A DNA stretch of 44,242 nt from positions 1 to 44,242 of the IMG/VR virus record IMGVR_UViG_3300044630_001449; one strand, given 5' to 3'. The notes under the pieces were generated by a model. That model was not told where the DNA came from and ran no database searches. It worked only from the letters and a program-made list of their open reading frames with translations. This stretch comes from a virus. Made by a program: the position numbers and the translations under genes. Positions 1 through 44,242 of the stretch are shown here, one piece after another (position 1 is the stretch's first letter; each line of letters begins with the position of its first letter).

Positions 1-92
1 CCATTAGAGAATACTTCATGCCCTAAGTCTGTTAGGAGCTGTACTTCATCATATTCTAAAATAGAATGACAACTTATGTAATGTATTTTCAT
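1..92 (-). CDS. Partial gene, putative glycosyltransferase N-terminus
   Basis: Only the first 30 codons lie in the window; the gene runs off the left edge. The start ATG overlaps the stop of the upstream glycosyltransferase gene (ATGA-type overlap), so the two are translationally coupled. The visible protein begins MKIHYISCHSILEYDE and continues with a 'LTDLGHEVFSNG' segment. That resembles the first beta strand and following helix of a Rossmann-type glycosyltransferase, and its position next to a clear GT-B enzyme supports this. No catalytic residues are visible, so the family is inferred mainly from context. Confidence 0.6.
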   Translation of the reverse strand, partial: MKIHYISCHSILEYDEVQLLTDLGHEVFSN

Positions 93-1171
93 CAGCCCTT
101 AACCTCTTGTAAAATCTCTTCTGCTCTTTTAATGTATGGCTGGGATACTTTCTCCCAAGTCATATTCTCATTAATATAAATAGCGCTCTCATATGTTCTC
201 CGAGCAACTTCTTCGTAGTGCTCAGCAACATATAGCATCTTATCACATAAATCATCAAAGATTGGCTCCGCCCATTCACCACAGTTCTCATATCTTCCAA
301 ACATTCTCCATGTCCCCCATCTAAAATCAAGAGGGACAGACATATGAGCAAACTCTGTACAGGCTAATACATTTGTGCAAATTGTTGGAATACCTTTTGC
401 AATTGCTTGGAATGGAAGATTACCCCATCCTTCTCCGCTAGTCGGATACAACACGCAATCAGCCATGTCAAATATTCTGCCGAGTTCTTCGTGAGATACC
501 TCTTCATCAATAACTTCAATCTGAGGATGTCTAAGGCCATTGACTTCTCCATTACGATAGATTCTTCCATCAGGATCTCCATTAGATTTATAAATTAAAC
601 GGTAGTTATCATTGCCCTCAAACATTCTTAAAAATGCATCAATAGACAATTGAGAATTCTTACGACTAGAAGGTGAGCCAATGGATAAGAATGTAAATGT
701 CGAATGAGGAGTTCTTAACTTTGGATAATAGATTGTTGGGTCAACACCTAACTTAAATTCATGGATAGGAACGCGCACTCCGGAATTTTTAAATACCTTA
801 CGCATCTCTTCACTGCATGTCCAAACCTCATCCATGTCATTACATAGCCTTACCCAATGGTCAGGGAGTTTATTTGTTTCCCAGAATGTAAAACCAACGG
901 AATAAATCCGTGACTTAACAAAGGCTTCCGGTACGGAATGATTGATTACAATCTCTTCAGAGCAGTTATCCTTTTCCATGTATCCAAAGCCAATTCCTTC
1001 CATTGCAGCAATTTCGGGTGGCACTTGAATCTTACCAATCTCTCCCCAATGCGTGGGCTTGCTTCTACGGATCGGCAATCCGCTTGTGCCAATAAAATCC
1101 CATAAACGGTCAGGCGTGTAGCCATAGCCCTCACTAAATTTTGGTATCTGATTATCAGACCATACCAGCAT
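92..1171 (-). CDS. Glycosyltransferase, family 4 type (GT-B fold)
   Basis: A 359-aa protein likely to transfer a sugar from a nucleotide-sugar donor. The C-terminal half carries the GT-B donor-site signature, with 'FLSIGSPSSRKN' where the second Rossmann domain starts and 'PTSGEGWGNLPFQAIAKGIP', which fits the E-x7-E motif of group 1 transferases. No signal peptide or membrane segment is seen, so it is probably cytoplasmic. The start overlaps the end of the polymerase gene by 17 nt and the stop overlaps the next gene. Phage enzymes of this type modify phage DNA, virion proteins or host surface glycans; which applies here cannot be told from the sequence. Confidence 0.85.
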   Translation of the reverse strand: MLVWSDNQIPKFSEGYGYTPDRLWDFIGTSGLPIRRSKPTHWGEIGKIQVPPEIAAMEGIGFGYMEKDNCSEEIVINHSVPEAFVKSRIYSVGFTFWETNKLPDHWVRLCNDMDEVWTCSEEMRKVFKNSGVRVPIHEFKLGVDPTIYYPKLRTPHSTFTFLSIGSPSSRKNSQLSIDAFLRMFEGNDNYRLIYKSNGDPDGRIYRNGEVNGLRHPQIEVIDEEVSHEELGRIFDMADCVLYPTSGEGWGNLPFQAIAKGIPTICTNVLACTEFAHMSVPLDFRWGTWRMFGRYENCGEWAEPIFDDLCDKMLYVAEHYEEVARRTYESAIYINENMTWEKVSQPYIKRAEEILQEVKG

Positions 1172-4100
1172 TCTTTAATCCTTTCATGTCAATATATTTC
1201 TCAATCGGAATCATCGCTCTCTCATTTTCAATCTTGTATGAATCCAAGCGTGTAAGCGTTTTCTTGTCCTCAATTTTAGCAAGTTTTGCAGCATACCAAG
1301 AGCCCTTTTTGATGATACTTTTCAGTTTCCCAAAAACCCCAGGAAAGACAACAATCTTAAAGATCTGTTTCCCATCCCAGCAATACAGGTTTGCCATATC
1401 CTTACCAGTCTGTGTTGTAAAGAATCTTGTATGGAAGATATACAACAGCGTCTTTTCGTTGTCAGCATCTCCCAACCCCGATGGATACAGCCACCCATAG
1501 TCATGCTCAAACCCCTTAGCTCTCAACTTAATGAACTCATGTAGCGGTGAATCAATATAGTTAAAAGCGTCACTAAATGAGTGAAGCGTTCTGTCACCGA
1601 TAAGGGCATAGAGATAGTCTCTGACGGCCACCTCTGTATCACGCTCTGCAAACACCGTAGCCGAGCCTGAGGCATCTTCAAATTCAATACGGAGGTATTG
1701 TGGTGTTTTCTTAGTAGAACGAACGACAGCCTTAACCAGCGTCAATGGAGAGTTAATCTCATGGAAGTTTGCTATATCCTCTACGAATTCATCCATTTCG
1801 TTTCTATCCGAGACAATAGTGATGGGGAATCCTAAGATTGGGAGATAGTAACGCTCATGTTCGTATTGCGATTCAAACCCGATTGATTTGAATGCACCTA
1901 CCTTCTCTAAGTTTTCTTTGACATTGGATCTTACAGCTCTCTTAGAGCATTTGTTATTGAATTCATCGTAAGAGTTAAATGGTCGCTTAGAGACAATCTC
2001 ATCAATGGCAGTTCTACCGCAAGCTTGAACATTACTCAGACCGAATCTAATACCCTCTTCTCCATCTTCATGACCGATAGTAAAGTATTCATCTGACTCA
2101 TTGATATCAGGAGGAAGAACCTTAACCCCAAGTCGTTGAGCATCCATAAGATAAGCAGTAATCTTATCTGTTGAGTCCTCGTTATATAGCAATGACCATA
2201 CGAACTCAAGAGGGTAATAAGTCTTTAACCACATTGTCTGATACGAGAGCATTGAGTAAGCAACGGCATGAGATTTGTTAAACATATACAAGGCGGCTAA
2301 TTCAAAGTCAGCCCAGATCTTCTCAGCCTTCTCTCTTGTAATGTACTTGTTATTTACGAACTTCTCTTTATACTCATCAAATCCGGCAGCATCACGCTTC
2401 TTACCAATAATCTTACGAAGTTTGTCAGCCTCTGACCATGTAAAGTCAGCAATGAGTACAGCCATTTGCATAAGCTGTTCCTGAAAGATAACTGTACCGT
2501 ATGTCTCACGAAGAATATCTTCTACGATTGGATGGGGGTACTTAGGCTTCTTCTCCCCCTTTTTGCATTCAATATAAGTCTTGCCCTGTGAAAGCAAAGC
2601 GCCAGGGCGAACTAGAGCGTTGCTAACAACCAAGTCATTGAAATTATCAACGCCCATTCGTTCAATAAGATTCCTGTAAGCAGCGGCATCAGTTTGAAAT
2701 ACGCCAACGGTATTACCTTCTGCAATATTCTTGTATACAAGGCTATCACCGAGTTCAAGAGATTCCTCTGTAACATCTTTTCCTGTTCTTTCTTTAATCT
2801 TTGCAATGCAGTCTTTAATGACTGATACAGTTTTAAGGCCCAATACGTCAATCTTAATTAGACCGACTGCTTCAGCGTCTTCCATGTCAAATGCTGTAAC
2901 GACAGATCGTACACCAGCATTAACATCTTTTCTAGATTCTACTGGGCACACATCAGTCAGCGGAATTGATGACACAACCATCCCAGCAGCATGAATGCCA
3001 GCATTGCGAATACGACCTTCTAATCTCTTTGACAAGTTTGCAACATCGGGATACTTCTTACAGAAGATCTTTCCTTTATCTGATGTTTCAAGTTCTTCAA
3101 GTGTCTCAAAGTATGGAGTGATTGCGTTAATCTCTTGGAATGGAACTTGATAAACTCTGGACACATCTTTAACAGCAGACTTAGGCTTGTATGTTCCATA
3201 AGTTGTAATAGCAGCTACCTTGTCATGTCCCCATCTATCACGAAGATAGTTTCTAACCTCACCTCTACGCTTGTCTTCAAAGTCTAAGTCAATGTCAGGG
3301 TAGTCATTACGGTCAGGGTTAATAAATCGGGCAAAGAGGAGGCTGTACTTAATAGGGTCAACCTTAGAAATATCTAAAAGATAGGCCAAGATACTTCCTC
3401 CGACAGAACCACGACCAGTACCACGACCAATGTTATTTTGGTCAGCCCATTTAACCAAGTCCCAAACGATTAAGAAGTAATCAGAAAACCCAAGTTGCTT
3501 AATGATTGAAAGTTCTTCTTCTAATCTTGCCTTGTACTCTTCACCAAGCCCTCTGCTTTGTAATTCAAATTCAGTAATCTCACGAAGGTAATCGTCAGAG
3601 TTAAATAACTTAGAATACTTTGGAAGAAGATTCTTTCTCTTCTCAACTCTTGCTGAACACTTCTCTGCTACTTCAATTGTATTCTCCAAGAAAGATACAT
3701 TTGAATATCCGGCATCCTGAAACCAACTGTAAACAGTATCGGCATCTGCGACATATGGATTAATCTCGTCAAATCGCAATGAGCGATTTGGATACATCTT
3801 ATTAATCTTGTCCACAACAGACGCGCTAGGGTCGTTAATGATTGCGCTATTTTCTTTAGCCAATCTTTCCTCTGCTGCACCCATACTTGGGTACTGAGAA
3901 ACCATTAGAAGGACTTCTTCACAGCCTCTATCTTCATGTGTTGGGAAATGGCAATCAGCAGTAGCAACAACCTTTTTCCCAAAATGTTCAGCAAGATTAA
4001 TTAAACCATCATTGATGTGCTTAGGATTCCAAGCTTGTATCTCAAAGTAAAAATCATCCTTAAAGATTTTAATAAAACGCTCTGATAACTGCTCTGCTCT

Positions 4101-4556
4101 TGCATAATTCTTATTGTCAATAGCCTTTGAAATAGCACTACCCATGCATCCTGACAATGCAACAATGTCATCATCTACAAGACTCTCAAGAAGATCAAAG
4201 TCCATTCTTGGCTTGTAGTAGAAGTTATCTGTCCAGCCAGTTCTTGAAGCCTTGAATAACTTCTGAAGGCCTTCATTATTCTTAGCCAAAAGAATAAGGT
4301 GATATCTCTCATGCTTACCGTCACCGTCTGAATTAACAGATGGGACAAAGTATGCTTCAATGCCAAATACAGGTTTTACATTTTGCTTATCGCAAGCATC
4401 TTGAAACTTTAAAACACCGCCCATTGTTCCATGATCGGTGATAGCAGTTGCGTACTGCCCATTACGGCTAGATGTTCTAGCAATCTCCTCTGGAGTAGAC
4501 ATTCCATCGAGCAATGAATACTCTGAATGGCAATGTAAATGTACGAAATCAGTCAT
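1155..4556 (-). CDS. dnaE: DNA polymerase III alpha subunit (DnaE type) with intact PHP domain
   Basis: A 1133-aa family C replicative polymerase that extends primed DNA, close in length to cellular DnaE proteins. The N-terminal PHP domain (about 1-280) begins with 'HLHCHSEYSLLDGM'. By alignment from memory to mycobacterial DnaE1, all nine PHP metal ligands are present: H8, H10, D17, H42, E67, H86, C137, D201 and H203. The catalytic palm contains 'GRGTGRGSVGGS' and 'PDIDLDFED', with D421 and D423 as the metal-binding pair. The C-terminal part contains an OB-like stretch near 'IEFEDASGSATVF'. The start overlaps the upstream nucleotidase stop by 8 nt. No separate 3'-5' exonuclease gene is seen nearby, so the PHP domain may do the proofreading. 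Confidence 0.96.
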   Translation of the reverse strand: MTDFVHLHCHSEYSLLDGMSTPEEIARTSSRNGQYATAITDHGTMGGVLKFQDACDKQNVKPVFGIEAYFVPSVNSDGDGKHERYHLILLAKNNEGLQKLFKASRTGWTDNFYYKPRMDFDLLESLVDDDIVALSGCMGSAISKAIDNKNYARAEQLSERFIKIFKDDFYFEIQAWNPKHINDGLINLAEHFGKKVVATADCHFPTHEDRGCEEVLLMVSQYPSMGAAEERLAKENSAIINDPSASVVDKINKMYPNRSLRFDEINPYVADADTVYSWFQDAGYSNVSFLENTIEVAEKCSARVEKRKNLLPKYSKLFNSDDYLREITEFELQSRGLGEEYKARLEEELSIIKQLGFSDYFLIVWDLVKWADQNNIGRGTGRGSVGGSILAYLLDISKVDPIKYSLLFARFINPDRNDYPDIDLDFEDKRRGEVRNYLRDRWGHDKVAAITTYGTYKPKSAVKDVSRVYQVPFQEINAITPYFETLEELETSDKGKIFCKKYPDVANLSKRLEGRIRNAGIHAAGMVVSSIPLTDVCPVESRKDVNAGVRSVVTAFDMEDAEAVGLIKIDVLGLKTVSVIKDCIAKIKERTGKDVTEESLELGDSLVYKNIAEGNTVGVFQTDAAAYRNLIERMGVDNFNDLVVSNALVRPGALLSQGKTYIECKKGEKKPKYPHPIVEDILRETYGTVIFQEQLMQMAVLIADFTWSEADKLRKIIGKKRDAAGFDEYKEKFVNNKYITREKAEKIWADFELAALYMFNKSHAVAYSMLSYQTMWLKTYYPLEFVWSLLYNEDSTDKITAYLMDAQRLGVKVLPPDINESDEYFTIGHEDGEEGIRFGLSNVQACGRTAIDEIVSKRPFNSYDEFNNKCSKRAVRSNVKENLEKVGAFKSIGFESQYEHERYYLPILGFPITIVSDRNEMDEFVEDIANFHEINSPLTLVKAVVRSTKKTPQYLRIEFEDASGSATVFAERDTEVAVRDYLYALIGDRTLHSFSDAFNYIDSPLHEFIKLRAKGFEHDYGWLYPSGLGDADNEKTLLYIFHTRFFTTQTGKDMANLYCWDGKQIFKIVVFPGVFGKLKSIIKKGSWYAAKLAKIEDKKTLTRLDSYKIENERAMIPIEKYIDMKGLKNAGMV

Positions 4557-5085
4557 CTATCTTCAATTCTAATAGGCTTCCAATTGTTGGAAGCTCTTCC
4601 CAATATGGCTCATTGTACCATGCTCTTCTAAGATAAGCGTTCACGCCTTCATCTAATAAAGTTTTTACTTCATTAGGGTTATCTTCAACCATAAACAATG
4701 GATTGATTTCTTTAATCACATGATGTTTTTCACCCATCTTGCAGAAAATTGGAATCATTGTATTAATCTTCCATTCATCAAGCCATTGTTGAGTGACACT
4801 CATAGAGGCTTCTGCTCTTCTTGCAGTGACGATATAAACATCGTATCCTCTGCTAAACCAGTCGTTAACTTGATGCCAAGCATCTTCAAAAGGCTTAAGG
4901 TTTTTCCAGAAAACACTTGTGCCCATCATCTCATTTGATAATTCACAATCATGATGTGTTGTTAACCATTTTGTATAGTCATAGTCATTCTTCGCAAAAC
5001 CGTATTGATTGACTAAAGACTCTTCTATCGCACCACCAATGTCTGCGATTACACCATCTAAATCTAATGCTATATTTTTTGTCAT
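4549..5085 (-). CDS. HAD-superfamily phosphatase, 5'-nucleotidase-like
   Basis: A 178-aa cytoplasmic hydrolase. Motif I is 'DLDGVIAD', with D8 as predicted nucleophile and D10 as acid/base. Motif II is 'YIVTARR' (T87). The lysine of motif III lies near 'CKMGEKHHVIK', and motif IV is 'VEDNPNE' (D135). The pattern and size fit the 5'(3')-deoxyribonucleotidase/NT5C-like branch, which dephosphorylates nucleoside monophosphates. In a phage replication operon this would adjust nucleotide pools or remove an unwanted nucleotide. It sits just downstream of a hairpin terminator and overlaps the polymerase start by 8 nt. Substrate is not determined. Confidence 0.85.
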   Translation of the reverse strand: MTKNIALDLDGVIADIGGAIEESLVNQYGFAKNDYDYTKWLTTHHDCELSNEMMGTSVFWKNLKPFEDAWHQVNDWFSRGYDVYIVTARRAEASMSVTQQWLDEWKINTMIPIFCKMGEKHHVIKEINPLFMVEDNPNEVKTLLDEGVNAYLRRAWYNEPYWEELPTIGSLLELKIDD

Positions 5086-5097
5086 ATAAATAAGGAA

Positions 5098-5123
5098 CAG
5101 GGGAGGCTTTTACCCCTCCCCTG
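5098..5123 (-). terminator. Hairpin terminator or attenuator between SSB-like and nucleotidase genes
   Basis: Arms 5098-5106 and 5115-5123 form a perfect 9-bp GC-rich stem (CAGGGGAGG paired with CCTCCCCTG) with an 8-nt loop. On the minus strand the stem is followed by TTCCTTATTTAT, a short T-rich tail. It sits in the 54-nt gap between two co-oriented genes, so it most likely trims expression of the nucleotidase and polymerase relative to the SSB-like gene. The weak T-tract leaves room for an mRNA-stabilising role instead. Confidence 0.65.
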
Positions 5124-5139
5124 CATCACTTTCTGTTAT

Positions 5140-5787
5140 TTACCACTCGTCTTTTGAAATTTCACCAGTGGTGAAAAAACGCTCTTGCTTATCGTATGGC
5201 AATGTCAAATATACATTGTCAAGATCATGCATCGGCAATTCTGCAATATCCTTTGGTGTTTCTGAAACACTCAATGGAATAAGGCTATAGTTGGTATCTG
5301 AAGCACCCGAACCTGTACGAGAATACTTGTACTCTCTATCGGTAATGCTACCAAATTCCTTTGCGTATTCAATCAAGATTGCACCAATATGGCGCTGATT
5401 AAATGTTGTGTCAATAATGCGTGGTTCCCAAACTCCCGGCTCAACCTCAACTGCAACATTGATGACTAAGTGAGTCTTAGGCTTCCAAGCCTTATCCTTG
5501 TAAACTTGCTCTGAACCCCAGCAACGGAATCCGAACTTCTCAATTCCGGAAGTTGAAGCTGCTCGCCACTTCCAGTTAATTGGGGATGTAATAACGGGAA
5601 CCATAATGCCTGTTCCGAACTTCTCATCGTAGTTCTTAGCATCTTCGGTAAGTTCCTGACGGAAGCGAACCTTAATGGATTCTCCTGATTGGATAGTTAG
5701 GTACTTCTTAGTACCAGTCTTGTTTGCTCCTTGTGCTGGTGCAACTGACTTTTCTAACTCTGATAGTGTTTTTACTGATTTAAACAT
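5140..5787 (-). CDS. Putative single-stranded DNA-binding protein
   Basis: A 215-aa protein of no strongly diagnostic motif. It is rich in beta-strand-like and aromatic segments, including 'GESIKVRFRQEL', 'INWKWRAAS', 'GFRCWGSEQVY' and 'FNQRHIGAILIEYAKEFG'. There is no long acidic tail, only a short acidic end ('GEISKDEW'). It lies between the primase and the polymerase and has a strong Shine-Dalgarno (AAGGAAGG), as expected for a protein needed in many copies. By position and pattern it is best explained as the phage SSB with an OB-like fold. This call is inference; a structural alignment would be needed to confirm it. Confidence 0.5.
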   Translation of the reverse strand: MFKSVKTLSELEKSVAPAQGANKTGTKKYLTIQSGESIKVRFRQELTEDAKNYDEKFGTGIMVPVITSPINWKWRAASTSGIEKFGFRCWGSEQVYKDKAWKPKTHLVINVAVEVEPGVWEPRIIDTTFNQRHIGAILIEYAKEFGSITDREYKYSRTGSGASDTNYSLIPLSVSETPKDIAELPMHDLDNVYLTLPYDKQERFFTTGEISKDEW

Positions 5788-5801
5788 TGTTTATACCTTC
5801 C

Positions 5802-6746
5802 TTATATATGTATTTTTTTGTTTGTTAATGTATTTATTATTTCTTCTTGTGTCATCTCTCCTGCATCCTTTTTGTCCGCAGGCAATTCCACTGTGTAGAG
5901 TTCTTTACCACTACACGCATTGAGTATATCATGTTTCATCTGCTCACCAGCAGCATCATTGTCAGAAAATATAGTGATTGAATCAAAGTATCTTCTCATC
6001 AATTTATATTGGTATTCCGACACTCTTGAGCCAAGTGTAGCAACGACATTGGGGAATCCAGCCTGATGAATGAACATCGCATCAATACTGCCTTCCACAA
6101 TTATGCATGAGTTATACGATTTAGCATTCTGAATATTAAATAATACATCGGCTCTTTTAAAGCCTTTGTTGTATAAGTATCTTGGCTCTTGTTCGCTTTT
6201 TACTGCACGACCAATAAAGCCAACTAACTTATATTGTGCATCCCTAACGGGAATAACAACTCTTTCTTTTGGCATTGAATAACCAACTTCAAATGTCTCC
6301 AAGGTTTCGTATTCTAGGCCTCTCTCGGAAAGTGTTATCAGATTAGATAACATGTCCTGATTGTCATAGTCTATTTCAACATCGGAAATATTCAGTTGGT
6401 CTTTCTCCCCCTCTTCATAGTTCAGATCTCTGTCAATAGTATTCTGAAGAGCTTGATGGTCGAGCTTTATATCCTTTGTAAACGGCTTACCAGTAACTTG
6501 CTTATAGAGTTGTCTAAAGTTACCTTTCTTACCGCATGAGGGGTTAAAGCATTGCCATAAGCCAGTCTTAATATTAATGTAGAAAGCCGGACTATGAAGA
6601 TTCTTATGGAAGGGGCAAAAGATGTTTACTTCATTCATACCCTCTGAATGGATATGAATGTTGTAGTTATCAAATAACTCCCTAATATTTCGTTCAATAT
6701 TACTTGATGAAGTATAGTTTGAATTTGAAAATGTTTGATTGCGCAT
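5802..6746 (-). CDS. DNA primase, DnaG-like (zinc finger plus TOPRIM)
   Basis: A 314-aa primase that makes RNA primers for the helicase-polymerase fork. The N-terminal CHC2-type zinc finger uses C44, H47, C66 and C71 ('FCPFHKN' and 'CFNPSCGKKGNF'). The TOPRIM domain begins at 'IIVEGSIDAMF' (E218) and contains 'FSDNDAAGEQ' (D262, D264). It is about half the length of bacterial DnaG and lacks the helicase-binding C-terminal domain, which is common in phages. The chosen start overlaps a small upstream gene by 47 nt and has a poor ribosome binding site. Initiation at M37 would still keep the zinc finger, so the start is uncertain. Confidence 0.92.
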   Translation of the reverse strand: MRNQTFSNSNYTSSSNIERNIRELFDNYNIHIHSEGMNEVNIFCPFHKNLHSPAFYINIKTGLWQCFNPSCGKKGNFRQLYKQVTGKPFTKDIKLDHQALQNTIDRDLNYEEGEKDQLNISDVEIDYDNQDMLSNLITLSERGLEYETLETFEVGYSMPKERVVIPVRDAQYKLVGFIGRAVKSEQEPRYLYNKGFKRADVLFNIQNAKSYNSCIIVEGSIDAMFIHQAGFPNVVATLGSRVSEYQYKLMRRYFDSITIFSDNDAAGEQMKHDILNACSGKELYTVELPADKKDAGEMTQEEIINTLTNKKIHI

Positions 6747-6876
6747 CGTAGTCTGTTGTTAAATTAGTCTTGGTAAAGTTTCCGTGTACTTGCTTCCACT
6801 CATCCTCTATCCACTTTCTTAATCTTACAATTGTCTCAATGTCCTGTGCTTCGCCAGCGACAAACTTCTTAGGCAT
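6700..6876 (-). CDS. Small protein of unknown function between helicase and primase
   Basis: A 58-aa product beginning MPKKFVAGEAQ, with a charged amphipathic stretch 'DIETIVRLRKWIEDEWKQVHG'. I chose the ATG at 6876 because it forms a TAATG overlap with the helicase stop and has GGGAG five bases upstream; an in-frame ATG at 6888 is possible. Its 3' end overlaps the primase start by 47 nt. No family is recognised. The position suggests a small replication accessory protein, but that is only context. Confidence 0.55.
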   Translation of the reverse strand: MPKKFVAGEAQDIETIVRLRKWIEDEWKQVHGNFTKTNLTTDYDAQSNIFKFKLYFIK

Positions 6877-8093
6877 TATAGCTCCCATTCTTCATTCCAC
6901 TTTCCTGTTTCAAGGTTCCATCTTAGATAGAAACCAAAATGTGTTGATCTTCTTACTTTTCTTGATACTACTTGGAATACATCTGAATTGTATTCACGGT
7001 GAATTGCTAACACTAAGTCAGCGTCATAAGCCAATTGCTTACTCCATGCAACTTCTTCAAGTTCAGGCGGTCTTTCCGCATGACCTTCATTCATTGTTAC
7101 TGCTGCTACGTCAATGATTGGAATACCATTCTTAACAGCAATACGCTTGAATGCTTTAGACAAGTTCTTGGCTTTTTCTGTTTCAGTTTTTGCACCACTT
7201 GCATCGTCAAACAAGCCATGATAGTCAAGGATTACCATGTCAGGGCGATACTGGTCAATCTTTGCTTGAACCATATTCTGGTCAGCAGTCTCAAGACCTT
7301 CTGAAGTAACCAAATAAATTGGATGCTTACCTTCAAATGTCTTCTCAGCCCATTTCTCATATCCGTCAACGATTCCTCGGTTAGCCTTAACAAGATCGGT
7401 ATTTGTAAAGTGACCTTCTCCATTGTTTAACAATGTATCAAGTCGCTGTCCTTCTTGCTGTTTATTCATTTCCAATGAAATGATAAGCGGTCTATAGCCA
7501 GCCCTCCACGCATTAGCAGCGAATAAGCGAGCAATAAAACTTTTACCAACACCTGTCCATCCTAAAAGGATAACAAAGTCTCCCGGTTGCCAACCACCAA
7601 ATGATTTATCAAGGACACTAATGCCACTTGGAATACCAGGGATATCCCTAGCCTCCTGCATTGATCTCTCACGCAAATCTCCAGCTCTGTCTTTCCATTC
7701 ACCTACTAAGTCAGTATCTTTTAGACTGCTGGAGAATTTATAGAGTTGCGATGTTGATTGCATTAGATATGCCATCGCTTCTTTTGGCCCCATATCTTTA
7801 AGCATGTTATTAGCTTTAGAGATAATTTGCCGTGTCTGATAAGAAAGTGATTCTTTCTTAGCCTCAATCAAGTAATAAGAAAGAGGTTCAGGGGTATTGA
7901 TAAATTCAAAGTCAGGATAATGGTGTTTTACAGTATCCTTAGATGGAGTCTTTTTATGTTCATCATAGTGCTGAATAATAAAGTTCCAAATATCACGGTA
8001 TTCAATGAAGACATTTTCAATGCCATCATTTACAGCCTCTACATAATTGCCAGAATTAAGCAACGAGTTAATAACTCTTAACTCATAATTCAT
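6876..8093 (-). CDS. Replicative DNA helicase, DnaB-like
   Basis: A 405-aa RecA-fold hexameric helicase that would unwind DNA at the fork and recruit primase. The N-terminal 120 residues are helical and resemble a reduced DnaB N-domain. 'GIPSGISVLDKSFGGWQPGD' leads into Walker A 'GWTGVGKS' (178-185). Walker B is 'DMVILDYHGLF'. A later 'LSKAFKRIAVKNGIPIIDVAAV' corresponds to the DnaB motif 3 region. The start overlaps the end of the upstream 102-aa gene by 11 nt and its stop forms a TAATG with the next gene. Confidence 0.93.
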   Translation of the reverse strand: MNYELRVINSLLNSGNYVEAVNDGIENVFIEYRDIWNFIIQHYDEHKKTPSKDTVKHHYPDFEFINTPEPLSYYLIEAKKESLSYQTRQIISKANNMLKDMGPKEAMAYLMQSTSQLYKFSSSLKDTDLVGEWKDRAGDLRERSMQEARDIPGIPSGISVLDKSFGGWQPGDFVILLGWTGVGKSFIARLFAANAWRAGYRPLIISLEMNKQQEGQRLDTLLNNGEGHFTNTDLVKANRGIVDGYEKWAEKTFEGKHPIYLVTSEGLETADQNMVQAKIDQYRPDMVILDYHGLFDDASGAKTETEKAKNLSKAFKRIAVKNGIPIIDVAAVTMNEGHAERPPELEEVAWSKQLAYDADLVLAIHREYNSDVFQVVSRKVRRSTHFGFYLRWNLETGKWNEEWEL

Positions 8094-8391
8094 CTGTCAT
8101 TCTCTTTCTTGTTTCATCTAATATCTCTTTAAAGCGCATATCAGATTTGTTATTAAATTGGACTCTATCAATATATGTTTTTGATTCAATTGCAAAATCA
8201 AACACTAAAACAGGGCCGGTTCTTGCCTTGACAAAAGATTCAACTGCCTTAAACAAAAGGTCTGATTCATAGAATTCAGATATTGCTTTTGCAACTGGTT
8301 CTTGTCGTGGAGAATCCGGAATGAATAGTTTATTGTATTTTTTGCAACAATCCTGGAAATATAGAATCGTCTGTTCTCCAGTTGCTTTCAT
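8083..8391 (-). CDS. Conserved-looking hypothetical protein upstream of the helicase
   Basis: A 102-aa product that I do not recognise. It is mixed alpha/beta with charged helices ('EPVAKAISEFYESDLLFKAVESFVKA') and a hydrophobic strand 'GPVLVFDFAIES'. The position immediately before a DnaB-like helicase would suit a helicase loader or accessory factor, but no AAA+ motif is present, so function is not assigned. The start at 8391 overlaps the upstream WhiB-like gene by 62 nt, unusually long for this genome. No later ATG is available before residue 80, so either the overlap is real or a non-ATG start is used. Confidence 0.65.
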   Translation of the reverse strand: MKATGEQTILYFQDCCKKYNKLFIPDSPRQEPVAKAISEFYESDLLFKAVESFVKARTGPVLVFDFAIESKTYIDRVQFNNKSDMRFKEILDETRKRMTDEL

Positions 8392-8632
8392 CTTCTTCTG
8401 TTACTTTCTTCCAAGAGTGTAGCAGGTAATCATACTCTGATATACCTGCTACCACTCCAATAAATGAATCATTCTTGAATGCCATTATCAGGCATTCTTT
8501 TCTTACATTGCATTTTGCACACCCTTTTTTTGCATAATCAATATCATCAAGGTTGTATGAAACCCATTTTGATGAATTGGTATCAGATGCACAAACTGCT
8601 TCGTCTTTCCAATTACTTAGAAGTTCCATCAT
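8330..8632 (-). CDS. WhiB-family iron-sulfur transcription regulator
   Basis: A 100-aa protein with the four-cysteine Wbl signature: C14, C38, C41 and C47 (C-x23-CxxC-x5-C, 'GCAKCNVRKEC'), followed by the turn 'GVVAGIS' in place of the canonical G-V/I-W-G-G. These cysteines hold a [4Fe-4S] cluster. Wbl proteins are confined to Actinobacteria and their phages and bind sigma factor region 4 to redirect or repress transcription. This is one of the strongest host indicators in the window. It lies in the early or replication block next to a MerR-like regulator. An Arg/Lys-rich C-terminal tail typical of DNA-binding Wbl proteins is weak here. Confidence 0.88.
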   Translation of the reverse strand: MMELLSNWKDEAVCASDTNSSKWVSYNLDDIDYAKKGCAKCNVRKECLIMAFKNDSFIGVVAGISEYDYLLHSWKKVTEEDESNWRTDDSIFPGLLQKIQ

Positions 8633-8816
8633 CCAGTTCTTTTAGTTTCGCTTCGATCTGCATATCAATTGCATCCCAAAGCTTCTTCCAAGCACTTTCA
8701 TCTTCCAATGATACTGCCATTGTCTTTGCTCCTGCATCGAGTCTCAGCGATTCATAATTGCCGAGGTTCTTGGTAATACCAAGGGATGCCCAAATTTCAA
8801 CTTTATCTTCTGCCAT
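8613..8816 (-). CDS. Small conserved-type hypothetical protein
   Basis: A 67-aa acidic protein with 'IWASLGITKNLGNYESLRLDAG' in its first half and a predicted helix 'SAWKKLWDAIDMQIEAKLKEL' in its second. The 'TKNLGNYESLRLDAG' phrase is a pattern I associate with short conserved proteins in the replication regions of other phages, but I cannot name a family or function. It overlaps the WhiB-like gene start by 20 nt and follows the MerR-like gene after 7 nt. Confidence 0.7.
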   Translation of the reverse strand: MAEDKVEIWASLGITKNLGNYESLRLDAGAKTMAVSLEDESAWKKLWDAIDMQIEAKLKELDDGTSK

Positions 8817-8823
8817 AATTACC

Positions 8824-9258
8824 TCAGAATTTTAATTTTACTTTCTCTTGAATTGATTTAATTTTTGAGTTTAAATCAATGTTGTTTTTTTGTACTGGTC
8901 TACCGGGGGTTCTATCATTGAAGAATTCAATCATCTCATAAATGTCCGATTCTTCATAGTATCGCCAACTTTGGTAACTTTGATACTTCTCACCAAATTT
9001 ATTTGGTGATGGTATCAAATTCTTTTTCTCATACTTTCTTAGAGTATCAGATCTTTTTTCTACAATCTTGGCGACCTCTCCGACAGTATACAAGCGAATG
9101 AGTAATATTTCGCACTGCTCGTATGGTATCAGGATTGCTTCGCCATTATCAATCCGCTCAACAAAAATCTTATTTGATGATTTACTGATTTTCTTTATCT
9201 TGACGATTGTATCTGAATATTTATAAAACTTATTCAGAACTGGTTTTTTTGTTATCAT
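8824..9258 (-). CDS. MerR-like winged-helix DNA-binding protein
   Basis: A 144-aa protein. Residues about 55-120 form a MerR/excisionase-type helix-turn-helix: 'LYTVGEVAKIVEKRSDTLRKYEKKNLIP' followed by the wing and 'WRYYEESDIYEMIEFF'. The first 50 residues are a separate basic and hydrophobic beta-like segment ('YKYSDTIVKIKKISKSSNKIF'). There is no MerR effector-binding cysteine array, and the C-terminus is a short charged helix. It could act as a repressor or activator of a phage promoter. The start overlaps the zinc-ribbon gene by 29 nt. Confidence 0.75.
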   Translation of the reverse strand: MITKKPVLNKFYKYSDTIVKIKKISKSSNKIFVERIDNGEAILIPYEQCEILLIRLYTVGEVAKIVEKRSDTLRKYEKKNLIPSPNKFGEKYQSYQSWRYYEESDIYEMIEFFNDRTPGRPVQKNNIDLNSKIKSIQEKVKLKF

Positions 9259-9442
9259 TAATAACCACCTTTTCTTGCTTTAGCTTTTCTAAAAACTTAT
9301 TGAGCTTATCAAGTTCAATATCTTTTGAATGACTACATACAACACATGTAATGTCTACATAATAAGAGCCATGTGCATAATACGGAGACCCAATAAACTT
9401 AGGTCCACCACATGTAGCGCACTTAAGCCTTAAAGTTTTCAT
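9230..9442 (-). CDS. Zinc-ribbon protein
   Basis: A 70-aa protein with two CxxC knuckles, C8/C11 ('KCATCGG') and C33/C36 ('TCVVCSH'), separated by 21 residues. That fits a small treble-clef or zinc-ribbon domain, followed by a lysine-rich helix. The fold implies nucleic-acid or protein binding, but no specific role can be assigned. It starts 1 nt after the stop of the metallophosphoesterase gene. Confidence 0.7.
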   Translation of the reverse strand: MKTLRLKCATCGGPKFIGSPYYAHGSYYVDITCVVCSHSKDIELDKLNKFLEKLKQEKVVINDNKKTSSE

Positions 9443-9443
9443 A

Positions 9444-10610
9444 TCAATCTAGCCAACAAGTATATTCAGCAGTGACAATTCCCCTCTCAGGATGAACAAA
9501 CATCAGCGGTTGCGATGCCTTACCGACAGCAGCAAGACTTTCCATTGCGTATGTATTTGTAGACTCAGGACTTCCTGAGATACGGCATTGCACACTATTG
9601 AATGTCATCTTAGTAGGGGTATGGAAATGACCAAAATAAACATCATCAAAGTCTTCTTCAATAGCTCCGACCTTCCATCCATAAACTTTCTTCTGGAATG
9701 AGTAGAGAGCCGAGAGGCTCCCAAACTGATCTCCATGAATCAGCAATGACTTATAGTTACCAATTGTGTCAATTGCATACCAGTTTCTTTCTCCACGACC
9801 ATCGGGGATTACAAACTTAATACGCTTTTCATTTTCAAACATCAACTGGACAATGCGATAAAGCATTCTGTCACCATTTGTTTCTGGATCGTGATCTCGT
9901 CTTGCTCTACCGCCGATTGAACCATGATTACCAATTACACCTACGAATGTAACTGTCTCAAAATGCTCAAGCATCTTCGTTAAGAAGTTCTTAATAATTC
10001 TTGGCCCATCAACAGTAATCTGGCGATACAAGCCTCCATCAACTAAGAAGCTCTGACCAGGAAAGATTAACTCACCCTCAACAATGTCTCCTAAAGCCCA
10101 TACATGCAAGTGCCGTACAGGATGCTCTGCTCTTTGAATTTCAGTCAAGCGAATAACACTATCTGCATACTGCTCAATACGCCTTTCACAAATCTCGGAG
10201 TTGTAAGTAGGTGTAACCTTTGCTAACTGCCAGTCTGCAATAACAGCGACAGCAACCTCTTCTGAGTGCTTTCTCTTATCCTTAAACGGGGCAGGGATGC
10301 GGGTAATCTTATTATCCTTAATATCCTCTTTCACCGCGCGATAAACAGCATCAGCAATTGCATCCTGCTTTGTCTTAATCTTTTCATACTCCTGCAATAG
10401 CTTTGCATATGAAACTTTTAATTCAGATTCAGTTGTCGGGGCTTTCCCTATAACCGGATTTACGGGGATTTCTACAAGCCCATTTTCTTTTCTAAACTTG
10501 CACAAGCCAAGAGAATCAATTGATTTTCTACAACTTGCATCTGCATATTTTTGGTTTTTTGTATTTGGCTCAAAGGTCTGATTACAGCCTTCTGCTTCAC
10601 ATTCTTTCAT
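9444..10610 (-). CDS. Metallophosphoesterase (calcineurin-like) with N-terminal cysteine cluster
   Basis: A 388-aa enzyme probably acting on nucleic acid or nucleotides. Residues 1-30 contain C4, C9 and C27, reminiscent of a zinc finger. A coiled helix spans about 65-100. The dimetal phosphoesterase motifs follow: 'VIADWQLAK' (D126), 'LGDIVEGE' (D175), 'IGNHGS' (N228, H229), 'IHGDQFG' (H292) and 'GHFHTP' (H328, H330). The usual D-x-H of motif I is D-W-Q here. Phage members of this family are often annotated as SbcD/Mre11-like nucleases. A good ribosome binding site (AAAGGAG) precedes the start, with an extended -10 element further upstream. Confidence 0.85.
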   Translation of the reverse strand: MKECEAEGCNQTFEPNTKNQKYADASCRKSIDSLGLCKFRKENGLVEIPVNPVIGKAPTTESELKVSYAKLLQEYEKIKTKQDAIADAVYRAVKEDIKDNKITRIPAPFKDKRKHSEEVAVAVIADWQLAKVTPTYNSEICERRIEQYADSVIRLTEIQRAEHPVRHLHVWALGDIVEGELIFPGQSFLVDGGLYRQITVDGPRIIKNFLTKMLEHFETVTFVGVIGNHGSIGGRARRDHDPETNGDRMLYRIVQLMFENEKRIKFVIPDGRGERNWYAIDTIGNYKSLLIHGDQFGSLSALYSFQKKVYGWKVGAIEEDFDDVYFGHFHTPTKMTFNSVQCRISGSPESTNTYAMESLAAVGKASQPLMFVHPERGIVTAEYTCWLD

Positions 10611-10634
10611 TCGGACTCCTTTACAGTCACGAAT

Positions 10635-10643
10635 ATAATACCA
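10635..10643 (-). promoter_or_regulatory. Candidate extended -10 promoter before the replication block
   Basis: On the minus strand the gap between the HNH gene and the metallophosphoesterase gene reads TGG-TATTAT, an extended -10 (TGnTATnnT). The start codon is 25 bases further on, behind a strong AAAGGAG. There is no recognisable -35 hexamer, which extended -10 promoters often do without. It sits at the boundary between late structural genes and replication genes, where a separate start of transcription would make sense. Confidence 0.35.
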
Positions 10644-10651
10644 TAGGATAT

Positions 10652-11095
10652 TTAGATGTTAGGTCTTTTAAGCCTGTTTTCTATGGGTTTATTTTGAGCG
10701 TGATTACGCTTTCGTGTATGAGGTTTTGTATTCTTAACAACTTCTCTCATTTTCTCTTTTCGCGCAGCAGAGGCTCTATGTCCTTCTTTATGAACTGCAC
10801 TATGCTCTGAGTGTGTGCATAGAAAAAGGTTATCTAATCTATTATCAACTTTAATTTCATTGATATGATGAACTGTTTCCCAAGGTTCTAGATAGCGGCC
10901 TAAGTACTCTTCCATAACAAGACGATGCTCATAAGCATATCCACGAATATTTTTAGGATGATCGGTCTTTAAGACTCGTACATAACCTTTATCATCAATG
11001 TATTTACCACCGTTATAGTTTGCACTATCTTCACCAGATGGCATTTCATCGGACCATTTTACATCATTTCTTTGAGATGCAAGCCCTCTACTCAT
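10652..11095 (-). CDS. HNH endonuclease
   Basis: A 147-aa endonuclease of the HNH_3 type. An N-terminal segment 'NGGKYIDDKGYVRV' resembles the DNA-contacting NUMOD-like start seen in free-standing homing enzymes. The catalytic region has 'YEHRLVMEEYLGRYLEPWE' followed by 'VHHINEIKVDNRLDNLFLC' and 'HSAVH'; the HH pair, N and final H supply the HNH residues. The basic C-terminus should bind DNA. I chose the ATG at 11095, one base after the upstream stop; an in-frame ATG at 11116 would overlap the upstream gene by 20 nt. It sits between structural and replication genes, a common homing-endonuclease location. Confidence 0.87.
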   Translation of the reverse strand: MSRGLASQRNDVKWSDEMPSGEDSANYNGGKYIDDKGYVRVLKTDHPKNIRGYAYEHRLVMEEYLGRYLEPWETVHHINEIKVDNRLDNLFLCTHSEHSAVHKEGHRASAARKEKMREVVKNTKPHTRKRNHAQNKPIENRLKRPNI

Positions 11096-11096
11096 T

Positions 11097-11774
11097 TTAA
11101 GCGATTCCGCCAGCATCCTCTATATAAAATTGCAAAGCGCCAGATGAGGCAAGAACTGTCCAGTTTGAAGCATTGTTTGGACCACTTGCACCGCCTTGAG
11201 TTCTCTGGATTTCAACAAAATAACTTTGGTTTTCTAAAGACTGATTTGCAATAATATATTCGTAAGTACCCGCACCAAAAGCAATATCGCCTCGCACAGC
11301 AAGATTGTTTGCAATCGTAAGGCTATTAGCAACCGTTGTCGCTGTGTTTAAAAATGTAGCTACGCCAGAGTTTAAAACAAAAGCAGCAATAATGTCACCA
11401 CTACCTGCAGTATTACCTTTTCTAAATCTTAGATAGTAAGTACTATCTTCACCACCCGGATCATCTTGTGAAATTCCAGGAAAGTTTAAAACCATTCTAT
11501 AATATCTAGAGCTTTGTATTGTTACTCTATTATCGTAAGCAACATTACCAATAGTTTCTTGGGTTAATGCAATAATCTTTGTGTTTGCAAATTGAGCGTT
11601 TGATGTGTTAGTTACGTTATTAGCAATAGTAGCGAGTTTTAAAATACCTCTTGGCTTGTCGTCATTGACAATCTTAACTTGGTCAATATTAATTGACATC
11701 TGGTTAAGACGAACACTTGTAATTGGGGTTGTGTCTGCCCATGAGACAATTGAGTAGTTAGTATAATCAGCCAT
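11097..11774 (-). CDS. Putative minor virion protein
   Basis: A 225-aa beta-rich protein, Asn/Thr/Ala-rich, with no recognised catalytic motif. It starts 'MADYTNYSIVSWADTTPITS' and has fibre-like stretches such as 'TATTVANSLTIANNLAVRGD'. It directly follows the S74 fibre gene after 9 nt and is the last gene of the structural run before the HNH gene. Position and composition suggest a tail-tip or fibre accessory protein; the precise role is unknown. Confidence 0.65.
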   Translation of the reverse strand: MADYTNYSIVSWADTTPITSVRLNQMSINIDQVKIVNDDKPRGILKLATIANNVTNTSNAQFANTKIIALTQETIGNVAYDNRVTIQSSRYYRMVLNFPGISQDDPGGEDSTYYLRFRKGNTAGSGDIIAAFVLNSGVATFLNTATTVANSLTIANNLAVRGDIAFGAGTYEYIIANQSLENQSYFVEIQRTQGGASGPNNASNWTVLASSGALQFYIEDAGGIA

Positions 11775-11783
11775 ATCTTTCTA

Positions 11784-13322
11784 TTATACACCCTCAAGGG
11801 CTTGTATCCTAGCCTCTAGTTGCTCTACTTTATCCAAAAGTTCTTTGATTGCCGATGCAAAAACTGGAGTAAAAGAGTTGTAGAACACTTTCCAAGGCTT
11901 TATCAAATCCCCATTATCGTCTACCTCATCCGTTCCTTTAGAGACCGCAGATGGATACACATCAAAAAGTTCTTGAGCAATAAAACCGTCTTCATATTCT
12001 CCAAAAGGAGCAGTTTTCATTCGATAGTTAACAGGGCGTATATTTCTTACAATATCCAAACCGCCAATAAAGTTCGTAATCTCTTCTTTCATCCTTAAAT
12101 CCGAAGACCAGCTAAAGTCAACTTTGGTCGTTGACTTATACTCAAGAGCTGTTATTTCGGTGGTTGAGCCAGTGCGAAAACTAATAAAGTTAGCTCCGGC
12201 TACATAGTTTCTGCTTAAAATTAATGGAGTATTGCCATCTGTTGGCTCAATTTTTACTCCAATACTTCTAGCATCAAAATGACTAATAACGCTCAGAACT
12301 GAGCCTTGTATTGTATCTGATTTAACTAAACCTTTAAAAAGTTGTGTACCTCCAGTAGTCCCGTCTGAATCCTTAATTCTTACACCTGCTACTCCAACCG
12401 CTTTTATATATCCATCAGAAGTTATTTCAAGCCCATTTGAACCATCAGTTACGCTGAATGTTGAACCAGATATTGTTGAGCCAGATATTGTTGAGGCAAA
12501 TATCGAGCCAGTTATTGTTAGCGAATTTGAAGATGGATCCCAATACAACTTATTCTCTAAGGAGAAGTATCCACCACTATCTAGATAAAATGGAGTATTG
12601 GCATTAGCCCATGAACCAGCACCAGCATATATCCCACTTCCCCATATAGTAATTCCTCCAATGCTCCCTCCTGTTATTGGATCACCATTGTCGAATGTTC
12701 CTGGACTTGATCCATCAGGAAACTGCAGTGCTCCTTTAATAGTCAGAACGCTACCGTTCCATGTAAAATTAGAACCTAAAGAAAAGAAGCCCCCCGTATT
12801 AGCAAAAATTTGAGTATTTGATGCTGCATAAAAACCAGCACCCGCAATCAAGTTGCCTCTTATAAAAACATTATTAAACTCAGCTTCTCCAGCATGAGTA
12901 ATAGCCCAGCCAGTATTGCCACGCGCTGAAATATTTCCTTCTGTATTAACAGTCCCATTGTAATTTTTGCTTTTAATAACATTGTTAACAAGTATGATGT
13001 TTGAAGCAAGCTCTCCAGAAGTAATTGTTCCAGATGCAATTTCCCTAGCGGTGATTGTGTTAGCCTGAACTGCAATACCTCTTGGGTTAAGAACCCTATT
13101 CTCAACAGTGCTAATAATAAAACTTTCTAAGTTTTTAACATTCGTATCTTCAAACCTTCTTCTTGGAGTTCCAACAGGTGCGACTGGAAATACTGGAAAG
13201 TCAAATATAGAGTATTTTGTATAATCAATTAAACTAGAGGTAAGACCATCGTGTTTATGTCCGTTGTCTCTTTTAAATATAACTTGATTTTCATTTATAT
13301 TAATTTTTTTATCAGTTGTCAT
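11784..13322 (-). CDS. Tail fibre with C-terminal S74 intramolecular chaperone domain
   Basis: A 512-aa structural protein. The N-terminal 100 residues would attach to the tail. Residues about 100-330 are repetitive beta structure with repeats such as 'GSIFASTISGSTISGSTFSV' and parallel phrases 'FFSLGSNFTWNGSVLTIKG' and 'YFSLENKLYWDPSS'. The C-terminus is a peptidase S74-type chaperone: 'SSDLRMKEEI' (S407-D408 at the expected self-cleavage site), 'GLDIVRNIRPVNYRMK', 'GFIAQEL' and a terminal coiled coil. Such domains trimerise the fibre and then cut themselves off, here releasing about 106 residues. The start overlaps the upstream tail gene stop by 1 nt. Confidence 0.9.
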   Translation of the reverse strand: MTTDKKININENQVIFKRDNGHKHDGLTSSLIDYTKYSIFDFPVFPVAPVGTPRRRFEDTNVKNLESFIISTVENRVLNPRGIAVQANTITAREIASGTITSGELASNIILVNNVIKSKNYNGTVNTEGNISARGNTGWAITHAGEAEFNNVFIRGNLIAGAGFYAASNTQIFANTGGFFSLGSNFTWNGSVLTIKGALQFPDGSSPGTFDNGDPITGGSIGGITIWGSGIYAGAGSWANANTPFYLDSGGYFSLENKLYWDPSSNSLTITGSIFASTISGSTISGSTFSVTDGSNGLEITSDGYIKAVGVAGVRIKDSDGTTGGTQLFKGLVKSDTIQGSVLSVISHFDARSIGVKIEPTDGNTPLILSRNYVAGANFISFRTGSTTEITALEYKSTTKVDFSWSSDLRMKEEITNFIGGLDIVRNIRPVNYRMKTAPFGEYEDGFIAQELFDVYPSAVSKGTDEVDDNGDLIKPWKVFYNSFTPVFASAIKELLDKVEQLEARIQALEGV

Positions 13323-16300
13323 TATACTACCTTCCTTAAAGTAAGAGATTGAGAGATTGATTCACCATAGGAAAACTCTTGAGAAATAACCCAGTAATCT
13401 TGATTGGATATATCGAATGCATCAAGAGATGCAATCCTAATTCTATCACCTAATTGAATTTTTGGCACACACATTGTATTAATTGTCATAATGGGAACCG
13501 GGTCGCTAACTTTATCAATAATAAACTTAGCTATTTTTTGTGCATGGTCTACTGAAGTTATGTAGGGGCTTTCAATTGTTAATTCTTTTAATCCATATTT
13601 TCTAATATTTTCAGAAAGAGATTCTTTCTTTTCGGTGACTTGCGCTGTGTTTTCAACAGATATTACAGGTATGCCATAGATGGCAAATCCAGAAACAATA
13701 TTTGATCTAGGGTCTTCGCCTTGAAGATACACATGCGTATCATATGCAACATTTGCAGAAGCAGATACAATTACTCTTGCGGTATATGGGTTGCTTTCAA
13801 ATTTTAGAATGTCAATAGTATTAGGCTCGTCATCAATTATTCCGGTTGCAATTGGGGATAAAACTGTAACAGCTGGCTTTTTATCATATGTAACTTCATA
13901 ATATCTAGCCTCTCTAATCTTTGTATCAATGGGAACTTCGTTAAGAATAGGAGTTCCAAACTTACCTCTTTCTACATCCAAAAAGAAGTTATCCGATTTT
14001 GAACCATATCTGACAATCTCAGTTTGATTACCCTTAGTAAAGGCAAGAAAACCAACATTAGCAAACACAGGTTCGTTAGTTGTTGATACCCTAATACCCG
14101 CAGTATCAGTTAAAATTTCAGTCTGCAGTTTAACAACACCTAAAGAAACACCATCATCAACAGTCCACAAAGTTTCTGGCTGATCTGAAAGCTTTGATAC
14201 GCTCGATATTTTTACAACAACTTTATTAGTCTGTATTTGAACATCCAAACTTGAATCTATTATGTTTGTAGTATCGCTAAAGTCATATTGCTTTATAGCA
14301 TGCTGATTAATTGATGGTTCAAAAAAGCGGTTGTAGTGTTCATATCGGCCATAACCCTCTTCATCAATATAGAATCTCCCAAGGTCTGCAAGAGTGATTT
14401 CATCAATAGCCCCTCTTAAGTGCTCTTGCTCAGAGTACAGGTATGGAAAGACTGCGACATACTCAACCTGAGATGAGATGTACCTGTCCAAAATTTCTTC
14501 TGGGGTAAGGCATCTTTTATAAATAGCGTATTCGTCAATAATAAATTGCCTTGCAATGGCAGGGGCAACCTCTTGTGTTGAGAATCTTGCGCCCCTACCT
14601 CCGATTGTTGTATCAAATATATTTGTAACAATCGTGCCATTAATAACATCTGTATCTTTTAATTCACCATTAACATAGTAAGATAATGTTTTTGTTGCAA
14701 CTTTATAGGTTACAGCAATATGATAAAACTCGGATTGCAAAAGTTCTGTATTATCCGAAACAAATGATGTAGTTGTAGTAGGGCCAGTTGTTTTAATTTT
14801 AAATCCATGACTTGATACATTGTTATAATAAAACTCAAAGCCGTTTGTCGGGTTAGAGTTAGCCCAAGATGATAAATACTCGCCATCTCCAATGTCAAAA
14901 TGACCATCATTAAATTTTGCAAGAAGTTCTATCGTAAAATCTTCTTCTTTTATTGCAATAGATGTGTGTGTAGGTATTCTAATGTAGCCATCGTCAATAA
15001 GAAGAATTCCTTTATCAGAATTATCAGAATCTATTCTTTGAGAATAACTTAATTGTGCATTGCTATGAATAAAACCATCATTTTGATTATGGACTTCTGA
15101 GATATCATAGAGAGAGTACGAGGTAGGGACAGTGCCTGTTAAGTTTCTTGAACCTAAACCATCTCTTGCGACAACGGATCTAACTTGACTTGCAGGGATA
15201 AGAGCCTTTGTTGCTCCAATGAGGGAATGAAGGCTCATTGAAAAATTAGCATTTCCAGAACCATGAAAAAATTCAATTCTTATGCGGTAAGGATTTCCAG
15301 CGATTAATGAAATAGGGTTTGAGGCAAGAGAGATAGATGTATTTTCTTCACTTGAGCTGGCTAACAAAAGGTCGTCAAGGTACAGACGACCTCCCCCATT
15401 TAAGATATCAACAATAAGGTTTTGAGACCCAGTTGTTGTAGGGAAATAGTATCCATCAATAACGCCATTAAAATATTTTGCATAGGTAGCAGAATTAATA
15501 ATGCTTACAAAAGTATAATTAGTTAAATTCAAAGCATTAAGTGATGGTTCCCCTGTCTCACGGGGTAATGAAATATCAGGAGAATTTACTGTAAGGTCTG
15601 GAGCTGCGTAAGCGTTGATGCCTTTAATTCTTTCTTCTACTGATAGATTCTTTTCTAAGGCATCGGCTTTAATGGTTTTATATGTTAATTCTTTTCCTTC
15701 TCTCATACCCCAAAAACGGCATCTTAACCCTGGGGCAAGTGTTGTCAGATTTCCATTTTTATCAATTGAATCTTCACTAAATGAATATCTTGCAACTCCT
15801 CCGAGTTGAGATATCCCTCTGCTATAAGGAAGAACTTGTTTAAAATCCCCCTTGGGGAAGTTTCTTCTTGAAAGAAGGTTGTTAACAGCCTCGCTTACAG
15901 TCTTTCCTTCCAGTAAGAATCCATTTGTAAGTTTTTTTTCGGTTAAATACTTTGACCAATCACTTGCAGAAACAGATACTGTCATGTCAGAACTAGATGA
16001 TGACCATTCATCAACGTAAAATTCCCCCATGCTGACATACTCGTATGGGTCAAATGTAACAACTGAGCCAGCAATGTGAGTTTCTGCATCCGTTTGACCA
16101 ACTCCTCTTTCAGATACACTAACTGTGTTTGTTGATGTAACGGCATTGCAAAGAATAACTTCTCTATTTTCTTTATTTGGATTAATTGTAACAATAAAAT
16201 TATTATTAACCCCTCCTGCGGGGAATATGTCAGAATTGTCAACTGTGAAAGATGATGCTGAATTACTCATATTAGATCTTAAAACGGTGTTAGAAATTAC

Positions 16301-17245
16301 ATCATTTGTTTTCTTAATTCGCCATCCAGTTGAAACATTTATTTTTAAATCTTTTTTCATGTATTTTCCATACAATGAAGAGTTATTAAAGATATTCCAA
16401 TCTTTCCCTGTGTTATCTAACTTCAAAGTAAGCTTAGGACTTGAAGAACCGCCGATTGGGAGGTTGCTTTCATGAATGTCTCTTGCTCTTGAGATGCTGT
16501 AGTCAATTACATGGTCTGTAATATCGACTTCATATATTGGGGAAATTTCATGAATTCTTGCATAGTCTAATCCATTCTTCGTAGAGAGAATAGTTATTTC
16601 AATTCTTTTTGCTAAAAATGAAGATGCTATAGCATTATTACTATTTAAATAAACTTCTTTATAATACTCATCATCATTTAAGGTAAATGTCTTATCCAAG
16701 ATGTCGACCAATGAAGAGTTCTTTACTTTAACTCTAAAACTTTTAACTTGGCCATAGTATTCAGATGTTGTAATTTTAATCTTATTAACTTTTCTTTCTT
16801 CAAAAGCAAAAGTAATAACTGGCGATGAGGCAAATACGCCATTAGCAGCGCTTCTTGTTTTAGACCACCACCCAAACTCATAATCGCCATCAAGTTTGCT
16901 ATCTGTATCAACACTTGTTGGCATACAATGCCAAGTACCATCAGCCGTAATAATCTTGCCATTTTTAGCAAGAGCATCTGTTACGGCCCATGTAAAAGAT
17001 TCTCTTTCGTAGCCATTAATCATCTGCTCTTCTGTGCAGTAATAACCAATTGAGCCTTCTGATTTTACAATGTGAGCATCGGTATTGGTAATATTTGCAT
17101 TCCCCGTCAGGGCATTTTCCAAGGTGATATGTCTGCTATCCAACAAGTCAATTGTAATTTTTGGCTTAACATTCTGAGCTGTTGCTTCAATAGCATTATT
17201 GAAATAATTTGATAAATTTGCTCCATATGTATTTTTTGTTAACAT
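13322..17245 (-). CDS. Tail hub / tail-tip protein with PA14-like and LamG-like domains
   Basis: A 1307-aa minor tail protein. The N-terminal 500 residues and the C-terminal 300 resemble a siphoviral tail-tip hub ('ITDHVIDYSISRARDIHESNLPIGG', 'YVSMGEFYVDEWS', and near the end 'PKIQLGDRIRIASLDAF' with 'QDYWVISQEFSYGES'). Two carbohydrate-binding-type insertions are visible. Residues about 578-675 look like PA14 ('YFNGVIDGYYF', 'GGGRLYLDDLLL', 'GNPYRIRIEFFHGSGNANF'). Residues about 760-925 look like a LamG/concanavalin sandwich ('EEDFTIELLAKFNDGHF', 'YHIAVTYKVATKTLSYYVNG', 'IDEYAIYKRCLTPEEI'). It is likely the receptor-reading part of the tip. Flanking genes overlap by 1 nt on each side. Confidence 0.8.
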   Translation of the reverse strand: MLTKNTYGANLSNYFNNAIEATAQNVKPKITIDLLDSRHITLENALTGNANITNTDAHIVKSEGSIGYYCTEEQMINGYERESFTWAVTDALAKNGKIITADGTWHCMPTSVDTDSKLDGDYEFGWWSKTRSAANGVFASSPVITFAFEERKVNKIKITTSEYYGQVKSFRVKVKNSSLVDILDKTFTLNDDEYYKEVYLNSNNAIASSFLAKRIEITILSTKNGLDYARIHEISPIYEVDITDHVIDYSISRARDIHESNLPIGGSSSPKLTLKLDNTGKDWNIFNNSSLYGKYMKKDLKINVSTGWRIKKTNDVISNTVLRSNMSNSASSFTVDNSDIFPAGGVNNNFIVTINPNKENREVILCNAVTSTNTVSVSERGVGQTDAETHIAGSVVTFDPYEYVSMGEFYVDEWSSSSSDMTVSVSASDWSKYLTEKKLTNGFLLEGKTVSEAVNNLLSRRNFPKGDFKQVLPYSRGISQLGGVARYSFSEDSIDKNGNLTTLAPGLRCRFWGMREGKELTYKTIKADALEKNLSVEERIKGINAYAAPDLTVNSPDISLPRETGEPSLNALNLTNYTFVSIINSATYAKYFNGVIDGYYFPTTTGSQNLIVDILNGGGRLYLDDLLLASSSEENTSISLASNPISLIAGNPYRIRIEFFHGSGNANFSMSLHSLIGATKALIPASQVRSVVARDGLGSRNLTGTVPTSYSLYDISEVHNQNDGFIHSNAQLSYSQRIDSDNSDKGILLIDDGYIRIPTHTSIAIKEEDFTIELLAKFNDGHFDIGDGEYLSSWANSNPTNGFEFYYNNVSSHGFKIKTTGPTTTTSFVSDNTELLQSEFYHIAVTYKVATKTLSYYVNGELKDTDVINGTIVTNIFDTTIGGRGARFSTQEVAPAIARQFIIDEYAIYKRCLTPEEILDRYISSQVEYVAVFPYLYSEQEHLRGAIDEITLADLGRFYIDEEGYGRYEHYNRFFEPSINQHAIKQYDFSDTTNIIDSSLDVQIQTNKVVVKISSVSKLSDQPETLWTVDDGVSLGVVKLQTEILTDTAGIRVSTTNEPVFANVGFLAFTKGNQTEIVRYGSKSDNFFLDVERGKFGTPILNEVPIDTKIREARYYEVTYDKKPAVTVLSPIATGIIDDEPNTIDILKFESNPYTARVIVSASANVAYDTHVYLQGEDPRSNIVSGFAIYGIPVISVENTAQVTEKKESLSENIRKYGLKELTIESPYITSVDHAQKIAKFIIDKVSDPVPIMTINTMCVPKIQLGDRIRIASLDAFDISNQDYWVISQEFSYGESISQSLTLRKVV

Positions 17246-18237
17246 TACACCTCTTCCAAAGTTAAATTACAGTCATACAAGTATACACCGTTATTAACAT
17301 ACCTTCTAACAAGTGTCTCTGAATACCCCCTGACAAAGACTGTGTAAGAGGTCTCAGTGTACGCTGTAAGACCATTCTCGTCTTGATTAAGGACTTTTAA
17401 AACATGTGCGTCTGGATCTTCGGCTATTGAGTTTAGAAAATCCCTGCCGTGTCTGAGGTCAACTGTGTCCTCCATTGAGTTAGGAAGCATTGACCAAGAA
17501 AGATTAAATGTTCTTCTTCCAGAACTTGTAGCTCTTTTATAGTATCTATTACTTCTATTATCCCAATTTTTATTTTCAATAAATAATGGAGACAATGAAG
17601 AATCAAAAACTCTATTGTGATTAGTCAATGGTTTGTTGTCTAAAGTAAATAATGTTCTTATTGATGTATCATCAATATAAGATGGAGAGAGTCTAATAGG
17701 GGGTTTTACAATTGACTTAACTATTATTGGCAACTGCGCTTCTAGAGTTGAAATTGTTTTAGTTCTAAAGTCTGCAGAGATGGAAATTGAAGCAACTGAT
17801 TTTAGTAAGGTAAGTTTTACAGCACTTGTTGTCGAAGTAGAGACAATATGAGCCTCTGATACGAATCTAGTCACCCTTTGACATGAGGCCGATGCTGATG
17901 CCTCTATATTAACCGTAGAAGATGCTGTTGCTATTTTCTGAGTTGTACCAGTAAGTTCAGATTGAATATGAACAATTGATAAAACATTTAAAATTTCTAA
18001 TGGAGTTGTTTCTTTTATTACTTCAATTTCAATATCTGATTGAATTTCAACAATCTTTCTTAGGAAGGGTGTATCAAAAGATGACTCTATTGCAATTGAT
18101 GAAGATACACATGCAACACGGACAGCAGATGATTCAACTTGGGAATTTACCTGAATGAATGTTTCGACCTTGACTCCTCCAATGTAGAAGTCAATATCAT
18201 TAACTTTAGGGCTTATCTCATAATATTCATCAGCCAT
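17245..18237 (-). CDS. Distal tail / minor tail protein with C-terminal Dit-like module
   Basis: A 330-aa protein in two parts. Residues 1-190 are a Ser/Ile/Val-rich repetitive beta region ('VRVACVSSSIAIESS', 'ATASSTVNIEASASAS', 'LLKSVASISIS'). Residues about 195-330 match the neighbouring 139-aa protein: 'LTNHNRVFDSSLSP', 'RRTFNLSWSMLPNSMEDTVD' and 'HGRDFLNSIAE'. The shared module is probably a distal-tail or tail-tube-like fold. It lies between the tape measure and the hub, where Dit proteins belong. It overlaps both neighbours by 1 nt. Confidence 0.72.
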   Translation of the reverse strand: MADEYYEISPKVNDIDFYIGGVKVETFIQVNSQVESSAVRVACVSSSIAIESSFDTPFLRKIVEIQSDIEIEVIKETTPLEILNVLSIVHIQSELTGTTQKIATASSTVNIEASASASCQRVTRFVSEAHIVSTSTTSAVKLTLLKSVASISISADFRTKTISTLEAQLPIIVKSIVKPPIRLSPSYIDDTSIRTLFTLDNKPLTNHNRVFDSSLSPLFIENKNWDNRSNRYYKRATSSGRRTFNLSWSMLPNSMEDTVDLRHGRDFLNSIAEDPDAHVLKVLNQDENGLTAYTETSYTVFVRGYSETLVRRYVNNGVYLYDCNLTLEEV

Positions 18238-18656
18238 TATTGTTCACCCAATTCAATAGATACATCATAATAAGAGCATGCAGATTTTATATCTCTTCTT
18301 ACTAGTTTTTCATTATAGGAATTAACAAAGCAAGTGTATGTTTTGAAGTCTTCTGCGGGAGATATCTTTATTGAAACCGTTACTGTTCCTCTTGTATTCG
18401 CAAGGGATGATAGATAGTCTCGACCTCTTCTCCCATCAACCGTATTGTCAGTATTATTTGGAAGATATGTAAAATCTAAACTAAATGTTCTTTTATTCTT
18501 TCTAATGTATCTTCTAATTTTTCCTCTTGAAAGTTCAACATCAGATCCGGCCTGCTCAACGGATGAGTTAAACTTGCGATTATGCTCTGTAATCTCTTGT
18601 CCATTAATTGATAATAGATGGATTAGACCTGTCTGCTGGTTTTGAATTGGTGCCAT
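18237..18656 (-). CDS. Distal tail-like protein, paralogue of the downstream gene's C-terminus
   Basis: A 139-aa protein directly after the tape measure gene (1-nt overlap). It contains 'EITEHNRKFNSSVEQAG', 'KRTFSLDFTYLPNNTDNTVD', 'RRGRDYLSSLANTRG' and 'NEKLVRRDIKSACSYYDVSIE', which align with the last 135 residues of the next protein by eye. That implies a tandem duplication. Gene order (tape measure, this gene, second copy, hub) fits a tail-tip Dit ring built from two related subunits. No enzymatic motif is seen. Confidence 0.75.
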   Translation of the reverse strand: MAPIQNQQTGLIHLLSINGQEITEHNRKFNSSVEQAGSDVELSRGKIRRYIRKNKRTFSLDFTYLPNNTDNTVDGRRGRDYLSSLANTRGTVTVSIKISPAEDFKTYTCFVNSYNEKLVRRDIKSACSYYDVSIELGEQ

Positions 18657-21600
18657 TATAAGCCTCTATTAATTCCGCTATAGGTTGAGATTGTTGTATT
18701 ATTCAATCCCGCTGCTTTTTGATTTTGCGGAGCAACAGTAACATTATAGTCTTTCATCATTGACTCAAACCACTGCTTTTCACCAATAAAGTTCTCAACA
18801 TAGATATGGGTTGTTGATGTGGAAGTAGATTGACCATTGACTGGGCCAGAATAAGATGGAGATTTAGGAGTATTAAATCTCATATTATTTAAAGCTTGCA
18901 AAGCAGCAATGCCAACATTCTTCACTGCTGAGGAATTAACTACATACTCTCCACCGTGAAGCATTGCAGGAACGCCTTGTGAGCCAAATCCTGGAATCAT
19001 TCCTCCATTGGCTCTGCTGATTAAACCACCGTTGAACCAGCCATGAGCACTTCCAGAAATTGCTCCTGGGTCATCAGGAACTTGAAGACCAAAATGTTCA
19101 AGAATGTTTTTTCTTCTTGCCATAAGAATGTCAAAATACTTTTGAGCAAGTGCCTGATCGGGGATTGAGGCCTGAATCATTTTCATTAGAAGGTTGCTAA
19201 AACTGCTTGACATAGCAGTATCAGATGTAATACCCGATGGGAGAAGTTGTAATCTTCTTGCAGCGTCTTGCAACTGGACAAAAGTCATATCCCCAAATAT
19301 CTTACCAGCATTTTGAAATGACTTGTGAGCATCAGTTGGTTTTACCATCTGCGTTAATTCTTCTACTTCCTCACCAAACTTTATGCCAGGTATGGCATCT
19401 TTAAGCCCGCCTGTTCCTCTATAAAACATTGATGCACCAGGGTCTATTCGGATAGGATTGCCTAAAGCATCAAGCATGAGATTGTCCATATTATAGCCAA
19501 TTGCATCATAATTACCCAGCCAAGCATCAATTGCAAAACCCTCTTTAATTCTCGGTAGTCTGATTGCTAAATCATCAAATTCACCTATTGGTTTTAAATC
19601 TTCTATAATTTGAGATATTAAATAAGGGGTATTTGTTGATGAATCAAATACGGCTCTCTGTTGACCAGATGCAACACCAAAAGACTCATACAGCCTGGCA
19701 GCCAACTCTTCGTTCCATGAATGAGCAACGCTTTTAGCTTCTTTAATATAATACTTAATTCCCGCAGGATCTCTCCATATCCCCGCACGGTTAGAACCTA
19801 GCTGTTCTCCTACTCTTGTTAAATTATCAAAATTAAAATTAGTGGGGCTTATTGAGAAACCAGCCCTAGTACTGAAAAGAGAAGCGCCAGAAGGCGCAGA
19901 GATTGGTTTTCTAATGTTTTCTAAGAAGTTAAAACCAGGAAATAATAATTCTGTTTCATGCAGGAATTTAGGGTCAACATAGGCAGGAGTTCCTTTAGGT
20001 ACAGTTATGTTAAACAAAGCCCCTCTTGTTTGATCAGGTGTTCCTCTGGAGAAGAAGCCTAAAGCGCCTGCAGGGGATGACGATGTTCGCAAAGGGGTTT
20101 GATGGGGTAGCATTTCACCAATTTTTGGGTCTACATCCACTAATCTACTTAATGTAGCTTTTAGCCCTCCCGTATTCATAATATTCATTCCTCTAACAAA
20201 TTCAAGATCTTTTTCAGTTTTTACACCAAAAATCTCAATTGCTTTAGCCAAGTCAAAGTTGTCAGCAAAATTAATGCGAGGTCCAAGGCGAACATTGCCA
20301 GCTATAGATGCATTAACAAATTCTTTTAATATTGGGAAAGCTTTTTGCAAATCAGTAACTTCACTTCTGCCCGAAATTTGGGCGAGTAAATCTTGATAAT
20401 ACTTAGTGCCCGATTGATACGTCATTGGTGAATTTAATAATGAATTCATATAGCTTAAATAAATTTTAAAATCATCTCTATGTGTTCCACCTGCAATTTT
20501 AGTTAATTCAGATTCATCCATCTTAGGCACTATATTTTTCATAAAATCTTCAAAACTTAAATCACCTTGTTTAAACATACCTCGTTTAAAACCACCAGTT
20601 CTTCCCTGTGCAGATTTTGCAATATTTCCCGTAATCTTAGCTCTAAGCTTGTTTGTCATATAAGTCTTATAAGCCAACGCATCTTCTGGAGATCTTGATG
20701 CATTAGCGGCAAGTTTTGCTTCAAATTCAGCAACTCGTTTTGCATTAAATCGCATAGTTTCTGCAATTTGTGCAGGATTTTCTGGTGATATTCTTTTAAT
20801 ATTTCCAAACATTATGTCTGTTAATTTTGTGAGTTCAGGCATATCCATTGTTGGGAATCTTTGAGAGAGGCCATTTAGAATGCTATTTTTCATTATGTCG
20901 TCATATTGACCTGTATAGAACATTTCTCTAACGACACTAGATATTCCTTCACTACCCAGAATTGTTGCACTCTTTGGAACTAGGAATTCAAAAAGGCGAT
21001 CTTTTAATGTTTTAGGTATAGCTTTAGCCTTGGGAGGGAGAGATTTTAACTTATTGCCAATTTTAGGTTTTTTAGAGATTGTATTCTTAAATCTAGTATT
21101 AAGATTTTTAAATCGATTTATATTAAGATTTTTAGTTTCTTGTATACGATTCTTTACGGTCTCCCAAGGTGTCTTGCCAGGAATGTCCAACCATCCATCT
21201 ACGCCAAGCGCTCTTGTAGGAGCCCTTTCGCCAGAAATTTCTTTGAATATATTTGGGTATCGGGAATTTGTGATTCTTTTGTATGGAGTTAAACCTTCAA
21301 TAGAGCCAAAAGGACCATCATCAAAAAGAGGGTCTGGAAGACTTTGGTTAAGTTGATCCATACTCTTCCTTGGTCCGCCCAAAACTTGATCTTGCCAAGC
21401 CGGGAATTTTGTTGCTCCCTTTCTTGCATCGTCAATATCTCTAAGCAAAGACTTAACTTTGGTAATTGTACTACGATTATTTATAAAACTTCTTGTTCCA
21501 GATTTAATATTTTTTGGAAGAGACTTGATACTGCGAACAGTGTTAAGAAGTTTTGAGCCTTGAGAAAAATTAGCGTATGGAGAAAATATTGATGTAGGTC

Positions 21601-24600
21601 CAATTAAAGAACCAGCTGCTTCAAGACCCGACAAGACTCGGCTTCCTCCGCTTGGATTTTCATTGTAAAGATTTGCAGCATCCGCTAGAGGGAAGAATGC
21701 ACCAGCAATGGGCAAAAACTGAGTTCCAGTTTTTGCCATTGTAGCCCCTGCCCTTACAGAAGGAAGGTCCAACATGCTAGGTCTTGGTCCTACCGTTTCA
21801 TAGTTTGGATTAGTTGCTCTATTGAGCATAACTGCAGAGCCAGTCATTCCAGAACCGGTTTGTGAACCGTACAGGTTGCTATAAAACTGATTGCTAACCC
21901 AGTTCTTAGCAGCAACAAAAGGCTTTGCAACAGCGGATTTTATTTTTCCAAATAAACCTTTCTTCTGTTCTGCCATTTGTTTTTTAGCATTGACTCCAAT
22001 AACTTGCATATCCCAATCGGAAAGGTAATCAGCCTTTCTAAAATCAGCAGCAGAGGGGGTCTTTGGTTTTTCTGGAGTTTTTGGCTTTGCTATCTTCTTA
22101 CCGACTGCCTTACCAACTAAACCACCCTTAGCAAAGCCAAGAATATTATCAAGGAAAGAAAACGATTGCACAGGTTCTTGAATAAGTGGAGAATATGCAC
22201 CAAAGTTATCAAAATTTCTTGCGTTTTTTGGTTCTCTTACTCTATTCCCAAAACCATCAATCCAAACAGGTTTGCTGAAAGGCATCGTAATTTTGTTAAA
22301 CCCTCTAGGCTTATTTCTAAAATAATTAACATAAGCATCTTTAGATGTTTTAGTATTAAATGCGCCCTTGTCGGAGCCAAAATTTTTAAATGGGTCATAA
22401 CCAACTTGGTTTATATAACTCATATTCGGATTGAAGTTTTCTGGCAATGGGAATTCTTTTTCTGGAGAGCGGTACTTCTTTAATTTTTCAGGCTTTCCTT
22501 TAAATGTAACTCTTTCAAGTTTTAATAAAAGGTCTCTATTAAAAGCATGCTCACCTGTCCCAAGAGGGGGATTGGATATTGTTGCTCCAGCAGGGAAGCC
22601 AGGGCTACCAGCAGCAACTTTTCTTATCCAGCCAAAAATTGCAATTCTGTTTTTAACAACCATTTGTTGAAGCTTTGTTGCCAAGTCTGCAGTTTTAGCA
22701 AATTCAGAACCACCATAATCAAACCATGTTTTATCAGCGGTTCGCATACCTCCGCCCATCCAGCCATGAGATGTTTCTACGCGACCAAACCAATCTGGTT
22801 TTTTGCCCCAGTTTTTTCCTTGGCTCGATTCACCTTTTGCAATTGTGTCCATATAGGCTTCAGTAAAACCGCCATTATTCTGTTGCCAATTCCACTCTGC
22901 TTGTGCTGGATCTTCTTTTATTTTTTTATCGGGTGCCTTCTCAGGCGCTTTAGATTTACCACCCGTGACCATCTTTTTCGGTTTCTTAATGGCACCACCC
23001 TTTGCAAAAGAATCAATCATTCCACCATTTGCAAAAGGCCTTGGCTTATATGTTCCTTGGTTGATTTGTTGCATCATTCCCCAACCGTACTTGTTAACGG
23101 CTGAGTTTCTTACAACATATTCACCACCATGAAGAATTGCTGGTATACCTTGCTGTACTGGGCCTTCTGTTGGGCCGCCCTTTGAGTATGGCAACATACC
23201 GCCCATTTCATAAAGCTTATATCCGTCATACCCTTCACTTCTAGAACCGGTGTTATAAGCATTCCTAACCATCGTAAGAATTCTTGAATTCTTCGTTTGC
23301 TTTATTGCAGGGTTTTCTGTAAGGAATTTTTTAAACTTATTAGCGGATGAATCGACTGGGGGTTTTGTGAAAATTGTAAATGCGTCTGTAAGATAATCAA
23401 CTAATAGATTTCTATCAGCATTGCGATAATTAGCAAACATAACGCGAGCCAATTGATTTGGAGTAACTTTACCTTTTTTAAGATTATTAAAACCTGTTTC
23501 ATTACCGGTTCCTCCCCCAGTGCCAGTTCCACCAGCGCCAGCTCCAGATCCACCAGCGCCAGTTCCACCACCACCGCTACCACCGCTACTGCTAGACCCA
23601 CCCGCACCAGCAGGGTTTACAATGTCTTGATAGGCTGTATATGTCGTTAGAAGTTTGGAGAAAGCTTCACTATTTGTATCAATAACTGTTGTTAAAGTTT
23701 GTGAAAGACCTGTGTATTTTCTTGTTAAGGCATCAATACTTGCGTCAATTGTCTTGCTCCAAATCCCAGTAGGACCAAAAGGATTATTTTCAGTAAGTGT
23801 TTTACCAATTGCTGCAAGAGAAGATGTCAAAGGACCAGAAGCATTAACTCCAAGTTGACCTAATGCGCCACCAAAGGATTCTGAAAAAATTGTCCCCATA
23901 CTGTTAGCAATAGATTTTGCTCCAACAAAACCATTACCACCATCAATTAACTGATTGAGCATTGTGTTGAATTCTTCAGCAGTGGTTGGAGGGAATTGTG
24001 TAATCTTCTTTGCAGCCTCTGTAAAGGACTTAATCATTTCATCAAAGTACTTGGAAGCATTTTCTTTTGCTTCCTTGATTGAATCAATCATCACCTTACG
24101 GTTTTCTTCAGCAAGTTCCTTTACGCGCTCATCTCTAATTACACCAATACTCTTAGTATCTTCTGTGTCTTGCCTTGCCCCCGCATCGGCAATTGCTCTT
24201 GCTTCATCAATTTGCCCAGCATAAACTGCCATCGCATAATTACGTCTAGTATTAAGACGGTTAAGGGCTCTTTGCTCTTCGGCTTCTCTAAGTTTGTTTT
24301 GGTATTCTTGCTCTTTTGTAAGTTTTTCTTCAGCCTTTGCAACATCCTCGATTTTCTTAATCTGGGCATCGTAAATTGAAAGAGATGCTTCTTTTTGATC
24401 TTTCAATGAATTTGTTATAGAATCAACAACAGCAGTCATTGCATCCTTAATACGGCTTGCAATTTCTTCTTGGACTTCTTTCTTGATGTCTTTTAGCGCT
24501 TGAGCTGCTCTCTTTGCTAATTCCTTAGCGCCTTCATCAGCGCCTTCAGATAAACCTTCACCAGTTGCATTGGCAATTTGCTCTTGCATTGGGTCTGTAT

Positions 24601-27600
24601 CAACCTCAACATTATCGTCTTTCTTGCCCTTGCCGCCTAGTGTGACTTTTCCTTTTGAAGCATCAATACCGCCCTTTTTTAAACCACCAAGTTTGTTTTT
24701 GATACCCTTAGCAGATTTATCAATAAGGCCATTAACAGCACCTGTTGCTTTATCAACTGTGCTATTGACAACGCTAGTTGCTGAATCGACCATTCCTTTT
24801 GCGCCATTTACTACGCTTCTAAATTTATTATTAATACCTTTAAATTTGTCACCAATTCCAAAAGGTAGCATTGATGCGAGTTTTAATACTCCAGTTATTG
24901 GCCAAACTAGATATTCAATCATCCCTTTAGCAAGAAGGCCAATAAGGCTAACAACTCCCTTTACAAGACCACCAGCAAGGCTGACTATAACTTTAAATCC
25001 AATTGCAAAAGCATTAACAAAAAATTCAGCAGCAAAAGCTACAGCAGCCATTAAGAAAGAGAATGCTTTCTTCCAATTACCTTGGAATAGCGATACAACT
25101 GCTCCAACAATGTTTATAATCATATAAAGGTATGGCTTAATGAACTTCTCAACAATCATTTTGAAAACATTAGCTACAAACTTAAAGACTACTGCAATAC
25201 CAGAGAATGCTTTACCAAGACCTTGGACAGCACCTTCTGAGCCTTTTGCTCCGTTTCCAAAATGAGCAAACAAGTCAATAATAGGGCGGACAAGTTCAAG
25301 AACTGCATCTTTAACAGTAGTAAATGCCTCTTTAACAGTTTTAATTCCAGAAGATCCCGCTTTCTTAAAACTGTCTAGATTCTTCATTACAAGCATTACA
25401 GCAACGCCGATTGCAAGAATTATAATTCCAATACCAGAAGCGATAAGTGTTAACTTCATTATCTTCAGAGCAGCTGTCCCAAGATTTGTTGATGTTACAA
25501 AACCTTTCATCGCAGCAGACATTCTTGCAAAGAATCTTGGCGCTTCAACACCAGCAGCAGCATGCTGCATTCTTAATGCAAGCATTGCATCTTTAGCGCC
25601 TTTTACACTCTTCTTGTATCCTTCTATTGGAGCAGTTGCAAGCCCCTTGGCTGTACCGCCAAGTTCTTTTATTCTGTCGGGAGCAGCTTCTCTTGATCTT
25701 CCTACTGCTTCTGCGACTTGAGCAGCTCTTCCTTTAATTCCACCTCTGTAGATATCCGATGCTCTGTCAGCAGTAATTTCTCTGCCCTTATACATATTTT
25801 GCCCAGTGAATACATCAAGATCTAAATTTTTTCTACTAAGCGTTCTCTTGGCTAATGTTCTCTTTTCAAGAGTCTCTCTAGTATCCTCATAAGCCTGCAG
25901 AGCATCTTTCTCTCCAGTGGTCATTCTTCTAAAACGACCACTCGCTCCTCTGATACCGGCCGCTCCTGAAGTAACACCAGATGCCTGCAGAGCGACTGCC
26001 TCCTGCACCATGTCGCCTACGGACTTTGAGAATCGACCACCAGGACCTCTACCACCTGTAGTTGGATAACCTTTAGCCAACAAACTCTGTTTGATCATCT
26101 CTTCAGTTTTTCTTAGGATCTCTCTTTCATCTGCATCCATTGGCCCCATACGACCACCGGGTCCTCTTACTCCCGCAGCGCCAGACATAACCCCAGTTTT
26201 CTGAAGCTTCAAAGCAGATTTCATTTGGGATGTAAAAGAAGGTTTTGCAGCAACAGGTGCGCCAGTAATTGGGTCAATAACTGAAGTGCCAGTAATTGGA
26301 GCTAATGACTCTCTAACTGCTTTTTGAGCATTAACTTGTCTAGACAATGCCATTGGAGCAGTACTCTGCTCTTGCAATGCTCCAGTCATTAACCCAATTT
26401 TATTTGCAAGTCTGCCGACAGGGCCTTCGCCCGATGCAAGAGTTGCAAGGAATGTAGCAAACTTTCCATTTGTATTAACAACGGTATCGCCAACAACAGT
26501 TAATGGCTTAGATAGTCTAAGCATTGCTGATGAACTAGCAACAGCTTCAACTGACAATGTTTTAAGGGATGGCAAAAAGGAGAGAAGAACTTTCGCAACG
26601 CTACCCATTGCAAGTCTAAACTGACCGAAGACAAAGATAAGTGGTCCAATTGCAGCAGTTGCCCCAGCAACAAGAAGAGCAACAGTTGATATTAACTGCT
26701 TAGTTCTGCTGTCAAGACTAGACCATGCAGTAATCAACTTATTTGAAATATCTGTAATTTTTTCTATTGCAGGTCTTGCCCCTTTGATGATATCAGTAGC
26801 AAAAGCTTTAAAGTTGTTTTTAAGAATTGATATTTGTGTGTCAAGAGAACCTAATGCGACATCTAATTCTCTTTGTGCAACCTCAGCAGCGTTGGCTGCG
26901 CCTGCAAGTTGAATAAAGCTAGCTCGACCAGCTTCCGTATTAACTTGACCAATTAAGTCTACTCCTTCTGTTCTTTGAGCTTTTACAATCTCATCAGTAA
27001 CAGCTTGTCTAACTTTTCTAGCTTCTTTAACTTGCGCTAGAGTTACTCTACCAAAACCATCAATTTGCGCCGTTTCTCCCTCTTTAATCTGAGCTGTTGC
27101 AATTCTGGCAATAATTCCAATATCTTGATAACTCTTAATAAGAGGAAGGTTTGCATTAGATGACTTATTAGCCGAAATTATTGCTTGGTTTGCAAATCCT
27201 TGGAGTTTCTTTTCTGCAGACTCTAAACTTACAGTATTTGATTTAAGAACTTCATCAAAGTCTGCCATCTGAGCAAGTGCAACTTCCATTCTTGGACCTT
27301 GACGAACACCAAAAACTTTTGCAAAGAATTCCATTGCGCCTTCTTGACCCGCTGCGCTGTTCTTTAGTTCATTAAAACCATCAATAAGAGATTGAATAGC
27401 ATCAAGACCAGTACCTTTAATTGCGGTAAAGTTAGTATCATACTCTTTTGATAATCTTCTAAACAAGTCAGCATTTTGCTTTGTTGGAGCAACAAGTCTC
27501 TGCAAAGAAACTTTAATTGAGTTAGCGGATGCTCCAACTTCAAAACCAGCAGCCTTCATTGGAGCAAGCATTCCAGCAAGTTCAGTCATTGAAAGACCAA

Positions 27601-28663
27601 ATGAGGAACCAGCAGCAGCGACTTCTGGGAAAGCATCTCCCAAGTCTCTTAGAGTCAATGCAGTTACGTTTTCAACAGAGTTGAAAAGATTTAATTGAGC
27701 AGTTGCTGCGCCGATTGCAGCAATTTCTCTTTCTTCAAAGGTCATCTTTCTAGATTGACCCGACATTTGCATAGCTCGCTGAGCTTGGAAGTAAAGGCTT
27801 TGTACAAGATCTTTGGCTGCGCCAATATCCATGTCACCAAGTTTTTCAGTAACAGCAGCTAATTCAGTAATCTTTGCAATGCTCTCTTCGCTTTGGATAC
27901 CTAATTCAGCAAAGTCTCCTGCCAATCCGACTGTTAAACTCTTGGCAAGACCGAATCTATTGCTAATTTTTCCAAGAGATTTATCAAGCCTGTCATAGCG
28001 ATCAACCATTCCTTGAAGTTGCTTAGATTGCTCCTTAGTTGCCCCAACAAGGTCAACATTCATCTTCTTCGCAGCGGCCTCAAGATTTGGTGCAACATTT
28101 TCAAGAACTTTATTTAATCTTACAAATTCTTTATCAACTGACACAAGAGCTTGGAGACCGTATCTTGCAAAACCAACCATTGGGGTTGTAAGACCAATAA
28201 TAAGACTTCGACCAACGAACTGCGCATCCTTGCCAAGACGCTTCTGCTCTTGCGCTACGCTCTTTAAGTCCTCTGTAAGACCTCTTAGACGAATTCCCTT
28301 TAAAGCAGACTCATAAGCCTTAAGGTCGGAAACAGCGGCTTTTCTGAATGAGGCAGATGCTCCAGTAGCAAACTTAAACTCTGTGCCCATTCCGGCAATT
28401 TCTTTTCTTACCCTTCCAATCTCATTGGTAAGAACAGAGTTGTTTCTAGAAAGTTGATCAATTGTTTTAGCGTGAGCTTTTAATGATGAGTCAGCAGAGC
28501 CTACAGCAGCAGAGAGAGCCTTGCTTCTTGCGCTAAGGTTGTTCATTGGGGCTACAGAACCCCTTACAACAGCATTGAGCTGTTGCATAGCATTGCTAAG
28601 CTTATAAACATCCGCTACGCCCGCAGTCGCTACGGCAATTACAATATCTACATCACTAGCCAT
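18656..28663 (-). CDS. Giant tape measure protein with muralytic, ART-like and kinase-like domains
   Basis: At 3335 aa this is about a quarter of the window. Residues 1-700 are the TP901-type tape measure core ('KAAGFEVGASANSIKVSLQRL'). Hydrophobic stretches lie near 655-690, 1066-1090 and 1170-1270. A long coiled coil spans about 1400-1570 and a Gly/Ser linker about 1684-1718. The 'LHGGEYVV' element occurs near 1846 and 3238. Residues about 1925-2015 resemble the Rpf/transglycosylase-like fold (predicted catalytic E1945). Residues about 2700-2915 resemble an R-S-E ADP-ribosyltransferase: R2824, T2860-S2861-S2862, E2903-x-E2905. Residues about 2960-3100 resemble a PI3K/HipA-like kinase: K2974, D3053, D3060-N3061, D3074. 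The core role is setting tail length; the extra domains suggest delivery of effectors. The ribosome binding site is AAGAGG. Confidence 0.93.
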   Translation of the reverse strand: MASDVDIVIAVATAGVADVYKLSNAMQQLNAVVRGSVAPMNNLSARSKALSAAVGSADSSLKAHAKTIDQLSRNNSVLTNEIGRVRKEIAGMGTEFKFATGASASFRKAAVSDLKAYESALKGIRLRGLTEDLKSVAQEQKRLGKDAQFVGRSLIIGLTTPMVGFARYGLQALVSVDKEFVRLNKVLENVAPNLEAAAKKMNVDLVGATKEQSKQLQGMVDRYDRLDKSLGKISNRFGLAKSLTVGLAGDFAELGIQSEESIAKITELAAVTEKLGDMDIGAAKDLVQSLYFQAQRAMQMSGQSRKMTFEEREIAAIGAATAQLNLFNSVENVTALTLRDLGDAFPEVAAAGSSFGLSMTELAGMLAPMKAAGFEVGASANSIKVSLQRLVAPTKQNADLFRRLSKEYDTNFTAIKGTGLDAIQSLIDGFNELKNSAAGQEGAMEFFAKVFGVRQGPRMEVALAQMADFDEVLKSNTVSLESAEKKLQGFANQAIISANKSSNANLPLIKSYQDIGIIARIATAQIKEGETAQIDGFGRVTLAQVKEARKVRQAVTDEIVKAQRTEGVDLIGQVNTEAGRASFIQLAGAANAAEVAQRELDVALGSLDTQISILKNNFKAFATDIIKGARPAIEKITDISNKLITAWSSLDSRTKQLISTVALLVAGATAAIGPLIFVFGQFRLAMGSVAKVLLSFLPSLKTLSVEAVASSSAMLRLSKPLTVVGDTVVNTNGKFATFLATLASGEGPVGRLANKIGLMTGALQEQSTAPMALSRQVNAQKAVRESLAPITGTSVIDPITGAPVAAKPSFTSQMKSALKLQKTGVMSGAAGVRGPGGRMGPMDADEREILRKTEEMIKQSLLAKGYPTTGGRGPGGRFSKSVGDMVQEAVALQASGVTSGAAGIRGASGRFRRMTTGEKDALQAYEDTRETLEKRTLAKRTLSRKNLDLDVFTGQNMYKGREITADRASDIYRGGIKGRAAQVAEAVGRSREAAPDRIKELGGTAKGLATAPIEGYKKSVKGAKDAMLALRMQHAAAGVEAPRFFARMSAAMKGFVTSTNLGTAALKIMKLTLIASGIGIIILAIGVAVMLVMKNLDSFKKAGSSGIKTVKEAFTTVKDAVLELVRPIIDLFAHFGNGAKGSEGAVQGLGKAFSGIAVVFKFVANVFKMIVEKFIKPYLYMIINIVGAVVSLFQGNWKKAFSFLMAAVAFAAEFFVNAFAIGFKVIVSLAGGLVKGVVSLIGLLAKGMIEYLVWPITGVLKLASMLPFGIGDKFKGINNKFRSVVNGAKGMVDSATSVVNSTVDKATGAVNGLIDKSAKGIKNKLGGLKKGGIDASKGKVTLGGKGKKDDNVEVDTDPMQEQIANATGEGLSEGADEGAKELAKRAAQALKDIKKEVQEEIASRIKDAMTAVVDSITNSLKDQKEASLSIYDAQIKKIEDVAKAEEKLTKEQEYQNKLREAEEQRALNRLNTRRNYAMAVYAGQIDEARAIADAGARQDTEDTKSIGVIRDERVKELAEENRKVMIDSIKEAKENASKYFDEMIKSFTEAAKKITQFPPTTAEEFNTMLNQLIDGGNGFVGAKSIANSMGTIFSESFGGALGQLGVNASGPLTSSLAAIGKTLTENNPFGPTGIWSKTIDASIDALTRKYTGLSQTLTTVIDTNSEAFSKLLTTYTAYQDIVNPAGAGGSSSSGGSGGGGTGAGGSGAGAGGTGTGGGTGNETGFNNLKKGKVTPNQLARVMFANYRNADRNLLVDYLTDAFTIFTKPPVDSSANKFKKFLTENPAIKQTKNSRILTMVRNAYNTGSRSEGYDGYKLYEMGGMLPYSKGGPTEGPVQQGIPAILHGGEYVVRNSAVNKYGWGMMQQINQGTYKPRPFANGGMIDSFAKGGAIKKPKKMVTGGKSKAPEKAPDKKIKEDPAQAEWNWQQNNGGFTEAYMDTIAKGESSQGKNWGKKPDWFGRVETSHGWMGGGMRTADKTWFDYGGSEFAKTADLATKLQQMVVKNRIAIFGWIRKVAAGSPGFPAGATISNPPLGTGEHAFNRDLLLKLERVTFKGKPEKLKKYRSPEKEFPLPENFNPNMSYINQVGYDPFKNFGSDKGAFNTKTSKDAYVNYFRNKPRGFNKITMPFSKPVWIDGFGNRVREPKNARNFDNFGAYSPLIQEPVQSFSFLDNILGFAKGGLVGKAVGKKIAKPKTPEKPKTPSAADFRKADYLSDWDMQVIGVNAKKQMAEQKKGLFGKIKSAVAKPFVAAKNWVSNQFYSNLYGSQTGSGMTGSAVMLNRATNPNYETVGPRPSMLDLPSVRAGATMAKTGTQFLPIAGAFFPLADAANLYNENPSGGSRVLSGLEAAGSLIGPTSIFSPYANFSQGSKLLNTVRSIKSLPKNIKSGTRSFINNRSTITKVKSLLRDIDDARKGATKFPAWQDQVLGGPRKSMDQLNQSLPDPLFDDGPFGSIEGLTPYKRITNSRYPNIFKEISGERAPTRALGVDGWLDIPGKTPWETVKNRIQETKNLNINRFKNLNTRFKNTISKKPKIGNKLKSLPPKAKAIPKTLKDRLFEFLVPKSATILGSEGISSVVREMFYTGQYDDIMKNSILNGLSQRFPTMDMPELTKLTDIMFGNIKRISPENPAQIAETMRFNAKRVAEFEAKLAANASRSPEDALAYKTYMTNKLRAKITGNIAKSAQGRTGGFKRGMFKQGDLSFEDFMKNIVPKMDESELTKIAGGTHRDDFKIYLSYMNSLLNSPMTYQSGTKYYQDLLAQISGRSEVTDLQKAFPILKEFVNASIAGNVRLGPRINFADNFDLAKAIEIFGVKTEKDLEFVRGMNIMNTGGLKATLSRLVDVDPKIGEMLPHQTPLRTSSSPAGALGFFSRGTPDQTRGALFNITVPKGTPAYVDPKFLHETELLFPGFNFLENIRKPISAPSGASLFSTRAGFSISPTNFNFDNLTRVGEQLGSNRAGIWRDPAGIKYYIKEAKSVAHSWNEELAARLYESFGVASGQQRAVFDSSTNTPYLISQIIEDLKPIGEFDDLAIRLPRIKEGFAIDAWLGNYDAIGYNMDNLMLDALGNPIRIDPGASMFYRGTGGLKDAIPGIKFGEEVEELTQMVKPTDAHKSFQNAGKIFGDMTFVQLQDAARRLQLLPSGITSDTAMSSSFSNLLMKMIQASIPDQALAQKYFDILMARRKNILEHFGLQVPDDPGAISGSAHGWFNGGLISRANGGMIPGFGSQGVPAMLHGGEYVVNSSAVKNVGIAALQALNNMRFNTPKSPSYSGPVNGQSTSTSTTHIYVENFIGEKQWFESMMKDYNVTVAPQNQKAAGLNNTTISTYSGINRGL

Positions 28664-28711
28664 TTGGTACCTCTTAAATTATCGCATTTTATATTGCAAA
28701 ACGCAATGAAT

Positions 28712-29043
28712 TTATCCAGCAATTTCAAAGCCAAGGCCGATTGGGATATCTCTATAGTTATCTGCGGTGATTGAGTTATCCTCTGGAGGAAGTGGATCGT
28801 ACCAGTCATCATCAAAGTCAACTTCTCCTCCAAATGCAACAGCAGATGCTTTGATTGTTTTTGTATATTCATTACCACATGCGCGGTAAAGCAAAAACAA
28901 CTCATGCAAAAGCAAAGAGTCTTCTAATTCTTCTAAACTTTTCCACGCACCTATTTGTACAAAAACTTCTGATTCATACTTCAATAGGGGAAGATCATCC
29001 CAAGCGGTTACTTCGCTTGAATTTGCTGACCCTCCCTCTACTG
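28712..29043 (-). CDS. Tail assembly chaperone GT extension, made by -1 frameshift
   Basis: This reading frame has no convincing start of its own; the first possible start is a TTG at 28984 with no ribosome binding site. It is open from the slippery heptamer CCCAAAC (29044-29050) in the upstream gene. A -1 slip there joins the first 103 codons of the G protein to 110 codons in this frame, giving a product of about 213 aa. The extension contains 'SLEELEDSLLLHELFLLYRA' and an acidic, proline-containing tail. Siphoviral G/GT pairs act on the tape measure during tail assembly, and the tape measure gene follows 48 nt downstream, as expected. Confidence 0.82.
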
Positions 29044-29352
29044 GTTTGGGTCGCCACCCATAGCAACTGCCATGAGTTCTTGGAATGAACGGAGGTCCAG
29101 AGCGTCTTCTAATGCATCATCATCAGCTGCCAACTCTGGGTCAACCTTCTTGAGTGCAATCTTTGCTGCTGCAACCATCTTATCGATGTCCTCATCTGTG
29201 AGGTTACCTTCGTCAGTTGTCTTCATATCATTTGCAACCTTCATAAAGTCTCTCAGTGAGCGAATGGTCAGGGGCTTAATTGTGCGAACTTTTCCGTCAG
29301 CAAACACAATGTCTGTACCCTTATACATATCTACATTCTTATTATTAGCCAT
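29038..29352 (-). CDS. Tail assembly chaperone G
   Basis: A 104-aa, acidic, mostly helical protein ('IRSLRDFMKVANDMKTT', 'DEDIDKMVAAAKIALKK', 'LDLRSFQELMAVAMGG') between the major tail protein and the tape measure, the classic place for the first tail chaperone. Its last codons contain CCCAAAC in the correct frame (C CCA AAC) two codons before the stop, enabling the -1 frameshift to the GT form. In related phages most product stops at G and a minority continues. The start ATG is preceded by a GGTAGGA ribosome binding site. Confidence 0.85.
   Translation of the reverse strand: MANNKNVDMYKGTDIVFADGKVRTIKPLTIRSLRDFMKVANDMKTTDEGNLTDEDIDKMVAAAKIALKKVDPELAADDDALEDALDLRSFQELMAVAMGGDPNQ
29044..29050 (-). 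promoter_or_regulatory. Slippery heptamer for programmed -1 frameshifting
   Basis: The minus strand reads C CCA AAC with the zero frame on CCA AAC, matching the X-XXY-YYZ rule exactly. The zero-frame stop TAG comes one codon later. The -1 frame is open for 110 further codons to 28712. No obvious downstream stem was worked out. Confidence 0.75.
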
Positions 29353-29377
29353 TTTAAAATGTCCTACCTTTGTCTAT

Positions 29378-29422
29378 AAAAAGGGAAAATCCCTTGTGCA
29401 ATATATTATCACACAAGGGATT
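29378..29422 (-). terminator. Rho-independent-type terminator after the major tail protein gene
   Basis: Arms 29388-29398 and 29412-29422 form a perfect 11-bp stem (AATCCCTTGTG with CACAAGGGATT) around a 13-nt loop. On the minus strand the stem is followed by TTCCCTTTTTAT. The hairpin sits between the major tail protein stop and the chaperone start, where partial termination would let tail tube protein greatly outnumber the tape measure and chaperones. Confidence 0.75.
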
Positions 29423-29450
29423 GTCCTAAGTACCAGTTTGTAGTTTTTAA

Positions 29451-30044
29451 TTACAGGTCGTCAATAATCTTGCCGTACTCATAGTTAGTGTCTGTTGACA
29501 CTGGGAGGATACGGAAAGAGACCGCAAAGACGGATGCCTCTGCTCTCTTCATGCTGATTGTTGATGATTCCATCGAGATTGCTCTCTTTGTTCTGAACTT
29601 ACGCAACTTCGTTACTGAAGCAGTTGAACCAGGGGCATTGCCCTCGATTTGTACTGCCTTTTCGAATGGGTAAACGCCTTGTCCACCAAACTTGAAAGTT
29701 CTTGTGTTTGCACCGTCAAGTGTATTAACGATGTCTGCTCCGTTGGAATCGCTGTTTGCGATTTCTGTATTGTAGCTCCACGCAATAGCGAGGTTTCTCA
29801 ATGTGCCTTCAGCCATAGTTGTCTTAACCATAACCTTAACTTTCGATTGAATAACCTTTGCTGCGTCACCGAATTGATCAACCTCAATGTCAACCATGTC
29901 TGGCTGCCAAGAGATTTCCACACCACCTTGGGTGTAGCCAACATCGGTAAGAGCATCGAAATCTACACCTGTCATTGTTGTGTTGGAAGCTCCAACTTTA
30001 ACGACTGCTTCACCGACTACGATATTTGCTGCTTCTGTTGCCAT
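29451..30044 (-). CDS. Major tail (tube) protein
   Basis: A 197-aa protein at the position just before the tail chaperones and tape measure, as in most siphoviruses. It has the beta-rich character of tail-tube subunits: 'VGYTQGGVEISWQPDMVDIEVDQFG', 'SKVKVMVKTTMAEGTLRNLAIAW' and 'AEASVFAVSFRILPV'. There is no additional Ig-like domain at the C-terminus. It has a strong ribosome binding site (AGGAGAAAAAAA then ATG) and a terminator downstream, consistent with high expression. The identification rests on these plus position. Confidence 0.85.
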   Translation of the reverse strand: MATEAANIVVGEAVVKVGASNTTMTGVDFDALTDVGYTQGGVEISWQPDMVDIEVDQFGDAAKVIQSKVKVMVKTTMAEGTLRNLAIAWSYNTEIANSDSNGADIVNTLDGANTRTFKFGGQGVYPFEKAVQIEGNAPGSTASVTKLRKFRTKRAISMESSTISMKRAEASVFAVSFRILPVSTDTNYEYGKIIDDL

Positions 30045-30059
30045 TTTTTTTCTCCTAAA

Positions 30060-30254
30060 TTATTCGAGGAAGAAAATTTTCTTTCCTCTTCTGTCACGCC
30101 ATTTAGCGATCTTTTTTACATGGTCTGGGTTGACCTCATCTTGCTTTCGACCTATTCCTAAGCCCTTTTGCCATTCAAAATCGTAAGTTTTGGAACCCAT
30201 CCTGACGGTATAACCTTCAGTTTTACCTATGTATGTAATAGTAGTATACTTCAT
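30060..30254 (-). CDS. Small basic protein between tail terminator and tail tube genes
   Basis: A 64-aa basic protein ('YTVRMGSKTYDFEWQKGLGIG', 'VKKIAKWRDRRGKKIFFLE'). I do not recognise a family. The N-terminal half looks like a small beta-barrel and the C-terminal half a basic helix. It lies 21 nt after the tail terminator gene, with an AT-rich inverted repeat between them, and 15 nt before the major tail protein. There is no clear Shine-Dalgarno. Its conserved-looking position among morphogenesis genes suggests a small structural or chaperone role. Confidence 0.6.
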   Translation of the reverse strand: MKYTTITYIGKTEGYTVRMGSKTYDFEWQKGLGIGRKQDEVNPDHVKKIAKWRDRRGKKIFFLE

Positions 30255-30256
30255 AT

Positions 30257-30282
30257 CTTATTAGCATACCATACTCTAATAA
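30257..30282. repeat. AT-rich inverted repeat at the end of the tail terminator gene
   Basis: CTTATTAG (30257-30264) and CTAATAAG (30275-30282) are perfect 8-nt inverted copies separated by 10 nt, overlapping the stop codon of the tail terminator gene. No T-tract follows, so it is a weak candidate for termination and may be an mRNA end or a protein site. Confidence 0.35.
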
Positions 30283-30692
30283 GAAGTTGAGTATATTCTA
30301 AAGCTTAAATCCATTTGATACCAGCCTTCTTTCTCCAAAGGCTCCAGCAACCCAGAACCTACAAATATTGCAGACTTAAATCTATGGTTACTACTCTCAA
30401 TTCCACCACTATCTCCAATTGTATCACCTCTGCCCAAGAGATAAATCATTCTTTCAGATATTTTAAACATTCTATCAACATCACTATCATAAATTGAGTA
30501 AGTAATATTATCAAACCTATTCCAGTAGGACTCAACTGAAGGAATTGATGGATTAAAATAATAAACAATAAACGGAGGAGGCTCTGTTCCATACCCAATA
30601 ATTGGGAAGAAGTTCATAGTTTTTCCGGCAATCTGTTGAAGGACTGTATCTTCTTTTAGAAAAGTATTAACATCATAAACACTTATTGTCAT
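30276..30692 (-). CDS. Tail terminator protein
   Basis: A 138-aa protein located after the tail-completion gene and before the tail tube gene. It begins 'MTISVYDVNTFLKEDTVLQQ', continues with 'PPPFIVYYFNPSIPSVESYW', and ends 'GWYQMDLSFRIYSTSY'. That layout (short N-terminal helix, then alternating strands around a helix 'VDRMFKISERMIYLLGRGD') fits the small fold of tail terminators such as lambda gpU. Those cap the finished tube and form the joint with the head. The identification is by gene order and pattern rather than a signature motif. The start overlaps the upstream stop by 4 nt. Confidence 0.65.
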   Translation of the reverse strand: MTISVYDVNTFLKEDTVLQQIAGKTMNFFPIIGYGTEPPPFIVYYFNPSIPSVESYWNRFDNITYSIYDSDVDRMFKISERMIYLLGRGDTIGDSGGIESSNHRFKSAIFVGSGLLEPLEKEGWYQMDLSFRIYSTSY

Positions 30693-31246
30693 CTTCCACC
30701 TGCTCTACTTCTAATTGATGGCAAATCTGACAAACCAGTTGAACCACCTCTTGGACCAAAGCCAAATCTCTTAATTGCATACTGCAAGTTCTCTAAAACA
30801 ATTCTACGAGCATCCTGCTTCACTTCGTCAGCATGACCGCGCATGCTTGGTATCTTTGCAGACCATAAAGCACTTGGGTATGGAGGAACAGACTCCGGCC
30901 TTAAAACCATTCTGTAAGCACCTCTAGATTTAACTCTATAGGCTTTTCGACCTTTCAAGAAAACCGAGGCAACAATAAAGGCATCTGCTCCATTTCTTGT
31001 TTTCATACCTTTTTCTGGCTTAATTGTCAACTTATATCCTAAATCTCCACTTGGAGAAATTTCATATGCCAAGTATCTTGAAGCAGGATACATTGCATAA
31101 AGTTTTTGAGATATATTATCTGCGCTTCTGTACAAGCCAGATTGCTGAATTGATGCAATACGATTAGGAAAGCTATCAATCTTATTAATAAGCGCATCCA
31201 TTTGCCTTGTTGCATTGGAGTTAATATTCATATTATACATTCTCAA
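30689..31246 (-). CDS. Tail completion / neck protein, HK97 gp10-like
   Basis: A 185-aa basic protein. An N-terminal helical segment 'NATRQMDALINKIDSFPNR' leads to 'SADNISQKLYAMYP' and then a strand-rich centre ('YKLTIKPEKGM', 'AFIVASVFLKGRKAYRV'). A helix 'DEVKQDARRIVLENLQYAIKRFG' follows. This is the general plan of HK97 gp10-family neck proteins that join connector and tail. It is third in a connector series with the adaptor and stopper. An in-frame ATG three codons in is an alternative start; the chosen one overlaps the stopper stop by 14 nt. Confidence 0.65.
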   Translation of the reverse strand: MRMYNMNINSNATRQMDALINKIDSFPNRIASIQQSGLYRSADNISQKLYAMYPASRYLAYEISPSGDLGYKLTIKPEKGMKTRNGADAFIVASVFLKGRKAYRVKSRGAYRMVLRPESVPPYPSALWSAKIPSMRGHADEVKQDARRIVLENLQYAIKRFGFGPRGGSTGLSDLPSIRSRAGGR

Positions 31247-31607
31247 CCACCCTTCTTGTAGTGATTAGATAATGATGTAATTTGCCTTTATAGCCCATGT
31301 ACTTGCGAATGCTTATAATCTCTAATGGTCCAGACTCAAGGACAACCCCGGCTCTATCCACGACATTTTGAATCCGATTGTTGTAAGTAATATACTGAGC
31401 ATCTTGGTGTGAGACATAAAACTCATACTGATCAATGTTGTCAATATATGGCTCAATTCTTCTTTCGCTTCGCTGGGATTGGAATACCGCAGGTATCGTA
31501 GCAGCCTTGCTAAAAGTTATTGTCTTTTGACCAGCAGCATTATTACTGGTTATTTTTTCGTATACATCAATCTTGTGTACAAATCTTAAATAAGTTTTTG
31601 CACTCAT
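31233..31607 (-). CDS. Head closure protein (head-tail stopper)
   Basis: A 124-aa beta-barrel-like protein: 'FVHKIDVYEKITSNNAAGQKTITF', 'IPAVFQSQRSERRIEPYID', 'PLEIISIRKYMGYKGKLHHYLITTRR'. The pattern matches head-tail joining/stopper proteins (HK97 gp7- or SPP1 gp16-like) that plug the connector after packaging. It lies directly after the adaptor gene with a 1-nt TAATG overlap and before the neck protein gene, which is the usual order. Confidence 0.7.
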   Translation of the reverse strand: MSAKTYLRFVHKIDVYEKITSNNAAGQKTITFSKAATIPAVFQSQRSERRIEPYIDNIDQYEFYVSHQDAQYITYNNRIQNVVDRAGVVLESGPLEIISIRKYMGYKGKLHHYLITTRRVVENV

Positions 31608-32518
31608 TAGACAACATAATCCATCACAAACAATGTGTAATCCATAAGCAGAACATCAGCCTCAATGTTCCCAGTTGTCTCATAGAAGGAGTCTTTCATG
31701 TAAACAGTAAGAGCATCCATTTCAACTCTTGTCATGCCATGCATTCTGTATTCCGAATCATTATTCATTGCATCGGCAATCAGCAAAGAAGCGGCCTGCT
31801 TAACATTGTCGGGAATAAATCTCCAGCCAAAATTGCCAATAATCTGGTATGTAGAGTCAAGATCCCATTTGCCCAAAACAAAGACTTGCTCTGGCAGGGA
31901 TGTCTTCCTAAAGCGGATGTTATAGGTTGTATCAAAATTGAAAGGCTGTCTTACCTTCTCAACTTTATCAACCGTTTCACTAAGAAGGATTAATTCATCG
32001 CTTGTTCCAAAGTCTTGGATAACAGATACTAGATCAGAAACCGGAATTGGGAGTCTCATGCTCGAATAGTTATTGCCATTCATCAGCAAGGTTTTATTCT
32101 CATAATATTCAAAAGACTGTCCACAGTAGGTGTCAATTGTATTTTTTACCCTTTTGGCAATTGCCTCAAACTTGGACTCAAATTCATTCTCAAGCTCTGG
32201 ATATTCATCAAAGAACTCAGCTGCCGTAATGTAGGGGGTGAAGACATTGATGTACTTAGATTGGGTGTATGTCACCCCAGAAACCGCATAGGTGAAATCA
32301 GCCTTGTAACGCCCTGAGGAATTTAAAATATAGATTCCAGAGCTTTGTTGACCAAAGGTGATTGTATAAACCCCTGTGCCTGTTCTGGTGGCGCTGGTTG
32401 GTCCTGAGACCAAATCCCCAAGCTCATGATACAGGGATACCGATACCAGATTTGATGTTGGGTCACTTGGTAGCGTTAGCGTAAGGGTTTTAGATGTGTT
32501 GATCTTTACTTCATCCAT
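31607..32518 (-). CDS. Head-tail adaptor with N-terminal Ig-like domain
   Basis: A 303-aa connector protein. The first ~95 residues form a beta sandwich ('KTLTLTLPSDPTSNLVSVSLY', 'GSGRYKADFTYAVS'-like strands), probably a surface decoration. The rest looks like an HK97 gp6/SPP1 gp15-type adaptor: 'ITAAEFFDEYPELENEFESKF', helices to 'VKNTIDTYCGQSFEYY', 'RLPIPVSDLVSVIQDFG', and a late helix 'VKQAASLLIADAMN'. It would bind under the portal and begin the neck. It is the first gene after a good promoter whose start point almost coincides with the ATG, and it has no Shine-Dalgarno. Confidence 0.72.
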   Translation of the reverse strand: MDEVKINTSKTLTLTLPSDPTSNLVSVSLYHELGDLVSGPTSATRTGTGVYTITFGQQSSGIYILNSSGRYKADFTYAVSGVTYTQSKYINVFTPYITAAEFFDEYPELENEFESKFEAIAKRVKNTIDTYCGQSFEYYENKTLLMNGNNYSSMRLPIPVSDLVSVIQDFGTSDELILLSETVDKVEKVRQPFNFDTTYNIRFRKTSLPEQVFVLGKWDLDSTYQIIGNFGWRFIPDNVKQAASLLIADAMNNDSEYRMHGMTRVEMDALTVYMKDSFYETTGNIEADVLLMDYTLFVMDYVV

Positions 32519-32527
32519 TATGCTTTA

Positions 32528-32556
32528 ATTATACAGCATATAGGTTTAGTTGGTAA
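32528..32556 (-). promoter_or_regulatory. Promoter for the connector and tail operon
   Basis: On the minus strand: -35 TTACCA (32556-32551, four of six matches to TTGACA), 17-bp spacer, -10 TATAAT (32533-32528, perfect) preceded by CTG. The adaptor ATG begins 9 bases after the -10, so transcription would start about 3 bases before, or at, the ATG. No Shine-Dalgarno is present, consistent with a leaderless mRNA, a common arrangement in Actinobacteria. Confidence 0.65.
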
Positions 32557-32559
32557 ATC

Positions 32560-32850
32560 TCAAAACCACCAAAAATGTTTTAATATCGATAAACTTGCCA
32601 AAACCACCCAAGCGACATTGAAAAGGATGATTGTTGGAAGGGTCTTGTGTGTTGAAGTCCAAATAAGAGCAACGCTGGAAATGATGGCGAAAATATATAA
32701 CCACCAAAATTGCTTGCCGAGAAGAAGACCCGGAAAGATAATTGCAATCTTGGTAGCAAAGCCCCAAGCCTCTACTGTGTTAACACTTGTCCAGTATGAG
32801 CGATTACTCATAGTCTTGACAGCATTAATTATTTTTTGAAAAAATTCCAT
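32560..32850 (-). CDS. Small membrane protein
   Basis: A 96-aa protein with two or three predicted membrane helices: 'GFATKIAIIFPGLLLG', 'FWWLYIFAIISSVALIWTST' and 'TIILFNVAWVVLASLSIL'. A charged N-terminal segment precedes them. No family is recognised. It closes the halogenase block and overlaps the end of the upstream gene by 22 nt. Possible roles include an anchor or transporter for the pathway or an extra lysis or exclusion factor; none is demonstrated. Confidence 0.7.
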   Translation of the reverse strand: MEFFQKIINAVKTMSNRSYWTSVNTVEAWGFATKIAIIFPGLLLGKQFWWLYIFAIISSVALIWTSTHKTLPTIILFNVAWVVLASLSILKHFWWF

Positions 32851-33629
32851 CTTCTTTTCTTTTCTGCTTCTTCATCGTTCTGCATTCTAAGTTTTCTGTA
32901 AAGTTGAGCATTATCTGCTGCCGCTAAATTACCTTCACCCATACCATTACCAATATGGAATCGAGCCATGCTTTCATTACCGAAAACGATTTTTTTAGTA
33001 TTCTCGCTTCTTTTAATTGGAATCATATGCTGCATTGGTGTCCCTGCGGGGATAGTGAACTCTTTATCCGTTAGTACGGATATAACAATATGAATTTGAT
33101 TATAGAAATCGGAATGAACAATACCCGGCATTACAGCATAATTTGGGTTTGGCTCATGAAGAACAGGTAAAGCCATTAAAGAAATACCTTTTGGCGTAAA
33201 AAACCTCCAAGGACTAACGAATTTTGGATAGGTAAATTTTTCTAATTTTCTATTCTCACCAAAAGGACAACCTTCAGCACTCTCAGCTTGAAATCCTTCT
33301 ACACGAAAAGAATAATCATCGCCAAAATTATTTAGTTTGTATTCAAAACCCTTACCTGAAGCGTCAGGCCGGACTGTAACATCTGTCCACATGGGAATGA
33401 TAAAACCATACTGTAAGTAGTCAAAGGTTCCATTACATCTTCTTAAAGACATACTCTTGACTGGAAGTTTTTTCCACCAAGAAGGAAGTTGCTCTTGGCA
33501 AATATATGGAGCGACTTCCAGTATGCGGTTGTCGTTTGGAACAATCACAACTTCATTTTTTTTTGGTTTAGGAGTATCTCCTTTAAACATTGAAATTTTA
33601 TAATTGTATTTCTTTGAGCGATTTCGCAT
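32829..33629 (-). CDS. Conserved phage protein of unknown function (cyanophage-like type)
   Basis: A 266-aa soluble protein. Recognisable phrases are 'YGFIIPMWTDVTVRP', 'YPKFVSPWRFFTPKGISLMALPVLH', 'PGIVHSDFY' and 'IPAGTPMQHMIPIKRS'. The last, an I-P-A-G-T-P-x-x-x-x-I-P-x-K-R stretch, recalls a group of uncharacterised proteins I know from marine cyanophages and possibly the DUF6065 group; that link is from memory and tentative. The fold looks all-beta and cupin-like. The C-terminus is highly charged ('EEAEKKRRWNFFKK'). The start overlaps the halogenase end by 32 nt, so it is probably a partner in the same process. Confidence 0.75.
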   Translation of the reverse strand: MRNRSKKYNYKISMFKGDTPKPKKNEVVIVPNDNRILEVAPYICQEQLPSWWKKLPVKSMSLRRCNGTFDYLQYGFIIPMWTDVTVRPDASGKGFEYKLNNFGDDYSFRVEGFQAESAEGCPFGENRKLEKFTYPKFVSPWRFFTPKGISLMALPVLHEPNPNYAVMPGIVHSDFYNQIHIVISVLTDKEFTIPAGTPMQHMIPIKRSENTKKIVFGNESMARFHIGNGMGEGNLAAADNAQLYRKLRMQNDEEAEKKRRWNFFKK

Positions 33630-35061
33630 GGTCTACCTTTGCATGATCTGATTGTCTTATTTTAGCAGAATACATAGAGTTTTTTACAGCATCTCTGATG
33701 TTAAATCGATTTATAGCAAGCGAAGAGGCCTCTCTAGATAAGATCTTTTGACCTTGGGCTACATGATAAAAATGTGGAACATGAAACATTTCATAATTAC
33801 TTGTTGGTATGTCATTATGGAATGGAGGTCTTTCGCTCCACAAATCTAGTAAGTTTTGCAAATATTCTGGAACCGGTGTATTCGCTTGGTTTATCCACAT
33901 TTCAGTATCTCTTCTGTCAGACATGTAGTGGAGATAAATCATGGACAGAATATTTTCCATCATTATATTCATTTTCTTATTGAATTCATTCTGGACAGCC
34001 GTATATCCAATCTTGTAAGAGGACAAATTTTCCACCAAACACCTCATTTGTTGAATTGTACCTCCAATAGAGGATGCTTCAATTGGCTCAACAAAAGCAG
34101 AAGATAGGCCGATTGCAGCGCAGTTCTTCACCCACATCTTTTCGAGATGACCGGGGTCAAATTTAATAGTCTTTACTGGTTGAACCTCAAATCCAAGCAA
34201 CGCTGACACTTCAGCAATTGCTTGATCATCAGTGCAAAAGTTTGTGGAATAAACATAACCATTACCTCTTCTTTGCTGAGTTGGGATTTCCCAAACCCAT
34301 CCGTTCTGAATAGCCCTAGCTCTTGTGTAGGGTCTAATCTCCCCAGAAGGATCAGGTTGTGTAGGGAAAGGAATTGCCGAGTTCATCTGAAGATGGTTGG
34401 AGAAAGACTTCCACTTAGCATCACTCACCTTTGATATAAGAATACGAGCCATCCCTGATGCGTCAATCCAAAAATCAGCCTCAAGACTTTCATCATTTTC
34501 AAGTATAACTGATTCAATATGCCCATCTTCGATGTTTAAATTTGTTTTAATTATTTTGCTATCAATGAAGCAAATATTTCTTTCTTGACATAATTTTGTT
34601 AAATACTTGTTGAGAAGAGCAGTATCAAAATGATATTGGTTCACAGATTCATGGGGTCTATCAGCACGAACTTTGTTTTCTATCATTGCTCTTGATGCAA
34701 TATTTTCAGTCAATGTTTTATTATTTTCAATAAGGCCATTGTATAAACCGTAAAAATTGTAATAGCCAATGGTGCTTGCATCGCTTACACTGTGGAAGTA
34801 GTCAGGGGTATGATTTGTCCAATTTTCAAATCTAATACCGTTTTTATGGGTTGCTTGTGTTTCATTTAAAAGTTCCCCAAGGGGGATGTTGCATGCATCC
34901 ATAAACATTCTCCAATGTTCTGTTGACCCCTCACCGACACCAATAATTCCGACTTGAGATGATGAAACCACTGTGATATCCATCAAGGGGAAAGCTGAGC
35001 GTAACATTATTGCACCAACTAAACCAGCGGTGCCACTGCCAACTATTGTTATTTTGTTCAT
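33598..35061 (-). CDS. Flavin-dependent halogenase, tryptophan halogenase type
   Basis: A 487-aa FAD enzyme expected to place chlorine, bromine or iodine on an electron-rich ring using reduced FAD, oxygen and halide. The N-terminal dinucleotide motif is 'IVGSGTAGLVGA'. 'GVGEGSTEHWR' follows, then the catalytic lysine K73 in 'ATHKNGIRFENW'. The halogenase-specific W-x-W-x-I-P motif is 'WVWEIP' (255-260). The catalytic glutamate region is 'FVEPIEASSI' (E328 aligned with PrnA E346); the following serine of PrnA is alanine here (A329). Length and motifs argue for an active enzyme. A flavin reductase would have to come from the host, as none is seen. Substrate unknown: free tryptophan, a peptide or a smaller aromatic are all possible. 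Confidence 0.93.
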   Translation of the reverse strand: MNKITIVGSGTAGLVGAIMLRSAFPLMDITVVSSSQVGIIGVGEGSTEHWRMFMDACNIPLGELLNETQATHKNGIRFENWTNHTPDYFHSVSDASTIGYYNFYGLYNGLIENNKTLTENIASRAMIENKVRADRPHESVNQYHFDTALLNKYLTKLCQERNICFIDSKIIKTNLNIEDGHIESVILENDESLEADFWIDASGMARILISKVSDAKWKSFSNHLQMNSAIPFPTQPDPSGEIRPYTRARAIQNGWVWEIPTQQRRGNGYVYSTNFCTDDQAIAEVSALLGFEVQPVKTIKFDPGHLEKMWVKNCAAIGLSSAFVEPIEASSIGGTIQQMRCLVENLSSYKIGYTAVQNEFNKKMNIMMENILSMIYLHYMSDRRDTEMWINQANTPVPEYLQNLLDLWSERPPFHNDIPTSNYEMFHVPHFYHVAQGQKILSREASSLAINRFNIRDAVKNSMYSAKIRQSDHAKVDHAKSLKEIQL

Positions 35062-35078
35062 TTTTAATACCTATATTT

Positions 35079-36128
35079 CTAATTAATTTTATTATACAAA
35101 TCAATTAATTTTTCAATTTCTTCATTTGGATGAAGCGCAAAATAATCTATGACTTCTTGATAATTATTAAAATCTATACCATGCATAACGCAAAATTCAA
35201 AAATTTTTGAGGCAAGACCTTCTTTTTCTTTTGCAATAAGATCATTAGGTATTGCAAAACCATTTATATGACTATTCTTCATATTAAATAAATATGAATA
35301 CTTGCATCTATTATTAATAAATTTTTTCAGAGAGTCTGGTGTCTGTGTGTTTTCGTCTATATCATATACCTGTCTAGTTTCACCTTTAAGGTATCTGGCA
35401 ACCTTCATATCCCCCTGTGAATTGATAATATCGGCTAAAACATCTTCTGGCATCCCAATCTCATTCAGAAAATCATATGCAGCCTTAGCAATTGGCTCTT
35501 GGTTACTAAATGGAGGCTTATATACCTCAGACCATTCATAAATGGTTTTTAAAGCACCGGTAAGAGTCCTTGCGTTTGCGTTTGCTCCTTGAGAGTCTTT
35601 ATTAGGATTTTCTGTGTTATCTGTGAATGTGCATAAAAGATGACCGACCCCTGCAATATCCATAAGACTTGCCGTTCTTTTTATTGAAAGTCTGTTTGGG
35701 AGTAAATAAAATGGCTTAACACCGAGCATTCCGTAATCACATCTTACAAAACTATCTGGAATAAAATTGTAGGCGAGTGACTGATTATCTCTCGCTGGAA
35801 CTACCGATGAGTCTAGAAATGAGTAAACTACGAAAAATTCATCTATTTGTCTATCAAAATGCTCTTGAAAAGACTCATAAGATATGTTTTGAAAATTCTT
35901 TTTTTCTAACCCAGAAAAATATACATAATTATGGACTCCTGAATGAAATTTCTTAAAAGCAATAAGGGTTCCTACTTCTGTTGAAAATGTATCATAATCA
36001 TTTGCATCAATATCAACTAACCCAATTGATGTATTAAACTTGAGAATAATATCGCCATCTTCTTCTGTGAGAAAGTATGATGTGTATAAAATTGGTTCGA
36101 TTTCAGAAATATTTTTCATACGAACCAT
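35079..36128 (-). CDS. Unknown protein of the halogenase block
   Basis: A 349-aa protein that I do not recognise. The N-terminal half is beta-rich with many aromatics ('GVHNYVYFSGLEKKNF', 'VVYSFLDSSVVPARDN', 'VKPFYLLPNRLSIKR'). The C-terminal half is helical ('PIAKAAYDFLNEIGMPEDVLA', 'SLKKFINNRCKYSYLFNMKNS', 'NEEIEKLIDLYNKIN'). There is no cofactor motif, signal peptide or membrane segment. It lies 17 nt upstream of the halogenase gene and overlaps the dioxygenase stop by 13 nt, so it probably belongs to the same pathway, perhaps as a substrate-binding or carrier protein. An ATG three codons in is an alternative start. Confidence 0.8.
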   Translation of the reverse strand: MVRMKNISEIEPILYTSYFLTEEDGDIILKFNTSIGLVDIDANDYDTFSTEVGTLIAFKKFHSGVHNYVYFSGLEKKNFQNISYESFQEHFDRQIDEFFVVYSFLDSSVVPARDNQSLAYNFIPDSFVRCDYGMLGVKPFYLLPNRLSIKRTASLMDIAGVGHLLCTFTDNTENPNKDSQGANANARTLTGALKTIYEWSEVYKPPFSNQEPIAKAAYDFLNEIGMPEDVLADIINSQGDMKVARYLKGETRQVYDIDENTQTPDSLKKFINNRCKYSYLFNMKNSHINGFAIPNDLIAKEKEGLASKIFEFCVMHGIDFNNYQEVIDYFALHPNEEIEKLIDLYNKIN

Positions 36129-36715
36129 GTTACCAGACTGTACTTTACACCGCTTTTTACAGGGTGAGCTATGTGAGTGTAAGGAAAATTAGAAGGGAAA
36201 AGCACTAATGAGTTTTTATCTAATTTTATTGTTAAATCAAAATTATTAAACTCCAATTCTCCGCCGTCAAAATCATCACCAAGACAGGCAACTAGACTCA
36301 ACACTCTCCCATTCTTGGATGAATGATCATGATGAATGTGATATTCCCCTCCATCAATATATTTTAAAAGATGATAACCAGAATCTGCATTGAGATTTAA
36401 ATCAAAGCACTCTCTGTAATCCCAAATACATTCATCAATTTTAGAAAAAATATCTTCAATAAATAAATTTTGAAGACTCTTTAGATCTTCATTAATCGTG
36501 TCGGAAAAAAAGGGATCCATTGGCATCTCAAGAGATGTTCTATATTCACTAATTTTTGTCTGCTCACCATCTCCGGTGTTTGAATAAAACCAATCAATCA
36601 ATGGCCATTCTTTTTGTGTTTCTTTTTCAATCAATTCACAAAAATTTTTACTATCAAAAACATTTTTATAAACCCAAATACAGGGTGCTTTTTCTTCTTT
36701 TTCAATTGACAACAA
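36116..36715 (-). CDS. 2-oxoglutarate/Fe(II)-dependent dioxygenase
   Basis: A 199-aa enzyme of the prolyl-4-hydroxylase-like superfamily that would hydroxylate a substrate using iron, oxygen and 2-oxoglutarate. The facial triad is visible: H128 and D130 in 'EYHIHHDHSS', and H181 in 'YTHIAHPVKSGVKYSLVTW', where K191 replaces the usual arginine for 2-oxoglutarate. The core strand 'DFDGGELEF' is typical. No signal or membrane segment is present. It overlaps both neighbours by about 13 nt. Small phage dioxygenases of this kind modify nucleic acids, proteins or small molecules; location beside the halogenase suggests a shared substrate, which is inference. Confidence 0.88.
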   Translation of the reverse strand: MLSIEKEEKAPCIWVYKNVFDSKNFCELIEKETQKEWPLIDWFYSNTGDGEQTKISEYRTSLEMPMDPFFSDTINEDLKSLQNLFIEDIFSKIDECIWDYRECFDLNLNADSGYHLLKYIDGGEYHIHHDHSSKNGRVLSLVACLGDDFDGGELEFNNFDLTIKLDKNSLVLFPSNFPYTHIAHPVKSGVKYSLVTWFV

Positions 36716-37103
36716 AAGAAAACTCCTCTTCTACTTTTTCATCAACAATTATCTTACAAGAATAATTGCCATACTCTTTGCAAATATATACAAATTTTGC
36801 AATATGAGATTCTTCATACACTGGTTTAACTAACTCATTGTTAATAAATAAATTAATTTTATTCTTTATAATAATAAAGTCATTCTTATATTTAATACTT
36901 TGATGGAATCCTTTTTTAACAGAGTTTAAGAGCATAGCGCCTTTGTGCTCAGGTATTGAAACAACAGACACTTTTTCTCTATTAAATTCCAAATTTTTTG
37001 TGTAATCATTATCGCCAACAATTATTTGTAAATAATTTTTCTTAGCAAGAATGGCGGACTCTTCTAGAAACTCATCTGATGGACAATATATGACCCTATA
37101 CAT
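36702..37103 (-). CDS. Unknown protein upstream of the dioxygenase
   Basis: A 133-aa protein starting MYRVIYCPSDEFLEE. I chose this ATG because it lies one base after the upstream stop; an in-frame ATG at 37154 would overlap that gene by 50 nt. The middle has 'VSVVSIPEHKGAMLLNSVKKGFHQS' and the end alternates strands ('KFVYICKEYGNYSCKIIVDEKVEEEFSF'), consistent with an Ig- or jelly-roll-like C-terminal domain. There is no recognised motif. Base composition is visibly more AT-rich than in the structural genes, as it is across 35079-37338. Confidence 0.7.
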   Translation of the reverse strand: MYRVIYCPSDEFLEESAILAKKNYLQIIVGDNDYTKNLEFNREKVSVVSIPEHKGAMLLNSVKKGFHQSIKYKNDFIIIKNKINLFINNELVKPVYEESHIAKFVYICKEYGNYSCKIIVDEKVEEEFSFVVN

Positions 37104-37104
37104 A

Positions 37105-37338
37105 TTACTGAATCGAATCAATAATTCTTTGAATGTTTGCCATTTTTTCCGCAAGTGAGATTATGTTGGCATATGAAGAAACTTGAACTGGGTCCGTAAT
37201 TTCTGAAACATTAGGCGCTACAAAGGTTTCTGGGTCTTCCCCTAGGATAACAACTTCTCGATAATAGTGCATTTCTAGTGTGCCTAAGGCATGTTGAGCC
37301 ATTTCTATCTTTTTTTCATTTGAAAGTGTAAATTCCAT
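37105..37338 (-). CDS. Small helical protein of unknown function
   Basis: A 77-aa protein. It is mostly helical: 'SNEKKIEMAQHALGTLEMHYYREVVILG', then an acidic and proline-containing loop, then 'SYANIISLAEKMANIQRIIDSI'. It resembles the short helical proteins that follow adhesin genes in marine phages, possibly fibre chaperones, but I cannot name it. It starts 8 nt after the stop of the large adhesin gene and is followed after 1 nt by the next gene. Confidence 0.7.
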   Translation of the reverse strand: MEFTLSNEKKIEMAQHALGTLEMHYYREVVILGEDPETFVAPNVSEITDPVQVSSYANIISLAEKMANIQRIIDSIQ

Positions 37339-37346
37339 AAATCCTC

Positions 37347-39353
37347 TTATTGGTTTAATATAGTTAGTACAGTGCCTGATTGACCTGTGCCACCACCAGA
37401 TACAGTACCACCAGTTGCTGATGTCACTACTGTATTAGCGATTAAATCTGTAATAATAATTATACCACCACCACCGCCAGTTATACCACTACCGCCAGCT
37501 GTTGAAGAACCTGCTGCTCCACCAGCACCTCCGGGGTATGTGTTACTGCCTTGTGAGGAGATAGTCCCTGCATTCCTAGCTCTAAAGTGAGAGTGGTTGT
37601 TGTCAACATGGTGTCTAGGGTAATTGCGATGACCATGAGATGCGGGGATATGGTGCTTACCGTCACCGATGGCAGGTTCATGAAAGCTGTGATGAGGGAC
37701 ATCATGGGTTTGATTAAATTGCCCGCTGTAATGAGTATATTCAAATGTAAAAGCAATACCACTATGATTCCTGTGACTGTGATTATGAGGAATGCCGTTA
37801 ATAGCGAAGTATGTTCCTGTCAAACCATTAACATGAGGCGTATCATTAAAATCCCCGTAGTGGTGTGCGAAAGGGGGGTTATGTGTTCCATGATCTGCAT
37901 GCCAGTCTCCATAAACATTATTATGAGTATGATGAGTATTTCCTTGATGAACATATCGGTATGTGTAACCATGTAATCTGTTTTGTGTATATGGGACATG
38001 ACCACCATGAGGGACATTTGGTGCTGATACAGAGGCATGAGGACCGCTTGTTCCATCACCAGTTATGTAGTGAGCTGAGCCATCACTTAGATGAGTCAGT
38101 GTTGCAGTAGGAGCGGTGTTTCCAACATTACCAGTTGAGCTACTTGCTCCAACATTTGCATTTTGTCCTTGAGATAAAATCACTCCAGAACCAATGACTT
38201 GCTTAGCAACAATAAGGACAACCGCACCTCCAGCACCTCCAGCACCTCCAGCAGATGCAGGTGGAGCCGTTCCAGGACCTCCAGAGCCACCAGGAACTAG
38301 GGCATTTCTTAAAAGAGTTCCTGGACTGCCAGCCCCTCCTGGGGTTATAGTTCCGCTTGCCCCTGTTGCTCCGGCAGCACCCCCCTTGATTGAGGTAATT
38401 AGCCCAGAGGAATTAAATGCTATACCAGAAATAAGAAATTCAAGATTTGAACTATCGGATGCTGAAATTTGAGAAGCAATAAATGTATTTCCACCTGAAT
38501 TACCGCCAATAGAAACGCTTGTATTACCAGAACCAGATGCTAAACGACCAGCAAGAGTACCAGCAGAAACGGCTTGTGAAGATGTTACTCCAATATTTCC
38601 ATTAAGGGTTAAAGTATTTTTTACAAAAACTTTAAATCCATTTGTATTTAAATGAGAACCACTATTGATTGTAAGATTGTTATAATACATATCTCTAGTA
38701 AGAGATGTATTTGAGGCAATTACAACGGTGCCATCTTGACCGCCCCCATAAACAGAATCATTACCGATTCTTTGAACTGATGCCGATGGCTCAACAGAGA
38801 ACATTCTTACTGGCCTAACTGACATATTGTTAGATATTGACTTATCCTCAGGATAAGCTGAGCCATCAGACCAGTAGACAGCATAGGCATTGCTGGCATC
38901 ATACTCCGAGGAGGTGGTGTACGAATTAGTATTCCAGCCAGAAATATTGGCTGTTTTTAACTTATAGAACTCCAATACTTCATTGAGGGATGGCAAAAAC
39001 CAGTCGACAAAACCACCACCCCGGTATGATTGAGCCAAAGCTGCAGCTGAATTCGCTGTATCAACATTTCCTTGATTTATTATGTCAATAGTGTTTTGAT
39101 AACCAGTGCCAATGTTTAAACCATCAGCACCCGCAACCGCCGTTGTTCTATAGTCAACTGGTGAAGACTGAGCCCATCTTCTTATCGGATCACCAACACC
39201 ACCATTCCACTTGTAAGGAGCAACTTCAAAATATTTCCCAGTAGAGTTTCCTTCAGTTGAGGGGGTAATGAAGATAATTCCACCACCGGGACCAATATCA
39301 CCAATTGCAAATGTTCTTAATGTTTTAGTACTATATCTTTCTATGCCAGTCAT
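37347..39353 (-). CDS. Adhesin / tail fibre with DUF1566-like, glycine-rich and histidine-rich regions
   Basis: A 668-aa protein. Residues about 15-185 resemble the DUF1566/Lcl C-type lectin-like fold ('GDIGPGGGIIFITPS', 'GGGFVDWFLPSLNEVLEFYK', 'NMSVRPVRMF'). Residues about 199-265 repeat a module found in the next protein ('YGGGQDGTVVIASNTSLTRD', 'VFVKNTLTLNGNIGV'). Residues about 320-385 are Gly/Ala/Pro-rich. Residues about 430-590 hold roughly 32 histidines, many as HxH or HH ('HHTHNNVYGDWHADHGTHN', 'PHNHSHRNHS'). The end is Gly-rich again. The arrangement fits a host-binding fibre tip with a metal-stabilised shaft. It is the last fibre gene before the halogenase block. Confidence 0.8.
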   Translation of the reverse strand: MTGIERYSTKTLRTFAIGDIGPGGGIIFITPSTEGNSTGKYFEVAPYKWNGGVGDPIRRWAQSSPVDYRTTAVAGADGLNIGTGYQNTIDIINQGNVDTANSAAALAQSYRGGGFVDWFLPSLNEVLEFYKLKTANISGWNTNSYTTSSEYDASNAYAVYWSDGSAYPEDKSISNNMSVRPVRMFSVEPSASVQRIGNDSVYGGGQDGTVVIASNTSLTRDMYYNNLTINSGSHLNTNGFKVFVKNTLTLNGNIGVTSSQAVSAGTLAGRLASGSGNTSVSIGGNSGGNTFIASQISASDSSNLEFLISGIAFNSSGLITSIKGGAAGATGASGTITPGGAGSPGTLLRNALVPGGSGGPGTAPPASAGGAGGAGGAVVLIVAKQVIGSGVILSQGQNANVGASSSTGNVGNTAPTATLTHLSDGSAHYITGDGTSGPHASVSAPNVPHGGHVPYTQNRLHGYTYRYVHQGNTHHTHNNVYGDWHADHGTHNPPFAHHYGDFNDTPHVNGLTGTYFAINGIPHNHSHRNHSGIAFTFEYTHYSGQFNQTHDVPHHSFHEPAIGDGKHHIPASHGHRNYPRHHVDNNHSHFRARNAGTISSQGSNTYPGGAGGAAGSSTAGGSGITGGGGGIIIITDLIANTVVTSATGGTVSGGGTGQSGTVLTILNQ

Positions 39354-39354
39354 A

Positions 39355-40104
39355 TTAAACCAATTGAGAGTATATCACTGTACCATTAGCACAACCTGTA
39401 CCACCTGTAACATCAGTTGTAAGACCTGATGGTAGTGCTACGCTACTGGAGACAACAATAATTACTCCACCGCCTCCTCCACCACTACCAGCCAAGCCAG
39501 CAGCGTCAAAATAAGATGTAGCAGTTGCAGAGATATAACGAGATGCAATAATTAAAACTCCACCACCTGCACCGCTAGAACCACCTGCACCACCTCTTAA
39601 GAACAGTGGTGTTGTATTACTTGCATTGAGAACATATCCTTTTACAGATTGAGTTGGTTGATACCAGTAACCAGTAAGTGTTGCTGAGTTTGCCAAGTCT
39701 GGTTTCACACCAGTGCCTCCTTGTGCAACGGTTGGAGGAGTTGCAGTTTGAGATGCGCTGTTACCGCCAAGACTATTGGTAACAGCCGTGTTGGTAGCAC
39801 CGCCTCCTGAGATCGTTCCAGTTCCTGAGAAGCCAGTTGTCATCGTGTAGTTATTCGCCGTTCCAACTCCGATAGTGGAGTTGGAGTTAAGGGTTAAAAG
39901 GTTCTTTACGAAAACTCTATAACCAGCAGTGTTTAAAACAACATTAGAGTTGACAGTAAGATTGTAATAAAACTTATCAGTCGTCAATGTTGTATTAGCA
40001 GAAATTGTTACTGTCCCATCAGAGCCAGTTCCGTAAATTGGGTCTGGGGAATCGATGAATGATCCGAAAGCGTTTAAAGCAGGGAACCTAGATATACCGG
40101 CCAT
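39355..40104 (-). CDS. Glycine-rich fibre protein
   Basis: A 249-aa structural protein. Residues about 20-80 carry the beta module 'YGTGSDGTVTISANTTLTTD ... VFVKNLLTLN' shared with the next gene. After it come Gly-rich segments 'GGAGGSSGAGGGVLIIASRY' and 'GLAGSGGGGGGVIIVVSSS', which resemble the polyglycine-helix sandwiches of phage adhesin tips. There are no enzymatic motifs. The ribosome binding site is GAGGAG and the start overlaps the upstream stop by 1 nt. Confidence 0.75.
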   Translation of the reverse strand: MAGISRFPALNAFGSFIDSPDPIYGTGSDGTVTISANTTLTTDKFYYNLTVNSNVVLNTAGYRVFVKNLLTLNSNSTIGVGTANNYTMTTGFSGTGTISGGGATNTAVTNSLGGNSASQTATPPTVAQGGTGVKPDLANSATLTGYWYQPTQSVKGYVLNASNTTPLFLRGGAGGSSGAGGGVLIIASRYISATATSYFDAAGLAGSGGGGGGVIIVVSSSVALPSGLTTDVTGGTGCANGTVIYSQLV

Positions 40105-40463
40105 TATGACTCCTCAACTCCAAAAATTGTCACATTCAATGCAGAGTTCGCAGAGCATAGGAATGTAATCTGATCGCTATTTGTGCTATTAGCAGTGCTT
40201 CCATTATTAATTAAGACCATCGAGCAGTTGAAAGAAAGAGTTTCATTAGCATTAATAGTAACATTGCTTAAGATATCGTGAGTATTAGCCTCAGCAACAT
40301 TGAGGGGTTTTAAACGGATTGTTGCAGTTCTTGCAGATGCTGTTGTATTTGTAATAAGAATTTGTTTAACTATTGTAGTTGTATTAAGAGGGACAGTATA
40401 AGCAACAGCAGTAACTGTTGATATTTGTGTTGGGCCAGCTAATCTTTTCTGAATTACAGCCAT
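40104..40463 (-). CDS. Small beta-sandwich virion protein
   Basis: A 119-aa protein with regular alternating strands ('QISTVTAVAYTVPLNTTTIVKQ', 'RTATIRLKPLNVAEANTHDI', 'NALNVTIFGVEES'). This looks like a compact beta sandwich, probably a small virion decoration or fibre-linker protein. It is embedded in the fibre gene run with a GGAGG ribosome binding site and 1-nt overlaps at both ends. No family is recognised. Confidence 0.7.
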   Translation of the reverse strand: MAVIQKRLAGPTQISTVTAVAYTVPLNTTTIVKQILITNTTASARTATIRLKPLNVAEANTHDILSNVTINANETLSFNCSMVLINNGSTANSTNSDQITFLCSANSALNVTIFGVEES

Positions 40464-41221
40464 TATATAACCTCCATATAGAATCTGATCATGTTGTCAC
40501 GAACAGTATTTCTATTTACCCATAAACTACCATTATATTCTAAAATCTGTCCTGATGCTGGAGTTGTGATGGAAACATCGTGTAGTTCATCTAATTCATA
40601 CCCATTTTGAGTTGCTACATAGATTATTCCATTATTGGTAGCACGAACTACAACTCCAATAAAAACAAGGTGTTCGGGAGCAGAAGGTTTTGTTTTCGTA
40701 AACGCACCATCCTCCCCAAGCCAAAGAACATCACCTGCTGTATACCCAGTAGAAAGATCTATACCGTCAACATATCCTCTTGTAACAACCGGTCCATTTT
40801 CACTGGCTGCAATATTTGCGCCAATGACCCCAACTGTCTTTGAAGATGTTGCATCTGAATCATTATCCGCTCTCTTAACTGTCGCATGATCCCCCGTAGC
40901 TCCAAATAGATATACGCATGTACCGGTTGTTAAGGTGTTTGATTCTGCATTACGGACATATGATACAACAGGGGAATAATTATTTACCCAGTTAGTTCCA
41001 TTGTACTGTAGAGTTTGAAACTCTTCTGGTGTTGTTATTACAGTATCAGATAAACCATCTAGATCAATAGATGTGCTACCTCCAAACTCCACAATTGTGT
41101 TTGATGCATTCTTATAATAAAGTTTTCCATCAGCATAGTTAAGACCCAACTCACCGAATTCAAGGGAAGAGGGGACATTAGAAGCGGTACCTGAATTTTT
41201 AATTTTAATGGTATTAGCCAT
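40463..41221 (-). CDS. Tail fibre protein with shared N-terminal attachment module
   Basis: A 252-aa fibre. It begins 'MANTIKIKNSGTASNVPSSL', then 'ELGLNYADGKLYYKN', the same plan as the upstream fibre. Repeats of the type 'TTPEEFQTLQYNGTNWVNN' and 'TTPASGQILEYNGSLWVNR' flank a central domain (about 85-215; 'TGTCVYLFGATGDHATVKRA', 'GYTAGDVLWLGEDG'), which is common in marine phage fibres. It ends with a short beta segment. The ribosome binding site is GGAGG. Confidence 0.82.
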   Translation of the reverse strand: MANTIKIKNSGTASNVPSSLEFGELGLNYADGKLYYKNASNTIVEFGGSTSIDLDGLSDTVITTPEEFQTLQYNGTNWVNNYSPVVSYVRNAESNTLTTGTCVYLFGATGDHATVKRADNDSDATSSKTVGVIGANIAASENGPVVTRGYVDGIDLSTGYTAGDVLWLGEDGAFTKTKPSAPEHLVFIGVVVRATNNGIIYVATQNGYELDELHDVSITTPASGQILEYNGSLWVNRNTVRDNMIRFYMEVI

Positions 41222-41233
41222 TACTTCCTCCTA

Positions 41234-42331
41234 TTAGAAAGTACCGCCATCTACTGTATCACTCCAAGAAGGTACTCCAGCGACAACCTTCAAGAATTGA
41301 CCTGTTGTTCCAATTCCAAGTTTAGAAAGAGTATTCCCAGATGAAGAATAGATTAAGTCACCAGTTGTATATGAAGTTAATCCAGTACCACCAGATGTTG
41401 AAGCGATGGCTGTGCCATTCCATACACCAGTTACAATAGTGCCAAGTGTGGTCAAACTTGAGTATATGACTCCTGACCCTAAAGTTGTATTTGAAAGAAC
41501 TGAAGTTCCACCAATTTGGAATACCTTTCCAGCAAGAAGATTGAGATTCTCTGATGAAGTCCATGCATCTGTCGCATCAACCCAGTTAAATGTCTTTGTA
41601 GTTGCGCCAAGAACGGAAATACCAGCACCATCTGCCGTTGTGTCTGTCGGTGTAGCGACATTTGCAAGAACAACATTCTTATCCTCAACAACCAAAGTTG
41701 CGGTATTAAGAGTTGTTGTATTCCCATTAACAATCAAATCTCCTGTAACGGTAAGTGTATTTCCAATTGTTATATCATCTGGAAGACCAATTGTTACAGC
41801 ACCAGTCCAAGGACCAGTGCCAGTGCCAGAGACAGTAACTTCATTTGATGTTCCTGTGACTGATGTAACGGTAGCTGTTCCAAGATCGCTAATTTGTGAA
41901 CCAGTAATTGAAATCGTTGTATTACCAGCAGCAGTTAGACGACCATCTCCCTGTACAGTGAATGTAGCAACAGTGTTTGCACTGCCATAAGAGCCGACTG
42001 TGACTGCGGTATTGCCAAGAGTAACTCCAGCAATTGCATTGTCAACATAAAGTTTTGTTGCAGCATGAGTGTTTGCTGTTGGAGTAGGTACAAGAACAAG
42101 ACCATTGAAAGTCTTATTTCCTGATACTGTTTGAACACCAGAGAGGGTCAAATATGCGCCTGCACCACCAATTGCCTCTACTGTTGTAGCAGTGCCTCCT
42201 GCACCGCCTGAACCTTTACCGTAGTAAAGAACATCATCTACTTCGTTATATGCAAGCTCTGCATTCTCTAACGAACCTGGAGCCCCAGCATTACCGGAGC
42301 CTCTTCTTTTAATTCTAATTGTATTTGCCAT
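41234..42331 (-). CDS. Tail fibre protein
   Basis: A 365-aa fibre with N-terminal module 'MANTIRIKRRGSGNAGAPGS' and 'ELAYNEVDDVLYYGKG', a collar-type repeat 'TPTANTHAATKLYVDNAIAG', and long Thr/Val/Gly-rich beta-helix-like repeats ('TIGNTLTVTGDLIVNGNTTT'). These are hallmarks of trimeric phage tail fibres. There is no catalytic or S74 domain. It is preceded by GGAGG after a 12-nt gap downstream of the previous gene's stop region and overlaps the upstream stop by 1 nt. Confidence 0.82.
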   Translation of the reverse strand: MANTIRIKRRGSGNAGAPGSLENAELAYNEVDDVLYYGKGSGGAGGTATTVEAIGGAGAYLTLSGVQTVSGNKTFNGLVLVPTPTANTHAATKLYVDNAIAGVTLGNTAVTVGSYGSANTVATFTVQGDGRLTAAGNTTISITGSQISDLGTATVTSVTGTSNEVTVSGTGTGPWTGAVTIGLPDDITIGNTLTVTGDLIVNGNTTTLNTATLVVEDKNVVLANVATPTDTTADGAGISVLGATTKTFNWVDATDAWTSSENLNLLAGKVFQIGGTSVLSNTTLGSGVIYSSLTTLGTIVTGVWNGTAIASTSGGTGLTSYTTGDLIYSSSGNTLSKLGIGTTGQFLKVVAGVPSWSDTVDGGTF

Positions 42332-42606
42332 TAATAATTTCCTCCGTCTAATAGCGTGTTTGCAATTGAGTGAACATGGTCACTTCTGCTAAACAGGGTT
42401 GACACCCCAGAAGAAGCTGCTCTTGCAATATCCGCTGGATCTCCACCACTTAAAAAAGGCTCACCACCCAAAACGATTGTTGCGGGGGCGGCCAAAACTG
42501 TTGTAACCTCAGATGACTGAACACTAAGCGCAGTGATATCTGATTCTGAAATTGTTACATTGGTAATATCACCAGACGTAACAGTTACATAGGTAACTTC
42601 ACCCAT
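42331..42606 (-). CDS. Small fibre-associated protein
   Basis: A 91-aa protein starting MGEVTYVTVTSGDIT. I chose this ATG because GAGAGG lies six bases upstream and it overlaps the previous stop by 8 nt; an in-frame ATG at 42639 has poorer support. The N-terminal part has repeating 'TSGDITNVTISESDITALSVQSSE' strands. The C-terminal part has 'SRSDHVHS', a phrase common at fibre trimer interfaces. It probably links the fibres to the baseplate. Confidence 0.7.
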   Translation of the reverse strand: MGEVTYVTVTSGDITNVTISESDITALSVQSSEVTTVLAAPATIVLGGEPFLSGGDPADIARAASSGVSTLFSRSDHVHSIANTLLDGGNY

Positions 42607-42931
42607 GATTAACCTCTCTTGAAACAACTGCTGTTCCACTTATCAAAGTGGTTACAATTGAACCGTTAAGTTCTTGCAAGTCATAAATATATGAACCAGC
42701 ATCTATGTTAGATGTTTGCTCTGGAGTTAAACTAAATGTTAAAACACCGTTAGCAGCATTTGTAATTGCCGTTGTGAATGTTACAGCAGTATCTGAAGAC
42801 TTACTCTTCCTAAGTTGAGCAGTATATACACGCCCTGTTATATTAATAGCAGTATTACTACTATTTCTAATCCTTAATTCGTGGAGATATGTATCTCCTT
42901 GGTATATACTAATTTCTCTTTTAGCAGCCAT
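42599..42931 (-). CDS. Baseplate / fibre N-terminal Ig-like protein (BppU-like)
   Basis: A 110-aa protein with one beta-sandwich domain: 'ISIYQGDTYLHELRIRNSSN', 'ITGRVYTAQLRKSKSSDTAV', 'GVLTFSLTPEQTSNIDAGSY', 'YDLQELNGSIVTTLISG'. This plan matches the N-terminal attachment domain of phage upper baseplate proteins and related fibre anchors. It is the first full-size gene of the fibre run and begins two bases after the stop of the 26-aa micropeptide gene. Confidence 0.75.
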   Translation of the reverse strand: MAAKREISIYQGDTYLHELRIRNSSNTAINITGRVYTAQLRKSKSSDTAVTFTTAITNAANGVLTFSLTPEQTSNIDAGSYIYDLQELNGSIVTTLISGTAVVSREVNHG

Positions 42932-42933
42932 CG

Positions 42934-43014
42934 TTAGCAGTCACATTCCTCGCAACCACAATCGCATTGGTCAACACACTCACAACCGCAAGCACATGTT
43001 TTGTTTCTAGACAT
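42934..43014 (-). CDS. 26-aa cysteine-rich micropeptide (metallothionein-like)
   Basis: A very short gene coding MSRNKTCACGCECVDQCDCG followed by CEECDC. Nine of 26 residues are cysteine, arranged as four CxC units plus a CxxC-like end, with six acidic residues. The start has an excellent AGGAGA ribosome binding site five to six bases upstream. The stop is two bases before the next ATG, and the whole gene fits the gap between two real genes exactly. It should bind thiophilic metals or form a redox or structural knot. It could be a tiny virion part or a host-directed factor. I know of no named family. Confidence 0.7.
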   Translation of the reverse strand: MSRNKTCACGCECVDQCDCGCEECDC

Positions 43015-43026
43015 AGAATCTCCTAA

Positions 43027-43560
43027 TTAAGCAGCACCAGGTTTAGGCAATGCTCTCCAAGCTGCTTCAAACTTTGCAGCGTCTTTTGCCATCTCTGGAG
43101 AAAGCTCTAAATGTAACCACTTCCCTCCAAAACTACCAGCATTATCAGACTCGGTAAAAATTTTTACCCCAGCCTCATTCTCACCTCTTGAGCACCTAAA
43201 TCCGCGACCATACCCTTGATTCTTGTCCTTAGGGTTTGCATCAAATGCATAGTCATGAATTTCTTCAATACCTAACTCTTTAGTGTACTTAATGAACCAG
43301 TTCCACATTTCAACTCCAACCTTACGGTCTGTATAGCCGACATCGCATGCAGCACCAGTTGCGTGAACACTAAGGTACTTCTCCATACCTGGATCACCAA
43401 TCTTCTTACCAGCAGTCTTAGAGTTTCTCATCAACCGGGGGGAGTAAATTCCCATATTGGATGTTTTCCATCTCTTACCGCAAAGTTCAACTAACTTCTC
43501 GGTTCCAGGCTGTGCGCCCTTTCCGTCAAAACTTGGATAATAGCTATACTTTCTTGGCAT
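43027..43560 (-). CDS. Endolysin, M15-type (D-Ala-D-Ala / L,D-) peptidase
   Basis: A 177-aa zinc peptidase predicted to cut peptidoglycan cross-bridges or stems. The zinc motif is 'SVHATGAACDVGY' (S64, H66, D73), the SxHxxGxAxD signature of M15 enzymes. The second motif is 'KWLHLEL' (H150). No signal peptide is seen, so access to the wall would rely on a holin. No separate wall-binding domain is recognisable. It directly follows small membrane protein genes, completing a lysis cassette, and overlaps the upstream stop by 1 nt. Confidence 0.82.
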   Translation of the reverse strand: MPRKYSYYPSFDGKGAQPGTEKLVELCGKRWKTSNMGIYSPRLMRNSKTAGKKIGDPGMEKYLSVHATGAACDVGYTDRKVGVEMWNWFIKYTKELGIEEIHDYAFDANPKDKNQGYGRGFRCSRGENEAGVKIFTESDNAGSFGGKWLHLELSPEMAKDAAKFEAAWRALPKPGAA

Positions 43561-43760
43561 TATTTACCAGCCTTGACTTTGCCAAATGCTAAATCATTTG
43601 GGTTCACATAGCGTAAAATCACTGGAAGAGCAGCAGCCCAGAGTGCATTTGCAGCCATCTTTACATCACCGGTTGAAACATAGACAGCAACTGCTGCGCC
43701 TAAAACGCTTCTACCATAAGAGGCAATCATTGCCTTATTTTGTTCTGAAATCTTAATCAT
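43560..43760 (-). CDS. Putative holin or lysis-associated membrane protein
   Basis: A 66-aa protein with two hydrophobic stretches, about 14-32 ('YGRSVLGAAVAVYVST') and 35-52 ('AANALWAAALPVILRYV'), and a basic C-terminus. Size, topology and place immediately before the peptidase gene suit a class II holin. AAAGGAG six bases upstream gives a strong start. No holin family motif is certain. Confidence 0.6.
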   Translation of the reverse strand: MIKISEQNKAMIASYGRSVLGAAVAVYVSTGDVKMAANALWAAALPVILRYVNPNDLAFGKVKAGK

Positions 43761-43810
43761 AAAATTCTCCTTTGCGGTCTAAAACCACTTATTTACAGTA
43801 TACATTAGTC

Positions 43811-44053
43811 TCATTCTTCAGGCTTACTTTTTGCCTTGCTGAATATTGACTCAATTTCATCTTCAGATAATTTCCCGTCATCAAGGAAGGCATTTGCAAG
43901 ACCTTCTACGACTTTAGCAACACCGCCAATTCCGGCCATAAAAATAGCCTTTGGCAAGCTAACGCCAGCAACAGCACCAGCGCCAATAACGCCAAGACCT
44001 GATGCACCGAAAACAGCAAGTATTCTCAATAGGATATTATTTACACTAGACAT
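43811..44053 (-). CDS. Putative holin with acidic C-terminus
   Basis: An 80-aa protein with two membrane helices, about 8-30 ('ILAVFGASGLGVIGAGAVAGV') and 33-55, ending in an acidic segment 'FLDDGKLSEDEIESIFSK'. That tail is a pattern I associate with r1t-like small holins. It is the second of three consecutive small membrane proteins and begins on a TAATG overlap with the first. A 50-nt gap follows before the next gene, containing only its ribosome binding site. Confidence 0.62.
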   Translation of the reverse strand: MSSVNNILLRILAVFGASGLGVIGAGAVAGVSLPKAIFMAGIGGVAKVVEGLANAFLDDGKLSEDEIESIFSKAKSKPEE

Positions 44054-44220
44054 TAATCCTCCTTTTTAATTAATACGCCAAACATGTGGACAACAAAAGC
44101 AGCAACAGTTAGCCACAATCCATAAGTTTGAGTTTTGCCAGATAATGTAATTAAAACAATTACACCTCCAGATAATGTCCATGCCAAAGCATGGAGTTCG
44201 TTTAAGATTTTTTTAAACAT
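44053..44220 (-). CDS. 55-aa small membrane protein of the lysis cassette
   Basis: A short gene beginning MFKKILNELHALAW. The product has two predicted membrane helices ('WTLSGGVIVLITLS' and 'YGLWLTVAAFVVHMFGVLI') and ends in a basic-acidic tail 'KKED'. The start has a very strong AAGGAG ribosome binding site. The TAA overlaps the next ATG, so translation is coupled. Probably a holin or antiholin partner; the exact function is not determined. The remaining 22 bases to the right edge hold only this ribosome binding site and upstream sequence. Confidence 0.65.
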   Translation of the reverse strand: MFKKILNELHALAWTLSGGVIVLITLSGKTQTYGLWLTVAAFVVHMFGVLIKKED

Positions 44221-44242
44221 TATTTTCTCCTTGATCGACTGC

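Follow-up and report, generated by a model that had tools for sequence, protein, structure and literature searches.

Background

Halogenases are widespread in phages, with 20 of 153 cyanophages carrying one (PMC10452541), and the roles proposed for phage halogenases in the literature are speculative, ranging over antibiotic protection, secondary metabolites and altered host metabolites. For VirX1 of cyanophage Syn10, the one viral halogenase that has been characterised in the laboratory, the title of the original paper, as cited in PMC10452541, speaks of the iodination of diverse substrates. Among the flavin-dependent halogenases (FDHs) that act on peptides, VhaA and MibH require an earlier hydroxylation of the peptide (PMC12615548). 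Halogenated histidine is also on record, as 5-bromohistidine from sponge skeletons (PMC8659048), and the adhesins of hafunaviruses are reported as host-range determinants (PMC8651126). In the open-access journal literature that we searched, we found no report of a halogenase linked with the modification of an adhesin or tail fibre. Herein we describe a phage locus in which a halogenase and an oxygenase gene stand directly downstream of a histidine-rich adhesin-like gene.

Results

Gene content of the locus

The window, that is the whole 44,242-b fragment IMGVR_UViG_3300044630_001449 of a virus of lake bacteria, carries on its minus strand, from 37338 down to 32560, the seven packed ORFs listed in the initial annotation, all at the positions and in the order first drawn. 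The overlaps within the block are 14, 13, 32 and 22 nt, the 349-aa gene ends 17 nt short of the halogenase, and from its ATG, a start common to most homologues, the 133-aa reading frame has no overlap with the 77-aa gene. The features are as follows.

41234..42331, minus: tail-fibre-like protein, 365 aa, the first upstream fibre gene; PHROG virion structural and tail-fibre matches, cluster recurring upstream in relatives
40463..41221, minus: tail-fibre-like protein, 252 aa; phrog_9729 tail fiber, E 1e-9, position conserved
40104..40463, minus: c119, a conserved small protein of 119 aa before the adhesins; 84 copies in 72 loci, position
39355..40104, minus: shorter of the two Gly-rich adhesin paralogues, 249 aa, without His-richness; none of 101 family members has more than 4 His per 100 aa
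37347..39353, minus: adhesin-like protein of 668 aa, long and Gly-rich, the proposed substrate; a variable insert rich in His lies between Gly-rich flanks, in nearly all relatives
37560..38096, minus: the His-rich variable insert of this adhesin, residues 420-598; 33 His, 11 Tyr and 1 Trp in 179 aa
37105..37338, minus: probably helical 77-aa protein, putative tail-fibre chaperone; ORF, slot filled by 75-80-aa genes in most relatives
36702..37154, minus: P150, 150 aa from TTG (37154) or 133 aa from ATG (37103); own protein family
36116..36715, minus: 2OG-Fe(II) oxygenase, 199 aa, candidate peptidyl hydroxylase; PF13640, E 6.6e-14, HxD and distal His conserved
35079..36128, minus: P349, 349 aa, Ig-like N-terminal domain and mainly helical C-terminal part, variable slot; AlphaFold2 pLDDT 82.7
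33598..35061, minus: flavin-dependent halogenase (HAL), 487 aa; PF04820, catalytic residues kept
32829..33629, minus: P266, 266-aa dUTPase-fold protein, probably not a dUTPase; follows HAL directly, Foldseek matches to dUTPases
32560..32850, minus: membrane protein, 96 aa, loosely linked; hydrophobic segments

The key upstream neighbour, the Gly-rich adhesin at 37347-39353, was absent from the first description of the block. As drawn, the seven-gene block is too short upstream, where the His-rich adhesin belongs to the cassette, and it is probably too long downstream, because the membrane gene occurs in 18 of 32 loci and at varying positions.

The two oxidative enzymes

By its sequence HAL belongs to the flavin-dependent tryptophan halogenase family, whose members halogenate with FADH2, halide and O2: it matches PF04820 at E 3.6e-103 (residues 3-448 on profile positions 1-452 of 458), with the FAD motif GxGxxG at G8/G10/G13, the WxWxIP motif at W255-x-W257-x-I-P260, an invariant K73, and E328 kept in the halogenase alignment. 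In this alignment, which includes PrnA, K73 and E328 correspond to the catalytic K79 and E346 of PrnA. The best sequence match in the PDB is 6frl (E 1e-58), a bacterial halogenase of the BrvH type, and PrnA (4.8e-48) and VirX1 (1e-39) are matched as well. In the FDH family tree HAL falls outside the VirX1 clade; the window clade (14 rows, support 100/99) stands apart from the VirX1 branch, and P-SSM2-type and bacterial FDHs fall in between. Bacterial FDH relatives were rejected as the source of the cassette, since 80 of their loci contain no P266 homologue, and a 2OG partner is almost never found there.

The 2OG oxygenase has the HxD...H iron triad of PF13640 together with the distal 2OG-binding Lys/Arg; among 90 homologues HxD is conserved in 97%, the distal His in 98% and the Lys in 86%.

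The partner proteins

The 266-aa protein had been called cyanophage-like, and this holds, as it matches phrog_7084 (E 6.3e-28), a family also present in cyanophages. Its AF2 model (pLDDT 83.3) has the predicted beta fold of dUTPases: Foldseek gives 37 matches at E <= 0.001, with a dUTPase match at E 1.7e-4, and among the best 50 listed all are dUTPases except one dCTP deaminase, with TM-scores by target of 0.44-0.72. Motif 3 of dUTPases reads GVIDxDYRG and contains the catalytic Asp. At this position P266 homologues have His (25) or Asn (15) in 40 of 40 cases, and the next Gly is also lost; with the fold present and the catalytic Asp absent, P266 is probably not a dUTPase. Moreover, its relatives are also found without a nearby halogenase, one of them close to an adhesin lacking any halogenase, and thus the partner that P266 serves may be the adhesin and not the halogenase.

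P349 has no match to a Pfam or PHROG family, and Foldseek retrieved no PDB entry for its model at E <= 0.001, the lowest value being 0.093; VIA-align returned only Ig-like matches, confined to residues 14-87 (highest Z 4.8, with 71 residues aligned at rmsd 3.0), and the three relatives in BFVD are uncharacterised proteins of uncultured phages. P349, whose N-terminus is Ig-like, occupies a slot in which genes are exchanged. Neither P150 nor the 77-aa protein matches a Pfam or PHROG family, for P150 with no Pfam match across 34 members. In phage isolates tblastn found no match for P349, P150 or c9, the alternative occupant of the P349 slot, nor for the short adhesin, where the result is weak because BLAST masks low complexity.

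Conservation of the cassette among relatives

With the halogenase alone as query we collected 32 non-redundant loci (90% clusters) with full flanks. The conserved order is tail fibre (FIB), c119, short Gly-rich adhesin, long His-rich adhesin, 77-aa gene, P150, 2OG oxygenase, P349 or c9, HAL and P266. The Gly-rich adhesin, P266 and the 2OG oxygenase are each present in 30 of these loci, and P150 in 24. The slot before HAL is filled by P349 in 11/32 and by the unrelated c9 of about 235 aa in 13/32, never by both (0/32); the idea that they are distant homologues in one slot was dropped, as profile comparison gave no relation. The reverse searches agree, with a halogenase in 54 of 54 loci found from P266 and in 52 of 60 found from the adhesin, where the 8 misses are contig ends. 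P266 lies directly 3' of HAL in 50 of 57 clusters, and in nearly all relatives the gene immediately ahead of the cassette encodes a His-rich, Gly-rich adhesin.

Recurring in dozens of contigs, the arrangement is far above chance, and conservation in both search directions rules out a chance assembly of unrelated genes, for which the initial annotation would have expected the genes to occur independently in relatives. Its view of two oxidative enzymes and their partners as one unit is therefore upheld as far as co-occurrence goes; it does not extend to all seven genes as one pathway, since P349 is swapped for c9, the membrane gene is loose, and a P266 relative is found near a halogenase-free adhesin. 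A shared late operon could mean that timing, not substrate, lies behind the adhesin linkage.

The His-rich adhesin

The product of 37347-39353 is adhesin-like: Gly-rich segments border variable loops in a tail-fibre gene context, as in Gly-rich adhesins of the gp38 type, for which a polyglycine-II sandwich and receptor binding are characteristic. The insert of the long adhesin has a family mean of 19% His, and at least 15 His per 100 aa are found in 93 of 106 distinct copies, against a maximum of 4 in the Gly-rich paralogue next to it. In the window, five HxH motifs occur among the 33 His. His is the sole susceptible residue that almost every member of the window's clade has in abundance. In close relatives 27/33 and 28/33 of the His are retained, only slightly above the insert averages of 74% and 79%. 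His-richness is not required for the linkage, as in two loci (L068 and L069) the Gly-rich adhesin next to the FDH lacks the high His content; P266 is absent there.

The search for His-rich adhesins without an FDH covered close relatives. As controls of Gly-rich adhesins without a halogenase, the searches with the L068 adhesin and with that of hafunavirus HF2 yielded only three loci each, so that HF2 and the paralogue that is not His-rich serve for this contrast. The HF2 adhesin was not accepted as a homologue of the window adhesin, the profile match being weak and composition-biased, a resemblance only.

Parallels in marine cyanophages

In Syn10, CPUG_00131 is VirX1, with a full-length match to PDB 6qgm; its gene comes after tail-fibre genes and is closely followed by a P266 homologue and about eight 2OG/JmjC oxygenases. 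In S-CREM1 a Gly- and His-containing collagen-like protein is followed by an FDH, a 'triphosphate nucleotidohydrolase', eight 2OG oxygenases and a JmjC protein. P-TIM40, S-RIM44 and S-WAM1 have the same adhesin/FDH/oxygenase architecture as Syn10, although the adhesins of S-WAM1 and S-RIM44 are less His-rich. A search with the Syn10 adhesin found an FDH in all distinct loci except one, which is cut by a contig end, and in S-SRM01 the FDH has a tail-fibre region on one side and on the other an 'adhesin tip complex' that contains a stretch rich in Trp and Cys. The linkage recurs in unrelated phage lineages but is not general, since cyanophage FDHs are also located away from tail genes (S-PM2, Syn1, S-MbCM6, P-SSM2, S-SSM7, S-B64). 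The tail-linked FDHs occupy separate branches of the tree, which suggests that they were recruited independently.

Discussion

A peptide, a tail adhesin or a host signal molecule had been suggested as the substrate of the block. Of the three the tail adhesin is clearly favoured, since almost all relatives have the unit directly behind a His-rich, Gly-rich adhesin gene and several marine cyanophage FDH/2OG units also adjoin Gly-rich adhesins. We propose, with a probability of about 0.6, that these genes form a post-translational modification cassette acting on the receptor-binding tail tip, halogenating and hydroxylating residues of the adhesin. During late gene expression, one or more 2OG/Fe(II) oxygenases would hydroxylate side chains of the adhesin insert, and the FADH2-dependent halogenase would halogenate side chains in this hypervariable, aromatic-rich part of the Gly-rich adhesin encoded just upstream, with His as the candidate target and Tyr or Trp possibly used additionally or instead. 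P266, the 133/150-aa protein and the 77-aa protein may help in adhesin folding or substrate presentation, and the outcome would be an adhesin tip tuned chemically in metal coordination, stability or receptor affinity.

The same linkage would be met if a diffusible metabolite or a surface sugar were made or decorated during infection by genes merely sitting in the late operon behind the adhesin. Such a small-molecule pathway is in line with a published account in which a cyanophage halogenase cluster that includes carbamoyltransferases is taken to decorate secondary metabolites or the capsule (PMC7824862), with the S-SSM7 FDH, which has a context of that type, with cyanophage prnA read as antibiotic protection (PMC2984593), and with the diverse substrates named in the title of the VirX1 paper. 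We regard it as rather unlikely here, for the window cassette has no scaffold-building, transport or sugar enzymes, its fixed partners are the adhesin and P266, and the adhesin-FDH linkage recurs across separate FDH branches. The partners in the PMC7824862 cluster (carbamoyltransferase, methylase, phosphatase) are likewise not among the block genes or annotated neighbours.

The His content of the insert and its HxH motifs would also suit a metal-loaded fibre tip, the enzymes acting elsewhere or only protecting or tuning it; metal-loaded His sites have been proposed for other phage fibres, a literature on iron-binding tail fibres exists, and Zn is bound by His/Gly-rich worm-jaw proteins (PMC13120676). 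As this leaves the near-obligate linkage with both FDH and 2OG oxygenase unexplained, we consider it decidedly improbable. Less credible still is a target other than the adhesin, either another virion protein, such as the tail fibre FIB or the c119 product, or a host surface molecule: the FIB and c119 genes are likewise conserved upstream, but the His content of c119 is ordinary (no more than 3 His per 100 aa across 104 copies), and what the marine cassettes share is the Gly-rich adhesin type, FIB and c119 not being identified there.

For viral halogenases, the conserved cassette points to a concrete protein substrate next door, which opens the question of their native substrate to mass spectrometry of purified virions. 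If the adhesin is indeed modified, halogenation and hydroxylation join phage chemistry on the host-recognition machinery, which suggests that adhesins vary in part by chemistry and not by sequence alone; the phages would also offer biocatalysis a set of peptidyl hydroxylases and of halogenases that possibly act on proteins. More tentatively, and at somewhat less than even odds, tailed phages of fresh and marine waters may have evolved adhesin halogenation and hydroxylation independently, with His-rich (or Trp-rich) hypervariable loops as the native substrate of phage halogenases including VirX1.

Comparison with known systems

The peptide FDHs of RiPP and NRP pathways (MibH, SrpI, MppI, VhaA) act on a residue within a peptide, as proposed for the window FDH, whose putative substrate differs in being a large virion adhesin. 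Unlike RiPP FDH pathways the window cassette lacks a leader peptide and a protease, and Pfam and PHROG scans of the block detected no RiPP class enzyme; it works like a RiPP system and is not classed as one. The Gly- and His-rich structural protein Nvjp-1 of the Nereis jaw recalls the window adhesin, but it is an animal material and not homologous, so that this is an analogy only. T-even gp38 and the hafunavirus HF2 adhesin have in common with the window adhesin a Gly-rich scaffold with hypervariable segments, and in HF2 the Gly-rich protein is likewise close to a P266 homologue; however, the HF2 adhesin contains 0.6% His in a region without an annotated halogenase, whereas that of the window has a His-rich insert of about 180 aa. 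The closest solved structure to HAL by sequence, 6frl of the tryptophan halogenase superfamily, represents a cellular gene, while HAL is viral. VirX1 is about 23% identical to HAL and belongs to a separate FDH branch, other cyanophage and bacterial FDHs lying in between, and Syn10 carries a second FDH and about eight 2OG/JmjC genes, where the window has one of each; yet both are PF04820 phage FDHs with the catalytic residues kept, and both lie in a similar neighbourhood, with tail-fibre or adhesin genes before, a P266 homologue after and 2OG oxygenases near.

Gene content of the halogenase block

The initial annotation had drawn a block of seven minus-strand ORFs whose coordinates and order are borne out by ORF calling, with overlaps of 14, 13, 32 and 22 nt. 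The rest of the window, a single virus record, carries genes for tail fibre, tail and connector proteins and for a helicase, a primase and a DNA polymerase, which places the block within the structural region of a tailed phage. The ORFs are real, but the block as first drawn missed one component, an adhesin gene just upstream:

32560-37338, minus strand: the seven-ORF block
37347-39353: long adhesin, 668 aa, with Gly-rich segments around an insert (residues 420-598)

As side observations, a 3335-aa ORF in the tail gene region (18656-28663, minus strand) is by far the longest of the window, and a glycosyltransferase-like gene (92-1171, minus strand; phrog_2170, E 2e-27) abuts the DNA polymerase gene.

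The halogenase (PF04820, E 3.6e-103) keeps K73, E328, the FAD motif and WxWxIP; among solved structures 6frl is nearest to it (E 1e-58), while VirX1, the characterised flavin-dependent halogenase of cyanophage Syn10, matches at E 1e-39. The 199-aa oxygenase (PF13640, E 6.6e-14) conserves the iron triad and the 2OG-binding Lys. For the 349-, 150- and 77-aa proteins no Pfam or PHROG match is significant; the model of the first, P349, is confident (pLDDT 82.7) with an Ig-like N-terminal domain, beyond which the structure searches made gave no match. The 266-aa protein, P266, matches phrog_7084 (E 6.3e-28) and in addition shows a weak signal for dUTPase, and its AlphaFold2 model (pLDDT 83.3) matched dUTPases (best E 1.7e-4); a dUTPase role is nevertheless unlikely, because the motif-3 catalytic Asp is replaced by His or Asn in 40 of 40 homologous sequences. 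In hafunavirus HF2, a P266 homologue (E 1e-17) lies near a Gly-rich protein (0.6% His), with two genes between, in a region with no annotated halogenase, which suggests that it is the adhesin that P266 serves. For part of this dUTPase-fold family the role may differ, since the S-RIM4 homologue (L244:8325-9119) is close to ribonucleotide reductase genes with no annotated halogenase near.

Conservation of the neighbourhood

A halogenase-seeded search of IMG/VR gave 76 loci, in which ORFs were called and all proteins clustered. Most share the order fibre, 119-aa protein, short Gly-rich protein, long Gly-rich protein, ~77-aa protein, P150 (the 150-aa protein), 2OG oxygenase, middle gene, halogenase and P266. 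After dereplication at 90% halogenase identity with full flanks required, 32 loci remained: the adhesin, P266 and the oxygenase each occur in 30, P150 in 24 and the membrane protein in 18, and the middle gene, present in 24, is P349 in 11 and the unrelated c9 in 13, never both together. The two loci without the adhesin-family, P266 and oxygenase partners (L068 and L069) each have their own Gly-rich adhesin upstream.

As this search was seeded by the halogenase, it was also run in reverse. Among the best 80 relatives of each seed, the halogenase is found in 54/54 distinct loci for P266 and in 52/60 for the short Gly-rich protein, the other eight being contigs that stop inside the adhesin or shortly past it. 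Within this clade the genes therefore do not occur independently, as the initial annotation would have expected of a chance assembly, and more distant adhesins without a halogenase may exist beyond those best 80. The earlier idea of a modification unit is thus partly supported and sharpened: the genes co-occur in both search directions, whereas P349 is exchangeable for c9 and the membrane protein is often missing.

The adhesin itself is unusual in composition. In the window its insert has 33 His, 11 Tyr and 1 Trp, and across relatives it averages 19% His, 17% Gly, 9% Pro, 9% Asn, 4% Tyr and 0.7% Trp. At least 15 His per 100 residues occur in 93 of 106 distinct long adhesins, a level that no other annotated family has; the adjoining short paralogue has at most 4 (101 copies). 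The window insert is 45-79% identical to those of four relatives, a strong variation as expected of a receptor-binding segment. We infer such a role from the Gly-rich build of the protein, its tail-fibre context and the role published for Gly-rich adhesins in hafunaviruses (PMC8651126). Moreover, the first ~190 residues form an extra Lcl_C-like domain (PF07603) in the window, where the match is below cutoff, and in L018 and L013; L007 and most of the relatives shown lack it, and the N-terminus is thus modular.

Halogenases beside adhesins in other genomes

In Syn10, CPUG_00131 is VirX1 itself (PDB 6qgm matched over all 530 residues), the second of two tandem halogenases, with tail-fibre proteins upstream of the tandem (phrog_863, E 6e-63 and 5e-67) and, just downstream of it, a P266 homologue (phrog_7084, E 1.8e-71). 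Past these (L245:24083-30174), eight of ten genes match JmjC or 2OG-Fe(II) oxygenase families, though in three cases only weakly, an unusually oxygenase-dense array. S-CREM1 has the same arrangement, with a collagen-like protein bearing His-rich Gly loops, and P-TIM40, S-RIM44 and S-WAM1 share it in outline. Among viral contigs seeded by the Syn10 adhesin, the halogenase is just downstream in every distinct locus but one, ended by the contig edge. The halogenase of S-SRM01 lies between the tail-fibre region and an adhesin-tip protein whose Trp/Cys-rich stretch is a natural candidate for tryptophan halogenation:

L254:9494-10582: S-SRM01 adhesin-tip protein, several Trp within about 40 residues

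Counter-examples with the halogenase located elsewhere are S-PM2, Syn1, S-MbCM6, P-SSM2, S-SSM7 and S-B64. In the maximum-likelihood tree the window clade is apart from the VirX1 clade, with bacterial and non-tail-linked cyanophage enzymes between, and because of this separation the adhesin linkage probably arose more than once.

The link may extend to bacteria. In two bacterial contigs, flavin-dependent halogenases (about 33% identical) directly follow a giant Ig-repeat adhesin-like protein, in a Pluralibacter MAG (L401:1-7485), or four related surface-protein-like genes, in Acinetobacter piscicola (L323:231-7479).

A possible modification of the tail adhesin

Gene content, order, intact catalytic residues, adhesin composition and recurrence are observed, and we favour a reading of the block with its upstream adhesin as a tail-adhesin modification cassette (confidence 0.62). 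For cyanophage halogenase genes, antibiotic protection (PMC2984593) and a secondary metabolite or capsule pathway (PMC7824862) have been proposed; the latter fits S-SSM7 but not the window cassette, where such partner genes are missing. It is also plausible that the His-rich tip simply binds metal, which however leaves the halogenase and the oxygenase unexplained.

In the modification cassette, both enzymes would act on the adhesin, the putative target residues being His, with Tyr or Trp as alternatives; that His specifically is halogenated is a tentative proposal, somewhat doubtful at present. Hydroxylation may come before halogenation, as it does with VhaA and MibH (PMC12615548), and the modified adhesin could differ in how it binds metal, in its stability or in its affinity for the receptor. 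Sponge skeletons offer a precedent for halogenated His and Tyr in structural material (PMC8659048), and worm jaws that contain a His/Gly-rich protein are reported to have a casing of halogenated protein (PMC13120676). Modification of phage virion proteins by known enzyme families is of a known kind, while halogenation of the virion would be a categorically new reading.

Follow-up and report, generated by a model that had tools for sequence, protein, structure and literature searches.

Gene content and order of the cassette

The window (the whole stretch of DNA analysed here) is a 44-kb virus record, a fragment of 44,242 nucleotides. Its minus strand carries, from position 40463 down to 32560, genes that overlap or sit no more than 17 bases apart, in the order c2, c4, adhesin-like protein, c3, c6, 2OG-Fe(II) oxygenase, C8, flavin-dependent halogenase (FDH), C5, and c7. 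Genes recurring around FDH were identified by clustering 2,126 ORFs from 88 sequences, and the cassette genes were found near FDH in about 75 loci in a similar order. The FDH gene itself is located at 33598..35061 (minus strand, 487 aa).

The 2OG-Fe(II) oxygenase (36116..36715, minus strand, 199 aa), which was found in 75 FDH loci, matched Pfam 2OG-FeII_Oxy_3 at 6.6e-14, and its HxD...H metal ligands H128, D130, and H181 are invariant in 24 members; by profile and metal ligands, this partner is a prolyl-4-hydroxylase-like (P4H-like) enzyme. Conserved protein c2 (40104..40463, minus strand, 119 aa, 71 loci) forms the upstream edge of the module and hydrophobic protein c7 (32560..32850, minus strand, 96 aa, 47 loci) the downstream edge. 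From its sequence, c4 (39355..40104, minus strand, 249 aa, 69 loci) has the conserved domain of the adhesin and a Gly-rich C-terminus, without the His-rich insert. The remaining small proteins are c3 (37105..37338, minus strand, 77 aa, 56 loci) and c6 (36702..37154, minus strand, 150 aa, 48 loci). Protein C8 (35079..36128, minus strand, 349 aa, 32 loci) matched no Pfam family, and residues R129, C130, E198, and W199 are invariant in its family. Its place beside FDH is occupied in other loci by C11, which was rejected as a homologue of C8 because there was no detectable similarity between the two.

The DUF6065-like protein C5 (32829..33629, minus strand, 266 aa, phrog_7084) overlaps the 3' end of the FDH gene and was found in 63 FDH loci; conversely, FDH lies no more than two genes from C5 in 71 of 78 C5 loci. 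Family profiles matched C5 weakly, with Pfam dUTPase detected in 10 of 23 members and DUF6065 in 2 of 23. The AF2 model (pLDDT 81) had a dUTPase as its best Foldseek match (E 3e-4) and suggests a dUTPase-like fold.

When the operon was scanned for promoters and terminators, terminator-like sites were at shuffle level, and promoter-like sites were somewhat above shuffles yet scattered over both strands, so that the scan was not informative. No tRNAs were found in the 44-kb window. Elsewhere in it, a 3,335-aa ORF at 18656-28663 may encode a tape measure or another very large protein of the virion, and two adjacent tail-fibre-like proteins at 40463-42331, both beginning MANTI(K/R)IK, may be paralogues.

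The halogenase and its relatives in phages

The Pfam Trp_halogenase (PF04820) profile covered residues 3-448 of the window FDH (3.6e-103), PHROG 2928 'tryptophan halogenase' matched it at 6.7e-99, and a PDB search matched 30 distinct FDH sequences, the best being BrvH (1e-58), with VirX1 at 1e-39. These searches agree with the halogenase call of an earlier note on this DNA, and the motifs it had listed (GxGxxG, K73, WxWxIP at 255-260, and E328) were all located at those residues, as GSGTAG from residue 8, K73, WVWEIP at W255-P260, and E328 within EPIE328. All 64 FDH homologues compared have K73, W255, and P260, and 62 of them retain E328; with catalytic residues conserved to this extent, the match is not fortuitous and the gene is not decaying. 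Judged by homology and active-site residues, the ORF is a real, intact FDH.

Family membership alone is no proof of activity, and the residues following E328 are A-S-S in the window FDH and A-T-S in most relatives, versus S-T-G in VirX1 and PyrH, which would fit a non-halogenating relative among the flavin monooxygenases. Such an enzyme is very unlikely, however, as K73, W255, P260, and almost always E328 have been kept despite strong divergence.

In enzymes of the PrnA/RebH/PyrH type, a C-terminal strap, YYHGxExYS, binds the amino-acid moiety of free L-Trp. This strap is absent from the window FDH, which has NYEMFHVPH at the position of YYHGFETYS in PyrH, and free tryptophan is therefore unlikely as its substrate. 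The region is instead BrvH-like, so that 'tryptophan halogenase' is only a family name for this protein. BrvH and related non-tryptophan FDHs share with the window enzyme a similar strap (RWEMFH and NYEMFH, respectively) that is not the Trp strap, and BrvH was its best single-sequence PDB match, although it belongs to a different clade; we know of no adhesin context for these enzymes. In the explanation favoured below, the window FDH is probably a working halogenase of the non-tryptophan type.

The opinion in the earlier note that halogenases are rare in phages was contradicted. FDH relatives were found in 69 annotated phage records and are encoded by at least 76 loci in IMG/VR, 20 of 153 surveyed cyanophages carry an FDH (PMC10452541), and DSL-LC01, a published metagenome-assembled actinophage from Dishui Lake, already has one (PMC10611076). 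The DSL-LC01 enzyme is a divergent relative of the window FDH. As a phage halogenase, the window gene is thus a new member of an already known family.

In a maximum-likelihood tree, the cassette FDHs grouped together in a single clade (100/100) whose sister is the P-SSM2/S-H38 type, and VirX1 fell outside this clade with PyrH, S-RIM44, and CPUG_00132. A phylogeny including VirX1 had been proposed in the earlier note, and close kinship between that enzyme and the window FDH is rejected by this tree. The 'tryptophan halogenases' of P-SSM2 and S-H38 (PHROG 2928) share 37-39% identity with the window FDH and have the active-site variant EPLEATS, which is of the same type as in the cassette FDHs, but they lie outside the adhesin cassette and have other neighbours.

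VirX1 was identified as CPUG_00131 of cyanophage Syn10 through a full-length match to PDB 6QGM. In that phage (L078, 5995-9872), VirX1 is annotated as 'hypothetical' and comes second in a pair of neighbouring FDHs; the annotation 'tryptophan halogenase' belongs to the other member of the pair, CPUG_00132. Like the window FDH, VirX1 is phage-encoded and has the K, WxWxIP, and E motifs, and its locus follows tail-type genes and has a C5 homologue directly downstream (leave-one-out E 1.6e-18). It differs in its lineage (PyrH group), in the tandem FDH pair, and in that no His-rich family adhesin was seen in the locus.

The adhesin-like protein and inheritance of the cassette

The adhesin-like protein (37347..39353, minus strand, 668 aa) was recognised from its sequence and from alignment of the conserved domain (A7). 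Its N-terminus is Lcl_C-like, a beta-rich domain is conserved, and the variable insert, which is rich in His, is flanked by Gly-rich stretches. The Pfam Lcl_C match (4.6e-5) was under its curated cut-off, and this extra N-terminal domain of about 190 aa is missing in several relatives, for example L001 and L010. There was no match to PDB sequences, and the low-confidence model (pLDDT 51) had no PDB match in Foldseek; receptor binding was accordingly deduced from the sequence architecture, which points to an adhesin-like host-recognition protein. The layout resembles that of the T-even gp38 / S16 adhesins, with Gly-rich segments flanking hypervariable ones; in gp38, Gly-rich motifs flank hypervariable receptor loops (PMC12892980). 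The gp38 / S16 adhesins are built from a beta-helix, a polyglycine-II (PGII) sandwich, and hypervariable loops; searches with the sequence and with the low-confidence model gave no match that would confirm this kinship. No long His-rich insert has, to our knowledge, been described for gp38.

The insert, which is the proposed substrate region (37566..38072, minus strand, adhesin aa 428-596), was delimited by composition and comprises 169 residues between two Gly-rich stretches, with 18.9% His and 6.5% Tyr. Among close adhesin relatives, insert identity is 18-77% and His is held at 13-21%. When the 1,793 proteins of at least 80 aa in the loci were counted, 68 had 12 or more His within 80 residues, and 65 of these belong to the adhesin family. 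In the Gly/His-rich jaw proteins of Nereis, Zn binding occurs together with halogenation and cross-linking (PMC13120676); these proteins may serve as a natural analogue of a halogenated adhesin. The same proteins would suit a reading in which the insert binds metal ions and FDH is a hypohalite-driven cross-linking or oxidising enzyme that leaves no halogen on the product; this rests purely on analogy and is highly improbable.

An adhesin-domain scan, performed separately from FDH, identified 427 relatives, and among the best 80 of these, FDH was located 3-8 genes away in 62 of the 65 loci with enough sequence. For 15 contigs, the terminases fell into four groups without BLASTP alignment to each other. 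FDH distances tracked those of the adhesin (rho 0.77) and of C5 (rho 0.77); against terminase distances the correlation was not significant (rho 0.11, permutation p 0.16). Adhesin, FDH, and C5 share one history, which is independent of the terminase. A clear case, as judged from sequence identities, of module exchange between unrelated backbones is that of L048/L052 and L060, in which FDH is 72%, adhesin 77-79%, and C5 66-67% identical and the terminases are unrelated.

WhiB, a marker of actinobacteria and actinophages, was detected in 25 of 30 contigs that bear this cassette or one closely related to it. Among the 25 is L012, with an FDH that shares 96% identity with that of the window. The assignment to an actinobacterial host is thereby well supported, and the window is likely to derive from an actinobacterial phage, as the earlier note had supposed. 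A sheath-bearing (myovirus) backbone was rejected, as Phage_sheath had no match in the 30 related records under conditions in which positive controls were detected; a Gp23 search gave no matches, and its controls were equally without match. Recent transfer from a bacterial genome was also rejected, since a scan of genomes of 84,980 species, which was pattern-based and could be escaped by divergent members, matched only 5 loci, and of these, 3 contigs hold most of the phage cassette. Two loci with cassette and adhesin (L200 and L201) are on phage-like contigs binned in a 'Gammaproteobacteria' MAG; another of its contigs, C45, has WhiB matches, a hint of mixed content.

Cassettes lacking FDH were found by a scan with a diverged adhesin and mostly retain the 2OG oxygenase and C5; in 34 whole records with such a cassette, Trp_halogenase had no match anywhere. 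Their inserts contain 0-10 His per 80 residues, versus 5-36 in FDH-bearing cassettes, and have more Tyr. GlcNAc transferases of family PF11397 were found in 14 of 18 FDH-less records versus 0 of 20 FDH-bearing ones (Fisher 3e-7), so that FDH and these transferases were mutually exclusive in the records compared; because FDH presence switches only about 2 times on the adhesin tree, the Fisher p-value and the Mann-Whitney p-values for FDH and His overstate the association and are not independent tests. Host phylum is unlikely as the cause of the correlation between FDH and His and is not its obvious source, given that WhiB is carried by FDH-less as well as FDH-bearing contigs. Among the FDH-less loci, L276, L252, L249, L258, L264, and others have at least one PF11397 transferase, 1-2 2OG oxygenases, and up to 3 copies of C5, and L147 has a match to an FkbM-type methyltransferase.

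We take PF11397 to be the family of Skp1 Gnt1. Skp1 Gnt1 acts on hydroxyproline produced by a 2OG prolyl hydroxylase (PMC11570480). Through this kinship, the enzyme that is exchanged with FDH is a protein-modifying one, which fits the constant presence of the 2OG oxygenase. The Skp1 pathway (PHYa prolyl hydroxylase and Gnt1) thus resembles the FDH-less cassettes in pairing a 2OG oxygenase with a subsequent GlcNAc transferase; it differs from the window cassette in being eukaryotic and cytoplasmic, and the window has FDH and no such transferase.

Proposed function of the cassette

Characterised FDHs act mostly on small molecules. The window FDH might accordingly be an auxiliary metabolic enzyme that halogenates a small molecule, either indole-like or phenolic or else taken from host metabolism, with an effect on the host or on competitors, its adjacency to the adhesin being incidental. 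In keeping with this, small aromatic compounds serve as substrates for VirX1 and other characterised FDHs (PMC8407142), and the phage FDHs of P-SSM2 and HTVC008M do not adjoin the family adhesin. We nevertheless consider it rather unlikely, since no biosynthetic genes were found near the window FDH, adhesin, FDH, and C5 are co-inherited across unrelated backbones, FDH alternates with protein-type GlcNAc transferases, and the free-tryptophan strap is missing.

The explanation that we favour, and regard as somewhat probable, is that the cassette modifies the adhesin post-translationally and that His or Tyr residues in the insert are halogenated by FDH. The evidence counted for it comprises the synteny, the history that FDH has in common with adhesin and C5, the His-rich insert, the swap with PF11397, the missing Trp strap, and the presence of C5 after VirX1. 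Counted against it was the wide variation of FDH-bearing inserts in their His content; moreover, conserved gene order, taken by itself, could come from hitch-hiking within a late operon. The virion-linked position of FDH and its protein-modifying partners would also suit another protein or surface component as the target: one in the virion other than the adhesin, a protein on the host surface, or, for superinfection exclusion, the receptor of competing phages. This is distinctly unlikely, as the shift in composition that accompanies FDH presence was seen in the adhesin, which is the virion protein so compared.

Under adhesin modification, FDH would belong to a virion-linked set of enzymes by which the phage alters its own adhesin once this has been translated. 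Hydroxylation of adhesin residues, probably Pro or Asn, would fall to the 2OG-Fe(II) oxygenase. By the mechanism of the FDH family, the halogenase would take FADH2 from a host flavin reductase and, with O2 and halide, form hypohalite near K73, with E328 assisting; the halogen would then be placed on aromatic residues, His or Tyr being the likeliest, in the variable His-rich insert. C5 may help to bind or present the substrate, which is a guess. The adhesin as substrate, the type of residue, the halide, and an effect on host binding are points that we infer. We know of no described precedent for an enzymatically halogenated virion protein, nor of a native substrate established for VirX1 or any other phage halogenase.

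In a broader and more tentative form, which is possible but held less firmly, actinophages would carry exchangeable cassettes of the halogenase or GlcNAc-transferase type on a shared core of oxygenase and DUF6065-like protein, and these would attach covalent modifications to the variable insert of the receptor-binding adhesin; in the halogenase type, halogens would be placed on His or Tyr of a His-rich insert. The new part is the cassette context, which names a concrete candidate substrate in the adjacent adhesin insert. If the proposal is true, phages would tune host recognition by post-translational chemistry in addition to sequence variation, and one adhesin scaffold could be paired with either halogenation or glycosylation of the hydroxyproline type.
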